Shown one piece after another: positions 1 to 64,000 of a stretch of DNA of 64,000 bases (positions are counted from its first letter, which is position 1; the number at the start of each line of letters is the position of its first letter). Below the pieces are notes generated by a model. The model was not told the DNA's origin. It worked only from the letters and a program-made list of their open reading frames with translations, and did not search any database. The position numbers and the translations under genes are program-made. The DNA comes from Acidobacteriota bacterium (lineage in GTDB: Bacteria; Acidobacteriota; Thermoanaerobaculia; Gp7-AA8). The DNA is taken from the NCBI GenBank assembly GCA_021781455.1, contig JAJXWV010000084.1, positions 1 through 64,000 of the forward strand, written 5' to 3'.

Positions 1-77
1 CCACGAGGCAGAGAACCAAAACCATGAAGGAAGGCGGTCTGTCGACCGCCACCATCAATCAGAAACCCGAGACCGAC

Positions 78-121
78 CCCGCAGTTTCTAGTTGACGCGA
101 TCCCGCAGTTCTAGTTGACGC
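78..121. repeat. Tandem 20-21 bp repeat, insertion-sequence-end-like
   Basis: Two copies of the same unit (78-98 and 102-121) read cccgcagttTctagttgacgc and differ by one T. They abut the point where the TOTE-like reading frame loses family resemblance, near 122-130. Internal multiple repeats at an element end are a known trait of some IS families, for example IS21-type. No transposase is in the window, so the IS assignment is inference. Confidence 0.4.
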
Positions 122-417
122 CGGACAGGCTGGCCTGAGTCGTCGTGTCCCGTGAGATGCCAGCGAATTACGTCATCGGTTAGGGCGAAAAACTGGCGAT
201 GCGGACAGTCCGCGCACTTGACGCGAGGCTTTTCGCAAATCCCATGGACCCATTCGTTGGCGCAGGCCGGCGCATAGCCGGTCTTCCCGCTCTTCCGGTT
301 CTCGAAGCGGCGCGCGTAGACATCGTCGCGGCCTTGAAAGAGGCCACGAAACAGGTGGACCTTCGATTCGACACTGGATCGCAGATCGACGGTGCGTTCG
401 CTTCCGGTCGTGGTCAC
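88..417 (-). pseudogene. N-terminal fragment of a TOTE conflict-system primase/helicase
   Basis: The 109-residue frame from a GTG start carries the signature of the N-terminal region of TOTE conflict-system archaeo-eukaryotic primase/helicase proteins: FRGLFQGRDDVYARRFEN, then GYAPACANEW, then CEKPRVKCADCPHRQF and DDVIRWHLTGHDD. In the family this is followed by the primase core and helicase domains, giving a protein of many hundred residues. Here the frame continues for only about a dozen unrelated residues after GHDDSGQP and stops at 88, exactly where the tandem repeat 78-121 lies. I read it as a gene truncated by insertion or deletion. It lies outside the element, left of attL. TOTE systems are proposed counter-invader systems, so the flank may be an older defence locus. 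Confidence 0.7.
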
Positions 418-745
418 GTCGAACCTCGGGACCCGATCACCAGCCCGGTGGTTTACGAATTTCCCCCGCAGCGTCCGCGATGACGTCAGGAAGTTGCGAG
501 GTCCTCAGCGCCTAAGGCCGGACCTGCATGAGAAAGCTGCAACACTTCTGGAGCTCGGCCGAAGGCCTCGGGTGCGGGTTTACGAATCCGACGGGCTTAC
601 CCAGGATGGAAATCACCGCCCGGATCGGTGCGACCAGGCGCCACCGCCGAGTACCGGTCACCTGGACAATCCGCGACGTCCGTGCAAAGTAGTCGCTTGC
701 GAGACTTATTTGCTTTCTTTACGACCGCTAGCTTATTGAATCTAT
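418..745. other. Non-coding left flank
   Basis: This 328-base stretch lies between the TOTE fragment start and the left attachment site. No reading frame here resembles a known protein or has a convincing ribosome-binding site. It probably held the upstream region of the TOTE gene. Confidence 0.5.
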
Positions 746-793
746 TGGTGGAGCTGAACGGGATCGAACCGATGACCTCCTGAGTGCGATTCA
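746..793 (-). repeat. attL, 48-bp direct repeat of the tRNA-Ala 3' end
   Basis: All 48 bases match 51250-51297. The repeat runs from the CCA end of the tRNA through the T arm and variable loop to the last bases of the 5' anticodon stem. Identity stops sharply at 793/794 on one side and 745/746 on the other. Confidence 0.93.
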
Positions 794-828
794 CCCCCGG
801 CGCGTCTAACCATCTGCGGCTACCTCCA
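746..828 (-). other. Chimeric tRNA-like sequence at the left end
   Basis: Read on the minus strand, bases 828 to 794 look like a tRNA 5' half (TGGAGGT acceptor-like strand, then a D-arm-like segment containing ATGGTTAGACGCG) joined to the tRNA-Ala 3' half. Six of seven acceptor pairs can form between TGGAGGT and AGCTCCA. The anticodon stem does not pair cleanly. It is probably not a functional tRNA. It may be the 5' remnant of another tRNA carried by the element or a coincidence. Confidence 0.35.
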
Positions 829-977
829 GATTCAAGGGTTTACGAGCGTCGGGACTAGTCTGGACATGTCGTGGCTGCGAAAAACATCCGCGCAAACAGC
901 ATTTGAGGACGGACATTCTATCGCACTCCGATCGCGGTCCGCCCGTGGCCATCATTCACTCCTCGTTGCGGCGACGT

Positions 978-1235
978 TTATCCGTTTTCGACGGCAACGC
1001 GCGCCAGTGGTTCCGGGAGGAGAATAATCGCGCGGCCATCCTCCGTACGCTCGCGCACCACGCACTGCGTTCCGATAAAGGCGTGCTTGTTCTGTCTGAA
1101 GTGCCGGGCGAGCGGCTCAAAGTCCAGGAGCAGGAATTCGTGAAATGACTCGAGTGCATCACAGCATTCGTCATGAAGGACAAGCAGCGCGAGAAGCGCC
1201 TTTCGAAGCGCGCGTCGCTCGTTCGTTTCCGCCAT
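978..1235 (-). CDS. Small protein of unknown function
   Basis: Eighty-five residues from ATG at 1235; an in-frame TTG at 1265 would add ten. It is the last gene of a leftward operon, 69 bases after the stop of the preceding gene. The sequence is mostly helical with a Leu-rich start (ALRKALLALLVLHDECC). I recognise no family. The neighbours are equally anonymous, so no function can be inferred beyond being co-expressed cargo at the element's left edge. Confidence 0.5.
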   Translation of the reverse strand: MAETNERRALRKALLALLVLHDECCDALESFHEFLLLDFEPLARHFRQNKHAFIGTQCVVRERTEDGRAIILLPEPLARVAVENG

Positions 1236-1304
1236 GAGCTCTCGGACAACAATCTCGCTTAACAACCAAGTCCAAAAGCGCGTGTTGCCATCCTGTCGTT
1301 CATC

Positions 1305-1673
1305 TCATACCTCCCTGTCTCGAAGTTGCTCCGCGGTCACCGAAGCCATCTCCCTTGGCGTCGGTGACAACGGAGTCGCACGATCGAGAAGACGTACCGC
1401 ACGCTTCACGACGGCAACCATTGCGGCATCGCGGTACTCATCGAGCGCAGCGATGACTGTCTCCGACGCGACGACGAGCAGCACATCTTCGAGTCGTGGC
1501 TTCACGTGGAGCGCGGCGTTCAGGAGAGACTCGTGACGCGAGAGACGCGCCGCTTCATTGATCACGGTTCCGATATCAAACTCGGCTTCGATTTCACTGC
1601 ACTTGACCATGTGCCGCGGATACACGGGGAACGCAGCTTTGGCGTGCTCGATGTATTTGGGGCTGCGGATCAT
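1305..1673 (-). CDS. Hypothetical protein, operon with next gene
   Basis: A 122-residue protein whose ATG overlaps the stop of the upstream gene by four bases (ATGA), which indicates translational coupling. The composition is that of a soluble helical protein with a repeated Ala/Val/Arg pattern and no membrane segment. No known motif is visible. It sits in a leftward operon with genes at 1670-2311 and 2375-3103. Confidence 0.6.
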   Translation of the reverse strand: MIRSPKYIEHAKAAFPVYPRHMVKCSEIEAEFDIGTVINEAARLSRHESLLNAALHVKPRLEDVLLVVASETVIAALDEYRDAAMVAVVKRAVRLLDRATPLSPTPREMASVTAEQLRDREV

Positions 1674-2311
1674 TGCTCTGTCCCCCCTGCACCGCTAGCG
1701 TCGTCGAGGTCCAGGTATTCACGTAGCTCATCGCCATATGCTCGGAGGAGGGCGTCGAATCCATCGCCCGACCGGAGTCGGCGCGCGAAGATCGCGAGCA
1801 ACTTGACGAATTCGTGAGAGTTCTTCGGGATCGGCTCGATGTTTCGGTAGAGGTTGTCGTAGAGCGTCGAGACTCGAAATTTGAGGATGGTCGGAGAACG
1901 TCGGTCGGATTGCGATCGACGCCACCCGCGGCGTTTGCACGAATGATCCCGCCCGATCGCGCAACTGCCGTACGACCTCAGGACATTCGGCATCGCGCCC
2001 GTGATGATCAGATAGCCCGCTCCGCACACGGTTTGTTCAGCGAGAACGTATTCGCCAGAGATCCCGTGAATCTCGGCCGGCTTGACGATGATCTGAGCGG
2101 GACCCTTCAGGGCTGGAACCCACACGATGATGGTGTACTCCCCCGCGTTGAGAGGTCTCGGCCGATAACGATGAATTGCGTGGTCCTCGTCCCACCGCAA
2201 GCAGACGGCTCCCTCTCGTGCGCACCCGGGGCAACGGAGGTCGCCATTGGGTTGCGGGCGAAAGAATGCGGTGCTACGGTGGGCGTGAGGTGAGTCGTTC
2301 CTGCGTCTCAT
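1670..2311 (-). CDS. Hypothetical protein with N-terminal CxxC motif
   Basis: A 213-residue protein starting at ATG 2311, preceded by the ribosome-binding site AAAGGA. An early DLRCPGCAREGAVCL segment (residues about 25-39) suggests a small metal-binding knuckle or redox pair. The middle contains a beta-rich stretch (GEYTIIVWVPA, AQIIVKPAEI). The C-terminal 70 residues are helical and acidic. It is coupled to the downstream gene by an ATGA overlap. I cannot name the family. Confidence 0.6.
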   Translation of the reverse strand: MRRRNDSPHAHRSTAFFRPQPNGDLRCPGCAREGAVCLRWDEDHAIHRYRPRPLNAGEYTIIVWVPALKGPAQIIVKPAEIHGISGEYVLAEQTVCGAGYLIITGAMPNVLRSYGSCAIGRDHSCKRRGWRRSQSDRRSPTILKFRVSTLYDNLYRNIEPIPKNSHEFVKLLAIFARRLRSGDGFDALLRAYGDELREYLDLDDASGAGGTEQ

Positions 2312-2374
2312 CTCGATGTCCTTTCTGGGCGGCCGGTCGAGCTCTTGCCGGAGTGACCGGCCACCCGGAATTTC

Positions 2375-3103
2375 TCAATTAGTCGCGGCCGACTCCCCCA
2401 CGGGGTCGGCCGCGATGTTGAATTGCGTTCGCGCCTTCTCGATCAGGTCTTCATGCCAGGCTGCTGCATCGAGGCATGCGCGGATGTGTGTCTCCTGTCT
2501 GGCGATGTACTCGTTCACTTGCTCGACGAGGAACCGATCCGCTTCGGCCCGCCTCTCCGGTCGGGAGATCGCTTGCGACGCGAGTCTCGTGATCTGATTC
2601 AAAAACTCGATCCTTTCTGCAAACGGCCAGTCCAGGTCGAAGTCGGTCAGGAGATTCCTCACGAAGGCTCGGACTTCTTCGCTCCAGAAACTCGGCAGGG
2701 GCTCGTAGCGAAGGATCGCTTCCTTCGCTAGGGCCAGCGCGGTTCGGATTCGCTCGCCCGTGCAGTTGTTGCAGGAGCAGAGTTTCGTGTCGATGCTGGG
2801 CAGCTTTTCCATTCCTTTCCTCCAATTTGGTCTTGAGAGCTCGGAGAGTCTCCAGCGTTGATGTAGTGGAGCTGAGGCGGGCGGAGCCCGGCTGTTTCGC
2901 CAGTGGTTGAAACGGGCTGGGCCATCAGTACGCGGGGCGCCCTTGCGCACGGCGGGGCGGTAGTTGTCCGTCAACAGCGACCGCGAGGAGTCAAAGCGAG
3001 ATCCGACATCTTCCAGAGCGGCCTCAACTGACGCCGGTTTCGGCGTTCTTGACGACGGTGCATCTGGAAGTTCAGTCTGAGAATCGCGTTTCTGTCGGTC
3101 CAT
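2375..3103 (-). CDS. Hypothetical protein with CSCNNC motif; two possible starts
   Basis: Two starts are plausible in one frame. ATG at 3103 (site GAAAGGACCTCG) gives 242 residues. ATG at 2812 has the stronger site GGAGGAAAG and gives 145 residues beginning MEKLPSIDTKLCSCNNC. The part before 2812 is low-complexity and Arg/Pro/Ser-rich, so the short form may be the functional protein. The C-terminal domain is helical with a Cys cluster that could bind metal. It heads the leftward operon; the divergent sigma-like gene starts 199 bases away, so 3104-3301 should contain both promoters. Confidence 0.5.
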   Translation of the reverse strand: MDRQKRDSQTELPDAPSSRTPKPASVEAALEDVGSRFDSSRSLLTDNYRPAVRKGAPRTDGPARFNHWRNSRAPPASAPLHQRWRLSELSRPNWRKGMEKLPSIDTKLCSCNNCTGERIRTALALAKEAILRYEPLPSFWSEEVRAFVRNLLTDFDLDWPFAERIEFLNQITRLASQAISRPERRAEADRFLVEQVNEYIARQETHIRACLDAAAWHEDLIEKARTQFNIAADPVGESAATN

Positions 3104-3301
3104 CGAGGTCCTTTCTCGCTGTTCCGCCAGCGTCGCCGGCGGTGAGGGTTTCCTCACATCCGAGAGCCGCGGGTGAGTCCGCGGCTCTGAATGTGTTGAA
3201 CGAGAACGATGGACGCCTGCAGATTTCCCCGTTTCCTCCATGAGCATGAGAGCAAAGCAAAATTGGCGTGCTCAGACGTTCTCGTTTCGTGAGGACACGT
3301 C

Positions 3302-4768
3302 ATGATGTTCCACGATGAACTCCAGACCGCCATCGGCAGGCTGAGGCCCAAACTCGTCACGATCTGTCGCAGATTGACGCACGACGACGCTCTCGGGGAA
3401 GACCTCGCCCACGAGGCGATCGTGAAGGTGCTCTCAAGGCTCGAGTCGCTACCCGAGTTCTATTCGGCTGACGAGTTCCTTGGATATTTGGCAGCTACGG
3501 CACGAAACGCGTTTAGGGACCGTTTACGTCACGCCAAGTTCGAATCGCGGGACGACGCTGCTGAGCCTCACCAACCAACGGACACTCGCCTTGCTGATCT
3601 AGTGACCACGTTGATCGATATGAATCGACTCCAACCGTTCGATAAAACGGTTCTACTCCGCCACATCGAAGGCGACACGCTTGACACGATCCGCGCATCC
3701 TTGGGTGCGAAAAGCATTAACAAAGTCGTGGGAGCCCTGAAACGCAGTCGAGACTTCCTAGGCGCTGGATCTCGCCGCGACCGGGTCTTCGTACACGATC
3801 GATGGCGGCGGGTTGTGGAGTTAGAGGCGATCGCTGCTCGCGTCCGACTCGTCACCTCATCAGAATACGAACGTCGCATTCAGCTCAGTGATGATTTCGC
3901 GTTTGGCGGTCCGTCCGCGTATGAGGCGCCGCCCGACGTGTTAACTCAGATAGAGGACATCGGATCCGATGTCGAGGAAGCTCTTGAGGCGGCTCTTGAC
4001 GAAAGTCACCGCACGCTCCGTGGGGCCAGAGCCCTCGCTACTCTCTGCCGCTTACCGGCGGTCGCCACGGGGAGCATCATCGAGAAAGATCTGTTGTTGC
4101 TGTGCGCGAAACGCGCCGCGCGATTGGCGGAACTTCTAAGCGATAGCGATCAGGTTCGCGCAGACGCAGCGTGCATCCTGTCCATGTGGATGGAGATGAC
4201 AGATGCGAAGGCGATCGCACTCGTCGGTGTGCAACGCATGCTCAACGCGGCAACGACAGATCTTCGGCGACTCAGGGCGCTGACCAAATATGGGTTCGGC
4301 TCTTCCAAACCTGCTTGGGTTGCGGCCTACGAACGAAAGATCGGCTTGGAGCCGAAGGGCGGGAAAGAGTATCTGTTCGACATCCTCGCTTTGACCGTGG
4401 CGTACATGGAGGCGAGGAGATTCGACTTGGCTCTTCTTACGATTCAAGAAGCCGACGACGCACTCAGTCGCTTTTCATCGTCACCCCCCGCAATCATGCA
4501 GGATTACCTCTACCGGCTAGCTATCGAAATGATTAGGCGTGTCGGACGTGGCAGCGCTAGCCTGAGCCCACTCACGGTTCTGGTTTCACTGTCTTCTTCG
4601 CAGATGAGCGCTCTGCAAGAATTCGTCAAACCCGCAGCGCTATCGATGGACGACGAATTACCAGCCGATCTAACGTTCTCATCGAATACGTCTACGCTTG
4701 AAGATGAGGTCGAGATGCTCGCCGTCAGTTACTCACTGCCCGTAACGCAGGATGCTCTACTCGCGTGA
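3302..4768 (+). CDS. ECF-sigma-like protein with long C-terminal extension
   Basis: The 488-residue protein begins like an RNA polymerase sigma factor. Residues about 8-75 match region 2 in pattern (LGEDLAHEAIVKVLSRL, then LGYLAATARNAFRDRLR). Residues about 100-155 resemble region 4 (FDKTVLLRHIEGDTLDTI, then a helix-turn-helix-like KSINKVVGALKRSR). Typical ECF sigmas end near 190 residues. Here some 320 further residues follow, mostly amphipathic helices that could be a TPR-like or ligand-sensing domain. It converges on the Cas2-like gene and overlaps it by 12 bases. It may control element genes, but that is inference. Confidence 0.65.
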   Translation: MMFHDELQTAIGRLRPKLVTICRRLTHDDALGEDLAHEAIVKVLSRLESLPEFYSADEFLGYLAATARNAFRDRLRHAKFESRDDAAEPHQPTDTRLADLVTTLIDMNRLQPFDKTVLLRHIEGDTLDTIRASLGAKSINKVVGALKRSRDFLGAGSRRDRVFVHDRWRRVVELEAIAARVRLVTSSEYERRIQLSDDFAFGGPSAYEAPPDVLTQIEDIGSDVEEALEAALDESHRTLRGARALATLCRLPAVATGSIIEKDLLLLCAKRAARLAELLSDSDQVRADAACILSMWMEMTDAKAIALVGVQRMLNAATTDLRRLRALTKYGFGSSKPAWVAAYERKIGLEPKGGKEYLFDILALTVAYMEARRFDLALLTIQEADDALSRFSSSPPAIMQDYLYRLAIEMIRRVGRGSASLSPLTVLVSLSSSQMSALQEFVKPAALSMDDELPADLTFSSNTSTLEDEVEMLAVSYSLPVTQDALLA

Positions 4769-5047
4769 CCTCTCACGAGAAGTGAGCGTGAGTTGGCGAG
4801 AAGCGGTAGATTCTACGACGAACCTGCGGAGGCGTATGGCAGGCAGCACCAGAACCTCCACTCGACATCGATGCGCGCCACGGACCATTCCATGCAGTCG
4901 TGTCTTCAGGCGGCGCAGTTGGGTTGCACCGATGTGTCCTTGAAAGAACGACGGTAAAGACTCCGTTAGACCTGTGTCGAGCGCCGCATCTGCAACCCGT
5001 TCGCGAACTGCAGCGGCCGGCGATACGCAGATGAGAATCACGTACAT
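4757..5047 (-). CDS. cas2: Cas2-like protein
   Basis: A 96-residue protein, the usual Cas2 length, starting at ATG 5047 only six bases after the RT-Cas1 stop codon, with a GAAGG ribosome-binding site inside that junction. The fold pattern fits Cas2: a first strand MYVILICVSP, a helix, then LPSFFQGHI in the place of the family's SVFEG-type strand, a helix QLRRLKTRLHGMV and a strand RVEVLVLP. The acidic residue normally near the end of strand 1 is absent (CVSPAAAV), so it may be structural only, as Cas2 is in the Cas1-Cas2 integrase. Identification rests on length, pattern and position. The 3' end overlaps the convergent sigma-like gene. Confidence 0.7.
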   Translation of the reverse strand: MYVILICVSPAAAVRERVADAALDTGLTESLPSFFQGHIGATQLRRLKTRLHGMVRGAHRCRVEVLVLPAIRLRRFVVESTASRQLTLTSRERSRE

Positions 5048-5053
5048 ACGCCT

Positions 5054-8000
5054 TCAGTGGTTATAGAGGAACGCCCGATAGCGTTTCGTCTTTCCACCCG
5101 CGAACACATCCGCCAGGTGCTTCGCCTGCGCGTCAATGATGTCGTGGAGCGGGAGGCGGCTGTCACGATAGCGGCATCGAAGGGTCAGGTTGCGTTCGAA
5201 CGCGCGCAGGAGCTTGCGGCGGGTCGGCAGCGACAACTTGCCGCCGACATTCCTTTGCACTGTTACGCCGCGCGCGAGGAGCGCTACGACCGGGCGATCC
5301 GCGCCGATCGCGCGGAACTCCTCGACGAAGTCGTAGAGCATCGAGAGCTTTCCGCGCTCCGCGTCGGTGTGTACGAGACCGATCCGCGCATCGATGCCGG
5401 CGGCCAGGAGCGCGCGATGGCAACGGGTGTAGAGGAGCTTGTAGGTGTAGTCGAGCAGGCCGTTCACGACATCCGGGGCAGTGCGCCCGCGGGTTCTGGA
5501 CGAGAACCCCTTCTCCGGTCCGACGAGTGCAGAGATCGCGCGAAAGTACGCGGCCGCAGCGCGTCCCTCGGCGGCGATGAGCCGGCCGCGAACCGCATCG
5601 ATTGTCGGCCCTTCGCAGCTCTCAATCTCTTCGACGTTGCGCAGCATCGCGCCGATCGTGCGCCGAAGATCGGCAGCGAGGGTCACGTCCGTCTTTTCAC
5701 GATACCGTTCGTAGAGCCGCAGCAGCTGGAGCTGGTTCTTGCACTTCGCGGCGAGCATCGAGGTCGCGACTTCGACGCCCGTGACGTTGTCGAACGCGCG
5801 GAGTTGTCCTCGGAGAATCGCCGGTGATCGCTTCGAGGGTGACGTGAACTCTCCGTACGGCTCGCCCTTCCAATTCAGAAAGTGCACGGGGATGGACCGG
5901 TCCGCAAGCACACGCAGGAGCGTGGAGTTGATCGTGACGCCGACCGCCTGCACGACGATCCCCTTCACCGAGACGAGGCCCGCGGCAAAGATCGACGCTC
6001 CGTTCTTTCGTACGACGATGTGCTGCGAGTTCTTCGACATCACACAACCATGGACACCGACATGGAGCGTCCCGTCCGCGGTGAGCATCGGACGATCCTC
6101 CGCCGAAGCGAGCCGAAGGAATTCGCGCAGGTCCTCTCGCGCATAGCCCTCTGAGAGAAACAACGCCGAGGTCGATGTCTCATGATCGGCGGGAGTCATG
6201 TCGCGTTCTGGGATCGCTCGGCTCTCGCTCTTCGCTTCATCGAGTTGCAGCGACTCTTGAACGTCTTCGGCTGGAGCAGCGGCTGCCGCTTCCAGTGTTG
6301 AGTCTGGAAGTGCGTTCGCCTCATCAACAGCGGCCCCCAGTACAGCCGCGTCAGGCTCGTTAGGCTCTGCCAGAGGCTCGCTTACTTCCGTGGGCGCGGG
6401 AGTCGTCGTGGCACGCAGCGGCTCTGCGTCACCCCGATCGACCAGATCCAAGAGATCCAGATAGAAATCCCGCCGAACCGTGCGCCGCTCGCTGCGGTAA
6501 AAGACGCTGCGGATTTGTCCGAGTTCCTCGGCCGGCAGGTGAAGCACGTTTCCCACGACGGCGCGGGTCCACGAGTCGAGCTCCGTCAGCTGCCGGACGA
6601 CGAGCGGCTCGTTTCGTCGGAAGTACGCCCCGAAGCCGCCGAGCTGTGCGTTGACGCGCGCGAGGCGCGTCGGCACGGTTCGCTCCTCATTTGCGGCCGT
6701 TCGCAATAACCGCGACCGAAAATCGTCCAGACGGTTCGGCGTGATGTACATGCTGCGCTCGCGCAACGTGAATCCGAGGAAGTCGACACCGGCGGCGAAG
6801 GTCGTGATGTCGGTGCGTCCCGGTTTCAACTCGAGATGCAGTTGGCCCTCGACAAAGCCGCGCAGATCGGCGAGTGCTCGCTGCGCTTCGGCCTCGGTTC
6901 GCGTGAAGCAGAGAATGTCGTCTGCGTAACGAATCCACCGATGCCCCCGGCCGATCATGTAGACGTCCAGCGGATGAAGATAGATGTTCGCGAGCAGCGG
7001 CGAGATCGGTGCGCCTTGCGGGACGCCGCGCCCGGTCGGCGCGAGCAAAACGCCATCCTCACGCACCGGAGCGGTCACCCATTTCTGAATCAAGTGCAGG
7101 AGATGCCGATCGGCGATGTGCGTGCTCAGAGCGAGGAAGAGCCGTTCGTGGTCGATCGAGTCGAAGCACTTCCGAATGTCGGCATTCACCACCCAGGAGA
7201 ATCCCGCGTTGCGGTTTCGTTCAGCGATCACGAGCGCCATGTGGGCGTTCCGGCTGGGCCGGTACCCGAACGAGCATGGCAAGAATGTCTTGTCCACACG
7301 CGCCGTCAGGAAGCCAAGAACGGCGTTCTGTACGAGCCGGTCGCGGACCGTCGGGATTCCGATTGGCCGCGGCTCCCCGTTGGCTTTGAGGAGATACATC
7401 CGAAGAAGCGGCATCGGCTCATACGTATGCGACCGCAGCTCCTGGTCGAGATAGAAGAGTTGCCCGTAGAGATCCTTCTGGAATCCGGCGAGCGTCATCC
7501 CGTCGATGCCGGAGGCGTCGCTCCCATTTCGCATGAACTGCCAGGCGGTCTGGAGGTGCATCCGGTCCGTCGCCACGTCGTAGTCGGACGTGATGCTCTT
7601 TTCGACGGCCGGCCCGGCTTTAGGCGGTGACCAGCGCCGTTCCTCCAACACCGGCGCTGGCGTCGATGCCTTACGGATTTGCGAGGCACACCATCGTCGC
7701 GCGGCGTCACTCAGTGACTGCTCCTCGAACGTCACGAGGCACTCGACCGGCAGCCGGTTGATGAGGCGAAGCAGCGGTGAATCCGAGATCCTGTTGTCGG
7801 CGGCGGGCAGGCGAAGAACGACCGCCCGAGCGTCTCCCTCGACAAGCGCAAGCCACGAAAGGAGAAAGCAGCCGATCCGGAGACGGGTCCCCGCGCCGTT
7901 CAACCCCTCTGTGGTCAACCTGTAGTGCTGCGACGCTTCGGGAAGCGCACCGCCGATCCATGGGCCGGAGCGTTCGACCATGAGGCGTCGCAGTTTCCCG

Positions 8001-8401
8001 GCGAGACCCGAGACGCTCGGCACGGCGTGATCACCAAGCGTGCGCCGTTGGTACTCCTTCCGCGCGATCGACGCCGGCAAGCCCCGCAGGCCGTAGCCGT
8101 GATCGCGCAGCCCGACGATCCCCGGAACGAGGAACCCCCGTAACGAGTCGGCGCGCGGCTCGACAAAATCCAGGAAGAATCGTTCCAACGCTTCAGAATC
8201 CGCCGGCCCCCACCGAAGCGGATTGAAGATCGAGACCGCGTTCAACGTCGCAGTCTTGAGCGCGAGTGCGGGCTCATTGATGATCGCGAGCGAGTACCCC
8301 GCGTCGAGGCGCTGGCTCACCCAACGATCGAGGGCGAGGGACGAGCCGTCCTCGACCGAGACCAGGTCGATTATTTTCCGTGCTGGAAGCGCTGCGATCA
8401 C
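5054..8401 (-). CDS. Reverse transcriptase-Cas1 fusion
   Basis: A 1115-residue fusion. Residues 1-265 form an N-terminal domain I cannot place; I see no Gly-rich loop of Cas6, the usual N-terminal partner. Residues about 270-640 are a group-II-intron-like reverse transcriptase with NADIRKCFDSIDHERL (Asp408), RGVPQGAPISPLLANIYL (458-475) and the catalytic YADD (492-495). Residues 655-745 are an Ala/Pro/Glu-rich linker. Residues 775-1100 are Cas1, with Glu945 (AAEGRAAAAYF), His1011 (IGLVHTD) and Asp1024/Glu1027 (LYDFVEEFR), so the integrase active site looks complete. RT-Cas1 proteins of type III CRISPR systems acquire spacers from RNA. Here the gene is coupled upstream to an ATPase (4-base overlap) and downstream to a Cas2-like gene. 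No array or effector genes are visible. Confidence 0.95.
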   Translation of the reverse strand: MIAALPARKIIDLVSVEDGSSLALDRWVSQRLDAGYSLAIINEPALALKTATLNAVSIFNPLRWGPADSEALERFFLDFVEPRADSLRGFLVPGIVGLRDHGYGLRGLPASIARKEYQRRTLGDHAVPSVSGLAGKLRRLMVERSGPWIGGALPEASQHYRLTTEGLNGAGTRLRIGCFLLSWLALVEGDARAVVLRLPAADNRISDSPLLRLINRLPVECLVTFEEQSLSDAARRWCASQIRKASTPAPVLEERRWSPPKAGPAVEKSITSDYDVATDRMHLQTAWQFMRNGSDASGIDGMTLAGFQKDLYGQLFYLDQELRSHTYEPMPLLRMYLLKANGEPRPIGIPTVRDRLVQNAVLGFLTARVDKTFLPCSFGYRPSRNAHMALVIAERNRNAGFSWVVNADIRKCFDSIDHERLFLALSTHIADRHLLHLIQKWVTAPVREDGVLLAPTGRGVPQGAPISPLLANIYLHPLDVYMIGRGHRWIRYADDILCFTRTEAEAQRALADLRGFVEGQLHLELKPGRTDITTFAAGVDFLGFTLRERSMYITPNRLDDFRSRLLRTAANEERTVPTRLARVNAQLGGFGAYFRRNEPLVVRQLTELDSWTRAVVGNVLHLPAEELGQIRSVFYRSERRTVRRDFYLDLLDLVDRGDAEPLRATTTPAPTEVSEPLAEPNEPDAAVLGAAVDEANALPDSTLEAAAAAPAEDVQESLQLDEAKSESRAIPERDMTPADHETSTSALFLSEGYAREDLREFLRLASAEDRPMLTADGTLHVGVHGCVMSKNSQHIVVRKNGASIFAAGLVSVKGIVVQAVGVTINSTLLRVLADRSIPVHFLNWKGEPYGEFTSPSKRSPAILRGQLRAFDNVTGVEVATSMLAAKCKNQLQLLRLYERYREKTDVTLAADLRRTIGAMLRNVEEIESCEGPTIDAVRGRLIAAEGRAAAAYFRAISALVGPEKGFSSRTRGRTAPDVVNGLLDYTYKLLYTRCHRALLAAGIDARIGLVHTDAERGKLSMLYDFVEEFRAIGADRPVVALLARGVTVQRNVGGKLSLPTRRKLLRAFERNLTLRCRYRDSRLPLHDIIDAQAKHLADVFAGGKTKRYRAFLYNH

Positions 8402-9105
8402 GCGGCGACGATGGCTTGCGGCGCCTCCACGGAGGTTGCCAGCAACGTCTCAACCGAAGCCCATGCGGGCTCGACCCACTGCGGCAAGACACCGGTACGA
8501 TCCTTGGCGAAGATGAGGCCATGCGGTTTGGTCAGCATCGATCTCGCCGACATGCGCCCTTCCGTGCGCGCCGCCTCGGCGCCGAGATAGAAGACGAAAT
8601 CGACGTCGCCTGAGACTTCATCAGCGAGTCTGCCCGGCAGACTGGGCCTGACCCTGACGACACGGCCATCCTTGTCGCGGCTCTCACGCGCGAGCGCCGT
8701 GAACACGACGTGCTGAGGAAGATGTGCGAAGGCGCGCACGACGCGCCTCGCGAGGCTGACCACTCGTCCCCACTCCTGGAGCGTCGTCGCGTGCGATGCC
8801 GCAGCGCCGGTGACCTCTTCGTGCGCAAGTCGTGCGACCTCGGTGAGCGAGTCGACGATGATCGTGTCGTAGTCCGACGCGTGCACCTTGGCTGTCTCCA
8901 CGGCCTCGCGAAGCTCCGCGATTGACCCGCACCGAACAAAGTCGAGGTCTCGACCTCGGACCGACAACAACCCGCCTTCACAGTCGATCACGAGCGGACG
9001 CGGGAACGTCGTCGCTGTCGTCGTCTTGCCCGACCCCGGCGATCCGTAGATGAGGAAACGGAGATGGTCGAACGACTCCGTCCGAGTGTTTCGAATGGGA
9101 AGCAT
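8398..9105 (-). CDS. AAA_24/Sak4-like RecA-fold ATPase
   Basis: A 235-residue single-domain P-loop protein. Walker A is GSPGSGKT (residues 21-28) and Walker B is TIIVDSLTE (Asp85); later strands HVVFTALARE and VDFVFYLG fit the AAA_24 phage nucleotide-binding family, whose best-known members are Sak4-like single-strand annealing ATPases. The start at ATG 9105 is chosen because family members begin shortly before the first strand; no good ribosome-binding site precedes it. The stop overlaps the RT-Cas1 start by four bases, so the two are made together. Sak4 proteins act in phage recombination. A role handling ssDNA or cDNA for RT-Cas1 is plausible but inferred. Confidence 0.8.
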   Translation of the reverse strand: MLPIRNTRTESFDHLRFLIYGSPGSGKTTTATTFPRPLVIDCEGGLLSVRGRDLDFVRCGSIAELREAVETAKVHASDYDTIIVDSLTEVARLAHEEVTGAAASHATTLQEWGRVVSLARRVVRAFAHLPQHVVFTALARESRDKDGRVVRVRPSLPGRLADEVSGDVDFVFYLGAEAARTEGRMSARSMLTKPHGLIFAKDRTGVLPQWVEPAWASVETLLATSVEAPQAIVAA

Positions 9106-9573
9106 GTCTGCGGGGGTGAGGGAGTAATTGGAGTGATGGGGTACTACGCGAAAACAGGCGTGGGCGACAAAGTAGCGACCAGCGGATGCCCTGACAAGAG
9201 ACCGCACTGGCAACGGCGGTGCGCGGCGGCCGAATCACCACAAAAGAGGCGGCCTCTATCCGCAGTATGGAGCGCTGGCAGATCCCATGAGCCGCCCAAA
9301 CGCCACAATGCGTATCCGCTTTACTGTTGGCGGGCGTCGTTGTTATGGCTTACAAGAGCGATAAGCGATAAGACCTTGCTTAGCCTGTGACACCAAAGGT
9401 CTCTCCGCACTAGAAACGATTAGCCACCGGGTGCGCTCTTATGGCCTAACGTTGATTTGCGATCAGTAAGAAATCGGCGTCCACATTACTCGGCGACGAT
9501 TTTCTAATGAAATATTGGGCTTTTACACCCCCGGACCGAAGCCCGGGGGTGTCGAAAACGAAAAATGAGAAAC
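9106..9573. other. Non-coding region upstream of the ATPase/RT-Cas1 operon
   Basis: This 468-base stretch has no convincing gene. It should hold the promoter of the leftward ATPase-RT-Cas1-cas2 operon. It is more AT-rich than the surroundings around 9300-9520 and ends in a strong hairpin (9525-9552). I looked for CRISPR repeats and found no 25-40 base unit present twice. Confidence 0.5.
9525..9552. terminator. Perfect 10-bp hairpin, possible terminator
   Basis: Stem 9525-9534 pairs exactly with 9543-9552 (acacccccgg / ccgggggtgt) around an 8-base loop. It lies 22 bases after the stop of the leftward secreted-protein gene. No T-tract follows on either strand, so it is a weak intrinsic terminator or a processing hairpin. 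Confidence 0.45.
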
Positions 9574-11244
9574 CTACTGCACGAGGATGTGGACGGTCCG
9601 CGTGATCGTCTGGCCGTTCTGGCCATAGATCGTGAGCGTGATCGTGTCGTTGCCCTTCGCGATCTGCGGGTCGTAATGGACGGTGAACGTCCCGCTTCCC
9701 GTTCCGGCATTGCCTCCGAACGGATTTCCGAGACTTGAGACGAGATTCCAGGACGTACCGTTGATGACCGTGACCGTGAGGGTCGATCCCGGACCGAAGA
9801 AGGCCACGGTGGTCGGATTGGCCGAGATGGACCCGTCGGGAGCCGGCGCCGTCACACTGACACTCGCCGAATCACTCGCCGTGCAGCCCCCGCCATTGCT
9901 GGCGGTGCCGCGCACGACCACCGATCCGCCCGCAGCCGCGGTCACGAGAACCGTGATGCTGCGCGAACCCTGGCCGCTCTGGATCGTGCCACCCGTGACC
10001 GACCAGCTGTAGCTGGCGGCGCCGAAAGGCATCGAAGCCGAGAACGTGGAACCGGCGACGGCGCTAGAGGGCGCCGAGACGGTGGCGTTCGGGGCGACAC
10101 AGGCCGGGACCACGGAGTACGACACGGTCTGCGACGTGGAGCCGCAGGGACCGTCGGGGGTGAGCGTGACCGACTTCGAGCCGGTCGTTGAGGAGACGTA
10201 CGAGTAGCCGCCAGTGGAGAGATCCACCGCGGTGCCCTGATTCGGGAAGTCGGTTCCCGTGAGGAGGCCGGTTCCCGTCTGGGTAGTCCAGCGAATCGTC
10301 TCGGTCGAGCCCGACGGAACGTCCCCAGCCAAGAGGCCGGAAACGGTCGCCTTGCCGGAAACCTTCAGGTTGACCTCGGAAAAGTCGTTCCGTCCGCGCG
10401 CGTCGGTTTCCCGAAGCGCGATCGTGGCGTAGCCGGCCGTGCCGAGCACGAACCCGGCCACGTTCGAGGTCGAACCTGAGACGTTGGCGTTGAAGAAGTC
10501 CCAGTGGTAGCTGGAGCCGTTCGAGGCCGGAGTCGTGACGGTGTAGCCGGTGGCGAATTCGCAAGGCGCTTGGCCATTCACTGAGAGAGCGGGGCTGATC
10601 GGTGCCGGCCGGACTGCCCGAGCTCGCATCGGAACAGCTTCCACGAATGCCACTGCCTGCCCATTCTGCGGCTCAATGGACGCCCATGCGTCCGAGAGCG
10701 ACACGCCCGCAGGAATCAGGGCCGCGATGGCCAGCCGCTGTGTGGATTCACCACTTCCGCTGACCGTCCGAGTCGTGAGCGGCACCTGGCTGCCCACGTG
10801 CTCGTAGACGACCACCTGCACTTGGCCGCCGAGCGTCGCGACGACGAGAGAACCAGACATCGAATGAATCGGGACGATCCCCTTGCGCGTCGCCTGCGCG
10901 ACCGGGAGGACCCCTGCACCACTCACAGTGATCGCGTCACTCGCGTCGATCGCGACGATCGCCGGTAGCTGCGGCGTGCCAAGGCTCGCGACGAGGCCAG
11001 GAAACGCCTGCGTTGCGCCCGCAGCCAGCGTGAAAGCCACCGCAGTCGGTGCCGACACTCCGACTGCTGGTAGGAGACGGATCGAGCCCGTGACCGCCGC
11101 CGCCTGGGGATTGGTGAGCGAGAGCGCGGTGTTGCTCCGAAGGACCACGAACGACGTGACCGTTGCTGCAGCCGCGGGTATGCCAACAGAGATCGCCAGG
11201 ATCGCCGTGAGGGCCGTCACGGCGCGGCGCAGGGTTCTTTCCAT
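9574..11244 (-). CDS. Secreted protein with Ig/PKD-like repeats
   Basis: A 556-residue protein starting at ATG 11244, where a signal peptide begins (MERTLRRAV, a hydrophobic core ILAISVGIPAAAA, likely cleavage after AAA). An upstream in-frame start would put 43 basic residues before the signal and is rejected. The mature protein is Ser/Thr/Gly/Val-rich beta structure. A first domain of about 200 residues is followed by Ig- or PKD-like modules with paired cysteines (PCGSTSQTVSYSVVPAC, GGGCTASDSAS) and a C-terminal beta-sandwich ending in VHILVQ. It is probably exported to the periplasm or cell surface. Its role on the element is unknown; adhesion is one guess. Confidence 0.7.
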   Translation of the reverse strand: MERTLRRAVTALTAILAISVGIPAAAATVTSFVVLRSNTALSLTNPQAAAVTGSIRLLPAVGVSAPTAVAFTLAAGATQAFPGLVASLGTPQLPAIVAIDASDAITVSGAGVLPVAQATRKGIVPIHSMSGSLVVATLGGQVQVVVYEHVGSQVPLTTRTVSGSGESTQRLAIAALIPAGVSLSDAWASIEPQNGQAVAFVEAVPMRARAVRPAPISPALSVNGQAPCEFATGYTVTTPASNGSSYHWDFFNANVSGSTSNVAGFVLGTAGYATIALRETDARGRNDFSEVNLKVSGKATVSGLLAGDVPSGSTETIRWTTQTGTGLLTGTDFPNQGTAVDLSTGGYSYVSSTTGSKSVTLTPDGPCGSTSQTVSYSVVPACVAPNATVSAPSSAVAGSTFSASMPFGAASYSWSVTGGTIQSGQGSRSITVLVTAAAGGSVVVRGTASNGGGCTASDSASVSVTAPAPDGSISANPTTVAFFGPGSTLTVTVINGTSWNLVSSLGNPFGGNAGTGSGTFTVHYDPQIAKGNDTITLTIYGQNGQTITRTVHILVQ

Positions 11245-11623
11245 GGATCGACTCCCGATTCGGACGCTGAGGCTGGTCGCGATTCTACCCCGCGCTCGCG
11301 TCGCATCGCTATCAGTTCGCGTGGTGTCACGCCGAGAACGTGGGCGAACGACCACGCTCGATAAAGTGCGCACCGATGTACCCTTGAAGGGGTTCGTCCT
11401 GGTTCAACGGTCGCGTGACCCTGCCGCCAACATCTCCGGCGCAACCTCCACGCTGCCCGTGTTGCAGCGGCGTCCTAAGAAGCGTAGAACGAGGCCAGTC
11501 TCGTTGCTCCTTTCGCGATCCAAGAGTGAGGCACCAGGCACACGCCTTGTAGCCTTTCGCGCCAGCCACATGGAAGATTCCGGCTTGGGCACGCGAGAAA
11601 GTTCCCGAGGACGCCGGGCCATC
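11245..11623. other. Intergenic region
   Basis: It separates the leftward secreted-protein gene from the tRNA-His fragment. I see no supported gene. It should contain the promoter for the secreted protein. Confidence 0.4.
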
Positions 11624-11671
11624 TGGTTGTGGCCCTGGAGGTCACGGGTTCGATCCCCGTAGCTCACCCCA
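11624..11671 (+). repeat. tRNA-His(GTG) 3' half, candidate second attachment site
   Basis: The bases run from the 5' edge of an anticodon loop (TTGTGGC, anticodon GTG) through the T arm (ACGGG, TTCGATC, CCCGT) to a C73 discriminator and CCA; C73 is a hallmark of tRNA-His. No matching 5' half (it should begin near GGTGAGC) lies upstream, so it is not a tRNA gene. It is 48 bases long and starts at nearly the same tRNA position as the tRNA-Ala att repeat. A tyrosine recombinase starts 166 bases downstream, the arrangement of an unintegrated attP site. Confidence 0.7.
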
Positions 11672-11837
11672 AATCGCCTGTTAGGCGCATGCAGAAGCGA
11701 TGATCGGCTCGTCACGGAGCTGACAGGCGCTTTTGCATGTGATCACCAGGTTAGGGCCACCTTGTGGTTCATACCCTGGCGCTCACCCTCCTCGGATCTG
11801 AAACGAGCGATGGAACTGCTCCTTACCCCCCATCCTC

Positions 11838-12800
11838 ATGTTCCAACCCGGCTCCCCATTTCCCCAGAATCCCGCTGAGCGGCAGATCCGCTTCCCCGAA
11901 GAACTCGACCCTCTCCACGCGCAGTTCGTGGCGTTCGTCCGCGGCTACCGAAACCACAGCCCGGCCTCCATCACGTGGTACCGGCAGGTCTACGGGGCCT
12001 TCCGGAAGTTCCTGTTCGCCCAAGGCGTGCAGGCGATCGACCGCACGTGCTCGCACCTGATCGAGCAGTGGATCGCAGCCGCACGCGCTCGCGGCGTGTC
12101 CCCCTTCACCGCCAAGTCCTACTGGCAGGGCCTGCGCCCCTTCTTCGTCTACCTCGACGAGCACGAGGGTTTCCCGAGCCCCTACCGCGCGATGAAGCCA
12201 CCGGCATCTCCCGATGCGCTTCCGAAAGCGCGGACGGAAGCCGAATGCCTGCGCATCCTCGAGGCGGCGCGGTCTGCGGACTGGACGAATCCCTACGAGG
12301 GAGCGCGCGCGACCGCCATGCTTGCAATGGCGCTCTACGCCGGCCTCCGCAGAAACGAGATTCTGAAACTCAGCTTCGCCGACGTCGACATGGTCCAGGG
12401 CTCGATCCGGATCGTGCGCGGCAAGGGTCGCGGCGGCGGCAAGGACCGCGTCACGTACATCGCACCAGAGCTCAAGCAGATCCTCGAAAGCTACCTCGAC
12501 GAACGTCGCCGCCGTCGGCTCTTGAGCGTGGAGTTCTTCACGTCGCAGCGGAGCGGCAAGGGCCTCTCGGCCATGACGCTCCGCCGGATCGTTGCGCGGG
12601 TGCGCACGACGTCTGGTATCCCGTTCTCGCTGCACGCGCTCCGGCACTCGTTCGTGACGACGCTGCTCCGGCGAGGCGTGCCCATTCACGTGGTGCGCGA
12701 GCTCGCGGGGCATGCAGACATCACGACGACCGCGAGGTACACGCGGGTGTTCGAAGAGGACAAGCGAGAACACATCGCGCGCCTCGCATTCGTGCGTTGA
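11838..12800 (+). CDS. Tyrosine recombinase (site-specific integrase)
   Basis: A 320-residue XerC/D-type recombinase. An N-terminal SAM-like core-binding domain (residues about 28-115) precedes the catalytic domain with Arg171 (AGLRRNE), Lys around 196-202, His266-x-x-Arg269 (HALRH), His292 (GHAD) and nucleophile Tyr301 (TARYTR). All catalytic positions are present. It lies just downstream of the tRNA-His 3' half, so it may recognise that site. Its 3' end converges on another recombinase 14 bases away. The integrase that explains the present insertion is the one at 49650. Confidence 0.9.
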   Translation: MFQPGSPFPQNPAERQIRFPEELDPLHAQFVAFVRGYRNHSPASITWYRQVYGAFRKFLFAQGVQAIDRTCSHLIEQWIAAARARGVSPFTAKSYWQGLRPFFVYLDEHEGFPSPYRAMKPPASPDALPKARTEAECLRILEAARSADWTNPYEGARATAMLAMALYAGLRRNEILKLSFADVDMVQGSIRIVRGKGRGGGKDRVTYIAPELKQILESYLDERRRRRLLSVEFFTSQRSGKGLSAMTLRRIVARVRTTSGIPFSLHALRHSFVTTLLRRGVPIHVVRELAGHADITTTARYTRVFEEDKREHIARLAFVR

Positions 12801-12814
12801 CCCGCAGGCCGGAG

Positions 12815-13870
12815 TCAGATGTCCACGGGCAAGTCAACATCGAGCTGCAGCTTCCGGGTTTCCTGCTCGTACTCCGGCTCGAAGACATGGCTGTACCGCG
12901 TGAGCATCGACAAGCTCTGATGCCCCATCAGGTCCATGCTCACGCGGTCGGCGACGCCGGCCTGCCGAAGCAAGGTCGCGTACGTGTGCCGCAGCATGTG
13001 GGGAGAGACGCGGCAACCGGCGATGAGCGAGAGCCGCCGGAACAGGCGCGCGATCGTCACGGCAGATGCAGGTCGGTCGTCGTTCTGGAGGGTGATGAGC
13101 TGGGGATGCGTCCGGCGCGGCACGGCGCGGTCGCGTTCGCGCAAGTAGAGCGCGAGAATCGTCCGAAGCTGCGGCGGTAGGTACGCGGTCCGCGGCTTGC
13201 CGCCGTTCTTCCCTTTCCCGCGGCGGATGACGACGCACCCCTTTTCGAGGTTGAGGTCGCCCGTTCCGAGCGCCAGAACTTCCCCGCGTCGGAGGCCCGC
13301 ATAGAGCATGAGCCCGACGATTGCGAGGTTGCGCGCGCGTAGAAGCGGCGACCGCCATCGGAAGTGCGTCACGGCGGTGATGAGCGTCTCTGCCTGCGCG
13401 CGTTCAAGAACCCGCGGTCGCGGGCGGCCTGCGCGCGGGGGCAGGACGAGCGCGAACGGATTCACCATGCCGTATCCCGTTTCCAGGCGCTGGATGACGG
13501 CGGCGACGGCACCGAAGTACGTTCGCACGGTCGTATGCGACACGCGCCGCTCGGTGCGGAGCCAGCGAACCCACGTATCGATCGCGAGTAACTGCTGTTC
13601 TACATCGCCGGAGAGGAACCGGTCCGCGAGCTGTGCCTCCGAAAGAAACCGCGTGAACAGGTGGAGTGACTGCTCCCACCAGCGGAGCGTCAATGCACTC
13701 AACCCGCGTCCCGCCGCGTCCTCTCGAATCGCACGGTGTGCAACGTCCACGAATTGCCCGAGCGTCTGAAACTGCAACGGCCGCATGGGCACGGCGGCGC
13801 GATACATCGGCCGCAGTTGCAAACTGGCGGGCAGGCGGCTGAACGCCGGGAGCAAGCGCGCGTCCTGCAC
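12815..13870 (-). CDS. Tyrosine recombinase
   Basis: A 351-residue tyrosine recombinase with Arg in YAGLRRGEVLAL, HMLRHTYAT, LMGHQS and the nucleophile in LTRYSHVF. The start at GTG 13870 lies three bases after the VirD4-like gene stop, so the two are probably co-transcribed; internal Met residues near 22-30 would give a start closer to the core-binding domain. It differs clearly from the neighbouring convergent recombinase. It could resolve dimers, act in inversion or be a second half of a two-recombinase integration system. The sequence does not decide between these. Confidence 0.88.
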   Translation of the reverse strand: MQDARLLPAFSRLPASLQLRPMYRAAVPMRPLQFQTLGQFVDVAHRAIREDAAGRGLSALTLRWWEQSLHLFTRFLSEAQLADRFLSGDVEQQLLAIDTWVRWLRTERRVSHTTVRTYFGAVAAVIQRLETGYGMVNPFALVLPPRAGRPRPRVLERAQAETLITAVTHFRWRSPLLRARNLAIVGLMLYAGLRRGEVLALGTGDLNLEKGCVVIRRGKGKNGGKPRTAYLPPQLRTILALYLRERDRAVPRRTHPQLITLQNDDRPASAVTIARLFRRLSLIAGCRVSPHMLRHTYATLLRQAGVADRVSMDLMGHQSLSMLTRYSHVFEPEYEQETRKLQLDVDLPVDI

Positions 13871-13873
13871 AGG

Positions 13874-15493
13874 CTAGAACTGGTGAATGCGAGACGCCGG
13901 TTGCTGCGCGAGCCGCGCTTCTCTTCGAGCACTCCGCTCCGCGATCGCCCTCACCATCGCGTTCTCCGCCGCTTCCTGCGTGTCGTCCAACACCTTCAGT
14001 CCCTTTTGCCGTGCCATCTCGTTGTCGATCTGCCTGCGCAATCGCGCCGGCGTGAACGGCAGCTCAAGCGGCGGGAGAACTTGAATGCGCCGCGCCTTGT
14101 ACGGCCGATCCTTCGCGTAGAAGTAGCACGCCCCGACCGGAAGACGTGCGAGCTCGCGCGTGCGCCACGCGACTTCCTCCGCAGGTGTCAGCAGCGGGTC
14201 TTCGATTGCGTCGTTCGGGCGTGTTTGCTCGCGCCAGACGCTACCGAGCGGCTCCAGGATGTCCGGGGCGAGCGCTTTGGCTTCCGAGTACGGGAGACGG
14301 AAGAAGAACTGCGTGCCGGTGTTCCCGAGCAAATGCGGTCGCGCACGCGCCGGGAACAGGGACAGCCCTTGGGCGGCGAGCGTCACGAACACCTTGTACT
14401 TGCGCGCAGCGACGAGGAATTCTTCGAGTCCGCTCTCCGCGCCGGCGAGCACGTGGGCCTCGTCGAGGAGCAGCGCGTACGGTTTCCGCCGATCCACGTT
14501 CAGGGTCTCGCGGCGAAGCGTTGCGAGCTGGCAGACGTTCACGAGCATCCGGCCCATCACTTCGGCGGGAGGCCCGAGATACCCTTTGGCGAGATTCACG
14601 AGAACCGTGTCGCCGCGTTCGATCGCGCCGAAGAGGTCCACCGTCGATGTCGCCTGCCCGAGAAACCGTTGCACGGCGACCGAGCCGAGGAACGGCTCCA
14701 GCTTGTTCAGCACGGCGGAAACATATTGCTGGTCCTGCGCGCCCCACCGTTTCGCGAAGTACGTTCGCGTTTCCTCGGACGCGGTCGCGAGGGTTCGCTC
14801 GCGAACGGCCGGAATGAGGAGGAAACTCGCGAGATCCACGAGTGACATCGGCGCAGCGCTCTCGATGAGCGCCCGGAGCGCCCACCGCGTGACCTCGTGC
14901 ACGCGGACCCCCCATGCCCACGAGGAAGCGACCTCGTCGACGTAGAGCCGTTTGAGGACACCCACCAGCAAATCGACCTGCCGGCCGATATCGACGCCTA
15001 ACATCGGCGCGAGCGGATTCCACCCCGGGAGGAGATCGGGACGCGTGAAGTCGATGAGCACGAGCCGCTCGGGTTTCTCCACGAGCGCCCACGCGGCGAC
15101 GCGCGTGAAGAGATCGCCGTGGAGATCCAGCATCGTGAAGGGCCGCTTCGCGCGGAGATGCGAGACGGCGAGCGCTTCGAGCAGGCTTGATTTCCCGGTA
15201 CCCGTGGCGCCGAGCACCAACGCGTGATGCTGGAGATCCGACGCCGCGAGATGAACCGCGATCGACTCGCCGCCGGGCACGCGATACGTCGCAAACGCGA
15301 AGCCGGTCCGGGCGCGATGTGCCTGCACGAACGGATCACGCGCCCAGAAGCGGTTCCACCCCTCACGCGTCCGTGACGCTGCCGTCTCAAACCGGAGCCG
15401 GATCGTCTCCCGCCTGTAGGCGAGGCGGCGGAGCACAAACGTCGTACTCGCCCCGAATGCGATCGCCGCAATCGCAGCGCCAAGAACCCTCAT
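13874..15493 (-). CDS. VirD4/HerA-like DNA-translocating ATPase
   Basis: A 539-residue protein with a short N-terminal hydrophobic segment (residues 3-22), Walker A GATGTGKS (95-102) followed by a TMLDLHGD strand, and Walker B LLLDEAH (near 340-346). A late TLAAQGLSLFP segment resembles the sensor region of TraD/TraG and HerA proteins. Such ATPases couple DNA substrates to a conjugative channel or pump DNA. The start overlaps the upstream gene by four bases (ATGA). A second, distinct ATPase of this class is at 44038-45663. No VirB4 partner is seen, so it may deliver DNA to a non-standard machine. Confidence 0.8.
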   Translation of the reverse strand: MRVLGAAIAAIAFGASTTFVLRRLAYRRETIRLRFETAASRTREGWNRFWARDPFVQAHRARTGFAFATYRVPGGESIAVHLAASDLQHHALVLGATGTGKSSLLEALAVSHLRAKRPFTMLDLHGDLFTRVAAWALVEKPERLVLIDFTRPDLLPGWNPLAPMLGVDIGRQVDLLVGVLKRLYVDEVASSWAWGVRVHEVTRWALRALIESAAPMSLVDLASFLLIPAVRERTLATASEETRTYFAKRWGAQDQQYVSAVLNKLEPFLGSVAVQRFLGQATSTVDLFGAIERGDTVLVNLAKGYLGPPAEVMGRMLVNVCQLATLRRETLNVDRRKPYALLLDEAHVLAGAESGLEEFLVAARKYKVFVTLAAQGLSLFPARARPHLLGNTGTQFFFRLPYSEAKALAPDILEPLGSVWREQTRPNDAIEDPLLTPAEEVAWRTRELARLPVGACYFYAKDRPYKARRIQVLPPLELPFTPARLRRQIDNEMARQKGLKVLDDTQEAAENAMVRAIAERSARREARLAQQPASRIHQF

Positions 15494-16263
15494 GGCCGCA
15501 GGGGTGAGATGTGCGAGGAGAGGACGAGGGCCGCGAGGACGATCCCTGCGAGCAACAACCCGAGAATGGCTTGCACGAGCCAGAAGCGCAGGTACGGGAT
15601 TGACCGGAAACGGAGGCGGAGGCGCGCAAACCGGCCGGGAGGCGGCGGGTCGGAGACGATGAAGACATCACCGTCCTGCGGGTCGCGAACGAGGAGCGAC
15701 GCACGGCGCAGGCGCACGAGGTGGACACGCGCGTGCCATCGCCCGCGGAGCTGCGCCGCCTCGACAATGCGATCGAGGTGAATCTCGTCGTCGGCCTGCT
15801 CCGACGCATGAAAGAACAAGAACACCGTGAAACTCGTGCGGCCGACGAGCGGGAGGACCTGTACGATCCAGGAACTCGGAAGATCGCGATGAACGCGCGG
15901 CGCGAACGCCTGCATTTCGCGCTCCGGAAGCTCGACCGCCACCGTATCCGCGCCCCAGAAGTCTTCGATGTGGTAGACGACCAGCCGCTCTCTCGTGAGC
16001 CGGTCAAGCCACCGGATCACGCGCCGGTTCGGCACGCGCAGAATCCACGCAAGATCGTGCACCTTGACGGTGAGGAGGCCGGTCCTCTGCCGCAAGGCAC
16101 GTACGACGAGCATCAGGAGCGCCTCATCCCGCCCGATTGTCTTCACCAGAGCAAAGAAGTCGGCGAGATCGACAGCGACGGTCGCAAGTCCCTCCGGGGG
16201 CGCTGCACGCGGCCCGAGGAAGCGCAGACGCGTCTCGTCCTGGAGGGCATGGTCACGACGCAT
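15490..16263 (-). CDS. Winged-helix protein with C-terminal membrane segment
   Basis: A 257-residue protein. Residues about 45-100 look like a winged helix-turn-helix (LLMLVVRALRQRTGLL, then WILRVPNRRVIRWLDRL). The C terminus has one strong hydrophobic helix (LRFWLVQAILGLLLAGIVLA) followed by a short tail. It overlaps both neighbours in a three-gene leftward unit with the VirD4-like ATPase. A membrane-anchored DNA-binding adaptor for the ATPase would fit, but this is inference. Confidence 0.6.
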   Translation of the reverse strand: MRRDHALQDETRLRFLGPRAAPPEGLATVAVDLADFFALVKTIGRDEALLMLVVRALRQRTGLLTVKVHDLAWILRVPNRRVIRWLDRLTRERLVVYHIEDFWGADTVAVELPEREMQAFAPRVHRDLPSSWIVQVLPLVGRTSFTVFLFFHASEQADDEIHLDRIVEAAQLRGRWHARVHLVRLRRASLLVRDPQDGDVFIVSDPPPPGRFARLRLRFRSIPYLRFWLVQAILGLLLAGIVLAALVLSSHISPLRP

Positions 16264-17056
16264 GCGAGATCGTGGGAGGAAGCGCAGCCGCCTCGTCGAC
16301 GAGACCCAGGTCGACGCGCCGCATCGCGGATTTTGCGATCCGGCGCAGGTACGGGTCGGCGATCGCGTCGGGAGCCGCCATGCTCGTCACGATCGTCGGG
16401 CGGGTGAGATCGGCGCGGCGCCGAATGATGTCTGCGGTCGTCGCTGACGCGAAGTCGACGCGTTCGACAATGAGGAGCGGAGCGGCCAGCGCATTGCGCA
16501 CGTCCGCAGCATTCGTCTTTTGATCAGCGCGGAGGAAGAACAGCCGCACTTTCGCTCCCTCGAACGCGACGCGCAGTGCGCGCACGACCACGGCCAAGGC
16601 GGAAGCGTCCGGCCCGCAGACGTACAGGCCAGATCCAGACTGCATCGTCTCTGCTGCAAAGTGATCGACGTAGCGGCGCAGGTCGTGCGTCACGCGCGGC
16701 GGAATGGCGTCGCTCGCAAGGGCGTCGACCGGATCAACACCCTCGGGCGTGGCGCGGCACTCCGTGAAGAAGTGCACCCAGAGGAGATCGCGGATGAAGC
16801 GGTGCTCGCCGAAGTGCTGCACGATCTTGACGAGCATCTGTTTCGACGGGCTGCGCTCTCCGGTTCGCAGCCGGATGAGCGCCGTCTCATCGACGCCAAG
16901 CTCACGCGCGAGATCGCGCAGCGTTGCGCCCTGCGATTGCAGGAAGGCGAGGAGTTCCGTGATGAGGCGAGCAGGACGACGCGGCACGGGGGCGTAGGGA
17001 TCACGTGTGCGCTCATTCTCTTCTACGTATCGAGAACGCGAACGCCACGAGCGCAC
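16253..17056 (-). CDS. HTH protein with degenerate P-loop domain
   Basis: A 267-residue protein from GTG 17056. Residues about 30-75 are an XRE-type helix-turn-helix (ATLRDLARELGVDETALIRL, then GERSPSKQMLVKI). The C-terminal 130 residues alternate strands and helices like a RecA-type ATPase (LYVCGPDASALAVVVRAL, LLIVERVDF, RPTIVTSMAAP), but the expected GxxGxGKS/T loop reads GPDASALA, so it should not bind ATP in the usual way. It begins the leftward unit feeding the VirD4-like gene. It may be a partition- or targeting-type DNA-binding protein. Confidence 0.6.
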   Translation of the reverse strand: MRSWRSRSRYVEENERTRDPYAPVPRRPARLITELLAFLQSQGATLRDLARELGVDETALIRLRTGERSPSKQMLVKIVQHFGEHRFIRDLLWVHFFTECRATPEGVDPVDALASDAIPPRVTHDLRRYVDHFAAETMQSGSGLYVCGPDASALAVVVRALRVAFEGAKVRLFFLRADQKTNAADVRNALAAPLLIVERVDFASATTADIIRRRADLTRPTIVTSMAAPDAIADPYLRRIAKSAMRRVDLGLVDEAAALPPTISHAS

Positions 17057-17425
17057 AGGTCTGCCCGACCGTCAGCCCGCAAGGGCGTGCAGAAGCCACT
17101 TCTTGATGAATTCCGCTGACGGGTCGGCAGGGCACGGGCGCGGTCGGCGTTGTGTTTCTCTCATTGTTGCGAACTACAAGAGGTACGACAAGGTCGGGTT
17201 GATCGGCGTCAACGCGCAGCGTGCTCCCCGATCGCGAGGCGACCGATTGCGTTACGACTTCCTGCGGCAACGACTCATGCTCGGGCGTCAGCGACCCCGA
17301 CCACGGAATGGTGCGCGGACGTCCGTTGTCGCTGCCACCGCGTCAGGCGCACGGGTTCGCCCGACGACTCGACCCGAGCGGTGTCCTAGCCTGTCTTCGA
17401 GTCATCCCTTCGACCCCGTCTTCCC
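17057..17425. other. Divergent intergenic region
   Basis: This 369-base stretch separates the leftward ATPase unit from the rightward replication-relaxation gene. I see no gene. It must hold both promoters and would be a reasonable place to look for a transfer or replication origin, though no clear iterons are visible. Confidence 0.4.
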
Positions 17426-18445
17426 ATGCAGCCACAAGTGTCGATCAGAAACGAAGAGCCGGGACACTACCTCCCGACAGACATGAATAATCCGCCATCG
17501 TCGCTGCCGGTCAGATCGCGTCGCGAAGCGCAGGCCTCTGGAACGTTCCCACCCCTGGATCGTTCCGGACTTCGTTCCGCGGCTCCATCCTCCACCGCGC
17601 CGGTGATCGCTCCAATCGGAGTGCTTCGCGACGTCGGCGTGATCGAAGGTCTGCGCCGGCGAGAAACGATGATCGTGTATCTCACCGTCCTCTGCCGGCT
17701 CGTCACCTATACGCAGATCGCCCGCATATTCTTTCGCGACGGGAATCCCTCGGGAGTCCGCAAAGCGGCCTATCACCTCGAACAGCTCGGGTGGGCAAAG
17801 CGATGGAACACGACCAGCCGGTCGGGCCGGATGGGGCATCTCATGCCGACCAGGCAAGCGACGGATATCGTCTTGCGCACACTGCGCAGCAAGACGGGCG
17901 CACAGCCGTGGGCACGCGCTGTCTCCCTCATGCTCCCGCGCGCAAGCCGCGGCCCTCTCGATTTGAGAGCGCAGCGTCCGAAATGGTTCGCGCATCAATA
18001 CGAGGTCAATCAGCTCGCAACCGCAATCATCCTCGCCCGCAGGCCGCTCTGGATCTCGACGTGGGATTCGCCCTTCCCGCCGAGCCCTGATCCCGGCCTC
18101 TCGCTGCCGCAGCCAGACTATGTCAGCGTCGAAGACACCCCCGCGGGAACTACGGTGATCTTTGGTGAGCACGACCGCGCCTCAGAGCCACTCGACCGAT
18201 TCATCGAGCGCAAGCTCCGCACGTATGCGCGTCTCTCGGGGCGCGCAGCGGAGATCCTCGGCGTCGGGTCCTTTCGTGTCGATGTCACCGTCGTTGATCC
18301 GATCGCGCAGGCGCCACGACGCCGGCTGAAAGAACTCTCCGACGCCGCCCGCGAATTCGGCGTGGCCGACCTGTTCCGCTTCAATCTCGCTGGACAGTTC
18401 GCAGCCGAACTCGACGCGAGCCAGTGCTATGTCCAGGAGTCCTGA
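17426..18445 (+). CDS. Replication-relaxation family protein
   Basis: A 339-residue protein matching the replication-relaxation pattern. A winged-helix half (residues about 75-145: LTVLCRLVTYTQIARIFF, then GVRKAAYHLEQLGWAKRW) is followed by a nuclease-like half with KWFAHQYEVNQLATAII, LPQPDYVSVED and a LDRFIERKLRTYARL helix. Members occur on integrative elements and plasmids and are thought to act at replication or mobilisation origins. The first 55 residues are Pro/Ser-rich and an internal Met at residue 20 could be the start. A second member is at 40512-41417. Confidence 0.7.
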   Translation: MQPQVSIRNEEPGHYLPTDMNNPPSSLPVRSRREAQASGTFPPLDRSGLRSAAPSSTAPVIAPIGVLRDVGVIEGLRRRETMIVYLTVLCRLVTYTQIARIFFRDGNPSGVRKAAYHLEQLGWAKRWNTTSRSGRMGHLMPTRQATDIVLRTLRSKTGAQPWARAVSLMLPRASRGPLDLRAQRPKWFAHQYEVNQLATAIILARRPLWISTWDSPFPPSPDPGLSLPQPDYVSVEDTPAGTTVIFGEHDRASEPLDRFIERKLRTYARLSGRAAEILGVGSFRVDVTVVDPIAQAPRRRLKELSDAAREFGVADLFRFNLAGQFAAELDASQCYVQES

Positions 18446-18908
18446 CTGCGCGGCAGCGCGCCGCCTCCGATCGTCGCATCGTGATCGTTCTCAGGCCTGC
18501 CAGCGCGGCAATGTCGGCGCTTCGCGGCTCCGCCGAGCTTCTCGAATGTTCGATGATGGTCTCGTCGGCCCGAGCCGGAGCACCTTCACAGCTCGACCTC
18601 AAAACACGGTGCTCAACGCGAGTGCCAGGCGAATCGACGCAGGACTCACCTGATTCCTGCCTCGCGCCTAACACTCGCGTCCACGTCCTCCTCGTCGGCG
18701 CTCCCGTGCGGATTGCGCGCGCTCTCGGCACCACGGTTCAGTTCCCGCGATCGAAAGTGACCCCTCTCGCTGCGCCCTGCGACTCGGAGTGCCTCGGCAC
18801 TCCTGCAGGCCAGTGCCTCACTCATTCGATCGCGCCGGCCTCCGTGATTCCAGCCCTGCGCCGTCCGCCTGGGGGCGCTGACGCCTCAGCAAGGAGGACA
18901 TCCACCAC
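18446..18908. other. Non-coding region before a rightward operon
   Basis: No supported gene is found in these 463 bases. The end carries the ribosome-binding site AAGGAGG for the gene at 18909. No repeated units were seen. Confidence 0.4.
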
Positions 18909-19406
18909 ATGCACATCATCACCATCGCGAAACGACCGTACGCGGTCATCAACGGCAAGGACTTCGCCGTCTATCGCTGGTTCGAACCGGAACGGCACGG
19001 CCCGATCTTCATCCAGGTCGCCGGACGGACCTCGCTCGCTCGTGAGGACCTGCCAACCGACGACTGGATGGTGATTCCCGGCCGTGCCGGATCGCATCGG
19101 ATCGCCACGGCCTGGCGAAAGCCGTGGTTCGACTACAAGCCTGACACAACCCGCAAGCTCGCATTCATCAGCGGCTCAACCGAGGGCTCCTTCTACCTAA
19201 CGCTCCGCTACATCGCGCGACGCTTCGGCCTCTCTGTGGAAGAGCGTGCGATCGCGGCGCGCGCGAGCGACCTGCGCGCTGCGGATGACATCCCGTACTA
19301 CGTTCGCCGTTGCGCAGACCAAGGTCTCTCAACCTCGGATCTCGTGACGCTGGATCTGCCATCGCACTTCGATCGCGAGGACGCCGCGCGCCTCGTGATG
19401 CCCTAA
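18909..19406 (+). CDS. Hypothetical protein
   Basis: A 165-residue protein with a strong upstream AAGGAGG. The N-terminal half is beta-rich (IITIAKRPYAVINGKDFAVY), the C-terminal half helical and charged. No family is recognised. It is the first gene of a rightward operon running through the methylase-helicase, DUF2958, XRE and RadC genes, so it is likely an accessory protein of that module. Confidence 0.6.
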   Translation: MHIITIAKRPYAVINGKDFAVYRWFEPERHGPIFIQVAGRTSLAREDLPTDDWMVIPGRAGSHRIATAWRKPWFDYKPDTTRKLAFISGSTEGSFYLTLRYIARRFGLSVEERAIAARASDLRAADDIPYYVRRCADQGLSTSDLVTLDLPSHFDREDAARLVMP

Positions 19407-19439
19407 CACCCTGACAACCAAAGAAAGGAGAACCACTCC

Positions 19440-22400
19440 GTGACTTCAACCGAAGCACTCGGCGTGAGCTACGCCGGCCGGGAGGCGAACCACGCGCTCT
19501 CGTTCCGCCAGTACAACGCGAGTAAACATGCGGCGTACTACACCCCTCTGTGGTTCGCGGACCTGCTCTTCCAGGAGCTGCAGCCCTTCATTGCAGCATC
19601 CGATCGAGCATCGATCTCGGTCCTCGACCCCACCTGCGGCTCGGCGCGTCTGCTCGCGCCCTGGAAGACCGCCGGCTGCAGCGTGCTCGGGATCGAGCTC
19701 GACGCGAAAGCAGCCGAACACGCGCGCTACGCGATCGGCCCGCAGAATGTTCGCGCCGGCGACATCCTCGATTACCGGCATCTGCTCCACGACTTCTCCG
19801 TGGTCCTCACGAATCCGCCGTACGGTATTTGGTGGACGCCACCCGATCCCGGCGAGCTGTGGTCGTGCGAAACGTCCGGAGGGTTCCTGGAGAGCCAATC
19901 GGCGACGCTCGACATCTGCACGCGCGCGATCGCCTGGAATGGGCTCCTCGTTGCGATCATCCCGACGTCGAGCTTCACGAATGCGAAGGACTCAGCTCTT
20001 CGCGACACCCTCTATCGAGACTACGAAGGTTTGCTACAAGCGACGCTTCCCGACTTGTTCGATGAGGAGTACGGAATTCACGTCGAAGTCGATCTCATCC
20101 TGGCGCGGCGAACGTACCGCGCGCCGCACCAGACGTGGCGGCCATACACCCTCACCATCGGTCCCGACGCCGACGCTCCCGAAGCCCTCCGCTCTGCGCT
20201 TCGCCATGCACTCGTCGACGCGCATCCAGTGCCCGAATCAACGCCGCCGCCCGTTCCCGTCGTGTCGCGGCTCGTGACCGTGCACGCGTCGAACGCCACT
20301 CGGATCACACCCAAAGGAATTCGAGGAGCGGCCGACGTTGAAGGACTCCTCGCCTTTCTGGACGCGACCGTCACCGCATTCGATCCGGTCCGCGGCATCG
20401 AACACGGCATCGTCTCCGCCACGCTCTCCCCGGCCTCGCTCCTGACACTCGGTCCGGGAAGCGGAATGGAAACGCTTGCGTGGCTCGGCTTCGATCCCTC
20501 AATCTCCGAACGGGACAACGCGCGGATCTCGCGGCTGCAGGCGAAGTTCGCTCTTCTGCGAACACCGGTCTACGTCCCTGATGCTCACCAACGGTTGGCC
20601 TACCTGGAAGATCGAAGTTACACAGCCAAAGCAACGGTCACGTCGAACGGCGCGCCGTGCTTCACCGAAGGAGAGCGCTACCACCTGCGTCCGTCCTGGG
20701 TGCGCAACCGTGAGGTCGCATCCGTGGAGACCGCCTGGGACGAGCGTGAGAACAAGGAAGTCCAGATCATCACTTCACTCGATCGCGGGTACCTGTCGTT
20801 CTCGGTGCTCACCGATTCTGCCCCGCGCGTCTTCCGTGAAGTCGATGCCGCAGACGTCGAACTTCTCACCTCCGCATTCGACTTGCCCGACATCCCCGAT
20901 CTCGAAGCCACCGTCCCGCAGCGGCTCGCGCAGCATCGCGCGGTCGTCGCGAAACGGTTCCCGTTCCTCTTTCCCTTCCAGGCAGAGGATGTCGCACGCC
21001 TCGCGGTGAAGCCGTTCGCCGGGTTCCTGTATGAGCAAGGCGGCGGCAAGACCGTGACGGCAGCCTCCTGGGCGGCGACACGCGGCTTTCGTCGCGTGCT
21101 CGTCGTCTGCCAGTCCTCACTCGTCGAGAACTGGATCGCGGAGCTCGGCCAGTTCGGTTTCCCTCGTGAACGCCTAACGACTCACGCAGCGGTCACGCGA
21201 CTCCAGGAGGAGAAGCGCCGAGGGCAGCTGCCGGCGACAACCACGTTCTACATCACATCGTTCGAATTCCTCTCTCTCGTCGGTCCGCGCACATTCGACC
21301 CGTGGCTCTGTGAAACGTTCACCAAGGACGGGCAGGTTCATCATCGCGTCGAGGACAACACCAAGGCGTCATGCCGCATCTGCAAGCGCAGCTACGACGA
21401 CGTCATCACGTCGTGCCCGAAGTGCACGGACGTGACCCTCTGGACCGGTGGCCACTGCAACGGCTGCGGATACCAGGCATGGAGCGCCACGGCTGATACG
21501 CATCAGTGGCCGGCCTACAAGCGCATCAAGAAGCTCTTCGGTGCGGTGCTCATCGACGAGGCACAAATTGCGAAGTCGAAAAACACCCTCCGCGGAAGAG
21601 CAGTGCGCGCAATCCGCGCGCGCGGGCGTGCAGCAATATCCGGAACGATCATGAAGGGCTACGCGCTCGACGTCTTCTGGAACCTCTCGTTCTTGTTAGG
21701 CTTCGATAATCCCCTCTTTCCGTACTCCTACCGCGGCGGTTCGAAACGGTTTCTCGGCGAATTCGGCACATACGAATTCGTGACGCGGCAATTCGAAGAC
21801 ACGTTGCACGAAGGTCGCGCGAAGCTGCTTCCCGAGGTGTCGAATCTGAACCGCTTCTGGCGCCTCATGGCGTCGTTCTCCGTTCGGCGCCGTAAGGACG
21901 ACATCTACGTCCTGCCTCCCAAGCAGCGGCAGATCGTGCTGCTCGACATGCACGACGCCCATCGCAATCTCTACGCGAGCTACGCCGAGTGGGCGCAGAA
22001 CGCCATTGCGAAGGCGTTACGCGAAGCACAGGGCGACGCCGTGAATATGGGGGCGATCAGCGCAGCTCTGTGGAAATTGCGATATGCCGCGAGTTGCCCG
22101 GTCGCCGTCGACTACCTCGATCGCGGCGCGCTGCAGTGCGAGAGCTGGAACAAGCTGGAGAAGATCTACCAGCTGGTGCGTCGCGCCGCCGATCGCGGCG
22201 AGAAGACCATTGTCTTTTCTGGACTTCGCACGATGGTCGCCGCGATCGTTCGCTACCTGCGGCAACGCGATCTCGCGATCCTACCGATCACCGCGGAGGT
22301 GGCAGCGACGAAGCGCTTCGCGCTCATTCAGGAGTTCTCACGGACGCCTGCGATGAACGCGATCGTGGCCTCGCTCAATTGCCTCAACCGCGGGTTCACT

Positions 22401-22835
22401 ATCACCGCAGCCAACCACGTCGTACTCGCCGATCTCGAGTACAGCCCTGAAGCGACCGAACAGGCCGAGGATCGCGTGCATCGGCCGGGACAAACCAAGC
22501 CGGTGTCGATCACGTACCTGCTCTCTCGCGACACGATCGACCAGCTGATGCACGAGATCATTTCGCAGAAAGCGGAAGCGATCCGCCACGCCATCGACGG
22601 CAAAGCGCGGTTCGCCGACGTCGCCGAGATCCTTCGTCGGGTGACCGGTGACGTGCAGCTGGAGATCGCCAAGCGCATCCAACTCCAGCCGGTCCTCACG
22701 ACTGAACCCGTGCTCTTTGCCTCAGAAGCGCTCCCAGAGATCGTCCCGTCGGCCCCGTCGCCAATCCGTCTCCCGGTTGACCCCTTCATCCCGCCGCCGC
22801 TCGGCGCGGTCCGCCAGCTCTCGCTGTTCGACTGA
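19440..22835 (+). CDS. N6-adenine methyltransferase-SNF2 helicase fusion, DarB-like
   Basis: An 1131-residue protein from GTG 19440, preceded by AAAGGAGAA. The N-terminal part is a gamma-type adenine methyltransferase: DPTCGSARLLAP (63-74) binds AdoMet and NPPY (125-128) is catalytic. The C-terminal part is an SNF2 helicase: EQGGGKTVTAA near 530, VLIDEAQ near 705, and a last helicase motif EQAEDRVHRPGQT. Between the two helicase lobes' first motifs lies an inserted zinc-ribbon-like region near residues 645-680 with CRICKR, CPKC and CNGCGY. The layout resembles phage P1 DarB, an antirestriction protein, and related element-borne proteins. Protecting the element from restriction is the simplest role; a defence role is possible. 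Confidence 0.8.
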   Translation: MTSTEALGVSYAGREANHALSFRQYNASKHAAYYTPLWFADLLFQELQPFIAASDRASISVLDPTCGSARLLAPWKTAGCSVLGIELDAKAAEHARYAIGPQNVRAGDILDYRHLLHDFSVVLTNPPYGIWWTPPDPGELWSCETSGGFLESQSATLDICTRAIAWNGLLVAIIPTSSFTNAKDSALRDTLYRDYEGLLQATLPDLFDEEYGIHVEVDLILARRTYRAPHQTWRPYTLTIGPDADAPEALRSALRHALVDAHPVPESTPPPVPVVSRLVTVHASNATRITPKGIRGAADVEGLLAFLDATVTAFDPVRGIEHGIVSATLSPASLLTLGPGSGMETLAWLGFDPSISERDNARISRLQAKFALLRTPVYVPDAHQRLAYLEDRSYTAKATVTSNGAPCFTEGERYHLRPSWVRNREVASVETAWDERENKEVQIITSLDRGYLSFSVLTDSAPRVFREVDAADVELLTSAFDLPDIPDLEATVPQRLAQHRAVVAKRFPFLFPFQAEDVARLAVKPFAGFLYEQGGGKTVTAASWAATRGFRRVLVVCQSSLVENWIAELGQFGFPRERLTTHAAVTRLQEEKRRGQLPATTTFYITSFEFLSLVGPRTFDPWLCETFTKDGQVHHRVEDNTKASCRICKRSYDDVITSCPKCTDVTLWTGGHCNGCGYQAWSATADTHQWPAYKRIKKLFGAVLIDEAQIAKSKNTLRGRAVRAIRARGRAAISGTIMKGYALDVFWNLSFLLGFDNPLFPYSYRGGSKRFLGEFGTYEFVTRQFEDTLHEGRAKLLPEVSNLNRFWRLMASFSVRRRKDDIYVLPPKQRQIVLLDMHDAHRNLYASYAEWAQNAIAKALREAQGDAVNMGAISAALWKLRYAASCPVAVDYLDRGALQCESWNKLEKIYQLVRRAADRGEKTIVFSGLRTMVAAIVRYLRQRDLAILPITAEVAATKRFALIQEFSRTPAMNAIVASLNCLNRGFTITAANHVVLADLEYSPEATEQAEDRVHRPGQTKPVSITYLLSRDTIDQLMHEIISQKAEAIRHAIDGKARFADVAEILRRVTGDVQLEIAKRIQLQPVLTTEPVLFASEALPEIVPSAPSPIRLPVDPFIPPPLGAVRQLSLFD

Positions 22836-22880
22836 CGTTCGAGCTCTCACCAACAACTCAACACGAAAAGGAGCAGCTCC

Positions 22881-23219
22881 ATGCAGCTGATCACACCCGA
22901 AGTGTCCAAAGCCCTCGCGCGTTTTCCGCTCGGTTCCCAGGACTCTCTCGGCGACGGTGCGCGTGTCGTCGTGAAGTTCTTCTTCCCCGCCGGTCGCTAC
23001 ACACTCTTCGTCACCGAAGCCGAGAAGCAGGAGGACGGCGACTACCTCTTCTTCGGCTATTGCCTCTCGCCGTTCGGCGCTGACTGCGACGAGTGGGGCT
23101 ACACCGCGCTCTCAGAGCTTGCGTCGCTCAATATTCGCGGCCTCGGCATCGAGCGCGATATCTGCGTCGAGCCGGCCGCCGAAACCGTCCGAGAGCTCCT
23201 CGAACGGACCGCAGCGTGA
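22881..23219 (+). CDS. DUF2958 family protein
   Basis: A 112-residue protein with AAAAGGAG upstream. The pattern matches DUF2958: VKFFFPAGRYTLFVTEAE, FFGYCLSPFG, EWGYTALSELASL and GLGIERDI. Members are common on plasmids and integrative elements, often near RadC and DNA-modification genes, as here. Its biochemical role is unknown. Confidence 0.75.
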   Translation: MQLITPEVSKALARFPLGSQDSLGDGARVVVKFFFPAGRYTLFVTEAEKQEDGDYLFFGYCLSPFGADCDEWGYTALSELASLNIRGLGIERDICVEPAAETVRELLERTAA

Positions 23220-23229
23220 GGAGGGTGCG

Positions 23230-23628
23230 ATGGATCTGGTTCTCAAACTCCGAGAAGTCCGTCAACGCGCCCGCCTAACGCAATCCGAAGCGGCGACGAA
23301 AGCCGGCGTCGGTGCGAAGACCATCAGCTCGTTCGAGAGCGGTGCCCGCATCGATTCGCTGAAAGTCAGGCAGCTTGAACAGCTGCTCGCCGCTTATGGA
23401 TCGTCGGTCGGGGAGTTCTTTTCGGCAGCGTTCGAGCACTCGATCGCGCCGTGGGATTCGGACCCTGACGAGACGCTGATCTCGACGGTCGCTGGTCGCC
23501 TTCGCTCACTCCCGCACAGCCATCGTCTCGCCATCGCCGAGAAGGTACTGGCGATGCTCGACGGCGTCGTGGCCATCCTCCCGCCTCCGCCGCGCCCGAG
23601 CGATCGGCCGAGCGCCTCCATCCACTGA
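23230..23628 (+). CDS. XRE-family transcriptional regulator
   Basis: A 132-residue protein starting at ATG 23230, nine bases after the preceding stop and behind GAGGAGG. Residues about 5-60 form a Cro/C1-type helix-turn-helix (LREVRQRARLTQSEAATKAG, then KTISSFESGARI). The C-terminal half is a helical dimerisation-type region with a Pro-rich tail. It lies within the rightward operon and probably autoregulates it. Confidence 0.8.
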   Translation: MDLVLKLREVRQRARLTQSEAATKAGVGAKTISSFESGARIDSLKVRQLEQLLAAYGSSVGEFFSAAFEHSIAPWDSDPDETLISTVAGRLRSLPHSHRLAIAEKVLAMLDGVVAILPPPPRPSDRPSASIH

Positions 23629-23655
23629 CACCGCCGGCGAATCCGGCAGAAAGGA

Positions 23656-23847
23656 ATGCACACCATGCTTCGGCCTGGTCGGACCTTCGTTCGTCTCACG
23701 CCTGACAATCGCATCCACCTCGACCGCCTGCGACGTCACGAGGATTGCTCGCGCGACAAGCTCGTGAACCGCATCGTCGCCGATTACCTCGATTCCATCT
23801 GCAACGAGTACCGGCTGTTCCACCGTCGCCGGAGGAAGGCTGCATGA
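23656..23847 (+). CDS. Small basic protein, possible ribbon-helix-helix
   Basis: Sixty-three residues, with AAAGGAA before the start. The segment FVRLTPDNRIHLDRLRRHED followed by KLVNRIVADYLDSI has the strand-helix-helix spacing of ribbon-helix-helix DNA-binding proteins. The stop overlaps the RadC start (ATGA). A regulator or accessory DNA-binding protein is likely. Confidence 0.55.
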   Translation: MHTMLRPGRTFVRLTPDNRIHLDRLRRHEDCSRDKLVNRIVADYLDSICNEYRLFHRRRRKAA

Positions 23848-24473
23848 GCGCTGAGCCCGAATCGCCACTCGATCGACTGTTCCGCGCCGGCGCAGCAGCG
23901 CTCTCCGACTCGGAGCTCGTCGCACTCCTCACCGGAAGTCTGGAAAGCGCCCGTGACCTCATACGCGATGGTCTACCGACACTCGCGCAGACTGACTGGA
24001 CTTTGCGGCGCCGTGGCCTTCCGAAGCGAAGCGCCGCACGCCTCACCGCGTCGTTGGAGCTTGGCCGCCGCCTCGCCGCGTGCGCGCACGATGACCGGCA
24101 GCCCGTCACAGAGCCCGATTCGCTGGCACGCCGGCTCATGGGACGCTACGGCTCTCTCGCCCAGGAGCATCTCGGCGCGGTATTCCTCGACTCGCGTCAC
24201 CGCATGATCGCCGAGCGCGTGATCTTCGTGGGGACAGTCAACTCTGCACTCGTCTCGACGCGCGATGTGCTCAGGGCCGCGATCGACCTCGGAGCGCCGG
24301 CGCTCATCCTCTTTCACAACCACCCGTCCGGAGACCCATCGCCCTCGGCGGAGGATCTGCTCTTTTCCCGCAAGCTAATCGAAGCGGCACGGCTTCTCGA
24401 CGTCGACATCGTCGATCACATCATCGTCGGCGCACACCGATTCGTTTCGCTTAAGCAGCGCGGCTGCATTTGA
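23844..24473 (+). CDS. radC: RadC family JAB/MPN-domain protein
   Basis: A 209-residue protein. The JAMM-type motif is complete: Glu108 (QEHLG), HNHPSGDPSPSAED with His158, His160 and Asp171. The N-terminal UPF0758-type helical region (residues 10-80) is present but shortened. RadC-like proteins are frequent cargo of integrative elements; a role in DNA repair is disputed and antirestriction has been proposed. It ends the rightward operon directly before a strong terminator. Confidence 0.85.
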   Translation: MSAEPESPLDRLFRAGAAALSDSELVALLTGSLESARDLIRDGLPTLAQTDWTLRRRGLPKRSAARLTASLELGRRLAACAHDDRQPVTEPDSLARRLMGRYGSLAQEHLGAVFLDSRHRMIAERVIFVGTVNSALVSTRDVLRAAIDLGAPALILFHNHPSGDPSPSAEDLLFSRKLIEAARLLDVDIVDHIIVGAHRFVSLKQRGCI

Positions 24474-24498
24474 AGCGGGGCCGTTTGGCCCCGCTTTT
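24474..24498 (+). terminator. Rho-independent terminator of the radC operon
   Basis: A perfect 9-bp GC stem (agcggggcc / ggccccgct) with a GTTT loop is followed by TTTTAT. It begins one base after the radC stop codon. Confidence 0.9.
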
Positions 24499-24529
24499 AT
24501 CGTTGGACCGGATGAAGCGCAGTCCGTCC

Positions 24530-25693
24530 CTACCTAGGAATCCCGATGTCCAGCGCGTGGACCCACCCGCCCTGTCGCCTGTCGTGATCCCACACGCGGA
24601 GGACAGGTGAAACCTTTGGGAAGAGCTCGAAGCCGCACGCAATAGCGATTGGTGCAGGGACCGCAGGAAAGATATCGATCGCGTCGACCGATCCATGATC
24701 GCGAAGAATCGCCGCATGAGCGCTGTGATAGGCAGACTGAAATGTCGCGAGGTCTTCACGCCTGCGTAAGAAGAGCGGTGATGGTTCCTCAGAGCCGACC
24801 GCAAGCTCATAGACCGTGTACGTCGCATCGATTGCCGCTGGGAGACGATCGAGGTCAAGTCTGGCGCTGAGCGACAACACGAGCGCCACTTGCTCCCGCT
24901 CGGTCCCGATCTGCCTTCGGGTAAACCCGTATTCCACCGGCGGCCCGTCCGCCTTCCACGTCCAATCCTGCGTGTCGCCCCGGTGTTTTTGATAGAGGTG
25001 TACAGGACCCTTATTGCTCAAGCGACTGCCGAGAAACATGAGCAACGGCATCGCCGCCAGACCGAACACCGAGATGTCCAAGGCCGTGTCGGGGCGCCGT
25101 TGATCGTAGAGTCGCTGCACCCGCGCCTCGATCTCGTGGCTCGCGAGCTGGTAATACTCCGGCGAGTCATCGTCGAACGTCGAAAGATCGATCACGAACC
25201 ACTCGCGGTCCGGATACCTCGGAGAGACGGCGTCCCACACCTGCGCCGGTGGTAGCGAGGTAACCTGTCCACCGATCTTCGACCGCAGTTCGAGAATCGT
25301 CGTGCGCTTCTGTGTCTTCCGGTCTGTGAGGTGAAAGATCACTTTCTCGTGATCGCGTTTGAAGCCTTCGAGGATCGCGCGCGTGAACTTCGCGCCGGTT
25401 TCCGGATTATCGATCTCGGTGTGGCACCGATGACACAGAAGCATGAGGTTATCGGGATCGTTTATGTCCGCGGGACGTTCCGGGTCATCGCCGCGCGGCC
25501 CACGAATCTTGAATGCGACGATGTGCGCCACCTGGCCGACGTTTAACGCATTGAGGGTGACGTGGTGTTCGATCAGGTACTCGTTGCAGCCGTCGAATTC
25601 GCAACGGCCTCCCGCGCGGACGTACAGGAGGAGCCGCGTCTTATCAGGAATGGTTCGTGGAATATCCGCTACGGGAGCATCGTCGCGCATCAT
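24530..25693 (-). CDS. cap5: CBASS effector: HNH endonuclease with SAVED domain
   Basis: A 387-residue protein. The N-terminal HNH nuclease has zinc ligands Cys31, Cys36, Cys87 and Cys90, the AHIVA motif with His57, and LLCHRCHTEID. From about residue 170 the protein follows the SAVED pattern (TALDISVFGLAAMPLLMFLG, then GPVHLYQKHRG). In Cap5 proteins SAVED binds a cyclic dinucleotide and activates the HNH domain, which degrades DNA in the infected cell. The start at 25693 overlaps the E2-like stop (ATGA). It is the last gene of the CBASS operon. Confidence 0.9.
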   Translation of the reverse strand: MMRDDAPVADIPRTIPDKTRLLLYVRAGGRCEFDGCNEYLIEHHVTLNALNVGQVAHIVAFKIRGPRGDDPERPADINDPDNLMLLCHRCHTEIDNPETGAKFTRAILEGFKRDHEKVIFHLTDRKTQKRTTILELRSKIGGQVTSLPPAQVWDAVSPRYPDREWFVIDLSTFDDDSPEYYQLASHEIEARVQRLYDQRRPDTALDISVFGLAAMPLLMFLGSRLSNKGPVHLYQKHRGDTQDWTWKADGPPVEYGFTRRQIGTEREQVALVLSLSARLDLDRLPAAIDATYTVYELAVGSEEPSPLFLRRREDLATFQSAYHSAHAAILRDHGSVDAIDIFPAVPAPIAIACGFELFPKVSPVLRVWDHDRRQGGWVHALDIGIPR

Positions 25694-26124
25694 CGTTTCG
25701 GTCGATTCCTCTTCGGAGCGTGAACACCACCTCCCAGCCAATCGCCGGTCGCGCGCCACACCTCGTAGTAATAAAGCCAGAGCGACGTCCACGGCACAGT
25801 CGTCTCCGCGATGTAGTCGTTTGGCGTCCATTCTCCAGAGTTTGTGAGGTAGAGGCAGAGATTCCCTTCGGGATACCGGTGCGGAATCGGCTGTCCGTCT
25901 TCACGCGTCCGAAGCTCAGGCGACAGCACATGTACCTTCGGTGTCGAGTCGAGTCGGTACGCGACCGCAACTCGATAACGTTCTGACGCATCCGTAGGCT
26001 GCAAGTCGCCGGTCCACCGGATGAGTCCGCGTTCCCATGTCGAAGTGAAGCCGGGATAGAGCGCGCGCATGCGGACGCGCTGTTGCACGACTGAAAGCCG
26101 CTGCTGATGAAACCTAGCTGCCAT
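25690..26124 (-). CDS. CBASS E2-like ubiquitin-transfer protein
   Basis: A 144-residue protein with the prokaryotic E2-like signature: PEGNLCLYL with candidate catalytic Cys90, then VPWTSLWLYYYEVW and TGDWLGGGVH. No E1 or JAB partner is present, so this is the short form of type II CBASS, in which a stand-alone E2-like protein is thought to modify and prime the CD-NTase. It overlaps the CD-NTase gene by 11 bases and the effector gene by four. Confidence 0.85.
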   Translation of the reverse strand: MAARFHQQRLSVVQQRVRMRALYPGFTSTWERGLIRWTGDLQPTDASERYRVAVAYRLDSTPKVHVLSPELRTREDGQPIPHRYPEGNLCLYLTNSGEWTPNDYIAETTVPWTSLWLYYYEVWRATGDWLGGGVHAPKRNRPKR

Positions 26125-27247
26125 AGAACGTGTTCTTCTTCACCGGAACGGTCGCAGCACCGACCGAGGTCAGGGCACCAGATCCAGTCACGACCCGAAG
26201 CGCGCTTCCACCGCGCATGCGCTCGACGACGGCCGACTGCTCTCGAATCGCGCGTTCGGCTGCGTCGCCGCCGAAGAGCTTTTCAAGGCGCCTCTTCGCG
26301 GCCTCAATTCCATCCGCCTGAGCAAGCTGATGAAGCTCGCGGGAGAGCTCACGGTTGAAGTCCACGAACGCCCGGTAGGCTTCCGGGTCGTTATCCCATC
26401 GCTCGCTCAGGTCCTCCTTCGGATTTGCAGGGTTGAGCACGTATAGTCGGCCAAAAGTCGGAATCGAGGCCACGATGCGATCGACGATGGTGCTCAGCGC
26501 CTGAAGCGGATGCAACTCGCCGCGGTAGTGCTGCCCGGCGAGCGTGGTGAGAACGATCGAGATCGGGGCGACCTCGGGACTCCTCGCAAACCGGATATCA
26601 CGTGCGCGTTTGAAGAGTTGTACCGAGAGTTGCAGCGGATTCTTCTCCTTCGCGCCTTCGGGCGGCGGCAGCGGCTCGACCGACGCAGCCTTTTGAACCG
26701 CCTCGAGTTGCACGATCCCGCGCTGGTCGAACCAGCCGGCATACCCTCGCGGGTTGCTTTCCTTCCAACACTTGGCGGCGCGGTCAGGGACGAGAACGCA
26801 CGTCCCGCCGAGCATCTGGTCGGGCCGAGCTGGCAGGATGTCCATGTGGAACTGCTTCGCGTAGTTCAGCCGAATGCAGCGGTTCTTGCGCTCCACCATC
26901 GGCCTAAAGACGTCGTTGTCGCGGAGCCGTTTCTCGACCAGGTTCAGCACCGCGATCGGATCGTACCCGTCGCGCATCGAGAGCAGGCAGACCAGATCGA
27001 GATCGAACTCCTCATGGGAGAGCGGCCGGACCGTCGTGCCGATCCGCAAGGACCCCTGCGGGAAGATCTCGGGCAGCCATAGTGCAAGCGCGCTCTCCGG
27101 GGCGCTTAACCAGCGGCCGACGTGGCCGTAGTGCTCCTCGGCCTCGGCGCGCTGCGTGGGCGTGAGCTGCATCCAGAGACAGATGCGCACGAGAAGGTCA
27201 TCAATCCAGTAACTTGTCGAAGGCGGATAAGCAGCGGTGTTCAGCAT
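26114..27247 (-). CDS. cdnA-like: CD-NTase (cGAS/DncV-like cyclic nucleotide synthase)
   Basis: A 377-residue nucleotidyltransferase with the GS motif in FPQGSLRIGTT (65-66), the metal-binding Asp82-x-Asp84 in EEFDLDLV and a third Asp136 in FHMDILPA. The C terminus ends KKNTFYGS; a flexible tail is the conjugation site in type II CBASS CD-NTases. On phage infection such enzymes make a cyclic oligonucleotide that here would activate the HNH-SAVED protein. The start lies 70 bases below the CapP gene; a TACGC-containing repeat lies in that gap. Confidence 0.92.
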   Translation of the reverse strand: MLNTAAYPPSTSYWIDDLLVRICLWMQLTPTQRAEAEEHYGHVGRWLSAPESALALWLPEIFPQGSLRIGTTVRPLSHEEFDLDLVCLLSMRDGYDPIAVLNLVEKRLRDNDVFRPMVERKNRCIRLNYAKQFHMDILPARPDQMLGGTCVLVPDRAAKCWKESNPRGYAGWFDQRGIVQLEAVQKAASVEPLPPPEGAKEKNPLQLSVQLFKRARDIRFARSPEVAPISIVLTTLAGQHYRGELHPLQALSTIVDRIVASIPTFGRLYVLNPANPKEDLSERWDNDPEAYRAFVDFNRELSRELHQLAQADGIEAAKRRLEKLFGGDAAERAIREQSAVVERMRGGSALRVVTGSGALTSVGAATVPVKKNTFYGS

Positions 27248-27272
27248 CGTGCGTTCCTCGCGGTTATACTCA

Positions 27273-27291
27273 TTGTACGCGTGTACGCGTA
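27273..27291. promoter_or_regulatory. Candidate CapH operator before the CD-NTase gene
   Basis: The segment contains two TACGC units in tandem (TGTACGCGTGTACGCG). Similar TACGC units, in the same orientation relative to the leftward genes, occur upstream of the capH-like gene at 28362-28380. The surrounding DNA is AT-rich, as expected for a promoter. The spacing differs by one base between the sites. Confidence 0.4.
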
Positions 27292-27317
27292 TCTGAGTAC
27301 ACTTTAAGCAAAAAAAT

Positions 27318-28010
27318 TTACAGAGTCAACTGGTTCCCCATCGGCTTGTACAGCTTATCAACCCGAATCCGCATCGCGGCCGGGTTCACGTCAAAGATCT
27401 CGGCGACATGGCGGACCGCTTCTTCCCGGCGGCGCGAATCGATCTCCAAGGTACCAAACGTGCCGCGAACGAGCAGAAAAGGCGCCAGGGCTTCGTGCAG
27501 CAGCCTACGGGGCATGAGGAGCGGCCCGATTGCCATGTTCGCCTGCAATTCCCACCATCGCCCGTCGTAGACCTTCTTCGGCGTTGTCTTCTCGTCGCGG
27601 CACAACACCTTCTGCTGTTCCACATCCGACCCATGCGCGAAGAGCGTGCTCTCTGTCCCTGACAGTGCAAACAGGTGTGCGTGCATGAGACCGTGCCCTG
27701 CTTCGTGTGCCATCGTCGTATTGACACGACGTTCAGCGGAGCGCGTGTCTTCCTCCACGAGCGCTTGAGAAATGTGCATGCTCACCATGCCCCGATCGCC
27801 AAAACTGGAAAAGCCAAGAACTCCGGAAGGCATGTCTTCGAATCGCGGCGATACCTTGAAGTGCTTCTCAACAAAGCGATCGATCTTGATCGCCTGCGGA
27901 GCGTCGGGGTAGTAGCCGGTGGCACGGAGCGCGTCTTCGCACATGTTCTCAACGTCCTGCTCCGTGTAGTACGGACGTTGCGCTCCAGTCGAGGTTCGGA
28001 ACGTCTTCAT
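27318..28010 (-). CDS. capP: CapP-like ImmA/IrrE metallopeptidase
   Basis: A 230-residue ImmA/IrrE-type zinc peptidase with HEAGH (102-106) and a downstream acidic region for the third ligand. CapP peptidases of CBASS cleave the repressor CapH after DNA damage and so induce the operon. The start overlaps the HTH-gene stop by four bases, giving the capH-capP pair directly upstream of the CD-NTase gene. Confidence 0.82.
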   Translation of the reverse strand: MKTFRTSTGAQRPYYTEQDVENMCEDALRATGYYPDAPQAIKIDRFVEKHFKVSPRFEDMPSGVLGFSSFGDRGMVSMHISQALVEEDTRSAERRVNTTMAHEAGHGLMHAHLFALSGTESTLFAHGSDVEQQKVLCRDEKTTPKKVYDGRWWELQANMAIGPLLMPRRLLHEALAPFLLVRGTFGTLEIDSRRREEAVRHVAEIFDVNPAAMRIRVDKLYKPMGNQLTL

Positions 28011-28357
28011 CCCTTCTTGTCTTTCGTCTTCTTGGAGGCTTGTTGCGCGATCTTGAGGAGCTTTTCCGGTGGGAGATCAACGATCGTGCGGAAGGCCACG
28101 CCAAGTGCCGGATTCTCCGCTGCTCGCCGCTTCATCTCCTCGATCGGAGGTCGCGTGTCATGTTGCCGGAGATCTGCCAGGGGCGTGTTGAGTGCCGCGG
28201 CAATTTGCTTCAGCACATCTTCAGACGGAAATCGCCGGCCAAGCTCGACATCTGACAGAAAGACCGGCGAAAGGCCACCGGCCTTTTTACCGAGTTCGCG
28301 CAGCGACATGTCGGCCGCGTCCCTGAGCTCCTTGATGCGTTCGCCTAGCGTTTTCAT
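28007..28357 (-). CDS. capH: CapH-like XRE-family repressor
   Basis: A 116-residue protein starting at ATG 28357; a TTG five codons upstream is less likely. Residues 4-60 are a helix-turn-helix of the XRE type (LGERIKELRDAADMSLRELG, then VFLSDVELGRRFPSEDVLKQ). The C terminus is helical and Lys-rich. Paired with the peptidase it matches the CapH-CapP control module of CBASS systems. The divergent helicase gene at 28517 shares its upstream region. Confidence 0.82.
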   Translation of the reverse strand: MKTLGERIKELRDAADMSLRELGKKAGGLSPVFLSDVELGRRFPSEDVLKQIAAALNTPLADLRQHDTRPPIEEMKRRAAENPALGVAFRTIVDLPPEKLLKIAQQASKKTKDKKG

Positions 28358-28361
28358 GCTG

Positions 28362-28380
28362 TAAGCGTACAATGCGTACT
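28362..28380. promoter_or_regulatory. Candidate CapH operator at the capH promoter
   Basis: On the leftward strand the site reads AGTACGCATTGTACGCTTA, with two TACGC units nine bases apart, immediately before the capH start. It shares the TACGC pair with 27273-27291. Autoregulation by CapH would fit. Confidence 0.4.
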
Positions 28381-28516
28381 ACATGGCGTCAAGGCGATGG
28401 AAGATCGCAGAGAGAGAGCGTGAGACTCGGCTTGAATGATGCGCTGGATTCCCCCAGACTAAGCATGTCCCTACGTCGCTCCCTCGCCCGGCGAGCGGCG
28501 GGGGTCGTCCAAAACC

Positions 28517-31953
<3,437 letters not shown>

Positions 31954-31957
<4 letters not shown>

Positions 31958-34878
31958 CGAGCAAACGCCTATGCAAGCGGTTGATCGAAGTTGACCTGCC
32001 GATAAAGACGATTTCTGCGCAGGCTCAGCGAGAGAAGTCCATTCGACATGGTCATATCTCAACGCTGCATATCTGGTGGGCGCGTCGACCGCTCGCCGCA
32101 TGCCGTTCCGTCATTTGTGCGTCGCTTTGGCCGGCGCCGACTGACGATTCCTGCAGCAACGCCTTTAGACACGCAGCCGCGTCGTCTCTGCAACGCTTGA
32201 GAGATATTCGCGGCGGACGGACTCGTGACTGGTCGGACGCCACGGCTCTTCAGGAGGGTTTGCTCGAGTTCATCGCGGACTTCTCGAATTGGGATAATGC
32301 AAATGATCCCAACATGCTTGCCACCGCCCGAGAGATAACTGAGGCCGCCGCACGCGAACTCGGTATCGAACAGGCGCCGCTCGTTTTCGACCCCTTCGCC
32401 GGAGGCGGAGCAATTCCGCTAGAAGCCTCCAGGATCGGCGCAGACGCATTCGCCAGCGATCTCAATCCGATCCCTATCCTCCTGAATGAGGTGGCGCTGA
32501 GTCTTGTGCCGCGTTTCGGGACGCGATTACTCGACGCCTACACTGAGCTTGCGGAGCAAGTTGAGGACTCTGCCAAGGACAAGCTCAGCCGTTTTTACCC
32601 GCGCAACAGAGACGGATCGACGACGATCGCATGGCTTTGGGCACGAACGGCCGTTTGCGAAGGCCCCTCCTGCGGTTGCCTCTATCCCCTCGTAGGGCAG
32701 ACATGGGTCTCTCAAAACCGCGACGGAGGCGAGGAAATCCGCCTCCGAGTCAAAGGTCGCCGAGTTGAATCCGACATCGTGCGCGTGAAACCTGGCGCAT
32801 CTCAAGCCGTGCGAACCACGAAGGGCTCATCTGCGATTTGTCCGAGCTGCGGGTTCACCATGAAGTCGCAGCTAGTACAGTCGCAATTGAGCCAGAGGAA
32901 CGGTGGTGCTGACGACGCGCAGCTGCTTGCGGTTGTTTGCCGATCGGCTGACGGCCGAGAGAAATTCGCACGCGGTACGACGCCAGCCGATCTCAAAGTC
33001 CATGAGGACCTTCGGAGCATGGGCAAGGAGATTGCGCGCCGACGCCCGCACGAACCCTTCCCCGTGTGGGACACGAGAGCGTTTGTTCCCGGCATCTACG
33101 GGGTGACCGAATGGGGCTACATGCATACGCCCCGTCAGGTGATGGCGCTCTCGACGTTCGCTGAGTGCATCGAAGCGGCGGTGAAGCCAGTGATCTCCAA
33201 GGATCCGGAACTCGGCCGCGCCGCGCACCTTCTTCTCGGATTGACGCTGGGGCGACTGGTTGACACGAGCGCCGCCACCTGCCGCTGGGTTGCCGGTACT
33301 GCCGAGCGAGGCGGGTCTTTCATTGCTGCGGCGAACGGAGGAGAAAAGCATCTTCGCTGGATCACAGATTTCGCTGAGTCGAATCCGTTTTCGCGTGAAA
33401 CCGGAAGCTGGAACAATCATCGAGGCTGGATTGAGCGCGTTCTCGAGAATCTTTGTGCGGCGACACTACGACCGGGTCACGTCCTCCAGGCGTCCGCCCT
33501 CACACACCCACTTCCGGACGATAGCGCTGACATGTTCGTCACTGACCCGCCATATGGGTCGGCGGTGCCGTACGGCGATCTTGCTGATTTCTTTTACGTC
33601 TGGCTCAGGCGCGCCCTCCGTTCTTCTTATCCGGAGTTATTGCGCGAACCACTGACGCCAAAACGCGAGGAGACGGTTGTTAACCTTCGGGTACCTTCTG
33701 ACAACCGCGGTGAAAAGACCGAGGAGAGCTACCACCGAGGCATGACAACTGCCCTCACCCGGGCTCGGGAGATTCTGAAGCCGACCGGTATCGCAGTTAT
33801 CGTGTTCGCCGACAAACGCACCAGCGAATGGGAAGCAATGCTCGGCGCAGTGTTGCGTGCCGGATGGACCATCACTGCATCCTGGCCGATTCATACGGAG
33901 CGCCCCGGTCGCACTCGATCGTTGAAGTCCGCATCGCTCTCATCATCCGTGCATCTCGTGTGTCGGCCACGAGAAGATGTTGTCACTGGCGCAGCGTCGC
34001 ACGTCTCCGGCGAGTGGCGTGACGTCCTTCGCGTGCTTCCAACGCGAATCGCAGAATGGATGCCGCGACTGGCACAGGAGGGCATAGTCGGCGCCGACGC
34101 AATCTTTGCGTGTCTTGGACCAGCGCTGGAGGTCTTCTCGAAGTACGAAAGCGTCGAGAAGGCAAACGGCGACTCGGTGGAACTTCGGGAGTACCTAGAA
34201 CACGTCTGGGCAGCCGTCGCGAGGCAGGCCCTCTCGATGGTACTGGAAGATGCCGAGACGACCGGACTAGAGCCGGACGGACGCCTAACTGCAATCTGGC
34301 TCTGGACGCTTGGCGGAGGCGCCTCATCCTCAGAGCAAGAGATAGATGAAGATGGAGAAGAGGGTGAGGTCTCAAAGCGACAGCCATCAGCCGGCTTCAC
34401 TCTCGAGTACGACGCGGCCCGCAAACTTGCCCAGGGGCTGGGCGCGCATCTAGAAGAGCTGAGCGATCTCGTGGAAGTCAGCGGCGAAACTGCTCGGCTG
34501 CTTCCGGTGAGCGAACGAGCACGATCACTCTTCGCTAAGGGTGACGCGGCTGGAAAGACGACGACACGCAAAAAGAAGAACTCCCAGACCTCGCTCTTCG
34601 CTGACATCGAATCGGCAGACGAGAGCGAAGCTGCTGCAATTATCGGATCGGTGAAGCCCGCCGCCACCACGCTTGATCGCGTCCACCAGGCGATGGTGCT
34701 GTTCGGCGCGGGACGAGGGGAAGCGCTCAAGCGGTTCCTCATCGAAGAAGGTATCGGCACCCAGCCGCAGTTCTGGAAGCTGAGCCAATCGCTCTCGGCA
34801 CTCTACCCGCCGGGAACGGACGAGAAGCGCTGGATCGACGGCGTCCTCGCACGCAAGAAGAGTTTCGGATTCGCATGA
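31954..34878 (+). CDS. DUF1156-type DNA methyltransferase
   Basis: A 974-residue protein. The N terminus carries the DUF1156 signature (KSIRHGHISTLHIWWARRPL). An AdoMet site FDPFAGGGAIPLEASR is near residue 145 and a catalytic DPPYGSAVPYGD near 530, indicating amino-methylation of DNA. Cys-rich spots (CEGPSCGC, CPSCGF) suggest a zinc ribbon between the two motifs. The C-terminal 150 residues are a separate helical region. DUF1156 methylases regularly accompany DUF499 ATPases in defence islands, as here. It probably marks self DNA. Confidence 0.85.
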
Positions 34879-34906
34879 TTTCTAACATCTACCTAACGGA
34901 ACGCAC

Positions 34907-37669
34907 ATGCCATTGAAGCCCTGGTACAAAGTCATCACGCCGCGCGAGGATCTTCGCGACGGCCGGCCTCTCGATGCCTCGGAATTCGCGGTACACCTCG
35001 ATCACGTCCGCGACGGACGCGCGCCCGAGGTCTATCAGAATCCGGAAGAGTTCTTCGAGCGTACCTACCTCACGAAGAACCTGCGTGATCTCTCCGTTCA
35101 GGTCGTACGACGGCTGAACGGCGTGAAAGTCGAGACCTCGTCGGTCTTCAACCTCTCGACGCAGTTCGGTGGCGGTAAGACGCACGCGCTCACTCTCCTC
35201 TACCACCTCGCGCGTGGTGGCAAGAAGGCGAAGAACTGGAAGGGCGTCCAGTACATCCTGCAGGACGCTGGCGTGGAGTCCATTCCTGTCGCCGCCACAG
35301 CCGTCTTCGTCGGAACGGAGTTCGACTCGCTCAGTGGGCGCGGCGGCGCGAACGGCGAGCCGCTTCGAAAGACCCCCTGGGGTGAGATCGCGTGGCAACT
35401 CGGCGGTGCCGGCGCGTTCGCGCTCGTACAGAAACACGAGGAAACGATGACGGCGCCGGGCGGCGATGTGATCGAGAGCCTGTTCGCGAAGGACAAGCCG
35501 ACGCTCATCCTGCTCGACGAGCTGATGAACTACATAAGCCGCAACCGGAAGAGCGGTCTGGCGACGCAGCTCTACAACTTCGTGCAGAACCTCTCCGAGG
35601 TGTCGCGATCGCGGTCTAATGTCGTTCTCGCGGTCTCGATCCCAGCCTCGGAGCTCGAGATGACGGCCGAGGACGAGGCAGACTTCAACCGGATGAAGAA
35701 GCTCCTCGACCGTCTCGGAAAGCCGATGATCATGTCGGCCGAGGCGGAGACGGCGGAGATCATCCGCCGCCGCCTCTTCGAGTGGGGCGGCCTGCCGAAG
35801 GACGCCAACGAGACGATCGACGCCTACAGCAGCTGGGTCGTGGAGCACAAACAACAGCTCCCGACGTGGTTCCCCGCGGATCAGGCGACGGCGCAGTTCC
35901 GAGCCTGCTACCCGTTTCACCCTTCGCTCCTCTCCGTGTTCGAACGGAAGTGGCAAACGCTCCCGCGCTTCCAGCAGACGCGTGGCGTGCTGCGGCTCCT
36001 CGCGCTGTGGGTGTCACGCGCGTACGCCGACGGTTATAAGGGCGCGCACAAAGACGCGCTCATTTCCCTCGGCACGGCGCCGCTTGATGACGCCCTCTTC
36101 CGCGCGGCCGTGTTCGAGCAGCTCGGCGAACAGAAACTCGAGCCCGCGGTGACGACGGACATCATCGGCAAAGACCACGCGCATGCTGTTAGGCTCGATA
36201 GCGAGGCGACCGCGGAGATCAAGAAAGCGCGCCTGCACAGGAAAGTGGCCACGACAATCCTCTTTGAGTCGAACGGTGGTCAGCAGAAGGGCATCGCAAC
36301 CTTGCCTGAGGTTCGGCTGGCGGTGGCCGAGCCCGATCTCGACATCGGCAACGTGGAGCAGTGTCTCGACGGACTCGGGGAGGCGAGCTACTTCCTCTCC
36401 GTGGAGAAGAACAAGTACCGCTTCAGCATTCAGCCGAATTTGAACAAGCTCCTCTCGGATCGCCGTGCGAGCGTTGCGGCCGGTGCGGTCGAGGAGCGAC
36501 TCAAAGCCGACATTCAGAAGGTCTTCTCAGCCGGATCCGGTGTCGACCGCGTGTACTTCGCAGAGAAGTCGAATCAGGTGACGGACCGGCCGGTGATCAC
36601 ACTCGTCGTTCTCGCTACTGACCACCCGGCGGGAGAGAAAGCGACCGATGCGCTGATCAAGACGATCCTCACCGAGAGCGGCCAGTCGTCGCGGACGTTC
36701 AAGAGCGGATTGTTCTTCTCCGTCCTGGACGATGCAGCGACGCTCAAAGACGAGGCGCGAAAGCTTCTCGCGTGGCAGGACATCGTCGACGACAGCGACG
36801 ACCTGAAGCTCGACGAGTCGCAGCGCCGGCAGCTCACCGAGAACGTGAAGAAGGCGGAGCGCGACGTCCGCGAGGCAGTCTGGCGCTCGTACAAGCACGT
36901 CTACTACCTCGGCGCCGACGGCGAGATCACACACGAGGACCTCGGCCTCCTGCATTCGAGCGCTGCGCCGACCCTGACGGAGCTGATCACCTCGCGACTG
37001 CGCCAGAAAGACGTCATCACCGAGACGGTCACCGCGAACTTTCTCACGCGCTACTGGCCGCCCGCGCTCCCGGAATGGAGCACAAAGTCGGTCCGAGACG
37101 CCTTCTACGCCTCGCCGAAGTTTCCACGCCTCCTAAATCCGGACGCGATCAAGAACGCGATCAGCAAAGGCCTCGACGCCGGCGTGATCGCGTACGTCGG
37201 CAAGACGGAAGGCGGCTACGAGCCGTTCGTCTACAAGAAGTCGATGCTGCCGTCGGACATCGAAATCGGCGACGACGTCTTCATCATTACGAAGGAGGCG
37301 GCGGAGAAGTACGTCGCCGCACAGGCGCAGCCGGCGCCGGCGGCACTCCAGCCGGTTACCCCGACGGCTGCCGCAGGTGGCGCTCCACAAGTGATCAAGG
37401 ACGGCTCCACTTCGACCGGTGCGCCCACGTCCGACGAAAAGACCAGTGATGCTGCCGGCTTCACCTGGTCGGGCCTCGTGCCGTACCAGAAGTGGTCGAA
37501 CCTCTACATGAAGGTCCTCTCGAAGTTCGCTTCGCCAGGCGCGCTCACGATTCACGTCTCGGTTGATGTGCGAGCGAAAGACGGCTTATCGAAGTCGAAG
37601 ATCGACGAGGTCAAGGTGGCCCTCCGGGAGTTGGGACTGCCCGAAGACGTGAAGGTTGATCGAGAGTAG
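34907..37669 (+). CDS. DUF499-type ATPase
   Basis: A 920-residue protein with Walker A QFGGGKTHAL (about 85-94) and Walker B LILLDELMNYI near 199. The opening PWYKVITPREDLRDGRPLDA is typical of DUF499 proteins. The C terminus has an Ala/Pro/Thr-rich linker (near 805-845) and a small terminal domain. DUF499 proteins are large ATPases always found beside DUF1156 methylases and helicases in putative methylation-based defence systems. Their action is unknown. The gene follows the methylase by 28 bases. Confidence 0.83.
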   Translation: MPLKPWYKVITPREDLRDGRPLDASEFAVHLDHVRDGRAPEVYQNPEEFFERTYLTKNLRDLSVQVVRRLNGVKVETSSVFNLSTQFGGGKTHALTLLYHLARGGKKAKNWKGVQYILQDAGVESIPVAATAVFVGTEFDSLSGRGGANGEPLRKTPWGEIAWQLGGAGAFALVQKHEETMTAPGGDVIESLFAKDKPTLILLDELMNYISRNRKSGLATQLYNFVQNLSEVSRSRSNVVLAVSIPASELEMTAEDEADFNRMKKLLDRLGKPMIMSAEAETAEIIRRRLFEWGGLPKDANETIDAYSSWVVEHKQQLPTWFPADQATAQFRACYPFHPSLLSVFERKWQTLPRFQQTRGVLRLLALWVSRAYADGYKGAHKDALISLGTAPLDDALFRAAVFEQLGEQKLEPAVTTDIIGKDHAHAVRLDSEATAEIKKARLHRKVATTILFESNGGQQKGIATLPEVRLAVAEPDLDIGNVEQCLDGLGEASYFLSVEKNKYRFSIQPNLNKLLSDRRASVAAGAVEERLKADIQKVFSAGSGVDRVYFAEKSNQVTDRPVITLVVLATDHPAGEKATDALIKTILTESGQSSRTFKSGLFFSVLDDAATLKDEARKLLAWQDIVDDSDDLKLDESQRRQLTENVKKAERDVREAVWRSYKHVYYLGADGEITHEDLGLLHSSAAPTLTELITSRLRQKDVITETVTANFLTRYWPPALPEWSTKSVRDAFYASPKFPRLLNPDAIKNAISKGLDAGVIAYVGKTEGGYEPFVYKKSMLPSDIEIGDDVFIITKEAAEKYVAAQAQPAPAALQPVTPTAAAGGAPQVIKDGSTSTGAPTSDEKTSDAAGFTWSGLVPYQKWSNLYMKVLSKFASPGALTIHVSVDVRAKDGLSKSKIDEVKVALRELGLPEDVKVDRE

Positions 37670-37685
37670 TTACAGGAGAACGGCT

Positions 37686-38612
37686 GTGACCGATGGCAAT
37701 CCGACGTATGAGGTGGACCGGCTCGTTTTGCACAAAGAGTTGGGCCTCGGTCGCATTCTCCTTCTAGAAGGGCCGAAGGCGACGGTGTACTTCCGCGACC
37801 TCGCCGGCGCACGTCCCGAGGACGCAATCCGAAAGATCAACACGAATATCGTTCCGCTTCAAGAGGCCCCGAGCCAGTCGGATCCGATCCTCGACAACCT
37901 CCCGCCGTATACGAACGGCAAGTTCAAGCGGCCCGTTCGTCGGCGTGTGACGCTCGATGAAGGGATCGAGAAGTTCCGCTCGCACTACCCACTTTTCTTC
38001 GAAGACCCGAAGTACCTTGGTGACTTGCACAAGGGTGAACGTGTGTACAAGTGGACGGCGCACGAGTTGTTCCAGCGGGAGCTCGGCGACGGGAAGCTCG
38101 GGCGTCTGCTGCGGGATGGTCATCTGGACGAGGCGCGGAAACACGCGCTCGCCGTCGAAGGAAGGATGAACGTACTGAGCCTATATGAGACGGCGGCGTT
38201 CCGAGACGCTTTGAAGGACGACGCGGCGGCGAAGCGGTACCTGGACGCCCTGGAGCTCATCCTTGCGGGCTCGCATGTCGAGCAGAGCTCCTTCGAACGC
38301 TATCTCGACATCGTTGCCGGCTTGCCATCGAAGGAAGGGAAGACGTCGCCAGCGAAGTGGACGGTCGCGACCATCCTGCCGTTCCTGGCGAAGCCGTCGC
38401 AGTTCATGTTTCTCAAGCCAGAGGTAACGCAGGACTGCGCCGCGCGGCTGATGTTCGACGTGCAATATTCAACGCAACTGAACTGGACCACCTACGCAAA
38501 GGTGCTCGAGATGTCCGACTACCTGCTCGATGTGCTGCGGCAGTACGGCGCTCGCGATTACATCGACGTGCAATCGTTCATCTGGCTCATCGGTGCGGCG
38601 TGGAAAGACTAA
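37686..38612 (+). CDS. Small partner of the DUF1156/DUF499 system
   Basis: A 308-residue protein from GTG 37686, preceded by ACAGGAGAA; the frame is open upstream but that would overlap the DUF499 gene. The first 45 residues (RLVLHKELGLGRILLLEGPK, then VYFRD) resemble the small SH3-like fold seen in DUF3553-type proteins. The rest is helical. Position at the end of the defence operon implies a structural or targeting role. I cannot name the family with certainty. Confidence 0.65.
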   Translation: MTDGNPTYEVDRLVLHKELGLGRILLLEGPKATVYFRDLAGARPEDAIRKINTNIVPLQEAPSQSDPILDNLPPYTNGKFKRPVRRRVTLDEGIEKFRSHYPLFFEDPKYLGDLHKGERVYKWTAHELFQRELGDGKLGRLLRDGHLDEARKHALAVEGRMNVLSLYETAAFRDALKDDAAAKRYLDALELILAGSHVEQSSFERYLDIVAGLPSKEGKTSPAKWTVATILPFLAKPSQFMFLKPEVTQDCAARLMFDVQYSTQLNWTTYAKVLEMSDYLLDVLRQYGARDYIDVQSFIWLIGAAWKD

Positions 38613-38748
38613 GCGCTAGTACCATCGCTGTGGCTCATCGCATGGGCGCCAGCCCGCTGGGCGAGTGAATCGGACGGACTAAAGCCTGCGCGGCCTCATC
38701 TGTCCGGCCCACGTCGTAGCCACGGCTTGATCGACATCTCGTCAGCGA

Positions 38749-39486
38749 TCAGCATTGAACATAAACGACCGGACTCTGAAGGCCTTTAGGAAGATATTTG
38801 GCGACTGATCGGCCGAGGTACTTCTCGGCGATCTCTGGACCTGCAGGCTTGCCGACGAACTCCCATCGGCCGGCCCGCGCCAACTCCGCCCTCTCACGGG
38901 TCGAGTAGGGCGTTGACGCTGCCGGATGCCAGGTGTCAATCACGTACACCGCGCGAACGACGCCGTTGTACACCGCCATCGCGTATTTGGCGCGCTCACG
39001 TCGCGTACCTAGCTTCCACACGCCCCGGGTTGCCTCATAGAGCGCATGCGTCTCCATGCCCGGTCGATAGAGACGGTTGATTCGAACCAAGATCGACGGG
39101 TCGGTTACTTCGACGGGCCTCGCGGCGTACGTGGCGACGAGTTCCGCGAGCGGCACACGCCCGAGCGTCGAGGAACGCCAGCCCCGGACTTCGTTCGTGA
39201 GCTCGCCGAGCTCCAGCGCGTCGATGACGGCGCACTCGATGCGAAATGCCGTCTCTTCGTCCGGAAGTGAGTGGGCGAGGATGTCGATGCGCGGCTCTTT
39301 GCCAGCTTGGGCCAGATCGTGGAGGACTGCGGCCTTTCTCGACTCGTTCTGCACGCCGATATGAGCAAGCATTCGCTCACCCTGTCCCTTGCCGACGTAG
39401 AACGGTTTGTTCGTGTCGGGGTGAACATACAGGTAAACGTAGTACCCAAGCTTCTCCGCCACGTCTGGTGAAACACGTAATTCCAC
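38749..39486 (-). CDS. GIY-YIG nuclease family protein, LEM3-like
   Basis: A 245-residue protein beginning with the GIY-YIG core in the LEM3-like variant: GYYVYLYVHPDTNKPFYVGK, then RMLAHI, and Glu in FRIECAVIDAL. The C-terminal half (about 130-245) has a second module with KYAMAVYNGVVRAVYVID, resembling the extension of such nucleases. It converges on the DUF499 operon. It may add a nuclease activity to that system, or be independent. Confidence 0.75.
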   Translation of the reverse strand: MELRVSPDVAEKLGYYVYLYVHPDTNKPFYVGKGQGERMLAHIGVQNESRKAAVLHDLAQAGKEPRIDILAHSLPDEETAFRIECAVIDALELGELTNEVRGWRSSTLGRVPLAELVATYAARPVEVTDPSILVRINRLYRPGMETHALYEATRGVWKLGTRRERAKYAMAVYNGVVRAVYVIDTWHPAASTPYSTRERAELARAGRWEFVGKPAGPEIAEKYLGRSVAKYLPKGLQSPVVYVQC

Positions 39487-39640
39487 ATGCCCTCCAGAGA
39501 CTGTGTCCTGAGCTAAGAGTGCGTCTTTCTGGGGCGAACTTCAATTCGCTTGGGGCGGTCTGACCATCAGGCACCCATTGCTCCTTCGCGAAGTCCCGAA
39601 ACATGTTGGGCCGTCGCGAAACCGCCGCTCGGGAGTCCAT

Positions 39641-39961
39641 TCACGCGGTTGTCAGCCTGAGGCTTACGACGTGAATCTCAGTCGCGAACCGCCTCTCGCC
39701 ATTCTTCTCGTAGCCGTGGATGAGGAGTGATCCCTCGATTTGGACTTCGTCTCCGGTTCTCAGCTGCGCGCAGACGTCGAGAAGATTGTCCGAGGCAACG
39801 ATCCTGTGGAAGTCGACGACCGGTTTCTCTTCACCTTCGGATGTCGTATCGCGTTCGGTCGCGAGAGGGAAAGTCACGTAGGGCTTGCCGCTCCTCGATC
39901 TGAACGACTCCGGGGTTGCCGCAACTTTTCCGGTGAGGATCGCGTGCGCGGAGGAGTGCAT
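39641..39961 (-). CDS. ssb: Single-stranded DNA-binding protein
   Basis: A 106-residue OB-fold protein starting at ATG 39961. The pattern AILTGKVAATPESFRSRSGK, then YVTFPLATE, DFHRIVASDNLLDVCAQL and GDEVQIEGSLLIHGY is that of bacterial SSB/PriB. The acidic C-terminal tail used to recruit partners is missing, so it is a truncated, element-type SSB. It likely protects single-stranded DNA during transfer or replication. Confidence 0.8.
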   Translation of the reverse strand: MHSSAHAILTGKVAATPESFRSRSGKPYVTFPLATERDTTSEGEEKPVVDFHRIVASDNLLDVCAQLRTGDEVQIEGSLLIHGYEKNGERRFATEIHVVSLRLTTA

Positions 39962-40332
39962 CGGACGCGTGAGGTTACTTTTAGCCACAGCGTAGCATCG
40001 CCCGACGGTTGACGACACCGGCGCGTTCGACGACGTACGAGCCTCTATTGTCGTTCTGGCAGCCGGTACGCCATGAACCGCATCGGGAAGGCGCTCAACC
40101 CTGTAAGGTGCTTCTCCGTTCATTCTGCGGTCCCCAGAGCGAGCCTGGCGACCCAGCCCACCCCACCGTTAGAACCTGGCACCTATAGGAAGATTCTCCG
40201 CTGCCCTCAACTGACCCCTTCCGCCATTCGGCGGAAGGACCAGGCACGGAGCGATATCAACTTCCCTAGCCGCCGCAGATGGGCTGAAACTCGTCTGAAC
40301 GCACGGTCTGAACGGGTCGGCTTAACGTCAGC
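39962..40332. other. Intergenic region with hairpin
   Basis: No gene is supported in these 371 bases. A perfect 9-bp stem with an ATTC loop at 40217-40238 lies after the leftward zinc-ribbon gene and could stop transcription, although no T-tract follows. The remainder should include the ssb promoter. Confidence 0.45.
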
Positions 40333-40515
40333 TCAGCGGCGGCCAAGGTCGTGGAGGCACCGCACGCAGTAGAAGCTTTCCCGCTCGCCGTTCCTGCCGT
40401 GCTTGGAGCATGTCGCGCGCCTGCACCGGGAGCAGTCTGCGTATGCCGGCGCATGGCTGTCGGGCTGCTTCGGGTCGTTATGGACGCAGATGTAGCAGAC
40501 CTGGATCGGCATCAT
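40333..40515 (-). CDS. Small zinc-ribbon protein
   Basis: A 60-residue protein with three metal-binding pairs (CYIC, CSRCRRATC with a following His, and CVRC). Its ATG overlaps the stop of the replication-relaxation gene (ATGA), so the two are co-translated. It could bind DNA or protein; nothing more specific is visible. Confidence 0.65.
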   Translation of the reverse strand: MMPIQVCYICVHNDPKQPDSHAPAYADCSRCRRATCSKHGRNGERESFYCVRCLHDLGRR

Positions 40516-41417
40516 TTCGCTCCTCGGTCGGTCGCCGAAAAGTCTTTCTGAAAGACCTGCCGGGCCAGCGCGGCGAGCCCCGGCCGGCCGGGATCTTTTG
40601 GCAGCTCAGCGACCACGACGGCGGCGCGAAGATTCAGATGCGTAAGCGCTTTCTCGATCGCCAGGACTCGGCGCGCCCCGATCGTGAGGAAGAGAATCGT
40701 CGCCGGGGCGTCGGCGGCGAGCGCCGCGAGCGTCGTATCGAGGGCCTGGAGTTTCTCGACAACGATTCGGAGCCGCTCGGTGGCGCGATCGACCTCAATG
40801 GCGACGAGCGGTGCCCCGGGGCGCTTCGGCACGGCGAGGAGATCGGGGATGCTGACCCCGGCCTTCGTGCCGAGGGTTCGCCGGGCGTGCCAGCACGGGA
40901 GCGCGTCGATCGCCGGCGCGAAGATGCGGTAGAGGACCAGCAGATCGACGATCCAGAGCGCGTGCGCGACGTCTTTGTCTGCCGTAGGGCGCGCGGCGAC
41001 GTAGATCTGCGATTCCGGAGCGAGGTCGTGCTCACGGATGTAGTCGGCGCCGGCCACTGTGAGGCGCAGCCGGTTGATGCCGACCTTTCGCCACCGATAG
41101 ATCGTGATGAGCCCGAGGCCGGCGAGCCGCCGAACGCAGCGCGAGAGGGCGACTTCTGACTTCCCCGCAAAGAAGAGCGCGTGAAGGTGGTACTGCGCGA
41201 CCTCGCGTGCCAGTGCGATGAAGACAAGCACGAGGTGATCGCGCGCTGAAAGCGCAGCCCGCGCCCGCGGATCACTGGAGGTACGGGAGATCTTGGGCCG
41301 CTGCGTTGTTCCGGGTGTCGTCTCGCAGGTCGAAGGGACACTTGAATGTGCGGAGACGTTGTTCGAACGCAGCGGCGCCAAAGATGCTCTCTCGGCGTGA
41401 TCGGATCCTTCCGCCAT
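40512..41417 (-). CDS. Replication-relaxation family protein, second copy
   Basis: A 301-residue protein. After about 60 low-complexity residues comes a winged-helix half (residues 60-120: LHALFFAGKSEVALSRCVRR, then LAGLGLITIYRW) and a nuclease-like half (AHALWIVDLLVLYRIF, then SIPDLLAVPKRPGAPLVAIE, with D and E in PD-(D/E)xK-like spacing). It is distantly similar in layout to 17426-18445 but clearly diverged. It may serve the element's transfer or replication origin. Confidence 0.65.
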   Translation of the reverse strand: MAEGSDHAERASLAPLRSNNVSAHSSVPSTCETTPGTTQRPKISRTSSDPRARAALSARDHLVLVFIALAREVAQYHLHALFFAGKSEVALSRCVRRLAGLGLITIYRWRKVGINRLRLTVAGADYIREHDLAPESQIYVAARPTADKDVAHALWIVDLLVLYRIFAPAIDALPCWHARRTLGTKAGVSIPDLLAVPKRPGAPLVAIEVDRATERLRIVVEKLQALDTTLAALAADAPATILFLTIGARRVLAIEKALTHLNLRAAVVVAELPKDPGRPGLAALARQVFQKDFSATDRGAK

Positions 41418-41420
41418 GGC

Positions 41421-41978
41421 TCAGAAATGCGTTGCGAGTGTTGGCGTCGCCTGCACGAACGCCGCGAACTGCCGGAACGTCGTGCGGATCAGCGCCTCGA
41501 TCGCACCTGCGACGCGCGGGAGCTCGGGCGCGTCGACGGTTGTGGTGTACGAGCGGGATTGCTCGCTATGGATGTCGCCTGCGGGCGTGAGCCAGCGGCC
41601 ATCGACGTCGCTCCGACGCGTGATGCCGCCAGTGAGATCGAGGACCTCGCGCTCGAAGGCGTCGTAGTCTGCCTCCTGGAAGGGAACGCCGTGGTTATCG
41701 GCGAGCGGCACGAGAAAGTCGAGGCTGACCGTCTCGCGCAGGGCGGGAAGGGTTTGAGGAGTCATCTGCAGCGGGGTTACGAGCGTCGTGGCGGAAGGAC
41801 CTCCTCGACGCGAGAGACCGAGATCGAATTGAACGAGGGCGCCGCCCCGGCCGCCGGCCGCGTTCCGGTCGATCCATGCCTGCCGCCGAACGGGTCGTAG
41901 CGGCGGAGGGACGTGGGACTTTCGCGCGGTCATTGCCGGCGTCGGCAAGCCACCTTGAGCGACAGAGGAGGCAGGCAT
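41421..41978 (-). CDS. Hypothetical protein, downstream of duplicated gene
   Basis: A 185-residue protein from ATG 41978, five bases after the preceding stop. The start is supported because the same opening (MPASxxAQGGxPT) recurs behind the paralogous upstream gene at 42664. The C-terminal 110 residues form a globular domain (VSLDFLVPLADNHGVPF, then LTGGITRRSDVDGRW). An internal start at 41765 would give only that domain. No function is known. Confidence 0.6.
   Translation of the reverse strand: MPASSVAQGGLPTPAMTARKSHVPPPLRPVRRQAWIDRNAAGGRGGALVQFDLGLSRRGGPSATTLVTPLQMTPQTLPALRETVSLDFLVPLADNHGVPFQEADYDAFEREVLDLTGGITRRSDVDGRWLTPAGDIHSEQSRSYTTTVDAPELPRVAGAIEALIRTTFRQFAAFVQATPTLATHF
41954..41977. 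repeat. Inverted-repeat motif, copy A
   Basis: A plus-strand copy of CTTGAGCG followed by an AGGAGGCAGG core. It overlaps the start of the gene at 41978. With copy B (42339-42358, opposite orientation) it brackets the first paralogue. Confidence 0.6.
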
Positions 41979-41982
41979 CGGG

Positions 41983-42375
41983 TTACCTCGCAGCCGGAAG
42001 ACGCAGGTTGGTGTTGGTGTGGGTCTCGATGAGCTCTTCGACGAGCGGATGGACGCGGTCGCACAATTCTTTGGCGCGAGCACCATCCACCTCAAACTCG
42101 ATCAGGTAGTGCGGGTACGGAACAAACTCGCCGTCGTGGTACGCACCCGAAATGGCATGGTCGTGGATGCAGAACACAGCGTCGAATTCTGTTTTCGCGA
42201 TCTCGCGAATGGCGTCCCACGCGTCTAGCGGGATCGAAACAACGCCATCATTTCCGATTTGGGGAATGACCCGACTGAGAACACCAATCATGGGAGTGTG
42301 AGAGGTAACGAATACGAGAGGGTCTGCGTGCCCGAGGACCTGCCTCCTTTCGCTCAAGCCTGTTGTCTGCTTCAT
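41983..42375 (-). CDS. Duplicated hypothetical protein, paralogue 1
   Basis: A 130-residue protein from ATG 42375. It is paralogous to 42668-43075: both have an LSExRQ opening, a RVIP...GVV(T)SIP block, FDxxxxIHDHxxxGAYH, PHYLxExE and a helical C terminus. The GAYH and HDH residues could form a metal site, which is speculative. An internal ATG at 42291 is possible, but the LSExRQ similarity extends upstream of it and favours the longer form. Both copies are in the same leftward operon. Confidence 0.6.
   Translation of the reverse strand: MKQTTGLSERRQVLGHADPLVFVTSHTPMIGVLSRVIPQIGNDGVVSIPLDAWDAIREIAKTEFDAVFCIHDHAISGAYHDGEFVPYPHYLIEFEVDGARAKELCDRVHPLVEELIETHTNTNLRLPAAR
42339..42358. repeat. Inverted-repeat motif, copy B
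   Basis: A minus-strand copy of CTTGAGCGAAAGGAGGCAGG, inverted relative to copies A and C and within the 5' part of paralogue 1. Confidence 0.6.
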
Positions 42376-42493
42376 GGTGCACAGCATCGCCCGTCTCCGG
42401 TCGTGAGTGGACGAATGCGGCGGAATGCGATCGGCGGACAGGGTGGATCGGCGAGGCCGTTGTAAACAAGAAGACCAGCGACTCGACGACCCC

Positions 42494-42664
42494 CTATGAG
42501 CAGCCGAGGTCAGCACAAACATGGACGCCGTGCTGGCCCTGCCGCGCGCTTCCGTTTGTCCGCGACCGGCGCCACACGGATCGTGACGACGGCGGTACAT
42601 GGAACGTTCGCGCCCGGCGGGCCAGCGTCGGCGAACCACCTTGAGCGTAGAAAGAGGCAGGCAT
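42494..42664 (-). pseudogene. Truncated duplicate of the gene at 41421-41978
   Basis: A 56-residue frame opening MPASFYAQGGSPTLARRART, then FHVPPSSR; the gene at 41978 opens MPASSVAQGGLPTPAMTARK, then SHVPPPLR. After about 35 similar residues the frame diverges and stops at 42494. It is the remnant left by a tandem duplication of about 680 bp that copied the upstream paralogue and the start of its neighbour. Confidence 0.6.
42640..42663. repeat. Inverted-repeat motif, copy C
   Basis: A plus-strand copy (CTTGAGCGTAGAAAGAGG, then CAGGCA) overlapping the start of the truncated duplicate. It pairs with copy D around paralogue 2. Confidence 0.55.
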
Positions 42665-42667
42665 GAC

Positions 42668-43075
42668 TTAGCTCGCGATGGGAACCGGTGCTTCTGTGTG
42701 TTCGTCGATGATGGCTTTGATCAGAGGATCGATCACCAGCTGAACGAAGAACAGGGCGTCATCTTCGAGCTCCAACTCGAGGAGGTAGTGCGGCACGTCG
42801 ACATTGGGCCGACCGTGATAGGCACCAGCTTCGTGATCGTGGATCATGAGGCGACCATCGAAGTCGTTTTGGACGATCTCGATGACCTCGTCGAACGCTT
42901 CCATCGGAATCGTCGTGACGCCACGATCGGAGGTCTTTGGAATGACGCGTGTGTGGGTACCTTTAGCCATACAAGTAGCGTTAGGAACTAGGTGAAACGG
43001 TCGCGAGAGAAAAGTTGCCTGCCTCCCTTCGCTCAAGCTTGGAATCGCAGTCGTGGCCGGGTGAGTTCGGTGCAT
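42668..43075 (-). CDS. Duplicated hypothetical protein, paralogue 2
   Basis: A 135-residue protein whose ATG overlaps the transglutaminase-like gene stop (TGATG). It aligns with 41983-42375 over its whole length, including RLMIHDHEAGAYHGRPNVDV and PHYLLELELED. An internal ATG at 42970 would remove the LSEGRQ segment shared with the paralogue, so the longer form is preferred. Function unknown. Confidence 0.6.
   Translation of the reverse strand: MHRTHPATTAIPSLSEGRQATFLSRPFHLVPNATCMAKGTHTRVIPKTSDRGVTTIPMEAFDEVIEIVQNDFDGRLMIHDHEAGAYHGRPNVDVPHYLLELELEDDALFFVQLVIDPLIKAIIDEHTEAPVPIAS
43018..43037. repeat. Inverted-repeat motif, copy D
   Basis: A minus-strand copy CTTGAGCGAAGGGAGGCAGG within the 5' part of paralogue 2. 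It differs from copy B by one base. Confidence 0.6.
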
Positions 43076-43725
43076 CACCATCCCTCCCCAGCCGCACTGG
43101 CGGCGGACCGGGAACTGCCGTCGCTGAAGTACACCGGTGGGGTCGACCACGGTGTGCCAGCGCCATTTCGATACAGAAACCGTTCCGCCATGAGTGCGTC
43201 GATGTCTCCTGCAAACTCTGAATAGCAGGGGTCCGCGATCAACCAGACGAATCCGGCGGAATCCCGCTCGCCAAACTGCCTCGACGCGACGCCGGCATAA
43301 CGTCGACGCAGCCAGGCCGGTGCGCCGGCATTCGAGAGGTCACGCGACAGGCCGAAGAGGTCGTAGGTCCCAATGTAGAACTCGGTCAGCATGTGGCCCT
43401 GGGAGCCATTCACCAGGACGACCATTCGCGAGGTGATGCCAACCGCGCGGAGCATCGAGCAGAGAAGGATCGACTTCGCTTCGCAGTTGCCACCGCCGAC
43501 CTCCAGGGTCGCCGCCGGCTCCTGGACATAGTGATTCAGCCCGATCGGATCGGAGACGTACGCGAGCGCCCGCACGCAATGGAAGAGGAGCAGCGCCTGC
43601 GGCATCGTCCAAAATCCTTGCCCGGGCAGCGTGGCCACGATGCCCGCCGCGACCGGCCGCACGCTCAGGGGATCAACCGCGAGCTCGTAATCGAGGAACC
43701 CATTCGGGAGAACTGGCAAAAGCAT
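43075..43725 (-). CDS. Transglutaminase-like cysteine protease-fold protein
   Basis: A 216-residue protein starting at ATG 43725, two bases after the preceding stop. The papain/transglutaminase triad pattern is visible: Cys in GGNCEAKSILLCSMLRAVGI, His in SQGHMLTEFY and Asp in VWLIADPCY. No signal peptide is seen. In transfer operons such proteins may act on a cell-wall or protein partner. It follows a zinc-ribbon membrane protein and the VirD4-like ATPase. Confidence 0.7.
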   Translation of the reverse strand: MLLPVLPNGFLDYELAVDPLSVRPVAAGIVATLPGQGFWTMPQALLLFHCVRALAYVSDPIGLNHYVQEPAATLEVGGGNCEAKSILLCSMLRAVGITSRMVVLVNGSQGHMLTEFYIGTYDLFGLSRDLSNAGAPAWLRRRYAGVASRQFGERDSAGFVWLIADPCYSEFAGDIDALMAERFLYRNGAGTPWSTPPVYFSDGSSRSAASAAGEGW

Positions 43726-43727
43726 GG

Positions 43728-44045
43728 TCAGCGCTTCCCATCGAGCACCCGGAGCGTGCTCCCGCAACCGGTGCAAGTGACCGTCGAGGATGTCGTTCGA
43801 CAGAAGCTGCAATAGACGAGTGATCCCGCCTCGGTCGCGCCGCAGACCTGACACTTCGCGATGCGCGCGAGCTCGTTCTCGGTCTCGCAGGCAGGGCACG
43901 TGATCGTGCCGCGACGGACAGGCGCCAGACTCCGCCAAGCCGCCCTGCGGGCGAGCCACCACCGGAGCAGGAGCCACGGCGCGGCGAGCGCATAGAGAAG
44001 CGACTCCGCGATGGCTCGCGCGATGTAGGCGGTGATCTTATTCAT
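43728..44045 (-). CDS. Membrane-anchored zinc-ribbon protein
   Basis: A 105-residue protein. A hydrophobic helix (residues about 12-30, ESLLYALAAPWLLLRWWL) is followed by four CxxC knuckles (CPAC, CQVC, CSFC, CTGC), enough for two zinc sites facing the cytoplasm. The start overlaps the end of the ATPase gene by eight bases. A membrane adaptor for the ATPase is plausible. Confidence 0.7.
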   Translation of the reverse strand: MNKITAYIARAIAESLLYALAAPWLLLRWWLARRAAWRSLAPVRRGTITCPACETENELARIAKCQVCGATEAGSLVYCSFCRTTSSTVTCTGCGSTLRVLDGKR

Positions 44046-45663
44046 CGTCGTCTGGCTCCTCGCCCAGGCCGAGGGCAGAGCGAAGGTCGCGAACACTGCC
44101 CGGCGGCCGGCTGGTGGATGGCGACGAGGCGCGTACCTCCCGTGACAGGCTGGCTTCGTAGTCGTCGAGCAGCGCCGCGGCCCGACTGACCTCGATCGTG
44201 GAGGTCGGCGTGATCTCGCGGTGGAAGATGTCGTCTAACTCCTCTACCGGGATGCCGGCGATGCGCTCGGGGCGTTCGAGGTCGAGCGTGCGCACACGAA
44301 GCGCCGGTTGGCCCTTCGCCCAGAAGATGGCTTCCTGTCGCGGCAACGATTCGATGTCACGAAGGAACTCGCGCTTCCGGTCTGCCTCCGATCGCCGATC
44401 CTGAGGCTCCCGCAACACGTGGGGATAGAGCAGTTCGCCGACCGACTTCGGCGATTGGAAGGCGGTCACAGTAACGGCGTTCAGGAGCATCTCGCGCATC
44501 GCGTGTTGCGGGAGCGATTCGAGCGATTGGGCGAAGAACTCGATGTTGACGTTGAGGGAGCGGAGCATCCGGAGGCCATTCAAAACGAGGTCGAGAAGGT
44601 CCGTCGCCATGGTGAGGAGGGCGACCGCTTCTTCGAGGACGATCGTCAGCGGAACGCTCGGGTCGCGGCGCGATGCGGTGAAAAGCTCGTCCGTCAGCAC
44701 CCAGTTCGCCAGCGCGTACGCGATCGATGGCGGCAGGGTGTTCGACACCCCGGCGTCGACCAGGGTGATGGGCGCGTGCTGGCGGAGCCCCAGGGAGGCA
44801 ATGACATGCGGCGGCAGCCCCAGGATGAGGCGCACGAGCGAGTAGCCGAGCTCGATTGCGACGCGGCGGATGAACGCCTCCAGCGTCTGCGGCGCAATCC
44901 GCTGCGGCAGATGCGCGAAGAAGTCGATGAGGTCTCGCGAGGTGAGCTTCTCGACGAGGCGGAGACGGAAGGACTCGTTCCGGCAGAGGAGCTCGACGAA
45001 CATCAGCACGAACGTGTGCTCCGGCACCTCGCCGATCGCGCGCAGCGTCTGCACGAGGAGGAAGTGCTGCGCTTCGGACCAGGGCGAGCGGCTGGCACGG
45101 ACGAGCAGATCGGCCTTGATCCGCGCCTGGTACTCGACGGAGATGTCGCTCATGATCGCGAAGGCCGGACGCAGGGTGATGCGTGAGCGCGACCAGCCGA
45201 CGAAGTGCACACTCTCCCGGAGCACTTCGCGGACCGCCGCATTGCCGCGGAGAAACATCAGAGCGATGAAGAGCTTCAGCAGTTGGGCGGTCTCACTCTT
45301 CACGTCGACAACCGTCGTCTCGAAGCCGAGGACGTGCGAACCCTGTTCCGCAATCCGCCGGCAGGCGCGAATGAGGATGCGATAGAACTGCAGCGCCTTG
45401 AACCATGACTTCCCGAATCCGCTTGCGCCAAGAATGAGCGCATGTCGAAAGATCGTCGCGAGATCGACACCGACCACGCGGTCCCCTGCTGTCCGAAACA
45501 GCGATATCGGACATGTCCCTGCCAGCGCCACGAGGATGCTCGCAAGGTTGGGCGCAGCTCCGACGGCGCGCATGAGTCGACGTGCTTCGTTTTCGATTGC
45601 ACTCCGTGCGTCGATCGTCTTTCGCGCGTCGAGGAGACGCTGCTGTTCGCGCGCGCGGCTCAC
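44038..45663 (-). CDS. Second VirD4/HerA-like ATPase
   Basis: A 541-residue protein with Walker A GASGFGKS (79-86), a following VVDVKSETAQLLKLF strand and a Walker B-like IVLEEAVALL in which Glu-Glu replaces the usual Asp-Glu. A late NIEFFAQSLESLP segment fits the sensor region of TraD/HerA-type pumps. It lacks obvious membrane helices; anchoring may come from the neighbouring membrane proteins at 43728 and 45660. With the ATPase at 13874 the element has two DNA-pump-like motors, whose division of labour is unclear. Confidence 0.75.
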   Translation of the reverse strand: MSRAREQQRLLDARKTIDARSAIENEARRLMRAVGAAPNLASILVALAGTCPISLFRTAGDRVVGVDLATIFRHALILGASGFGKSWFKALQFYRILIRACRRIAEQGSHVLGFETTVVDVKSETAQLLKLFIALMFLRGNAAVREVLRESVHFVGWSRSRITLRPAFAIMSDISVEYQARIKADLLVRASRSPWSEAQHFLLVQTLRAIGEVPEHTFVLMFVELLCRNESFRLRLVEKLTSRDLIDFFAHLPQRIAPQTLEAFIRRVAIELGYSLVRLILGLPPHVIASLGLRQHAPITLVDAGVSNTLPPSIAYALANWVLTDELFTASRRDPSVPLTIVLEEAVALLTMATDLLDLVLNGLRMLRSLNVNIEFFAQSLESLPQHAMREMLLNAVTVTAFQSPKSVGELLYPHVLREPQDRRSEADRKREFLRDIESLPRQEAIFWAKGQPALRVRTLDLERPERIAGIPVEELDDIFHREITPTSTIEVSRAAALLDDYEASLSREVRASSPSTSRPPGSVRDLRSALGLGEEPDDDE

Positions 45664-46034
45664 GGCTCGCCGTCCTTCTCCCGGCCATCCTCACCACGAA
45701 GCTCATCCCGCAGCAGTGCGAGCAGATTCGGCTCGCGATCCAGCGGACGCTTCTCGCGGATTCGGGAATCCTGCTTTGCGGCTTTCAGCCGCGACCGAAG
45801 ATCGACGATGGCGTAGGCGATGATCGTCACCACGAAGATGCCGATCACGAGCGATATGGCATCACCGAAGCGCCCACCGATGGACGGAAGCGCGCCGAAG
45901 AGCACGGCGCCCACGAATGGCAAGGCGATCAACATCAGCGCGAACCGTCGAAGGGCCGCGCCACGCTGGCCCAGGCCGAGCGAGACGACGAGCAGCAACG
46001 TGCCGCACGCCAGGATCAATGGAGCGATCATCAT
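45660..46034 (-). CDS. Small integral membrane protein
   Basis: A 124-residue protein with three hydrophobic helices (PLILACGTLLLVVSLGLG, FALMLIALPFVGAVLFGAL, SLVIGIFVVTIIAYAIVDL) and a charged cytoplasmic tail of about 45 residues. It overlaps the ATPase gene start by four bases. It may anchor that ATPase. Confidence 0.65.
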   Translation of the reverse strand: MMIAPLILACGTLLLVVSLGLGQRGAALRRFALMLIALPFVGAVLFGALPSIGGRFGDAISLVIGIFVVTIIAYAIVDLRSRLKAAKQDSRIREKRPLDREPNLLALLRDELRGEDGREKDGEP

Positions 46035-46109
46035 GTCCTCCGAAGCCGCCGACCACCCCGGCAGCTTCGGACGACCGGCCGGGCTCGGGCCCGGCCGGAG
46101 AAGGAAGGG

Positions 46110-47075
46110 TTAGTCAGTTGGCATCACCGGCTGCTTCCGGGTGATCGCCGAGGCGGCCGCTGCGGCCAGAAGACGATCTCGCTGGCGCACCACGGCCGGC
46201 CACTGATCGGTGTTGCGCGGCGTCACTTTGCGCGGATCAAGGACTTCGACGCCGTTGACGGCGACGCGGCCATCAATCCGGCGGCGGCGAACCGTGTGGA
46301 GACGAATCTCCGAGTTGGGACCGATCTCGACAACGACGATGTCGTTGCCCGTTCGAATCGGCGTCGTCGGCGAGTCCAGAATTGTGTGAGCGATCAATGC
46401 CGGATCTTCGAATTCGCCCGCACGATGGTCGAGGACGCAAGCTGGGAACGGCTTCTGGCCGTTGAAGCTGATCGCGAGCGGCGGGGAGACCGGCGGCTTG
46501 TTGAGAAACAACGCCTCGTTGTTGAGGACGAGGTCCGAGCCGATGTCGTTGCGAAGGTTCGGTTCAACGGCAAGGTGGGCAGCGCGCCCACGCGTGCCGA
46601 AGATGTCTTCGGAGCTAGACGGGGTCGTGTTCACTGCGAGTGCTTTGGCCAGCTTCGAGGCCGCGTCTCTCGTCTCGACATCGTCCCTGCGGATGTTCGC
46701 ATGGATGCCGACGAGTCGATCGTCGTCCGTGCGCGCGAGCAGATGCGCTTGAATGCTCGAGAGAGTCAACCGAGCGATGGCGTCGCCAAGGGCGTCAGGG
46801 TCATCGACGTGCATCATGATGAGCGGCGCGACTTTGTCCGGAGACAGCGTGCGAATGTCCGCCTCACGGCCTGCTGCGAGGATCCCGTGGCGCCGCGCTT
46901 CCTCGGCAGCTTTCTCGGCTTTGCCGGGCTTGTTGTCGGTGATGCCGAGAAGGATCTGGAACATGGAACTGCTATTGAAGCCCTTGAGGAATTGAAGAAT
47001 CGTTCTCCACGCGCGCCCCGCACCGAAGATCTCGCACTTGAGATATTCGCGGGGGTCTAAAGGAATTGCTGTCAT
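46110..47075 (-). CDS. Hypothetical protein of the transfer-like operon
   Basis: A 321-residue protein from ATG 47075, behind AAAGGAGA. It is soluble, with no signal or membrane segment. A beta-rich C-terminal part contains NDIVVVEIGPNSEIRLHTVR and RVAVNGVEVLDPRKV. No family is recognised. It lies between membrane and lipoprotein genes, so it is probably a structural or regulatory partner. Confidence 0.6.
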   Translation of the reverse strand: MTAIPLDPREYLKCEIFGAGRAWRTILQFLKGFNSSSMFQILLGITDNKPGKAEKAAEEARRHGILAAGREADIRTLSPDKVAPLIMMHVDDPDALGDAIARLTLSSIQAHLLARTDDDRLVGIHANIRRDDVETRDAASKLAKALAVNTTPSSSEDIFGTRGRAAHLAVEPNLRNDIGSDLVLNNEALFLNKPPVSPPLAISFNGQKPFPACVLDHRAGEFEDPALIAHTILDSPTTPIRTGNDIVVVEIGPNSEIRLHTVRRRRIDGRVAVNGVEVLDPRKVTPRNTDQWPAVVRQRDRLLAAAAASAITRKQPVMPTD

Positions 47076-47108
47076 CGGGTCTCCTTTCGTGAATGCCTTC
47101 ATGAGTCG

Positions 47109-47924
47109 TTAGGCGACGTCGTCATCCGTTGGGTAGTGCGGCGGCAGACCGAGCTCTCCGCATCGCTCGTTGAACGCCAGGGTGTAGTTCGCGGTGATGA
47201 GCACCCGCTTCTCGTCGTGGTCGGCGATCTCGGCAGCGATTCCGTTGCGTAGCTCGTGGGCCTTCGTAATGCTCTTATCAAGCGCGTCGTGTTCGCGGCG
47301 GGTGTGATAGCGGCGGATCAGGCTCGGGAAGAGTGCGACGAGCTTGCGCAGCACCGGCTCTGCGAGAAACGCCGGCCCGAGTGAGGCCAGCAGCGTGATG
47401 ATGGCGAGCGCCCAATGTGCCCCGTCGGCGTCCGACTGAACATCGTCCATTCGCATGCGCGAGATCGTGACGGCGATGAGCGCCAGGGCCGCAAGGCCTG
47501 CGTACTTCCATGGATCGCGCGCCCGGCGGGAGAGACCGACCAAGGCGAAGATGCCGGCGGCTGCGGCGACGCCGAAGAAGATGTTTTCCGGCCGTGGGTA
47601 GCCGAAAGCGGTCATCAGCATCGTGCAGCCTAGGACCTCGATGGCGCCAAACAGATTCGCCTTGATGATGAGCAGTGCCGGCGGCTCGCCGATCAAGCTG
47701 ATCTCTTCGTTCTGCTGGCGAAGGCTTGCTTTGTGCTCTTCGAGCGACGACACCTGCCCGATCGCATCGGCTGCCGCGCTGTGGCGCGCATCCGTGATCG
47801 GAGACCACTCGGGCCGTTTGCCGTTCACGGCGTTGATGACGTAGACAAGGAGCCACGTACCGGCTTCTGCATGGCGTCGGGCGGTCTCCCTGATGAAATC
47901 GAGACTCTTCCTATCAAGCGTCAT
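47109..47924 (-). CDS. Integral membrane protein
   Basis: A 271-residue protein from ATG 47924, behind AGGAGGACAT. Four hydrophobic helices lie between residues about 85 and 185 (LLIIKANLFGAIEVLGCTML, NIFFGVAAAAGIFALVGL, YAGLAALALIAVTI, WALAIITLLASLGPAFLA). Charged helical ends flank them. The start overlaps the lipoprotein stop by four bases. Function unknown. Confidence 0.65.
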   Translation of the reverse strand: MTLDRKSLDFIRETARRHAEAGTWLLVYVINAVNGKRPEWSPITDARHSAAADAIGQVSSLEEHKASLRQQNEEISLIGEPPALLIIKANLFGAIEVLGCTMLMTAFGYPRPENIFFGVAAAAGIFALVGLSRRARDPWKYAGLAALALIAVTISRMRMDDVQSDADGAHWALAIITLLASLGPAFLAEPVLRKLVALFPSLIRRYHTRREHDALDKSITKAHELRNGIAAEIADHDEKRVLITANYTLAFNERCGELGLPPHYPTDDDVA

Positions 47925-48712
47925 TTGATGTCCTCCTGCGCGAGTGAGAGTTGTGGCGGGCCGGTGTAGTACGAGACTCGCGTCGCGCCAGCCTGTTTGA
48001 GCGCGGCAAGCCAGAGACTGCGAATCGCGTCGGCTCGTTCGAGGCTGACGCCGCAGCGGTCGTGATCGATCCGCGAAACCGTAACGAACGCAAACTGGAT
48101 GTCGGTACGGGCAAGAGTGCCTGGTGCCAGGACGTGATGGCTCGCGAGATCGGCGAGGAACGTCTTTGCCGACGGCAGTTCTCCACATTCCATCTGCGCG
48201 AAGCTCGATTCCTCTCTTGCGTCGGAAATCACGATGACGAAACGCCGCACCGTTGTGGGATGCGACCAGGCGACGCGCGTGATCGCTTCAGCGAGCGGCG
48301 TGCGGTGAGAGTCGCCGGAGTCGGCGCGACCGCTGAGCGCGGCCATCAGCGTCGCCCGCGCGGTGGAGAGAAACCGGCTTTCGGTTTCACGCGCCGCGCG
48401 TCGGGCCTGGGGTGCATCAGGAACCGTGATGCTCGCGAGAATGGTGGTGTCGGCGACCGTCTCGCCGACACCCCACAAGGTCACGGTGCTCGCCGGCCGG
48501 TCGGCGATCTTGGGCAGAACCTCGTCGCAGGTTTGTCCGAGGGTGGCTCCCGTACAGGTGCTTCCGCCCCTGCTGTCGCACACGATGTCGACCGACACGG
48601 CGGGCTTCGGAGGCAGCGGAGCCGCGAATCCAAACATCCGCGCCGCGTCGGAGTCACAACCGGCGAGGAGCACCCAGACGAGGACTACCGCCGCGAGCAG
48701 CCGGCGCTTCAC
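47921..48712 (-). CDS. Lipoprotein with VWA-like domain
   Basis: A 263-residue protein with a lipoprotein signal (MKRRLLAAVVLVWVLLAGCD, lipid-modified Cys19). The mature part alternates strands and helices like a von Willebrand A fold (FVIVISDAREESSF, DIQFAFVTVSRID) and begins AVSVDIVCDSRGG in place of the DxSxS metal motif, so metal binding is doubtful. It is coupled by ATGA overlaps to both neighbours. An envelope component of the transfer-like operon is the best guess. Confidence 0.65.
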   Translation of the reverse strand: MKRRLLAAVVLVWVLLAGCDSDAARMFGFAAPLPPKPAVSVDIVCDSRGGSTCTGATLGQTCDEVLPKIADRPASTVTLWGVGETVADTTILASITVPDAPQARRAARETESRFLSTARATLMAALSGRADSGDSHRTPLAEAITRVAWSHPTTVRRFVIVISDAREESSFAQMECGELPSAKTFLADLASHHVLAPGTLARTDIQFAFVTVSRIDHDRCGVSLERADAIRSLWLAALKQAGATRVSYYTGPPQLSLAQEDIK

Positions 48713-48921
48713 TTCGCGCCTCCCGGTCCCATGGCTGGCAACTGCAGCTGCGGGGACTTGGGTTTCGCCGGCGCCGACTCGCGCGTGCGGCGCTTGACGA
48801 AGCGCTTTTCGATATCGGCGATCACGGTGCCGAGCCGTTCGCTCGCGGCCTCACCGTCGTCGATGTTGAAGACGACCTCATAGCGGCTCTCGCCGGACTC
48901 GATGATGATGTTTGCCTGCAT
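48709..48921 (-). CDS. Small hypothetical protein
   Basis: A 70-residue protein from ATG 48921, behind GGAGGTGTC. A beta-hairpin-like start (ANIIIESGESRYEVVFNID) precedes a helix and a basic Pro-rich tail. It is the first gene of the long leftward operon that ends near 40333. Its upstream region carries an AATGCGGCGGAATGCGAT motif. Confidence 0.55.
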   Translation of the reverse strand: MQANIIIESGESRYEVVFNIDDGEAASERLGTVIADIEKRFVKRRTRESAPAKPKSPQLQLPAMGPGGAK

Positions 48922-48996
48922 GACACCTCCTTGGCTTTCAGTCGACGTGTTCAATCGACAGCGGCAGCGTAGAAGGCGAGGATGGCGGGAAGGGCA

Positions 48997-49014
48997 AATG
49001 CGGCGGAATGCGAT
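48997..49014 (+). repeat. 18-bp repeated motif AATGCGGCGGAATGCGAT
   Basis: The same 18 bases occur at 42414-42431, and a partial copy (AAATGCGGCGGAA) at 51126-51138, all on the plus strand and all in or near gene starts. A shared regulatory or origin role is possible. Confidence 0.4.
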
Positions 49015-49102
49015 TTAGGACAGGCCGTGAAACTGCTGCACGACCTTGATACCATCGGGCGGATCGGTATCGCCCAAATCCGGCGGATTAGTGAGGTGTT
49101 TC

Positions 49103-49552
49103 ATGCGGTATTGGGTCCGGATCATCCTGGCAATGATCCTTCTGAGCAGTTGTCGGAGGGAGGCGCCGGTCGGCGCCTCGGAGGACTCGGAATCGCCGGA
49201 GACGTTCGGCGCGTACCACGCGGTCCTCGCCGGATCGACTCAATCGATGTATGAGCGAATGATCTTCGCGGAGCTGGCGCCGTCGATCACCGACGAAATG
49301 TCGCGGCGCATCCTGCCAAGGGGAGGATCTCTTGGCATGTACGTCGACCGTGGAGGCGCGCACATCGGCTTCGTTCTGTTCGGTGAGGATGTTCTTTGCG
49401 TCTACACGAATCGCAATAGCAAGTTCGTACGCGCAGCGTTCATGAACGTGAATGACGGTGACGGCACGGTTGGCGATTGGCAGCGGCTCCATCGCGCCAT
49501 GCTCGAGCAGCGAGTTTCCGACTTCTACGACGGGAAGATCGTGCCGAACTGA
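49103..49552 (+). CDS. Predicted lipoprotein
   Basis: A 149-residue protein starting at ATG 49103. The N terminus is a lipoprotein signal (MRYWVRIILAMILLSSC, lipid Cys17). The mature domain has a beta-rich pattern (AHIGFVLFGEDVLCVY, KFVRAAFMNVNDGDG). It is a single rightward gene between two leftward operons. A leftward frame covers the same region but has no ribosome-binding site or recognisable content. Confidence 0.55.
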   Translation: MRYWVRIILAMILLSSCRREAPVGASEDSESPETFGAYHAVLAGSTQSMYERMIFAELAPSITDEMSRRILPRGGSLGMYVDRGGAHIGFVLFGEDVLCVYTNRNSKFVRAAFMNVNDGDGTVGDWQRLHRAMLEQRVSDFYDGKIVPN

Positions 49553-49649
49553 TACGCCCAAGATGGCGGTGACCAGCCGGCAGCCTCCGACGTCCTTCGG
49601 CAAGATTGACGAGCGTGGCCCGCGCGGTTGACGCGTGGGCCCGTCGTCT

Positions 49650-50870
49650 TCAGAAGGAAAACTTCGCATCAACAATCCCTCGTGCTTCCTCGGCCGCGGC
49701 GACTTTGTCCGCGCGCGCATACCGTAGAGTGCTCCGAACGTCAGAATGGCCGAGCATTCTCGCCGTGGTAGTTAGGCTGGCGCCCGACGAAACCAGAAGA
49801 CTCGCAAGCGTGTGCCGCGCGTCATGGATGCGGAATGGGTGAGCGATTCGCGCAATCGTCTTCGCGATTGCGAAGCAGCGCTGGATGCGCTTGATGCAGA
49901 ACGGCTGGCCCTCTTCGTCCGTGAACACGAACTCGGAGATGAGGGGTCGCTTCCGGCATGCGAGAAGTTCTTGCCGAAGAGCGCGCGCGATCGGAAGGAC
50001 CACGTCGACCTCTTTCTTCCTGGTTGTGAGCTCAATCGTATTCGTCTGAAGATTCACCTCGGACCAGCGGAGCAGGCGCGCGTCTTCGCGCCGAAGGCCC
50101 GTTGTGAAAAGGCACAGGAAATATGGCTTGAGCCAGCGATAGCGGACGAAGTACTCAGCTGCGGCTTCGCTGCCCGGCCGGATGCCTGCCCCGATCCGGC
50201 GTTTTCCGCCGAAGCTGCGTGCGCCGCGGGTGCGACCGACCTTCTCGCGCGCCGCCCCTCTCGGCATCACGCTCTTGAGGTAGTCGTCGAAGGCGGCGCG
50301 GTCGTCGAACGCGGCAAGGAATCGTTCGCGTTCTTCATCCGAGAGCTCATTTTTCGGGAGCGTGGTCTTGAGTGCCCGGATCGGCCGGCGGAATGGTGAC
50401 TCGTCGAGGATCTCCCAGTCGACCGCCTTGGAGACGATCGCCTTGAGCGTATTGACGTAGGCGTTGATCGTCGCTGGCGAGAGGCCTTCTTCGAGGAGCC
50501 GTTTCCCGTACATGATCACCGTCCCCGACGTGATCTGATCGAGTCGCATCTGCCCAAACTCTGGCAGCAGCCGTCCTTCGAGCGCGTGGCGGTAGCCGCG
50601 GATGGTCGCGGGCCGAAGACCGGCGGTGATCGTCTTGAAGTAGCCGTCGTAGAACGCGCGGAGGGTGGGGATTTTCCCGTTGGTCTCGGTGCGCTTCCAC
50701 AAGCGGCGGAAGGCGTGAAACCGGTCACGCACCTTCTGCTCGTTGTCGGAGACGAACGTGAGCTGTTTCTTTTTCTGTGATCGCTTGAGATACACGCAGA
50801 AGTGGGCAACGCCGGTCCGTGGATTCCATGTGCAGCCGCGCTCGAGCCGGCGGACGCCTTTCCGCTTCAC
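49650..50870 (-). CDS. int: Tyrosine integrase of the element
   Basis: A 406-residue tyrosine recombinase from GTG 50870, whose start overlaps the excisionase stop (GTGA). Domains: an AP2-like arm-binding N terminus (residues 8-60, GCTWNPRTGVAHFCVYLK), a SAM-like core-binding domain (about 65-165) and the catalytic domain with Arg260 (TGLRRED), Lys285 region, His349-x-x-Arg352 (IHDARH), His375 (LGHSD) and Tyr384 (TLRYAR). It sits 380 bases from the intact tRNA-Ala gene, so it is the enzyme that inserts the element there. Confidence 0.93.
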   Translation of the reverse strand: MKRKGVRRLERGCTWNPRTGVAHFCVYLKRSQKKKQLTFVSDNEQKVRDRFHAFRRLWKRTETNGKIPTLRAFYDGYFKTITAGLRPATIRGYRHALEGRLLPEFGQMRLDQITSGTVIMYGKRLLEEGLSPATINAYVNTLKAIVSKAVDWEILDESPFRRPIRALKTTLPKNELSDEERERFLAAFDDRAAFDDYLKSVMPRGAAREKVGRTRGARSFGGKRRIGAGIRPGSEAAAEYFVRYRWLKPYFLCLFTTGLRREDARLLRWSEVNLQTNTIELTTRKKEVDVVLPIARALRQELLACRKRPLISEFVFTDEEGQPFCIKRIQRCFAIAKTIARIAHPFRIHDARHTLASLLVSSGASLTTTARMLGHSDVRSTLRYARADKVAAAEEARGIVDAKFSF

Positions 50871-51079
50871 GCTCGTTTCGGCGTGCGCTTCGGCCGCGGC
50901 CTCGCCGCCCGTGCTGCGACCGCCCGCTCGACCGCGTCGAGATCGTAGAGGATCAGCCGGTCGCTGATCCGCTGGACCGGGAGCGGGAGCCAGCTCTTCT
51001 CCCACTTGGCCAGGGTCGCGCAGCGGACGCCGAGTTGTCTTGCGAGGACGTGGCGTGCAATCAGTCGTCGTTCTGTCAC
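50867..51079 (-). CDS. xis: AlpA/excisionase-like regulator
   Basis: A 70-residue protein from GTG 51079, behind GGAGG. A MerR/AlpA-type helix-turn-helix is visible (RHVLARQLGVRCATLAKWEK, then RISDRLILYDLDAVE), followed by a basic tail. Small proteins of this type directly upstream of an integrase act as recombination directionality factors. Its stop overlaps the integrase start. Confidence 0.8.
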   Translation of the reverse strand: MTERRLIARHVLARQLGVRCATLAKWEKSWLPLPVQRISDRLILYDLDAVERAVAARAARPRPKRTPKRA

Positions 51080-51249
51080 GAGGAACCTCCGGCTCGATGG
51101 TGCCGGAGGCCGGCGCGACTTCACGCAAATGCGGCGGAACGTCCCGGGCTGCCGGAAAAACAGCAGCGCACACAGCATTGGGGATGGAGGATCGAGGGGA
51201 CGAGACGGGGGGCGTCTCGTCTAAGTGGCTGGAAACAAAGGGGGTGAAC

Positions 51250-51297
51250 TGGTGGAGCTGAACGGGATCGAACCGATGACCTCCTGAGTGCGATTCA
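51250..51297 (-). repeat. attR, 48-bp direct repeat within tRNA-Ala
   Basis: Identical to 746-793. The crossover lies somewhere within these bases. The tRNA remains intact because the element supplied the same 3' half. Confidence 0.93.
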
Positions 51298-51325
51298 GGC
51301 GCTCTCCCAACTGAGCTACAGCCCC
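51250..51325 (-). tRNA. tRNA-Ala(CGC)
   Basis: Seventy-six bases including CCA. The acceptor GGGGCTG pairs with CAGCTCC and contains the G3-U70 wobble pair diagnostic of alanine tRNA. The anticodon stem CCTGA/TCAGG closes the loop ATCGCAC, anticodon CGC. One T-arm pair is mismatched. It is the insertion target of the element. Confidence 0.95.
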
Positions 51326-51440
51326 ACAGAAACCCGGGAAGGTATCGCTGCTAACGGCTTCGGGATGATGGAGATTCCATCGCCGGGAGCGCGCGGATTA
51401 TAGGGGCGGGAGGGCGGGGGCGCAAGGCCGCCGCCCTCCC

Positions 51441-51468
51441 GGTTGCGCGGTTACGCGGTTGCGCGGCG
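51441..51468. repeat. Interspersed palindromic repeat arm (GCGGTTGC family)
   Basis: The arm GGTTGCGCGGTTACGCGGTT is the exact reverse complement of 52237-52256. The two arms bracket the gene at 51604-52101. The same family occurs at 54434, 61533 and 62770. Confidence 0.65.
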
Positions 51469-51603
51469 CGAGGCGAATCGCGTTGGGGGGGGGCGTTGGC
51501 CGTTCTACGCCGGGTAGGCGGAAATCGCTGCTTCTCCCTGAGAGGACCCGTTCCTTTTGACTCCGCCGCACGACCGAGGGAGCCTCGGCGGGCAGGAGGT
51601 TGT

Positions 51604-52101
51604 ATGCGGAAATTCGACGACGATCCCATCGCGGAACTGGAACGGCTCGACGCCTTCCTCGACGGCTCCGAACCGGGAGAGATCCCCATCGACGTTCTCC
51701 GTGAGCGCGGCATCGAGATTCCCGACGAGGCGACACTCGACGATGAGGCGATCCACGAGAAATTGTGGGAGGTCGTTCGCGCCATGGCGGAGATCGGGCT
51801 CTTTCTCGAGGACACCGATCACCTCAGCGACCGGGAACTCTATCGATTCCTCGTCGCGGACGCGCTCATTCAGGAGGAGTGTCTGCCGCTGAACCCGGCG
51901 AGCGGCGGCTGGCACATCAGCCCGATCGGCGGCTGCAGCGAGGAGGACAACGAGATCTATCTTCGGTACTACGCGGAGGACTCGATCCGGAAGGACTGGG
52001 GCGAGGATTTCGGCGAGCCGATACCGGAGAAGGAAACGCGGCCGTTCGATCGCGATCGGATGCTGCCGGCTCACGGACATGAGGTGGATTCGGAGAACTG
52101 A
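51604..52101 (+). CDS. Hypothetical acidic protein
   Basis: A 165-residue protein with AGGAGG six bases before the ATG. It is very acidic and helical (DDDPIAELERLDAFLDGSEP, LRERGIEIPDEATLDDEAIH), with a conserved-looking GGWHISPIGGCSEEDNEIYL core. No family is recognised. It is the first chromosomal gene past the tRNA and is bracketed by an inverted repeat. Confidence 0.65.
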   Translation: MRKFDDDPIAELERLDAFLDGSEPGEIPIDVLRERGIEIPDEATLDDEAIHEKLWEVVRAMAEIGLFLEDTDHLSDRELYRFLVADALIQEECLPLNPASGGWHISPIGGCSEEDNEIYLRYYAEDSIRKDWGEDFGEPIPEKETRPFDRDRMLPAHGHEVDSEN

Positions 52102-52236
52102 GTGTGGTGGCGGAGGTGCGGCCATGCGCGCCCCCACCCGGGCCGAAGGTGATCGGGGTCCTTCGCCGCGCTTTGCCGCTCCCCCAACCACCACCCCCGC
52201 GGCGCCGCCGGCTCAGGATGACACTCGACTCCGCCA

Positions 52237-52256
52237 ACCGCGTAACCGCGCAACCG
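52237..52256. repeat. Interspersed palindromic repeat arm
   Basis: The arm AACCGCGTAACCGCGCAACC is the exact inverted partner of bases 51441-51460. It lies just before the end of the leftward hydrolase gene. Confidence 0.65.
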
Positions 52257-52273
52257 GGTGGGCGGGCGGTAAG

Positions 52274-53059
52274 TCAAAGCAGTGAGTCGATGAACTGCAC
52301 GACCAGCTCGGCGACTCGGGCGCCCTGTTCGATCACGGCGGCGTGCCCGGAGTCGCGGACGATCTCGAGACGCGCGCCGCGGATTCCGCCGGCGATGGCG
52401 CGGGAGTGCTCGATCGGGAAGAGCTCATCGTGCTCGGCGGCGATGACCAGCGTCGGCGCGGTGATGCGGCCGAAGTAGGGAGTCATGTCGAAGGTCTCGA
52501 CGATGCCGAGGATCGCGGCGCCGCCGGCGAAGAACTCGGCCGGCATCGCACCGACCTGGCGGGCGCGCGTCTCGAGGAATTCGGGAGACTGCTTCTCGAG
52601 CCAGGAGCGGCTGAACGTCGTCGGGGCCATTCTGCGGAACAGCTCACCGCCGTCGCGGCCCGACGTTGCCGCGGCTTCGGCGGTTTCACGAAGCATCCGC
52701 GCATCGGCGCTCATCGCCGCAGTCGATCGATCGACGGCCGTGGCGGCGATCAGGCTCATCACGCGCTCCGGCTTCAGCGCCGCGATGGCGATTGCCACCT
52801 CGGCACCAAACGATGTGCCTAACAGGTGGGTGCGGTCGATGCCGAGGTGATCGAGAAGATCGACGACGTCCCGGGCGTGCTCTTCGAGTGTCGCGGGGAA
52901 CGGGCCGGGCGTGAGGTGCTGGCCGCGAAAGTCGCAGCGGATGATGCGGAAGCGGTCGACGATCCGCGCCACGATCGCGTCCCACGAGCCGATCGACATC
53001 AGGCCGCCGTTGAGGAGGATCAAGGGAGGACCGTCGCCGTCGATGCGATGAGTGAGCAT
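52274..53059 (-). CDS. Alpha/beta hydrolase
   Basis: A 261-residue alpha/beta-hydrolase fold enzyme. The oxyanion strand PPLILLNGGLMSIGSW, the nucleophile elbow GTSFG (Ser in LLGTSFGAEVAIAI), the acid in AAEHDELFP and the catalytic His in DSGHAAVIEQ are all present. The length is standard for the family. It is soluble with no signal peptide. The substrate cannot be told; esters or lactones are typical. Confidence 0.85.
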   Translation of the reverse strand: MLTHRIDGDGPPLILLNGGLMSIGSWDAIVARIVDRFRIIRCDFRGQHLTPGPFPATLEEHARDVVDLLDHLGIDRTHLLGTSFGAEVAIAIAALKPERVMSLIAATAVDRSTAAMSADARMLRETAEAAATSGRDGGELFRRMAPTTFSRSWLEKQSPEFLETRARQVGAMPAEFFAGGAAILGIVETFDMTPYFGRITAPTLVIAAEHDELFPIEHSRAIAGGIRGARLEIVRDSGHAAVIEQGARVAELVVQFIDSLL

Positions 53060-53322
53060 TGGTTGCAGTTTATGACGAGGATTCGTCGAGTTTTCGAGAC
53101 GGAATTCAGAACGGTCCCCCGTCAGGGTCAGGATGACACGCGCCTTCCGGATGACACGCGTGGCTTCACCGGGTGTTAGCTGTCACTGGCTGAGGAGTGC
53201 TGCGCGGGACATGCTCCTGAACCGGAGCCACTCGTCGTTTCCGGCGAGTGCGATCGTTGACACGGAGGCGCCCGGCGCGCCCCCCGACTCTTTCGAAACC
53301 ACTCCCACAAGGAGACCCGCCG

Positions 53323-54531
53323 ATGCTTCGTTCCCGCGTTCTCGTGAAGATGCTCGTCTGCCTGGCACTGGCGGTCGCATCCGGATGTTCCCGTCCGGCA
53401 GGGGAAAGCATGCTGGCCGACCGTCCCGCCGTGGCGGTCGAGGTCAGCCGCGTCGCTCCGGGCAACCTCGACGAAAGCATTTCCGTGGTCGGCACGCTCA
53501 CTCCCAAGTTCGAGGGCGACGTGAAGCCCGAGTACAACGGCATCATCAGCGAGGTCCTGGTGACCGAATGGGTGCGCGTGGCGAAGGGGACGCTTCTGGC
53601 GCGGTACGACTCGCGCGATTCCGAGGCGGCGCTCAAGGCGATGACGGCGCTGCGGCTGCAGAGCCAGGTGGCCGTGACCAGGGCGCGTCGCGAGCTGGAG
53701 CGGACGGAGAAGCTGAAAGGCGCGGGACTGGCGACGCAGCAGAACCTCGACGACGCGCGCACGGCGGCCGAAGCCGCGGAGGCGCAGTTAGGCGCAGCGA
53801 AGGCGCAGGAGGACATGGCCCGCACGCGTCTGGCGAAGACCGAAGTGCGGTCGCCGCTGGACGGCGTGATCGGCGCGCGGATGGTGAACCCGGGCGACTT
53901 CGTGCAGAACATGGGCTCCTCGACCACGATGTTCCGCATCGTCGACAACCGGCGGCTGGAGCTGACGGCGTCCGTGCCGTCATCGCAGATCGCCACGGTG
54001 AAGTTAGGCCAGCCGCTCTCGTTCACGACCGACGCCGTTCCCGGCCGCACGTTCGAGGGACGAGTCAGCTTCATCAATCCCGCTGCGGACGAGTCCAGCC
54101 GCACGGTGAAGGTGGTGGCCGTGGTGGAGAACAGCGACGGCGCACTCAAGTCGGGACTGTTCGCGAAGGGCGCCATCGTCACCGGCACGCGGACGGGTGT
54201 GTTGCGCATCCCGCGCAGCGCCATGATCACCTGGGATCCGGCGACGCGAGCCGGCTTCGTCTACGTCGTGACGAACGACCGCGTGGTTCGCAAGGCGGTC
54301 ACGACCGGCGCCGCCGACGGCGAGGAGATCGAAGTGGCGCACGGCCTCGCGGCCGGAGAGGCGGTGGTCACGCGTGGCGCGTTCAACCTGCGCGACGGCG
54401 ATCGGGTGACGGTTGTGACGCCCACCGCCGACCGGTCGCGAGGTCACGAGGTCACGAGGTCGCGAGGTGGCAGAGCAGGCGGCGCTGTGTGCCCCGCAAC
54501 CTCGCAACCTCGCAACCTCGTGACCGGGTAG
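53323..54531 (+). CDS. RND efflux periplasmic adaptor (membrane fusion protein)
   Basis: A 402-residue lipoprotein: signal MLRSRVLVKMLVCLALAVAS then Cys23 as lipid site. The membrane-fusion pattern follows: a barrel/lipoyl start (VGTLTPKFEGDVKPEYNGII), a helical hairpin (about 100-160), lipoyl return VRSPLDGVIGARMVNPGDFV and beta-barrel VLRIPRSAMI. The last 30 residues are encoded by an interspersed palindromic repeat (54434-54528) and give an odd tail. It bridges the inner-membrane pump to the outer-membrane channel and precedes the pump gene by 16 bases. Confidence 0.9.
   Translation: MLRSRVLVKMLVCLALAVASGCSRPAGESMLADRPAVAVEVSRVAPGNLDESISVVGTLTPKFEGDVKPEYNGIISEVLVTEWVRVAKGTLLARYDSRDSEAALKAMTALRLQSQVAVTRARRELERTEKLKGAGLATQQNLDDARTAAEAAEAQLGAAKAQEDMARTRLAKTEVRSPLDGVIGARMVNPGDFVQNMGSSTTMFRIVDNRRLELTASVPSSQIATVKLGQPLSFTTDAVPGRTFEGRVSFINPAADESSRTVKVVAVVENSDGALKSGLFAKGAIVTGTRTGVLRIPRSAMITWDPATRAGFVYVVTNDRVVRKAVTTGAADGEEIEVAHGLAAGEAVVTRGAFNLRDGDRVTVVTPTADRSRGHEVTRSRGGRAGGAVCPATSQPRNLVTG
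54434..54528. repeat. Palindromic repeat inside the adaptor gene 3' end
   Basis: A left arm of repeated GAGGTCAC/GAGGTCGC units and a right arm of repeated CGCAACCT units flank GTGGCAGAGC. The layout matches the repeat at 61533-61612 with T/A substitutions in each unit. It is translated in frame as the last 30 residues of the adaptor. Confidence 0.65.
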
Positions 54532-54547
54532 GGAGGAGACGTAAACC

Positions 54548-60162
<5,615 letters not shown>

Positions 60163-60589
60163 GGGCGTTGTGGATTGCGGATTGTCATCCCGAGCGCTGG
60201 AATCGCGGAGGCGCGACACCGGAGAGAAGAAACGTTCGATCGTTCTCCCTCTCCCCGCCGCAGCGGGGAGAGGGCCGGGGTGAGAGGTCTCGTTCTGGTT
60301 CTAAAGCAGACCCCTCATCCGCCTTCGGCACCTTCTCCCCGCAGCGGCGGGGAGAAGGGCAAGGAACGCCAGAGCCTGCATAAACACTGGGAGTTTCTTG
60401 GAAGCGTGAGCGAGGGATCTGGGCGGGCGGGGCGCGAGGGTCGAGATTTCGACCGCCCCTCCCGGCACCGCCGCTCGTGTTGCGCGCCACCCGGCCAGCC
60501 AGATCCCTCGCTGACGCTCGGGATGACAAGCGTCCCATGCGCGATGCCCTTGACATCGTCTAAATCATGACATAGTTTAATGGTCGCCC
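60163..60589. other. Repeat-rich intergenic region
   Basis: It holds three repeated elements. 60239-60287 and 60313-60364 are GC palindromes of the form CTCTCCCCGCCGCAGCGGGGAG. 60406-60524 is bracketed by the inverted segments GAGCGAGGGATCTGG and CCAGATCCCTCGCTGACGCTC. No gene is supported. The promoter of the Fur-like gene lies at the right edge. Confidence 0.6.
60549..60580. promoter_or_regulatory. Candidate PerR/Fur-like operator, two half repeats
   Basis: TGACATCGTCTAA (60551-60563) and TGACATAGTTTAA (60568-60580) are spaced 17 bases apart, ten bases before the regulator start. The first resembles the reverse complement of the perfect palindrome before the rubrerythrin gene (61018-61032). 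Confidence 0.6.
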
Positions 60590-61000
60590 ATGACCCGGAA
60601 AGTCGTCGAGCTCCTGGCCAGCCACGGCATCCAGCCGTCGGCACACCGCGTCGCGGTCGCCCAGTACGTCCTCACCACCGACGAGCATCCCTCGGCCGAC
60701 CGCGTCTGGAGCCGCGTCCGGGAGCGCTTCCCCATGATCTCCCGGGCCACCGTCTACAACGCTTTGAACCTCTTCGTGGAGAAGAACCTCCTCTGCGAGC
60801 TGCACCTGGCCCCCGACTCGGTGGTCTTCGACCCGAACATGGGCCGCCATCACCACGTCATCGACGACGAGAGCGGGCGCATCTACGACCTGCCCTGGGA
60901 CCAGGTCCAGGTGCGCAACATCGGCACCATCAACGACTTCGAGATCCGCGACTACCAGGTGGTCATGCACGGGAGGAGAAAGGCGCGGAAACGATCGTGA
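60590..61000 (+). CDS. Fur/PerR-family transcriptional regulator
   Basis: A 136-residue Fur-family protein: winged helix (LASHGIQPSAHRVAVAQYVL, RFPMISRATVYNALNLFVEK) and a metal-binding dimer domain with GRHHHVIDDESGRIYDLP. The CxxC pairs that hold the structural zinc in most Fur/PerR proteins are absent. The only Cys is in LLCELHL. It is likely peroxide- or metal-responsive because it precedes a rubrerythrin gene and both carry related operators. Confidence 0.85.
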   Translation: MTRKVVELLASHGIQPSAHRVAVAQYVLTTDEHPSADRVWSRVRERFPMISRATVYNALNLFVEKNLLCELHLAPDSVVFDPNMGRHHHVIDDESGRIYDLPWDQVQVRNIGTINDFEIRDYQVVMHGRRKARKRS

Positions 61001-61017
61001 AGTCTTTTTTGCCGGAC

Positions 61018-61032
61018 TTAGACGATGTCTAA
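61018..61032. promoter_or_regulatory. Perfect 15-bp operator palindrome before rubrerythrin
   Basis: TTAGACGATGTCTAA is an exact inverted repeat (TTAGAC, GAT, GTCTAA). It lies 38 bases before the rubrerythrin start and matches 12 of 15 bases of the copy before the regulator gene on the opposite strand. Confidence 0.7.
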
Positions 61033-61069
61033 TTGCCGACAAGGTCAATGAAAGGAAGGAGAAGCCCCC

Positions 61070-61489
61070 ATGGCTGATTTCAAGACGAGCAAAACGTTCA
61101 ACAACCTCAAGGATGCCTTCGCCGGCGAGTCGATGGCCAACCGCCGTTACCTCTACTTCGCCAAACTGGCCGACGTGGAGGGGCAGCCCGACGTGGCCGG
61201 CCTGTTCCGCGACACCGCCGAAGGCGAGACCGGCCACGCCCACGGCCACCTCGACTACCTGAAGAAGGTCGGCGATCCCGCCACCGGACTCCCCATCGGC
61301 GACACCAAGCTCAACCTCAAGGCCGCCATCCACGGCGAGACCCACGAGTACACCGACATGTACCCGGGCATGGCCAAGACCGCCCGCGAGGAAGGCTTCG
61401 CGGAGATCGCCGACTGGTTCGAGACCCTGGCCCGCGCCGAGAAGTCGCATGCCGGTCGGTTCCAGAAGGGACTCGATTCGTTGAAGTGA
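61070..61489 (+). CDS. Rubrerythrin-type diiron protein
   Basis: A 139-residue protein with the four-helix diiron core: Glu in [34 protein letters not shown] and [10 protein letters not shown]. The C-terminal rubredoxin domain of classical rubrerythrins is absent, so electrons must come from elsewhere. These proteins reduce hydrogen peroxide. A GAAAGGAAGGAG site precedes the ATG. It is the probable target of the upstream Fur-like regulator. Confidence 0.92.
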
Positions 61490-61497
61490 CCCGATTC

Positions 61498-61528
61498 GTG
61501 TGGCACAGACTTCTTGTCTGTGCCACAC
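61498..61528. terminator. 13-bp perfect hairpin after rubrerythrin
   Basis: GTGTGGCACAGAC pairs with GTCTGTGCCACAC around a TTCTT loop. It lies nine bases after the rubrerythrin stop. No T-tract follows, so it may be a repeat element or stabiliser rather than a terminator. Confidence 0.5.
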
Positions 61529-61532
61529 CGAT

Positions 61533-61612
61533 GGGTTGCGCGGTTGCGCGGTGGCAGAGCGGCTCGTTCGTCCTTACACCGCGAAACCGCGCAACCGCGA
61601 AACCGCGCAACC
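61533..61612. repeat. Interspersed palindromic repeat, complete copy
   Basis: The left arm GGTTGCGCGGTTGCGCGG and the right arm of alternating CGCGAAAC and CGCGCAAC units flank GTGGCAGAGC. It forms a large imperfect palindrome. It ends 12 bases before the DUF3501 start and displaces any normal ribosome-binding site. Confidence 0.7.
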
Positions 61613-61624
61613 ATGTGAGCGAGT

Positions 61625-62236
61625 ATGCAGACATCCGAACGCCACAAGAACCACCTCTCCCGTGACCAGATCCTCGACCTCGGCGACTACGAGCGGCAAC
61701 GCGACGAGATCCGGCCGCGAGCGATCGCCGCACGCGGCATCCGCCGCGTCGAGGTCGGTCCCAACGCCACGCTCGCCTTCGAGAACCGCGAGACGGTCGT
61801 CTACCAGATCCAGGAGATGCTGCGCGCCGAGCGCATCGCCAGAGAGGAAGAGGTCCGCCACGAGATCGACACCTACACCGATCTCCTGCCGTCGCCGAGC
61901 GAGCTCTCGGCGACGCTGATGCTCGAGTTTCCCGCCGTGGACGAGCGCAGCGTCCGCCTCTCGGAGCTCGTCGGATTCGAGGATCACCTCCACCTGGAGA
62001 TCGAGGGCGCCGGAAAGTCCGCTGCCTATTTCGACCAGCGTCAGATGGACGAGGAGAAGATCAGCGCGGTGCAGTTCGTCCGCTTTCCTCTCAGCGGCGA
62101 GCAGCTGCGCGCGCTGGCCGCGGGGCGGCGGCTGCGCGTCGTCGCCGATCATCCGCGTTACCGGCACGCTGCCGACGTGCCGGAATCGACCGTACGGGCG
62201 CTGGCCGCGGACCTCCGGGAGGCTTTGCATGGTTGA
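61625..62236 (+). CDS. DUF3501 family protein
   Basis: A 203-residue protein with the DUF3501 pattern: [60 protein letters not shown], and a C-terminal beta domain ending [10 protein letters not shown]. Members typically sit between rubrerythrin and a heterodisulfide-reductase-like Fe-S protein, exactly as here, which suggests a shared oxidative-stress or redox role. Its stop overlaps the next start by eight bases. Confidence 0.8.
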
Positions 62237-63542
62237 CCTTCGCGACCCGCTCTACTTCGACGAAGCGGCCATCGACAAGGAGCTGCGCCGAGTCTTCGAC
62301 GTCTGCCACACCTGCCGCATGTGCTTCAGCTACTGCCCGTCGTTTCCGTCGCTGTTCGACGCCATCGACCGGCACGAGGAGGCCGGCGAAGGGGAGGTGG
62401 CCGCGCTGACCACCGCGGAGATGGAGCAGGTCGTCGACCTCTGCTGGCAGTGCAAGCTCTGTTACGTGAAGTGCCCCTACACGCCGCCGCACAAGTTCGC
62501 CGTCGATTTCCCTCGCCTCCTCATGCGCGCGAAGCTGGCAAAGGTGCGCAAGTGCGGCGTTCACTTCCGCGAACGGATCCTCGGCGATCCCGACAGGCTC
62601 GGCAAGCTGTCGTCAGGCCCATTTGCCGGCATGGCGAACTGGGCGAACCGGCGGCCGCTGCTGCGCGTCGCGCTCGAGAAGGTCCTGGGCATTCATCGCA
62701 AGCGCCTTCTGCCGTCGTACGCGAAGAAGACGTTCGGGAAGTGGATGAGAAGCCGGAAGACCGATGGTTCCACGCAACCGCGCAACCGCGCAACCGCGCA
62801 ACCACCTGCCACACCGCCGGAGCGCGTGGCGCTCTTCGCCACCTGCTCGATCGACTACAACTACCCGCAGGTCGGCAGCGCGGCCGTGCAGGTGCTCGAG
62901 CACAACGGGAAGTCGGTCGTCAGTCCGGACGTGGTCTGCTGCGGCCTGCCCGCGATCGACGGTGGCGACGTCGACGCCGCAGTGAAGAAGATCGAGCAGA
63001 ACGTCCGCACGCTTCTTCCGCTCGTCCGCGCCGGGATGCCGGTGGTCGTGCTCGCGCCGAGCTGCGGCTACATGATGAAGACGGAGTGGCCGGAGCTCGT
63101 GCCGACCGACGAATGCCGCGAGGTGGCGAAAGCGACGATGGACATCGGCGAGTACCTGGCGAAGCAGAAGGCGGCCGGCAAGCTCGACACCTCCTTCCCG
63201 AACGCGCAGGGGAGCATCGCCTACCACGTGCCTTGTCACCTTCGGGCGCAGAACGTCGGCCTGCCGTTCCGCGGTCTGCTGGAGAGCATCCCCCAGACCA
63301 CGGTCGAGCCGATCGAGCAGTGCTCGGCGTTCGACGGCACGTGGGGGATGAAGACGGAGTACTACGAGACTTCGCGCAAATGCGCCGGCAAGCTCTGCGC
63401 CGCGATCACCCGCTCCGGCGCCGACCACCTCGTCTCCGACTGTATGCTGGCCGGCCTGAACATGATCGAAGGCACAGGCCGCGCACCGCAGCATCCGATC
63501 GAGATCCTGAGGGACGCCTACGGACTGCCTTCAAAGATGTAG
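62229..63542 (+). CDS. Fe-S oxidoreductase, HdrD/GlpC-like
   Basis: A 437-residue protein. Two 4Fe-4S clusters at the N terminus: CHTCRMCFSYCP (residues about 26-37) and CWQCKLCYVKCP (about 75-86). Two CCG domains in the C-terminal half (VVCCGLPAIDGG with CGYMMK, and YHVPCHL with VSDCMLAG) bind another cluster. The layout matches GlpC and heterodisulfide reductase subunit D. A short in-frame repeat (62770-62803) inserts TQPRNRATAQPP between the two halves. With DUF3501 and rubrerythrin it may deliver electrons for peroxide reduction. Confidence 0.85.
   Translation: MVDLRDPLYFDEAAIDKELRRVFDVCHTCRMCFSYCPSFPSLFDAIDRHEEAGEGEVAALTTAEMEQVVDLCWQCKLCYVKCPYTPPHKFAVDFPRLLMRAKLAKVRKCGVHFRERILGDPDRLGKLSSGPFAGMANWANRRPLLRVALEKVLGIHRKRLLPSYAKKTFGKWMRSRKTDGSTQPRNRATAQPPATPPERVALFATCSIDYNYPQVGSAAVQVLEHNGKSVVSPDVVCCGLPAIDGGDVDAAVKKIEQNVRTLLPLVRAGMPVVVLAPSCGYMMKTEWPELVPTDECREVAKATMDIGEYLAKQKAAGKLDTSFPNAQGSIAYHVPCHLRAQNVGLPFRGLLESIPQTTVEPIEQCSAFDGTWGMKTEYYETSRKCAGKLCAAITRSGADHLVSDCMLAGLNMIEGTGRAPQHPIEILRDAYGLPSKM
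62770..62803. repeat. In-frame interspersed repeat within the Fe-S gene
   Basis: Four units of CGCAACCG lie between the coding regions of the two domains. It shares its unit with the arms at 51441, 52237 and 61533. The reading frame passes through without a stop. Confidence 0.65.
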
Positions 63543-63900
63543 GGCGCAGCCGCACTGCGCCGTAGGCGGCGAAGCCGCCGATACAATTTAGCGGCGGCCG
63601 TGAGGCCGCCGTCCGATCGCCCGACCCAGCGCCCGAGCGCGCGCAGCGCGCGACAGATCGGTCTGTTTGTTCGCCTTCTGTCGGGCACTCCGCGCCCTTG
63701 TACGCTGATGCGATCGCTTGGTCCGGCGGCCTGACGGCCGCCGCTAAATTCTTGCGGCGGCTTCGCCGCCTCACCACAGCATTCGTCACTCGTTGATCGA
63801 AGAGCGCCAAACTCCAGGGCGCAGCCGCGCTGCGCCGCGCAAAATCGACGTCGACGCGGCGACGCCGTTCAGCGCACGGCGCAGCGCAGCTGCGCCCTAC
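63540..63900. repeat. Nested palindromic repeat complex
   Basis: Outer arms 63540-63562 and 63877-63900 (TAGGGCGCAGC / GCTGCGCCCTA) and inner arms 63585-63610 and 63725-63750 (AATTTAGCGGCGGCCG and its complement) form a nested inverted structure of about 360 bases. A third copy of the outer arm is at 63813-63836. A leftward frame here has no recognisable protein content. Confidence 0.65.
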
Positions 63901-63905
63901 GAGCA

Positions 63906-64000
63906 TCAACGCTTCCGGTCGTAGCAGCCGACCAGCTCCGTCTTGGCCACGACGTGGCCCTCCATGGCCTTCTCGAGCTCCAGCTTTCCGGCCGAGGGCG
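63906..64000 (-). CDS. YbhB/YbcL-type phosphatidylethanolamine-binding protein, 3' end
   Basis: The last 31 codons of a leftward gene run from the window edge to the TGA at 63906. The sequence LELEKAMEGHVVAKTELVGC, then YDRKR, matches the C terminus of YbhB/YbcL Raf-kinase-inhibitor-like proteins, which end in a similar AMEGHVLAEAELVGTY block. The rest lies outside the window. Confidence 0.75.
   Translation of the reverse strand, partial: PSAGKLELEKAMEGHVVAKTELVGCYDRKR

Follow-up and report, generated by a model that had tools for sequence, protein, structure and literature searches.

A tRNA-His half-site beside a second tyrosine recombinase in an acidobacterial tRNA-Ala island: a probable second integration system kept in unrecombined form

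The question raised by this locus is why a genomic island that is already held in one tRNA gene should carry half of another, placed directly before an intact recombinase gene. The window analysed here, a stretch of 64,000 nucleotides from an Acidobacteriota bacterium, contains an island of 50.5 kb held in tRNA-Ala and marked by a perfect 48-bp repeat (746-793 / 51250-51297). The whole tRNA-Ala(CGC) lies at the near end of the island (51250..51325, minus strand) and a displaced 3′ fragment, which perfectly reproduces the last 48 bases of that gene, at the far end (746..793, minus strand), while int1, the integrase by which the island is presumably anchored in the chromosome, is encoded between these bounds beside the whole tRNA (49650..51173, minus strand). 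The first-pass annotation, made from the sequence alone, had placed the element in tRNA-Ala, and the repeat together with the position of int1 bears this out. The int1 end corresponds exactly to the tRNA islands catalogued by Islander, in which a tyrosine integrase lies beside a fragment starting in the anticodon region, 3760 islands having 3′ fragments and 159 having 5′ fragments (159/3919), with 2083 anticodon-centred sites (PMC4383910). The present island differs from these in possessing a second integrase, the tRNA fragment of which lacks a complete counterpart in the genome, and in belonging to a group of loci where 5′ halves account for 3/10. On the int1 side a second HerA-like ATPase (44038..45663, minus strand) and a second Replic_Relax protein (40512..41417, minus strand) are also encoded, both of which recur in relatives. 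An integrative and conjugative element would have a relaxase and a type IV secretion system; the ORFs scanned included Replic_Relax proteins and HerA/TrwB-like ATPases and no secretion-channel gene. The flank beyond tRNA-Ala was strongly diverged in the relatives compared for an empty site. Solitary fragments of tRNA-Ala(CGC), of 44-48 bp, were observed in several genomes of the family and, as they recur in this manner, the gene looks like an integration hot spot.

The tRNA half in question occupies 11624..11671 on the plus strand. Its 48 bases represent the 3′ half of a tRNA-His, from an anticodon loop (TTGTGGC) to a discriminator C followed by CCA, and include a T-arm (ACGGG-TTCGATC-CCCGT) with 5/5 pairs; neither ARAGORN nor Rfam detected a whole tRNA at 11624-11671, and the 5′ half is absent. 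Following a gap of 166 bp is int2 (11838..12800, plus strand), a Xer-like tyrosine recombinase of 320 aa with core-binding and catalytic domains, the ORF of which is intact and specifies the R..H.R..H..Y catalytic residues. Anatomy and intact ORF thereby confirm what had first been noticed, namely a 48-base tRNA-His 3′ half without its 5′ half before a complete tyrosine recombinase, and the arrangement is that of the attP-like core of a second integration module: a partial tRNA, starting from the anticodon loop and without the remainder of the gene, next to an integrase gene. The half is not there by chance, since a 24-base piece of it, which has a single match in the window and one genome-wide with up to 3 mismatches, was matched in 0 of 100 shuffles of the window (≤3 mismatches). 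In the contigs examined, a single strand had approximately 0.007 five-pair T-arm-like motifs per 400 bases. At ten further tyrosine-recombinase loci of the same genome there was no solitary half within the flanks examined, the only T-arm motif near them belonging to a whole tRNA-Gly.

It had been stated at the outset that this would be a resident nested element instead if the half recurred elsewhere and bounded a nested insertion. The double complement of ATPase and Replic_Relax genes does suggest two origins for the island, as would suit an element bounded by two tRNA-His halves, but the half is unique in both window and genome within 3 mismatches. Since a composite island with a nested resident element requires two copies of the inner att site, this candidate was rejected, and we regard it as very improbable indeed. 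The composite island CGI48 of Shewanella, the inner island of which can excise by its own att sites (PMC8978831), resembles the present one in having two integration modules, the outer one in a tRNA gene; it differs from the present case, where there is only one inner site, in unrecombined form, and where many islands share the arrangement.

The int2 module comprises several further genes. The first of these, absent from the first-pass annotation, specifies a second Xer-like tyrosine recombinase (12815..13870, minus strand), referred to here as the partner, which is convergent with int2. It is followed by genes for a HerA/TrwB-like DNA-translocating ATPase (13874..15493, minus strand; 50-60% identical in relatives), a conserved protein with no family match (15490..16263, minus strand), a helix-turn-helix protein (16253..17056, minus strand) and a Replic_Relax (PF13814) protein (17426..18445, plus strand). 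The HerA/TrwB likeness of the ATPase should be read as a class assignment only, the structure model being of low confidence (pLDDT 63). Both recombinases scored highest as Xer-like, yet far below the XerC/XerD cut-offs: int2 reached 144 and 134 bits as XerC and XerD against curated cut-offs of 335 and 330, and 73.5 bits as an integron integrase against a cut-off of 265. The solved structures nearest to int2 are archaeal Xer, XerA, XerD and XerH, and its predicted structure is without an N-terminal arm-binding domain. Among the matches listed from phages and plasmids none exceeded 34% identity to int2, and viral contigs yielded weak relatives only. A recombinase-in-trio (RIT) element would have three adjacent recombinase genes, and the int2 locus has two. 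Elsewhere, on the minus strand of G000:C61 (9618-14556), three tyrosine recombinases are encoded on one strand within 5 kb and perhaps represent such an element.

The FtsK translocase acts for XerC/XerD, the site of which is dif. The module resembles that system in that two Xer-like recombinases adjoin a gene for a HerA/FtsK-class ATPase, and departs from it in having a tRNA half-site where that system has dif, and in the scores given above. This likeness raises the possibility of a recombination platform, serving for cassette capture or exchange, for the half-site joining of two elements, or for dimer resolution with the HerA-like ATPase acting in an FtsK-like manner. That the recombinases are Xer-like rather than phage-integrase-like, that int2 is modelled without an arm-binding domain and that a translocase gene is its neighbour would all agree with such a role; the comparisons among loci that follow bear on it from both sides.

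Relatives of int2 were sought by phylum and class searches together with a scan of one genome per species, and were found in Acidobacteriota only, several of these being named Thermoanaerobaculia; most are 40-50% identical. It was established that a tRNA half lies just upstream of int2 in 10/10 int2-family loci found, window included. There are seven 3′ halves and three 5′ halves, with a whole tRNA beside int2, as an int2-integrated copy would have, in none. The 3′ halves are of His in the window, Thr-GGT in G168C36 and L086/G409C14, Ala-TGC in G342C13, Gly-CCC in G029C13 and Pro-TGG in L087, with one of no assigned isotype at the very start of int2 in L128, and the 5′ halves are of Thr-GGT (G342C54), Pro-GGG (L130) and Arg (G168C45). 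Six amino-acid families are thus represented (His, Thr, Ala, Gly, Pro and Arg), and the halves are broken in the anticodon region wherever the break could be assigned. Anticodon loops have been reviewed as overlap regions, and a 5′-half attB is recorded in archaea (PMC8371274). As integrated junctions, two of the 5′ halves were ruled out: the DNA past the half in G342C54 is island backbone, 94% identical to G168C36, and the contig of G168C45 has no tRNA-Arg. The occurrence of halves at all ten loci, together with the single genomic copy of the His half, supports the earlier description of the site as attP-like. At G029C13 (121510-126372) two 3′ fragments of a tRNA-Gly(CCC) come after the gene itself, which suggests small tandem islands.

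Both recombinases are intact in the window and most other loci, at 40-60% identity, the weakest member being L128, where int2 has an in-frame stop codon. Genes for int2, the partner, the HerA/TrwB-like ATPase, the conserved protein and the Replic_Relax protein are kept together in five or six other loci, with no Replic_Relax match seen in G342C54, and among 396 genomes drawn from the phylum the four with the module ATPase were exactly the four with int2. The partner lies upstream of the half-site in G168C36 and G342C54 and downstream in the other loci, and, because its side of the site varies, the half-site goes with int2. Both tRNA ends could be mapped for four islands of 44 to 67 kb. At one end each has an entire tRNA gene and at the other a 45-48 bp fragment that repeats it perfectly, the gene being tRNA-Ala for the window, tRNA-Met for G342C13 and tRNA-Pro(GGG) for both G168C36 and G409C14. 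The int2 module is enclosed in 4/4 of these, its half always being of another isotype than the ends. A relative of int1 was recognised beside the tRNA in three of the four, G342C13 being the exception, and the second set of ATPase and Replic_Relax genes is found on the int1 side of several islands. The proposal of two integration specificities is supported. The words used for it at first, 'spare' or 'a fusion of two elements', proved too weak: since module and half occur in ten loci and in every mapped island, the two-integrase design is a standing trait and no single accident.

The sequences of the halves give some indication of their origin and of the recombination for which they are equipped. 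In six of the seven 3′ halves every T-stem pair is Watson-Crick, the seventh having one G-T pair, and because pairing is kept although the stem sequences differ among loci, the halves derive from working tRNA genes and have undergone no decay. The anticodon loop is flanked by perfect inverted repeats of 13 bp in L087 and 10 bp in L130, with the tRNA on the right in one and on the left in the other; a tyrosine-recombinase core, having two binding sites, would be expected to look like this. Further inverted arms flanking the core were significant in four loci (0/200 shuffles); those in the window were not significant by the shuffle test.

It was further examined whether the halves match the tRNAs of their hosts. 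The fragments on the int1 side are identical to a tRNA of the host. Comparison of int2 halves with host tRNAs of the same isotype covered five of the ten loci, and in all five they differ: 29/45 positions are alike for the His half of the window genome, 34/42 for the Thr half of G409, 35/41 for the Thr 5′ half of G342, 25/29 of the bases compared for the Pro half of G401, and 33/42, with one gap, for the Gly half of G029. As a piece of the host tRNA-His, or of any other of the 45 host tRNAs, the His half was rejected, the best host match being to tRNA-Gly(CCC) over 33 bases. No match with ≤3 mismatches in 34 bases was found in 149 genomes of the class apart from the site itself. The host tRNA-His implied as the target by the first-pass annotation does not fit the half, and the check it proposed, for copies of the element in tRNA-His of relatives, encountered no tRNA matching the half among these genomes. 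For both reasons the His half is no working attP for the chromosome of the present host, but may serve as one elsewhere.

Such a mismatch could also be a sign of age, the island having once acquired another element along with its attP, with the module now functionless. The His half matches no tRNA of the host or the host's class and the recombined form occurs in none of the ten loci, as a fossil would have it, but both recombinases have stayed intact at 40-60% identity in the window and most loci, the T-stems are kept, the module is present in every mapped island and, as described below, was exchanged between two near-identical ones. The in-frame stop in int2 is confined to L128. We consider a fossil distinctly unlikely.

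The exchange concerns G168C36 and G342C54, which are from different genera and both have a tRNA-Pro(GGG) end. The two islands are 94-96% identical over both ATPase genes, and identity drops to 67% at the end of the HerA gene, exactly where the cassette of partner, att site and int2 is located. The int2 and partner proteins of the two are 62-64% identical, and a Thr 3′ half in G168C36 stands against a Thr 5′ half in G342C54. The cassette has been exchanged as one block, at least at its left border, the only one that could be mapped, since similarity has not returned by the end of the contig. The pair represents a natural instance of near-identical islands that differ in their targeting cassette. 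In addition, a cargo of approximately 20.5 kb is present in one and absent from the other of these islands of some 95% identity (G168C36 80986/101448 versus G342C54 23093/23094). Presence and absence of cargo at one sharp junction, like the occurrence of 5′ as well as 3′ halves, would suit the recombination platform introduced above. That junction, however, is away from the half-site and has no half-site sequence, and the half-sites are tRNA-derived with kept T-arms, as expected for the restoration of a tRNA target. A platform is on this evidence unlikely.

The reading we consider probable is that 11624-11671 is the unrecombined, attP-form site of a complete second integration system, carried by an island that already resides in tRNA-Ala by way of int1. 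According to this model, int2 and the partner would occupy the two arms of the inverted repeat in the anticodon stem, with strand exchange in the 7-bp anticodon loop, the target tRNA would be rebuilt after integration from the half that the element carries, and the module would integrate the whole island. As the matching tRNA is not there, the module would be unused in the chromosomes where it was found, and with its cognate tRNA absent from this host it would lie idle, representing a second address for another replicon or host. We conclude that the second integration system is conserved and exchangeable, and that the chromosome of the present host does not contain its target. The island family regularly carries, in other words, an intact second targeting cassette for a tRNA that its host lacks. 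If the cassette is active, a solitary half would be the record of, or the ticket to, another replicon, and the reading of such halves could reveal where islands travel outside the chromosome. In the part of the literature covered, we found no account of a group of islands in which a second tRNA half-site, unrecombined and accompanied by its own two recombinases, is regularly kept. The tripartite ICEs of Mesorhizobium, in which a single element is assembled from three separate chromosomal regions by three recombinases (PMC5882170), are similar in that several site-specific recombinases serve one mobile element; here there is one contiguous island with one used and one unused site.

A more specific version of this second address, which we put forward as speculative and rather unlikely as it stands, is that int1 serves the chromosome and vertical inheritance while the int2 cassette docks into tRNA genes on phages or megaplasmids with tRNA arrays. 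It would explain why the halves mismatch the host tRNAs checked, vary in isotype and are never found recombined in chromosomes. Tn7 is a DDE transposon for which targets are chosen by TnsD or TnsE. The parallel would be a safe chromosomal address plus a second one for other replicons, with the difference that two tyrosine-recombinase systems would do the targeting. Phage and plasmid tRNA-His genes align with the His half at 76-86%, and the best matches of this half include tRNA-His in plasmid tRNA arrays and in phages, collections which hold little else; similarly, the best phage match of one Thr half is to a jumbo phage of an acidobacterium, from a collection that holds little else. The best full-length database matches to the halves are of 82-86% only, and the exact cores of four halves had no match in viral contigs. 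These matches are suggestive but biased, and the proposed vehicle is best treated as a lead only. The Pseudarthrobacter plasmid pACHL01 (L185) has a total of forty tRNA and tmRNA genes in 8 kb that is almost empty in the gene table.

The island has further cargo. At 5054-8401 on the minus strand a fusion of reverse transcriptase and Cas1 of 1115 aa is encoded, with the Cas1_IIIb model as its best PADLOC match; a direct-repeat scan of 746-11640 found no CRISPR-like array. Defence cargo is located at 28517-37669 (plus strand) and 24530-27247 (minus strand), and comprises an HmaA/HmaB/HmaC set and a CBASS pair, the latter consisting of an oligonucleotide cyclase and a SAVED-HNH effector. Elsewhere in the window, a repeat of approximately 72 bp at about 52153-52227 is present in dozens of copies genome-wide, often as close inverted pairs, and is REP/BIME-like.
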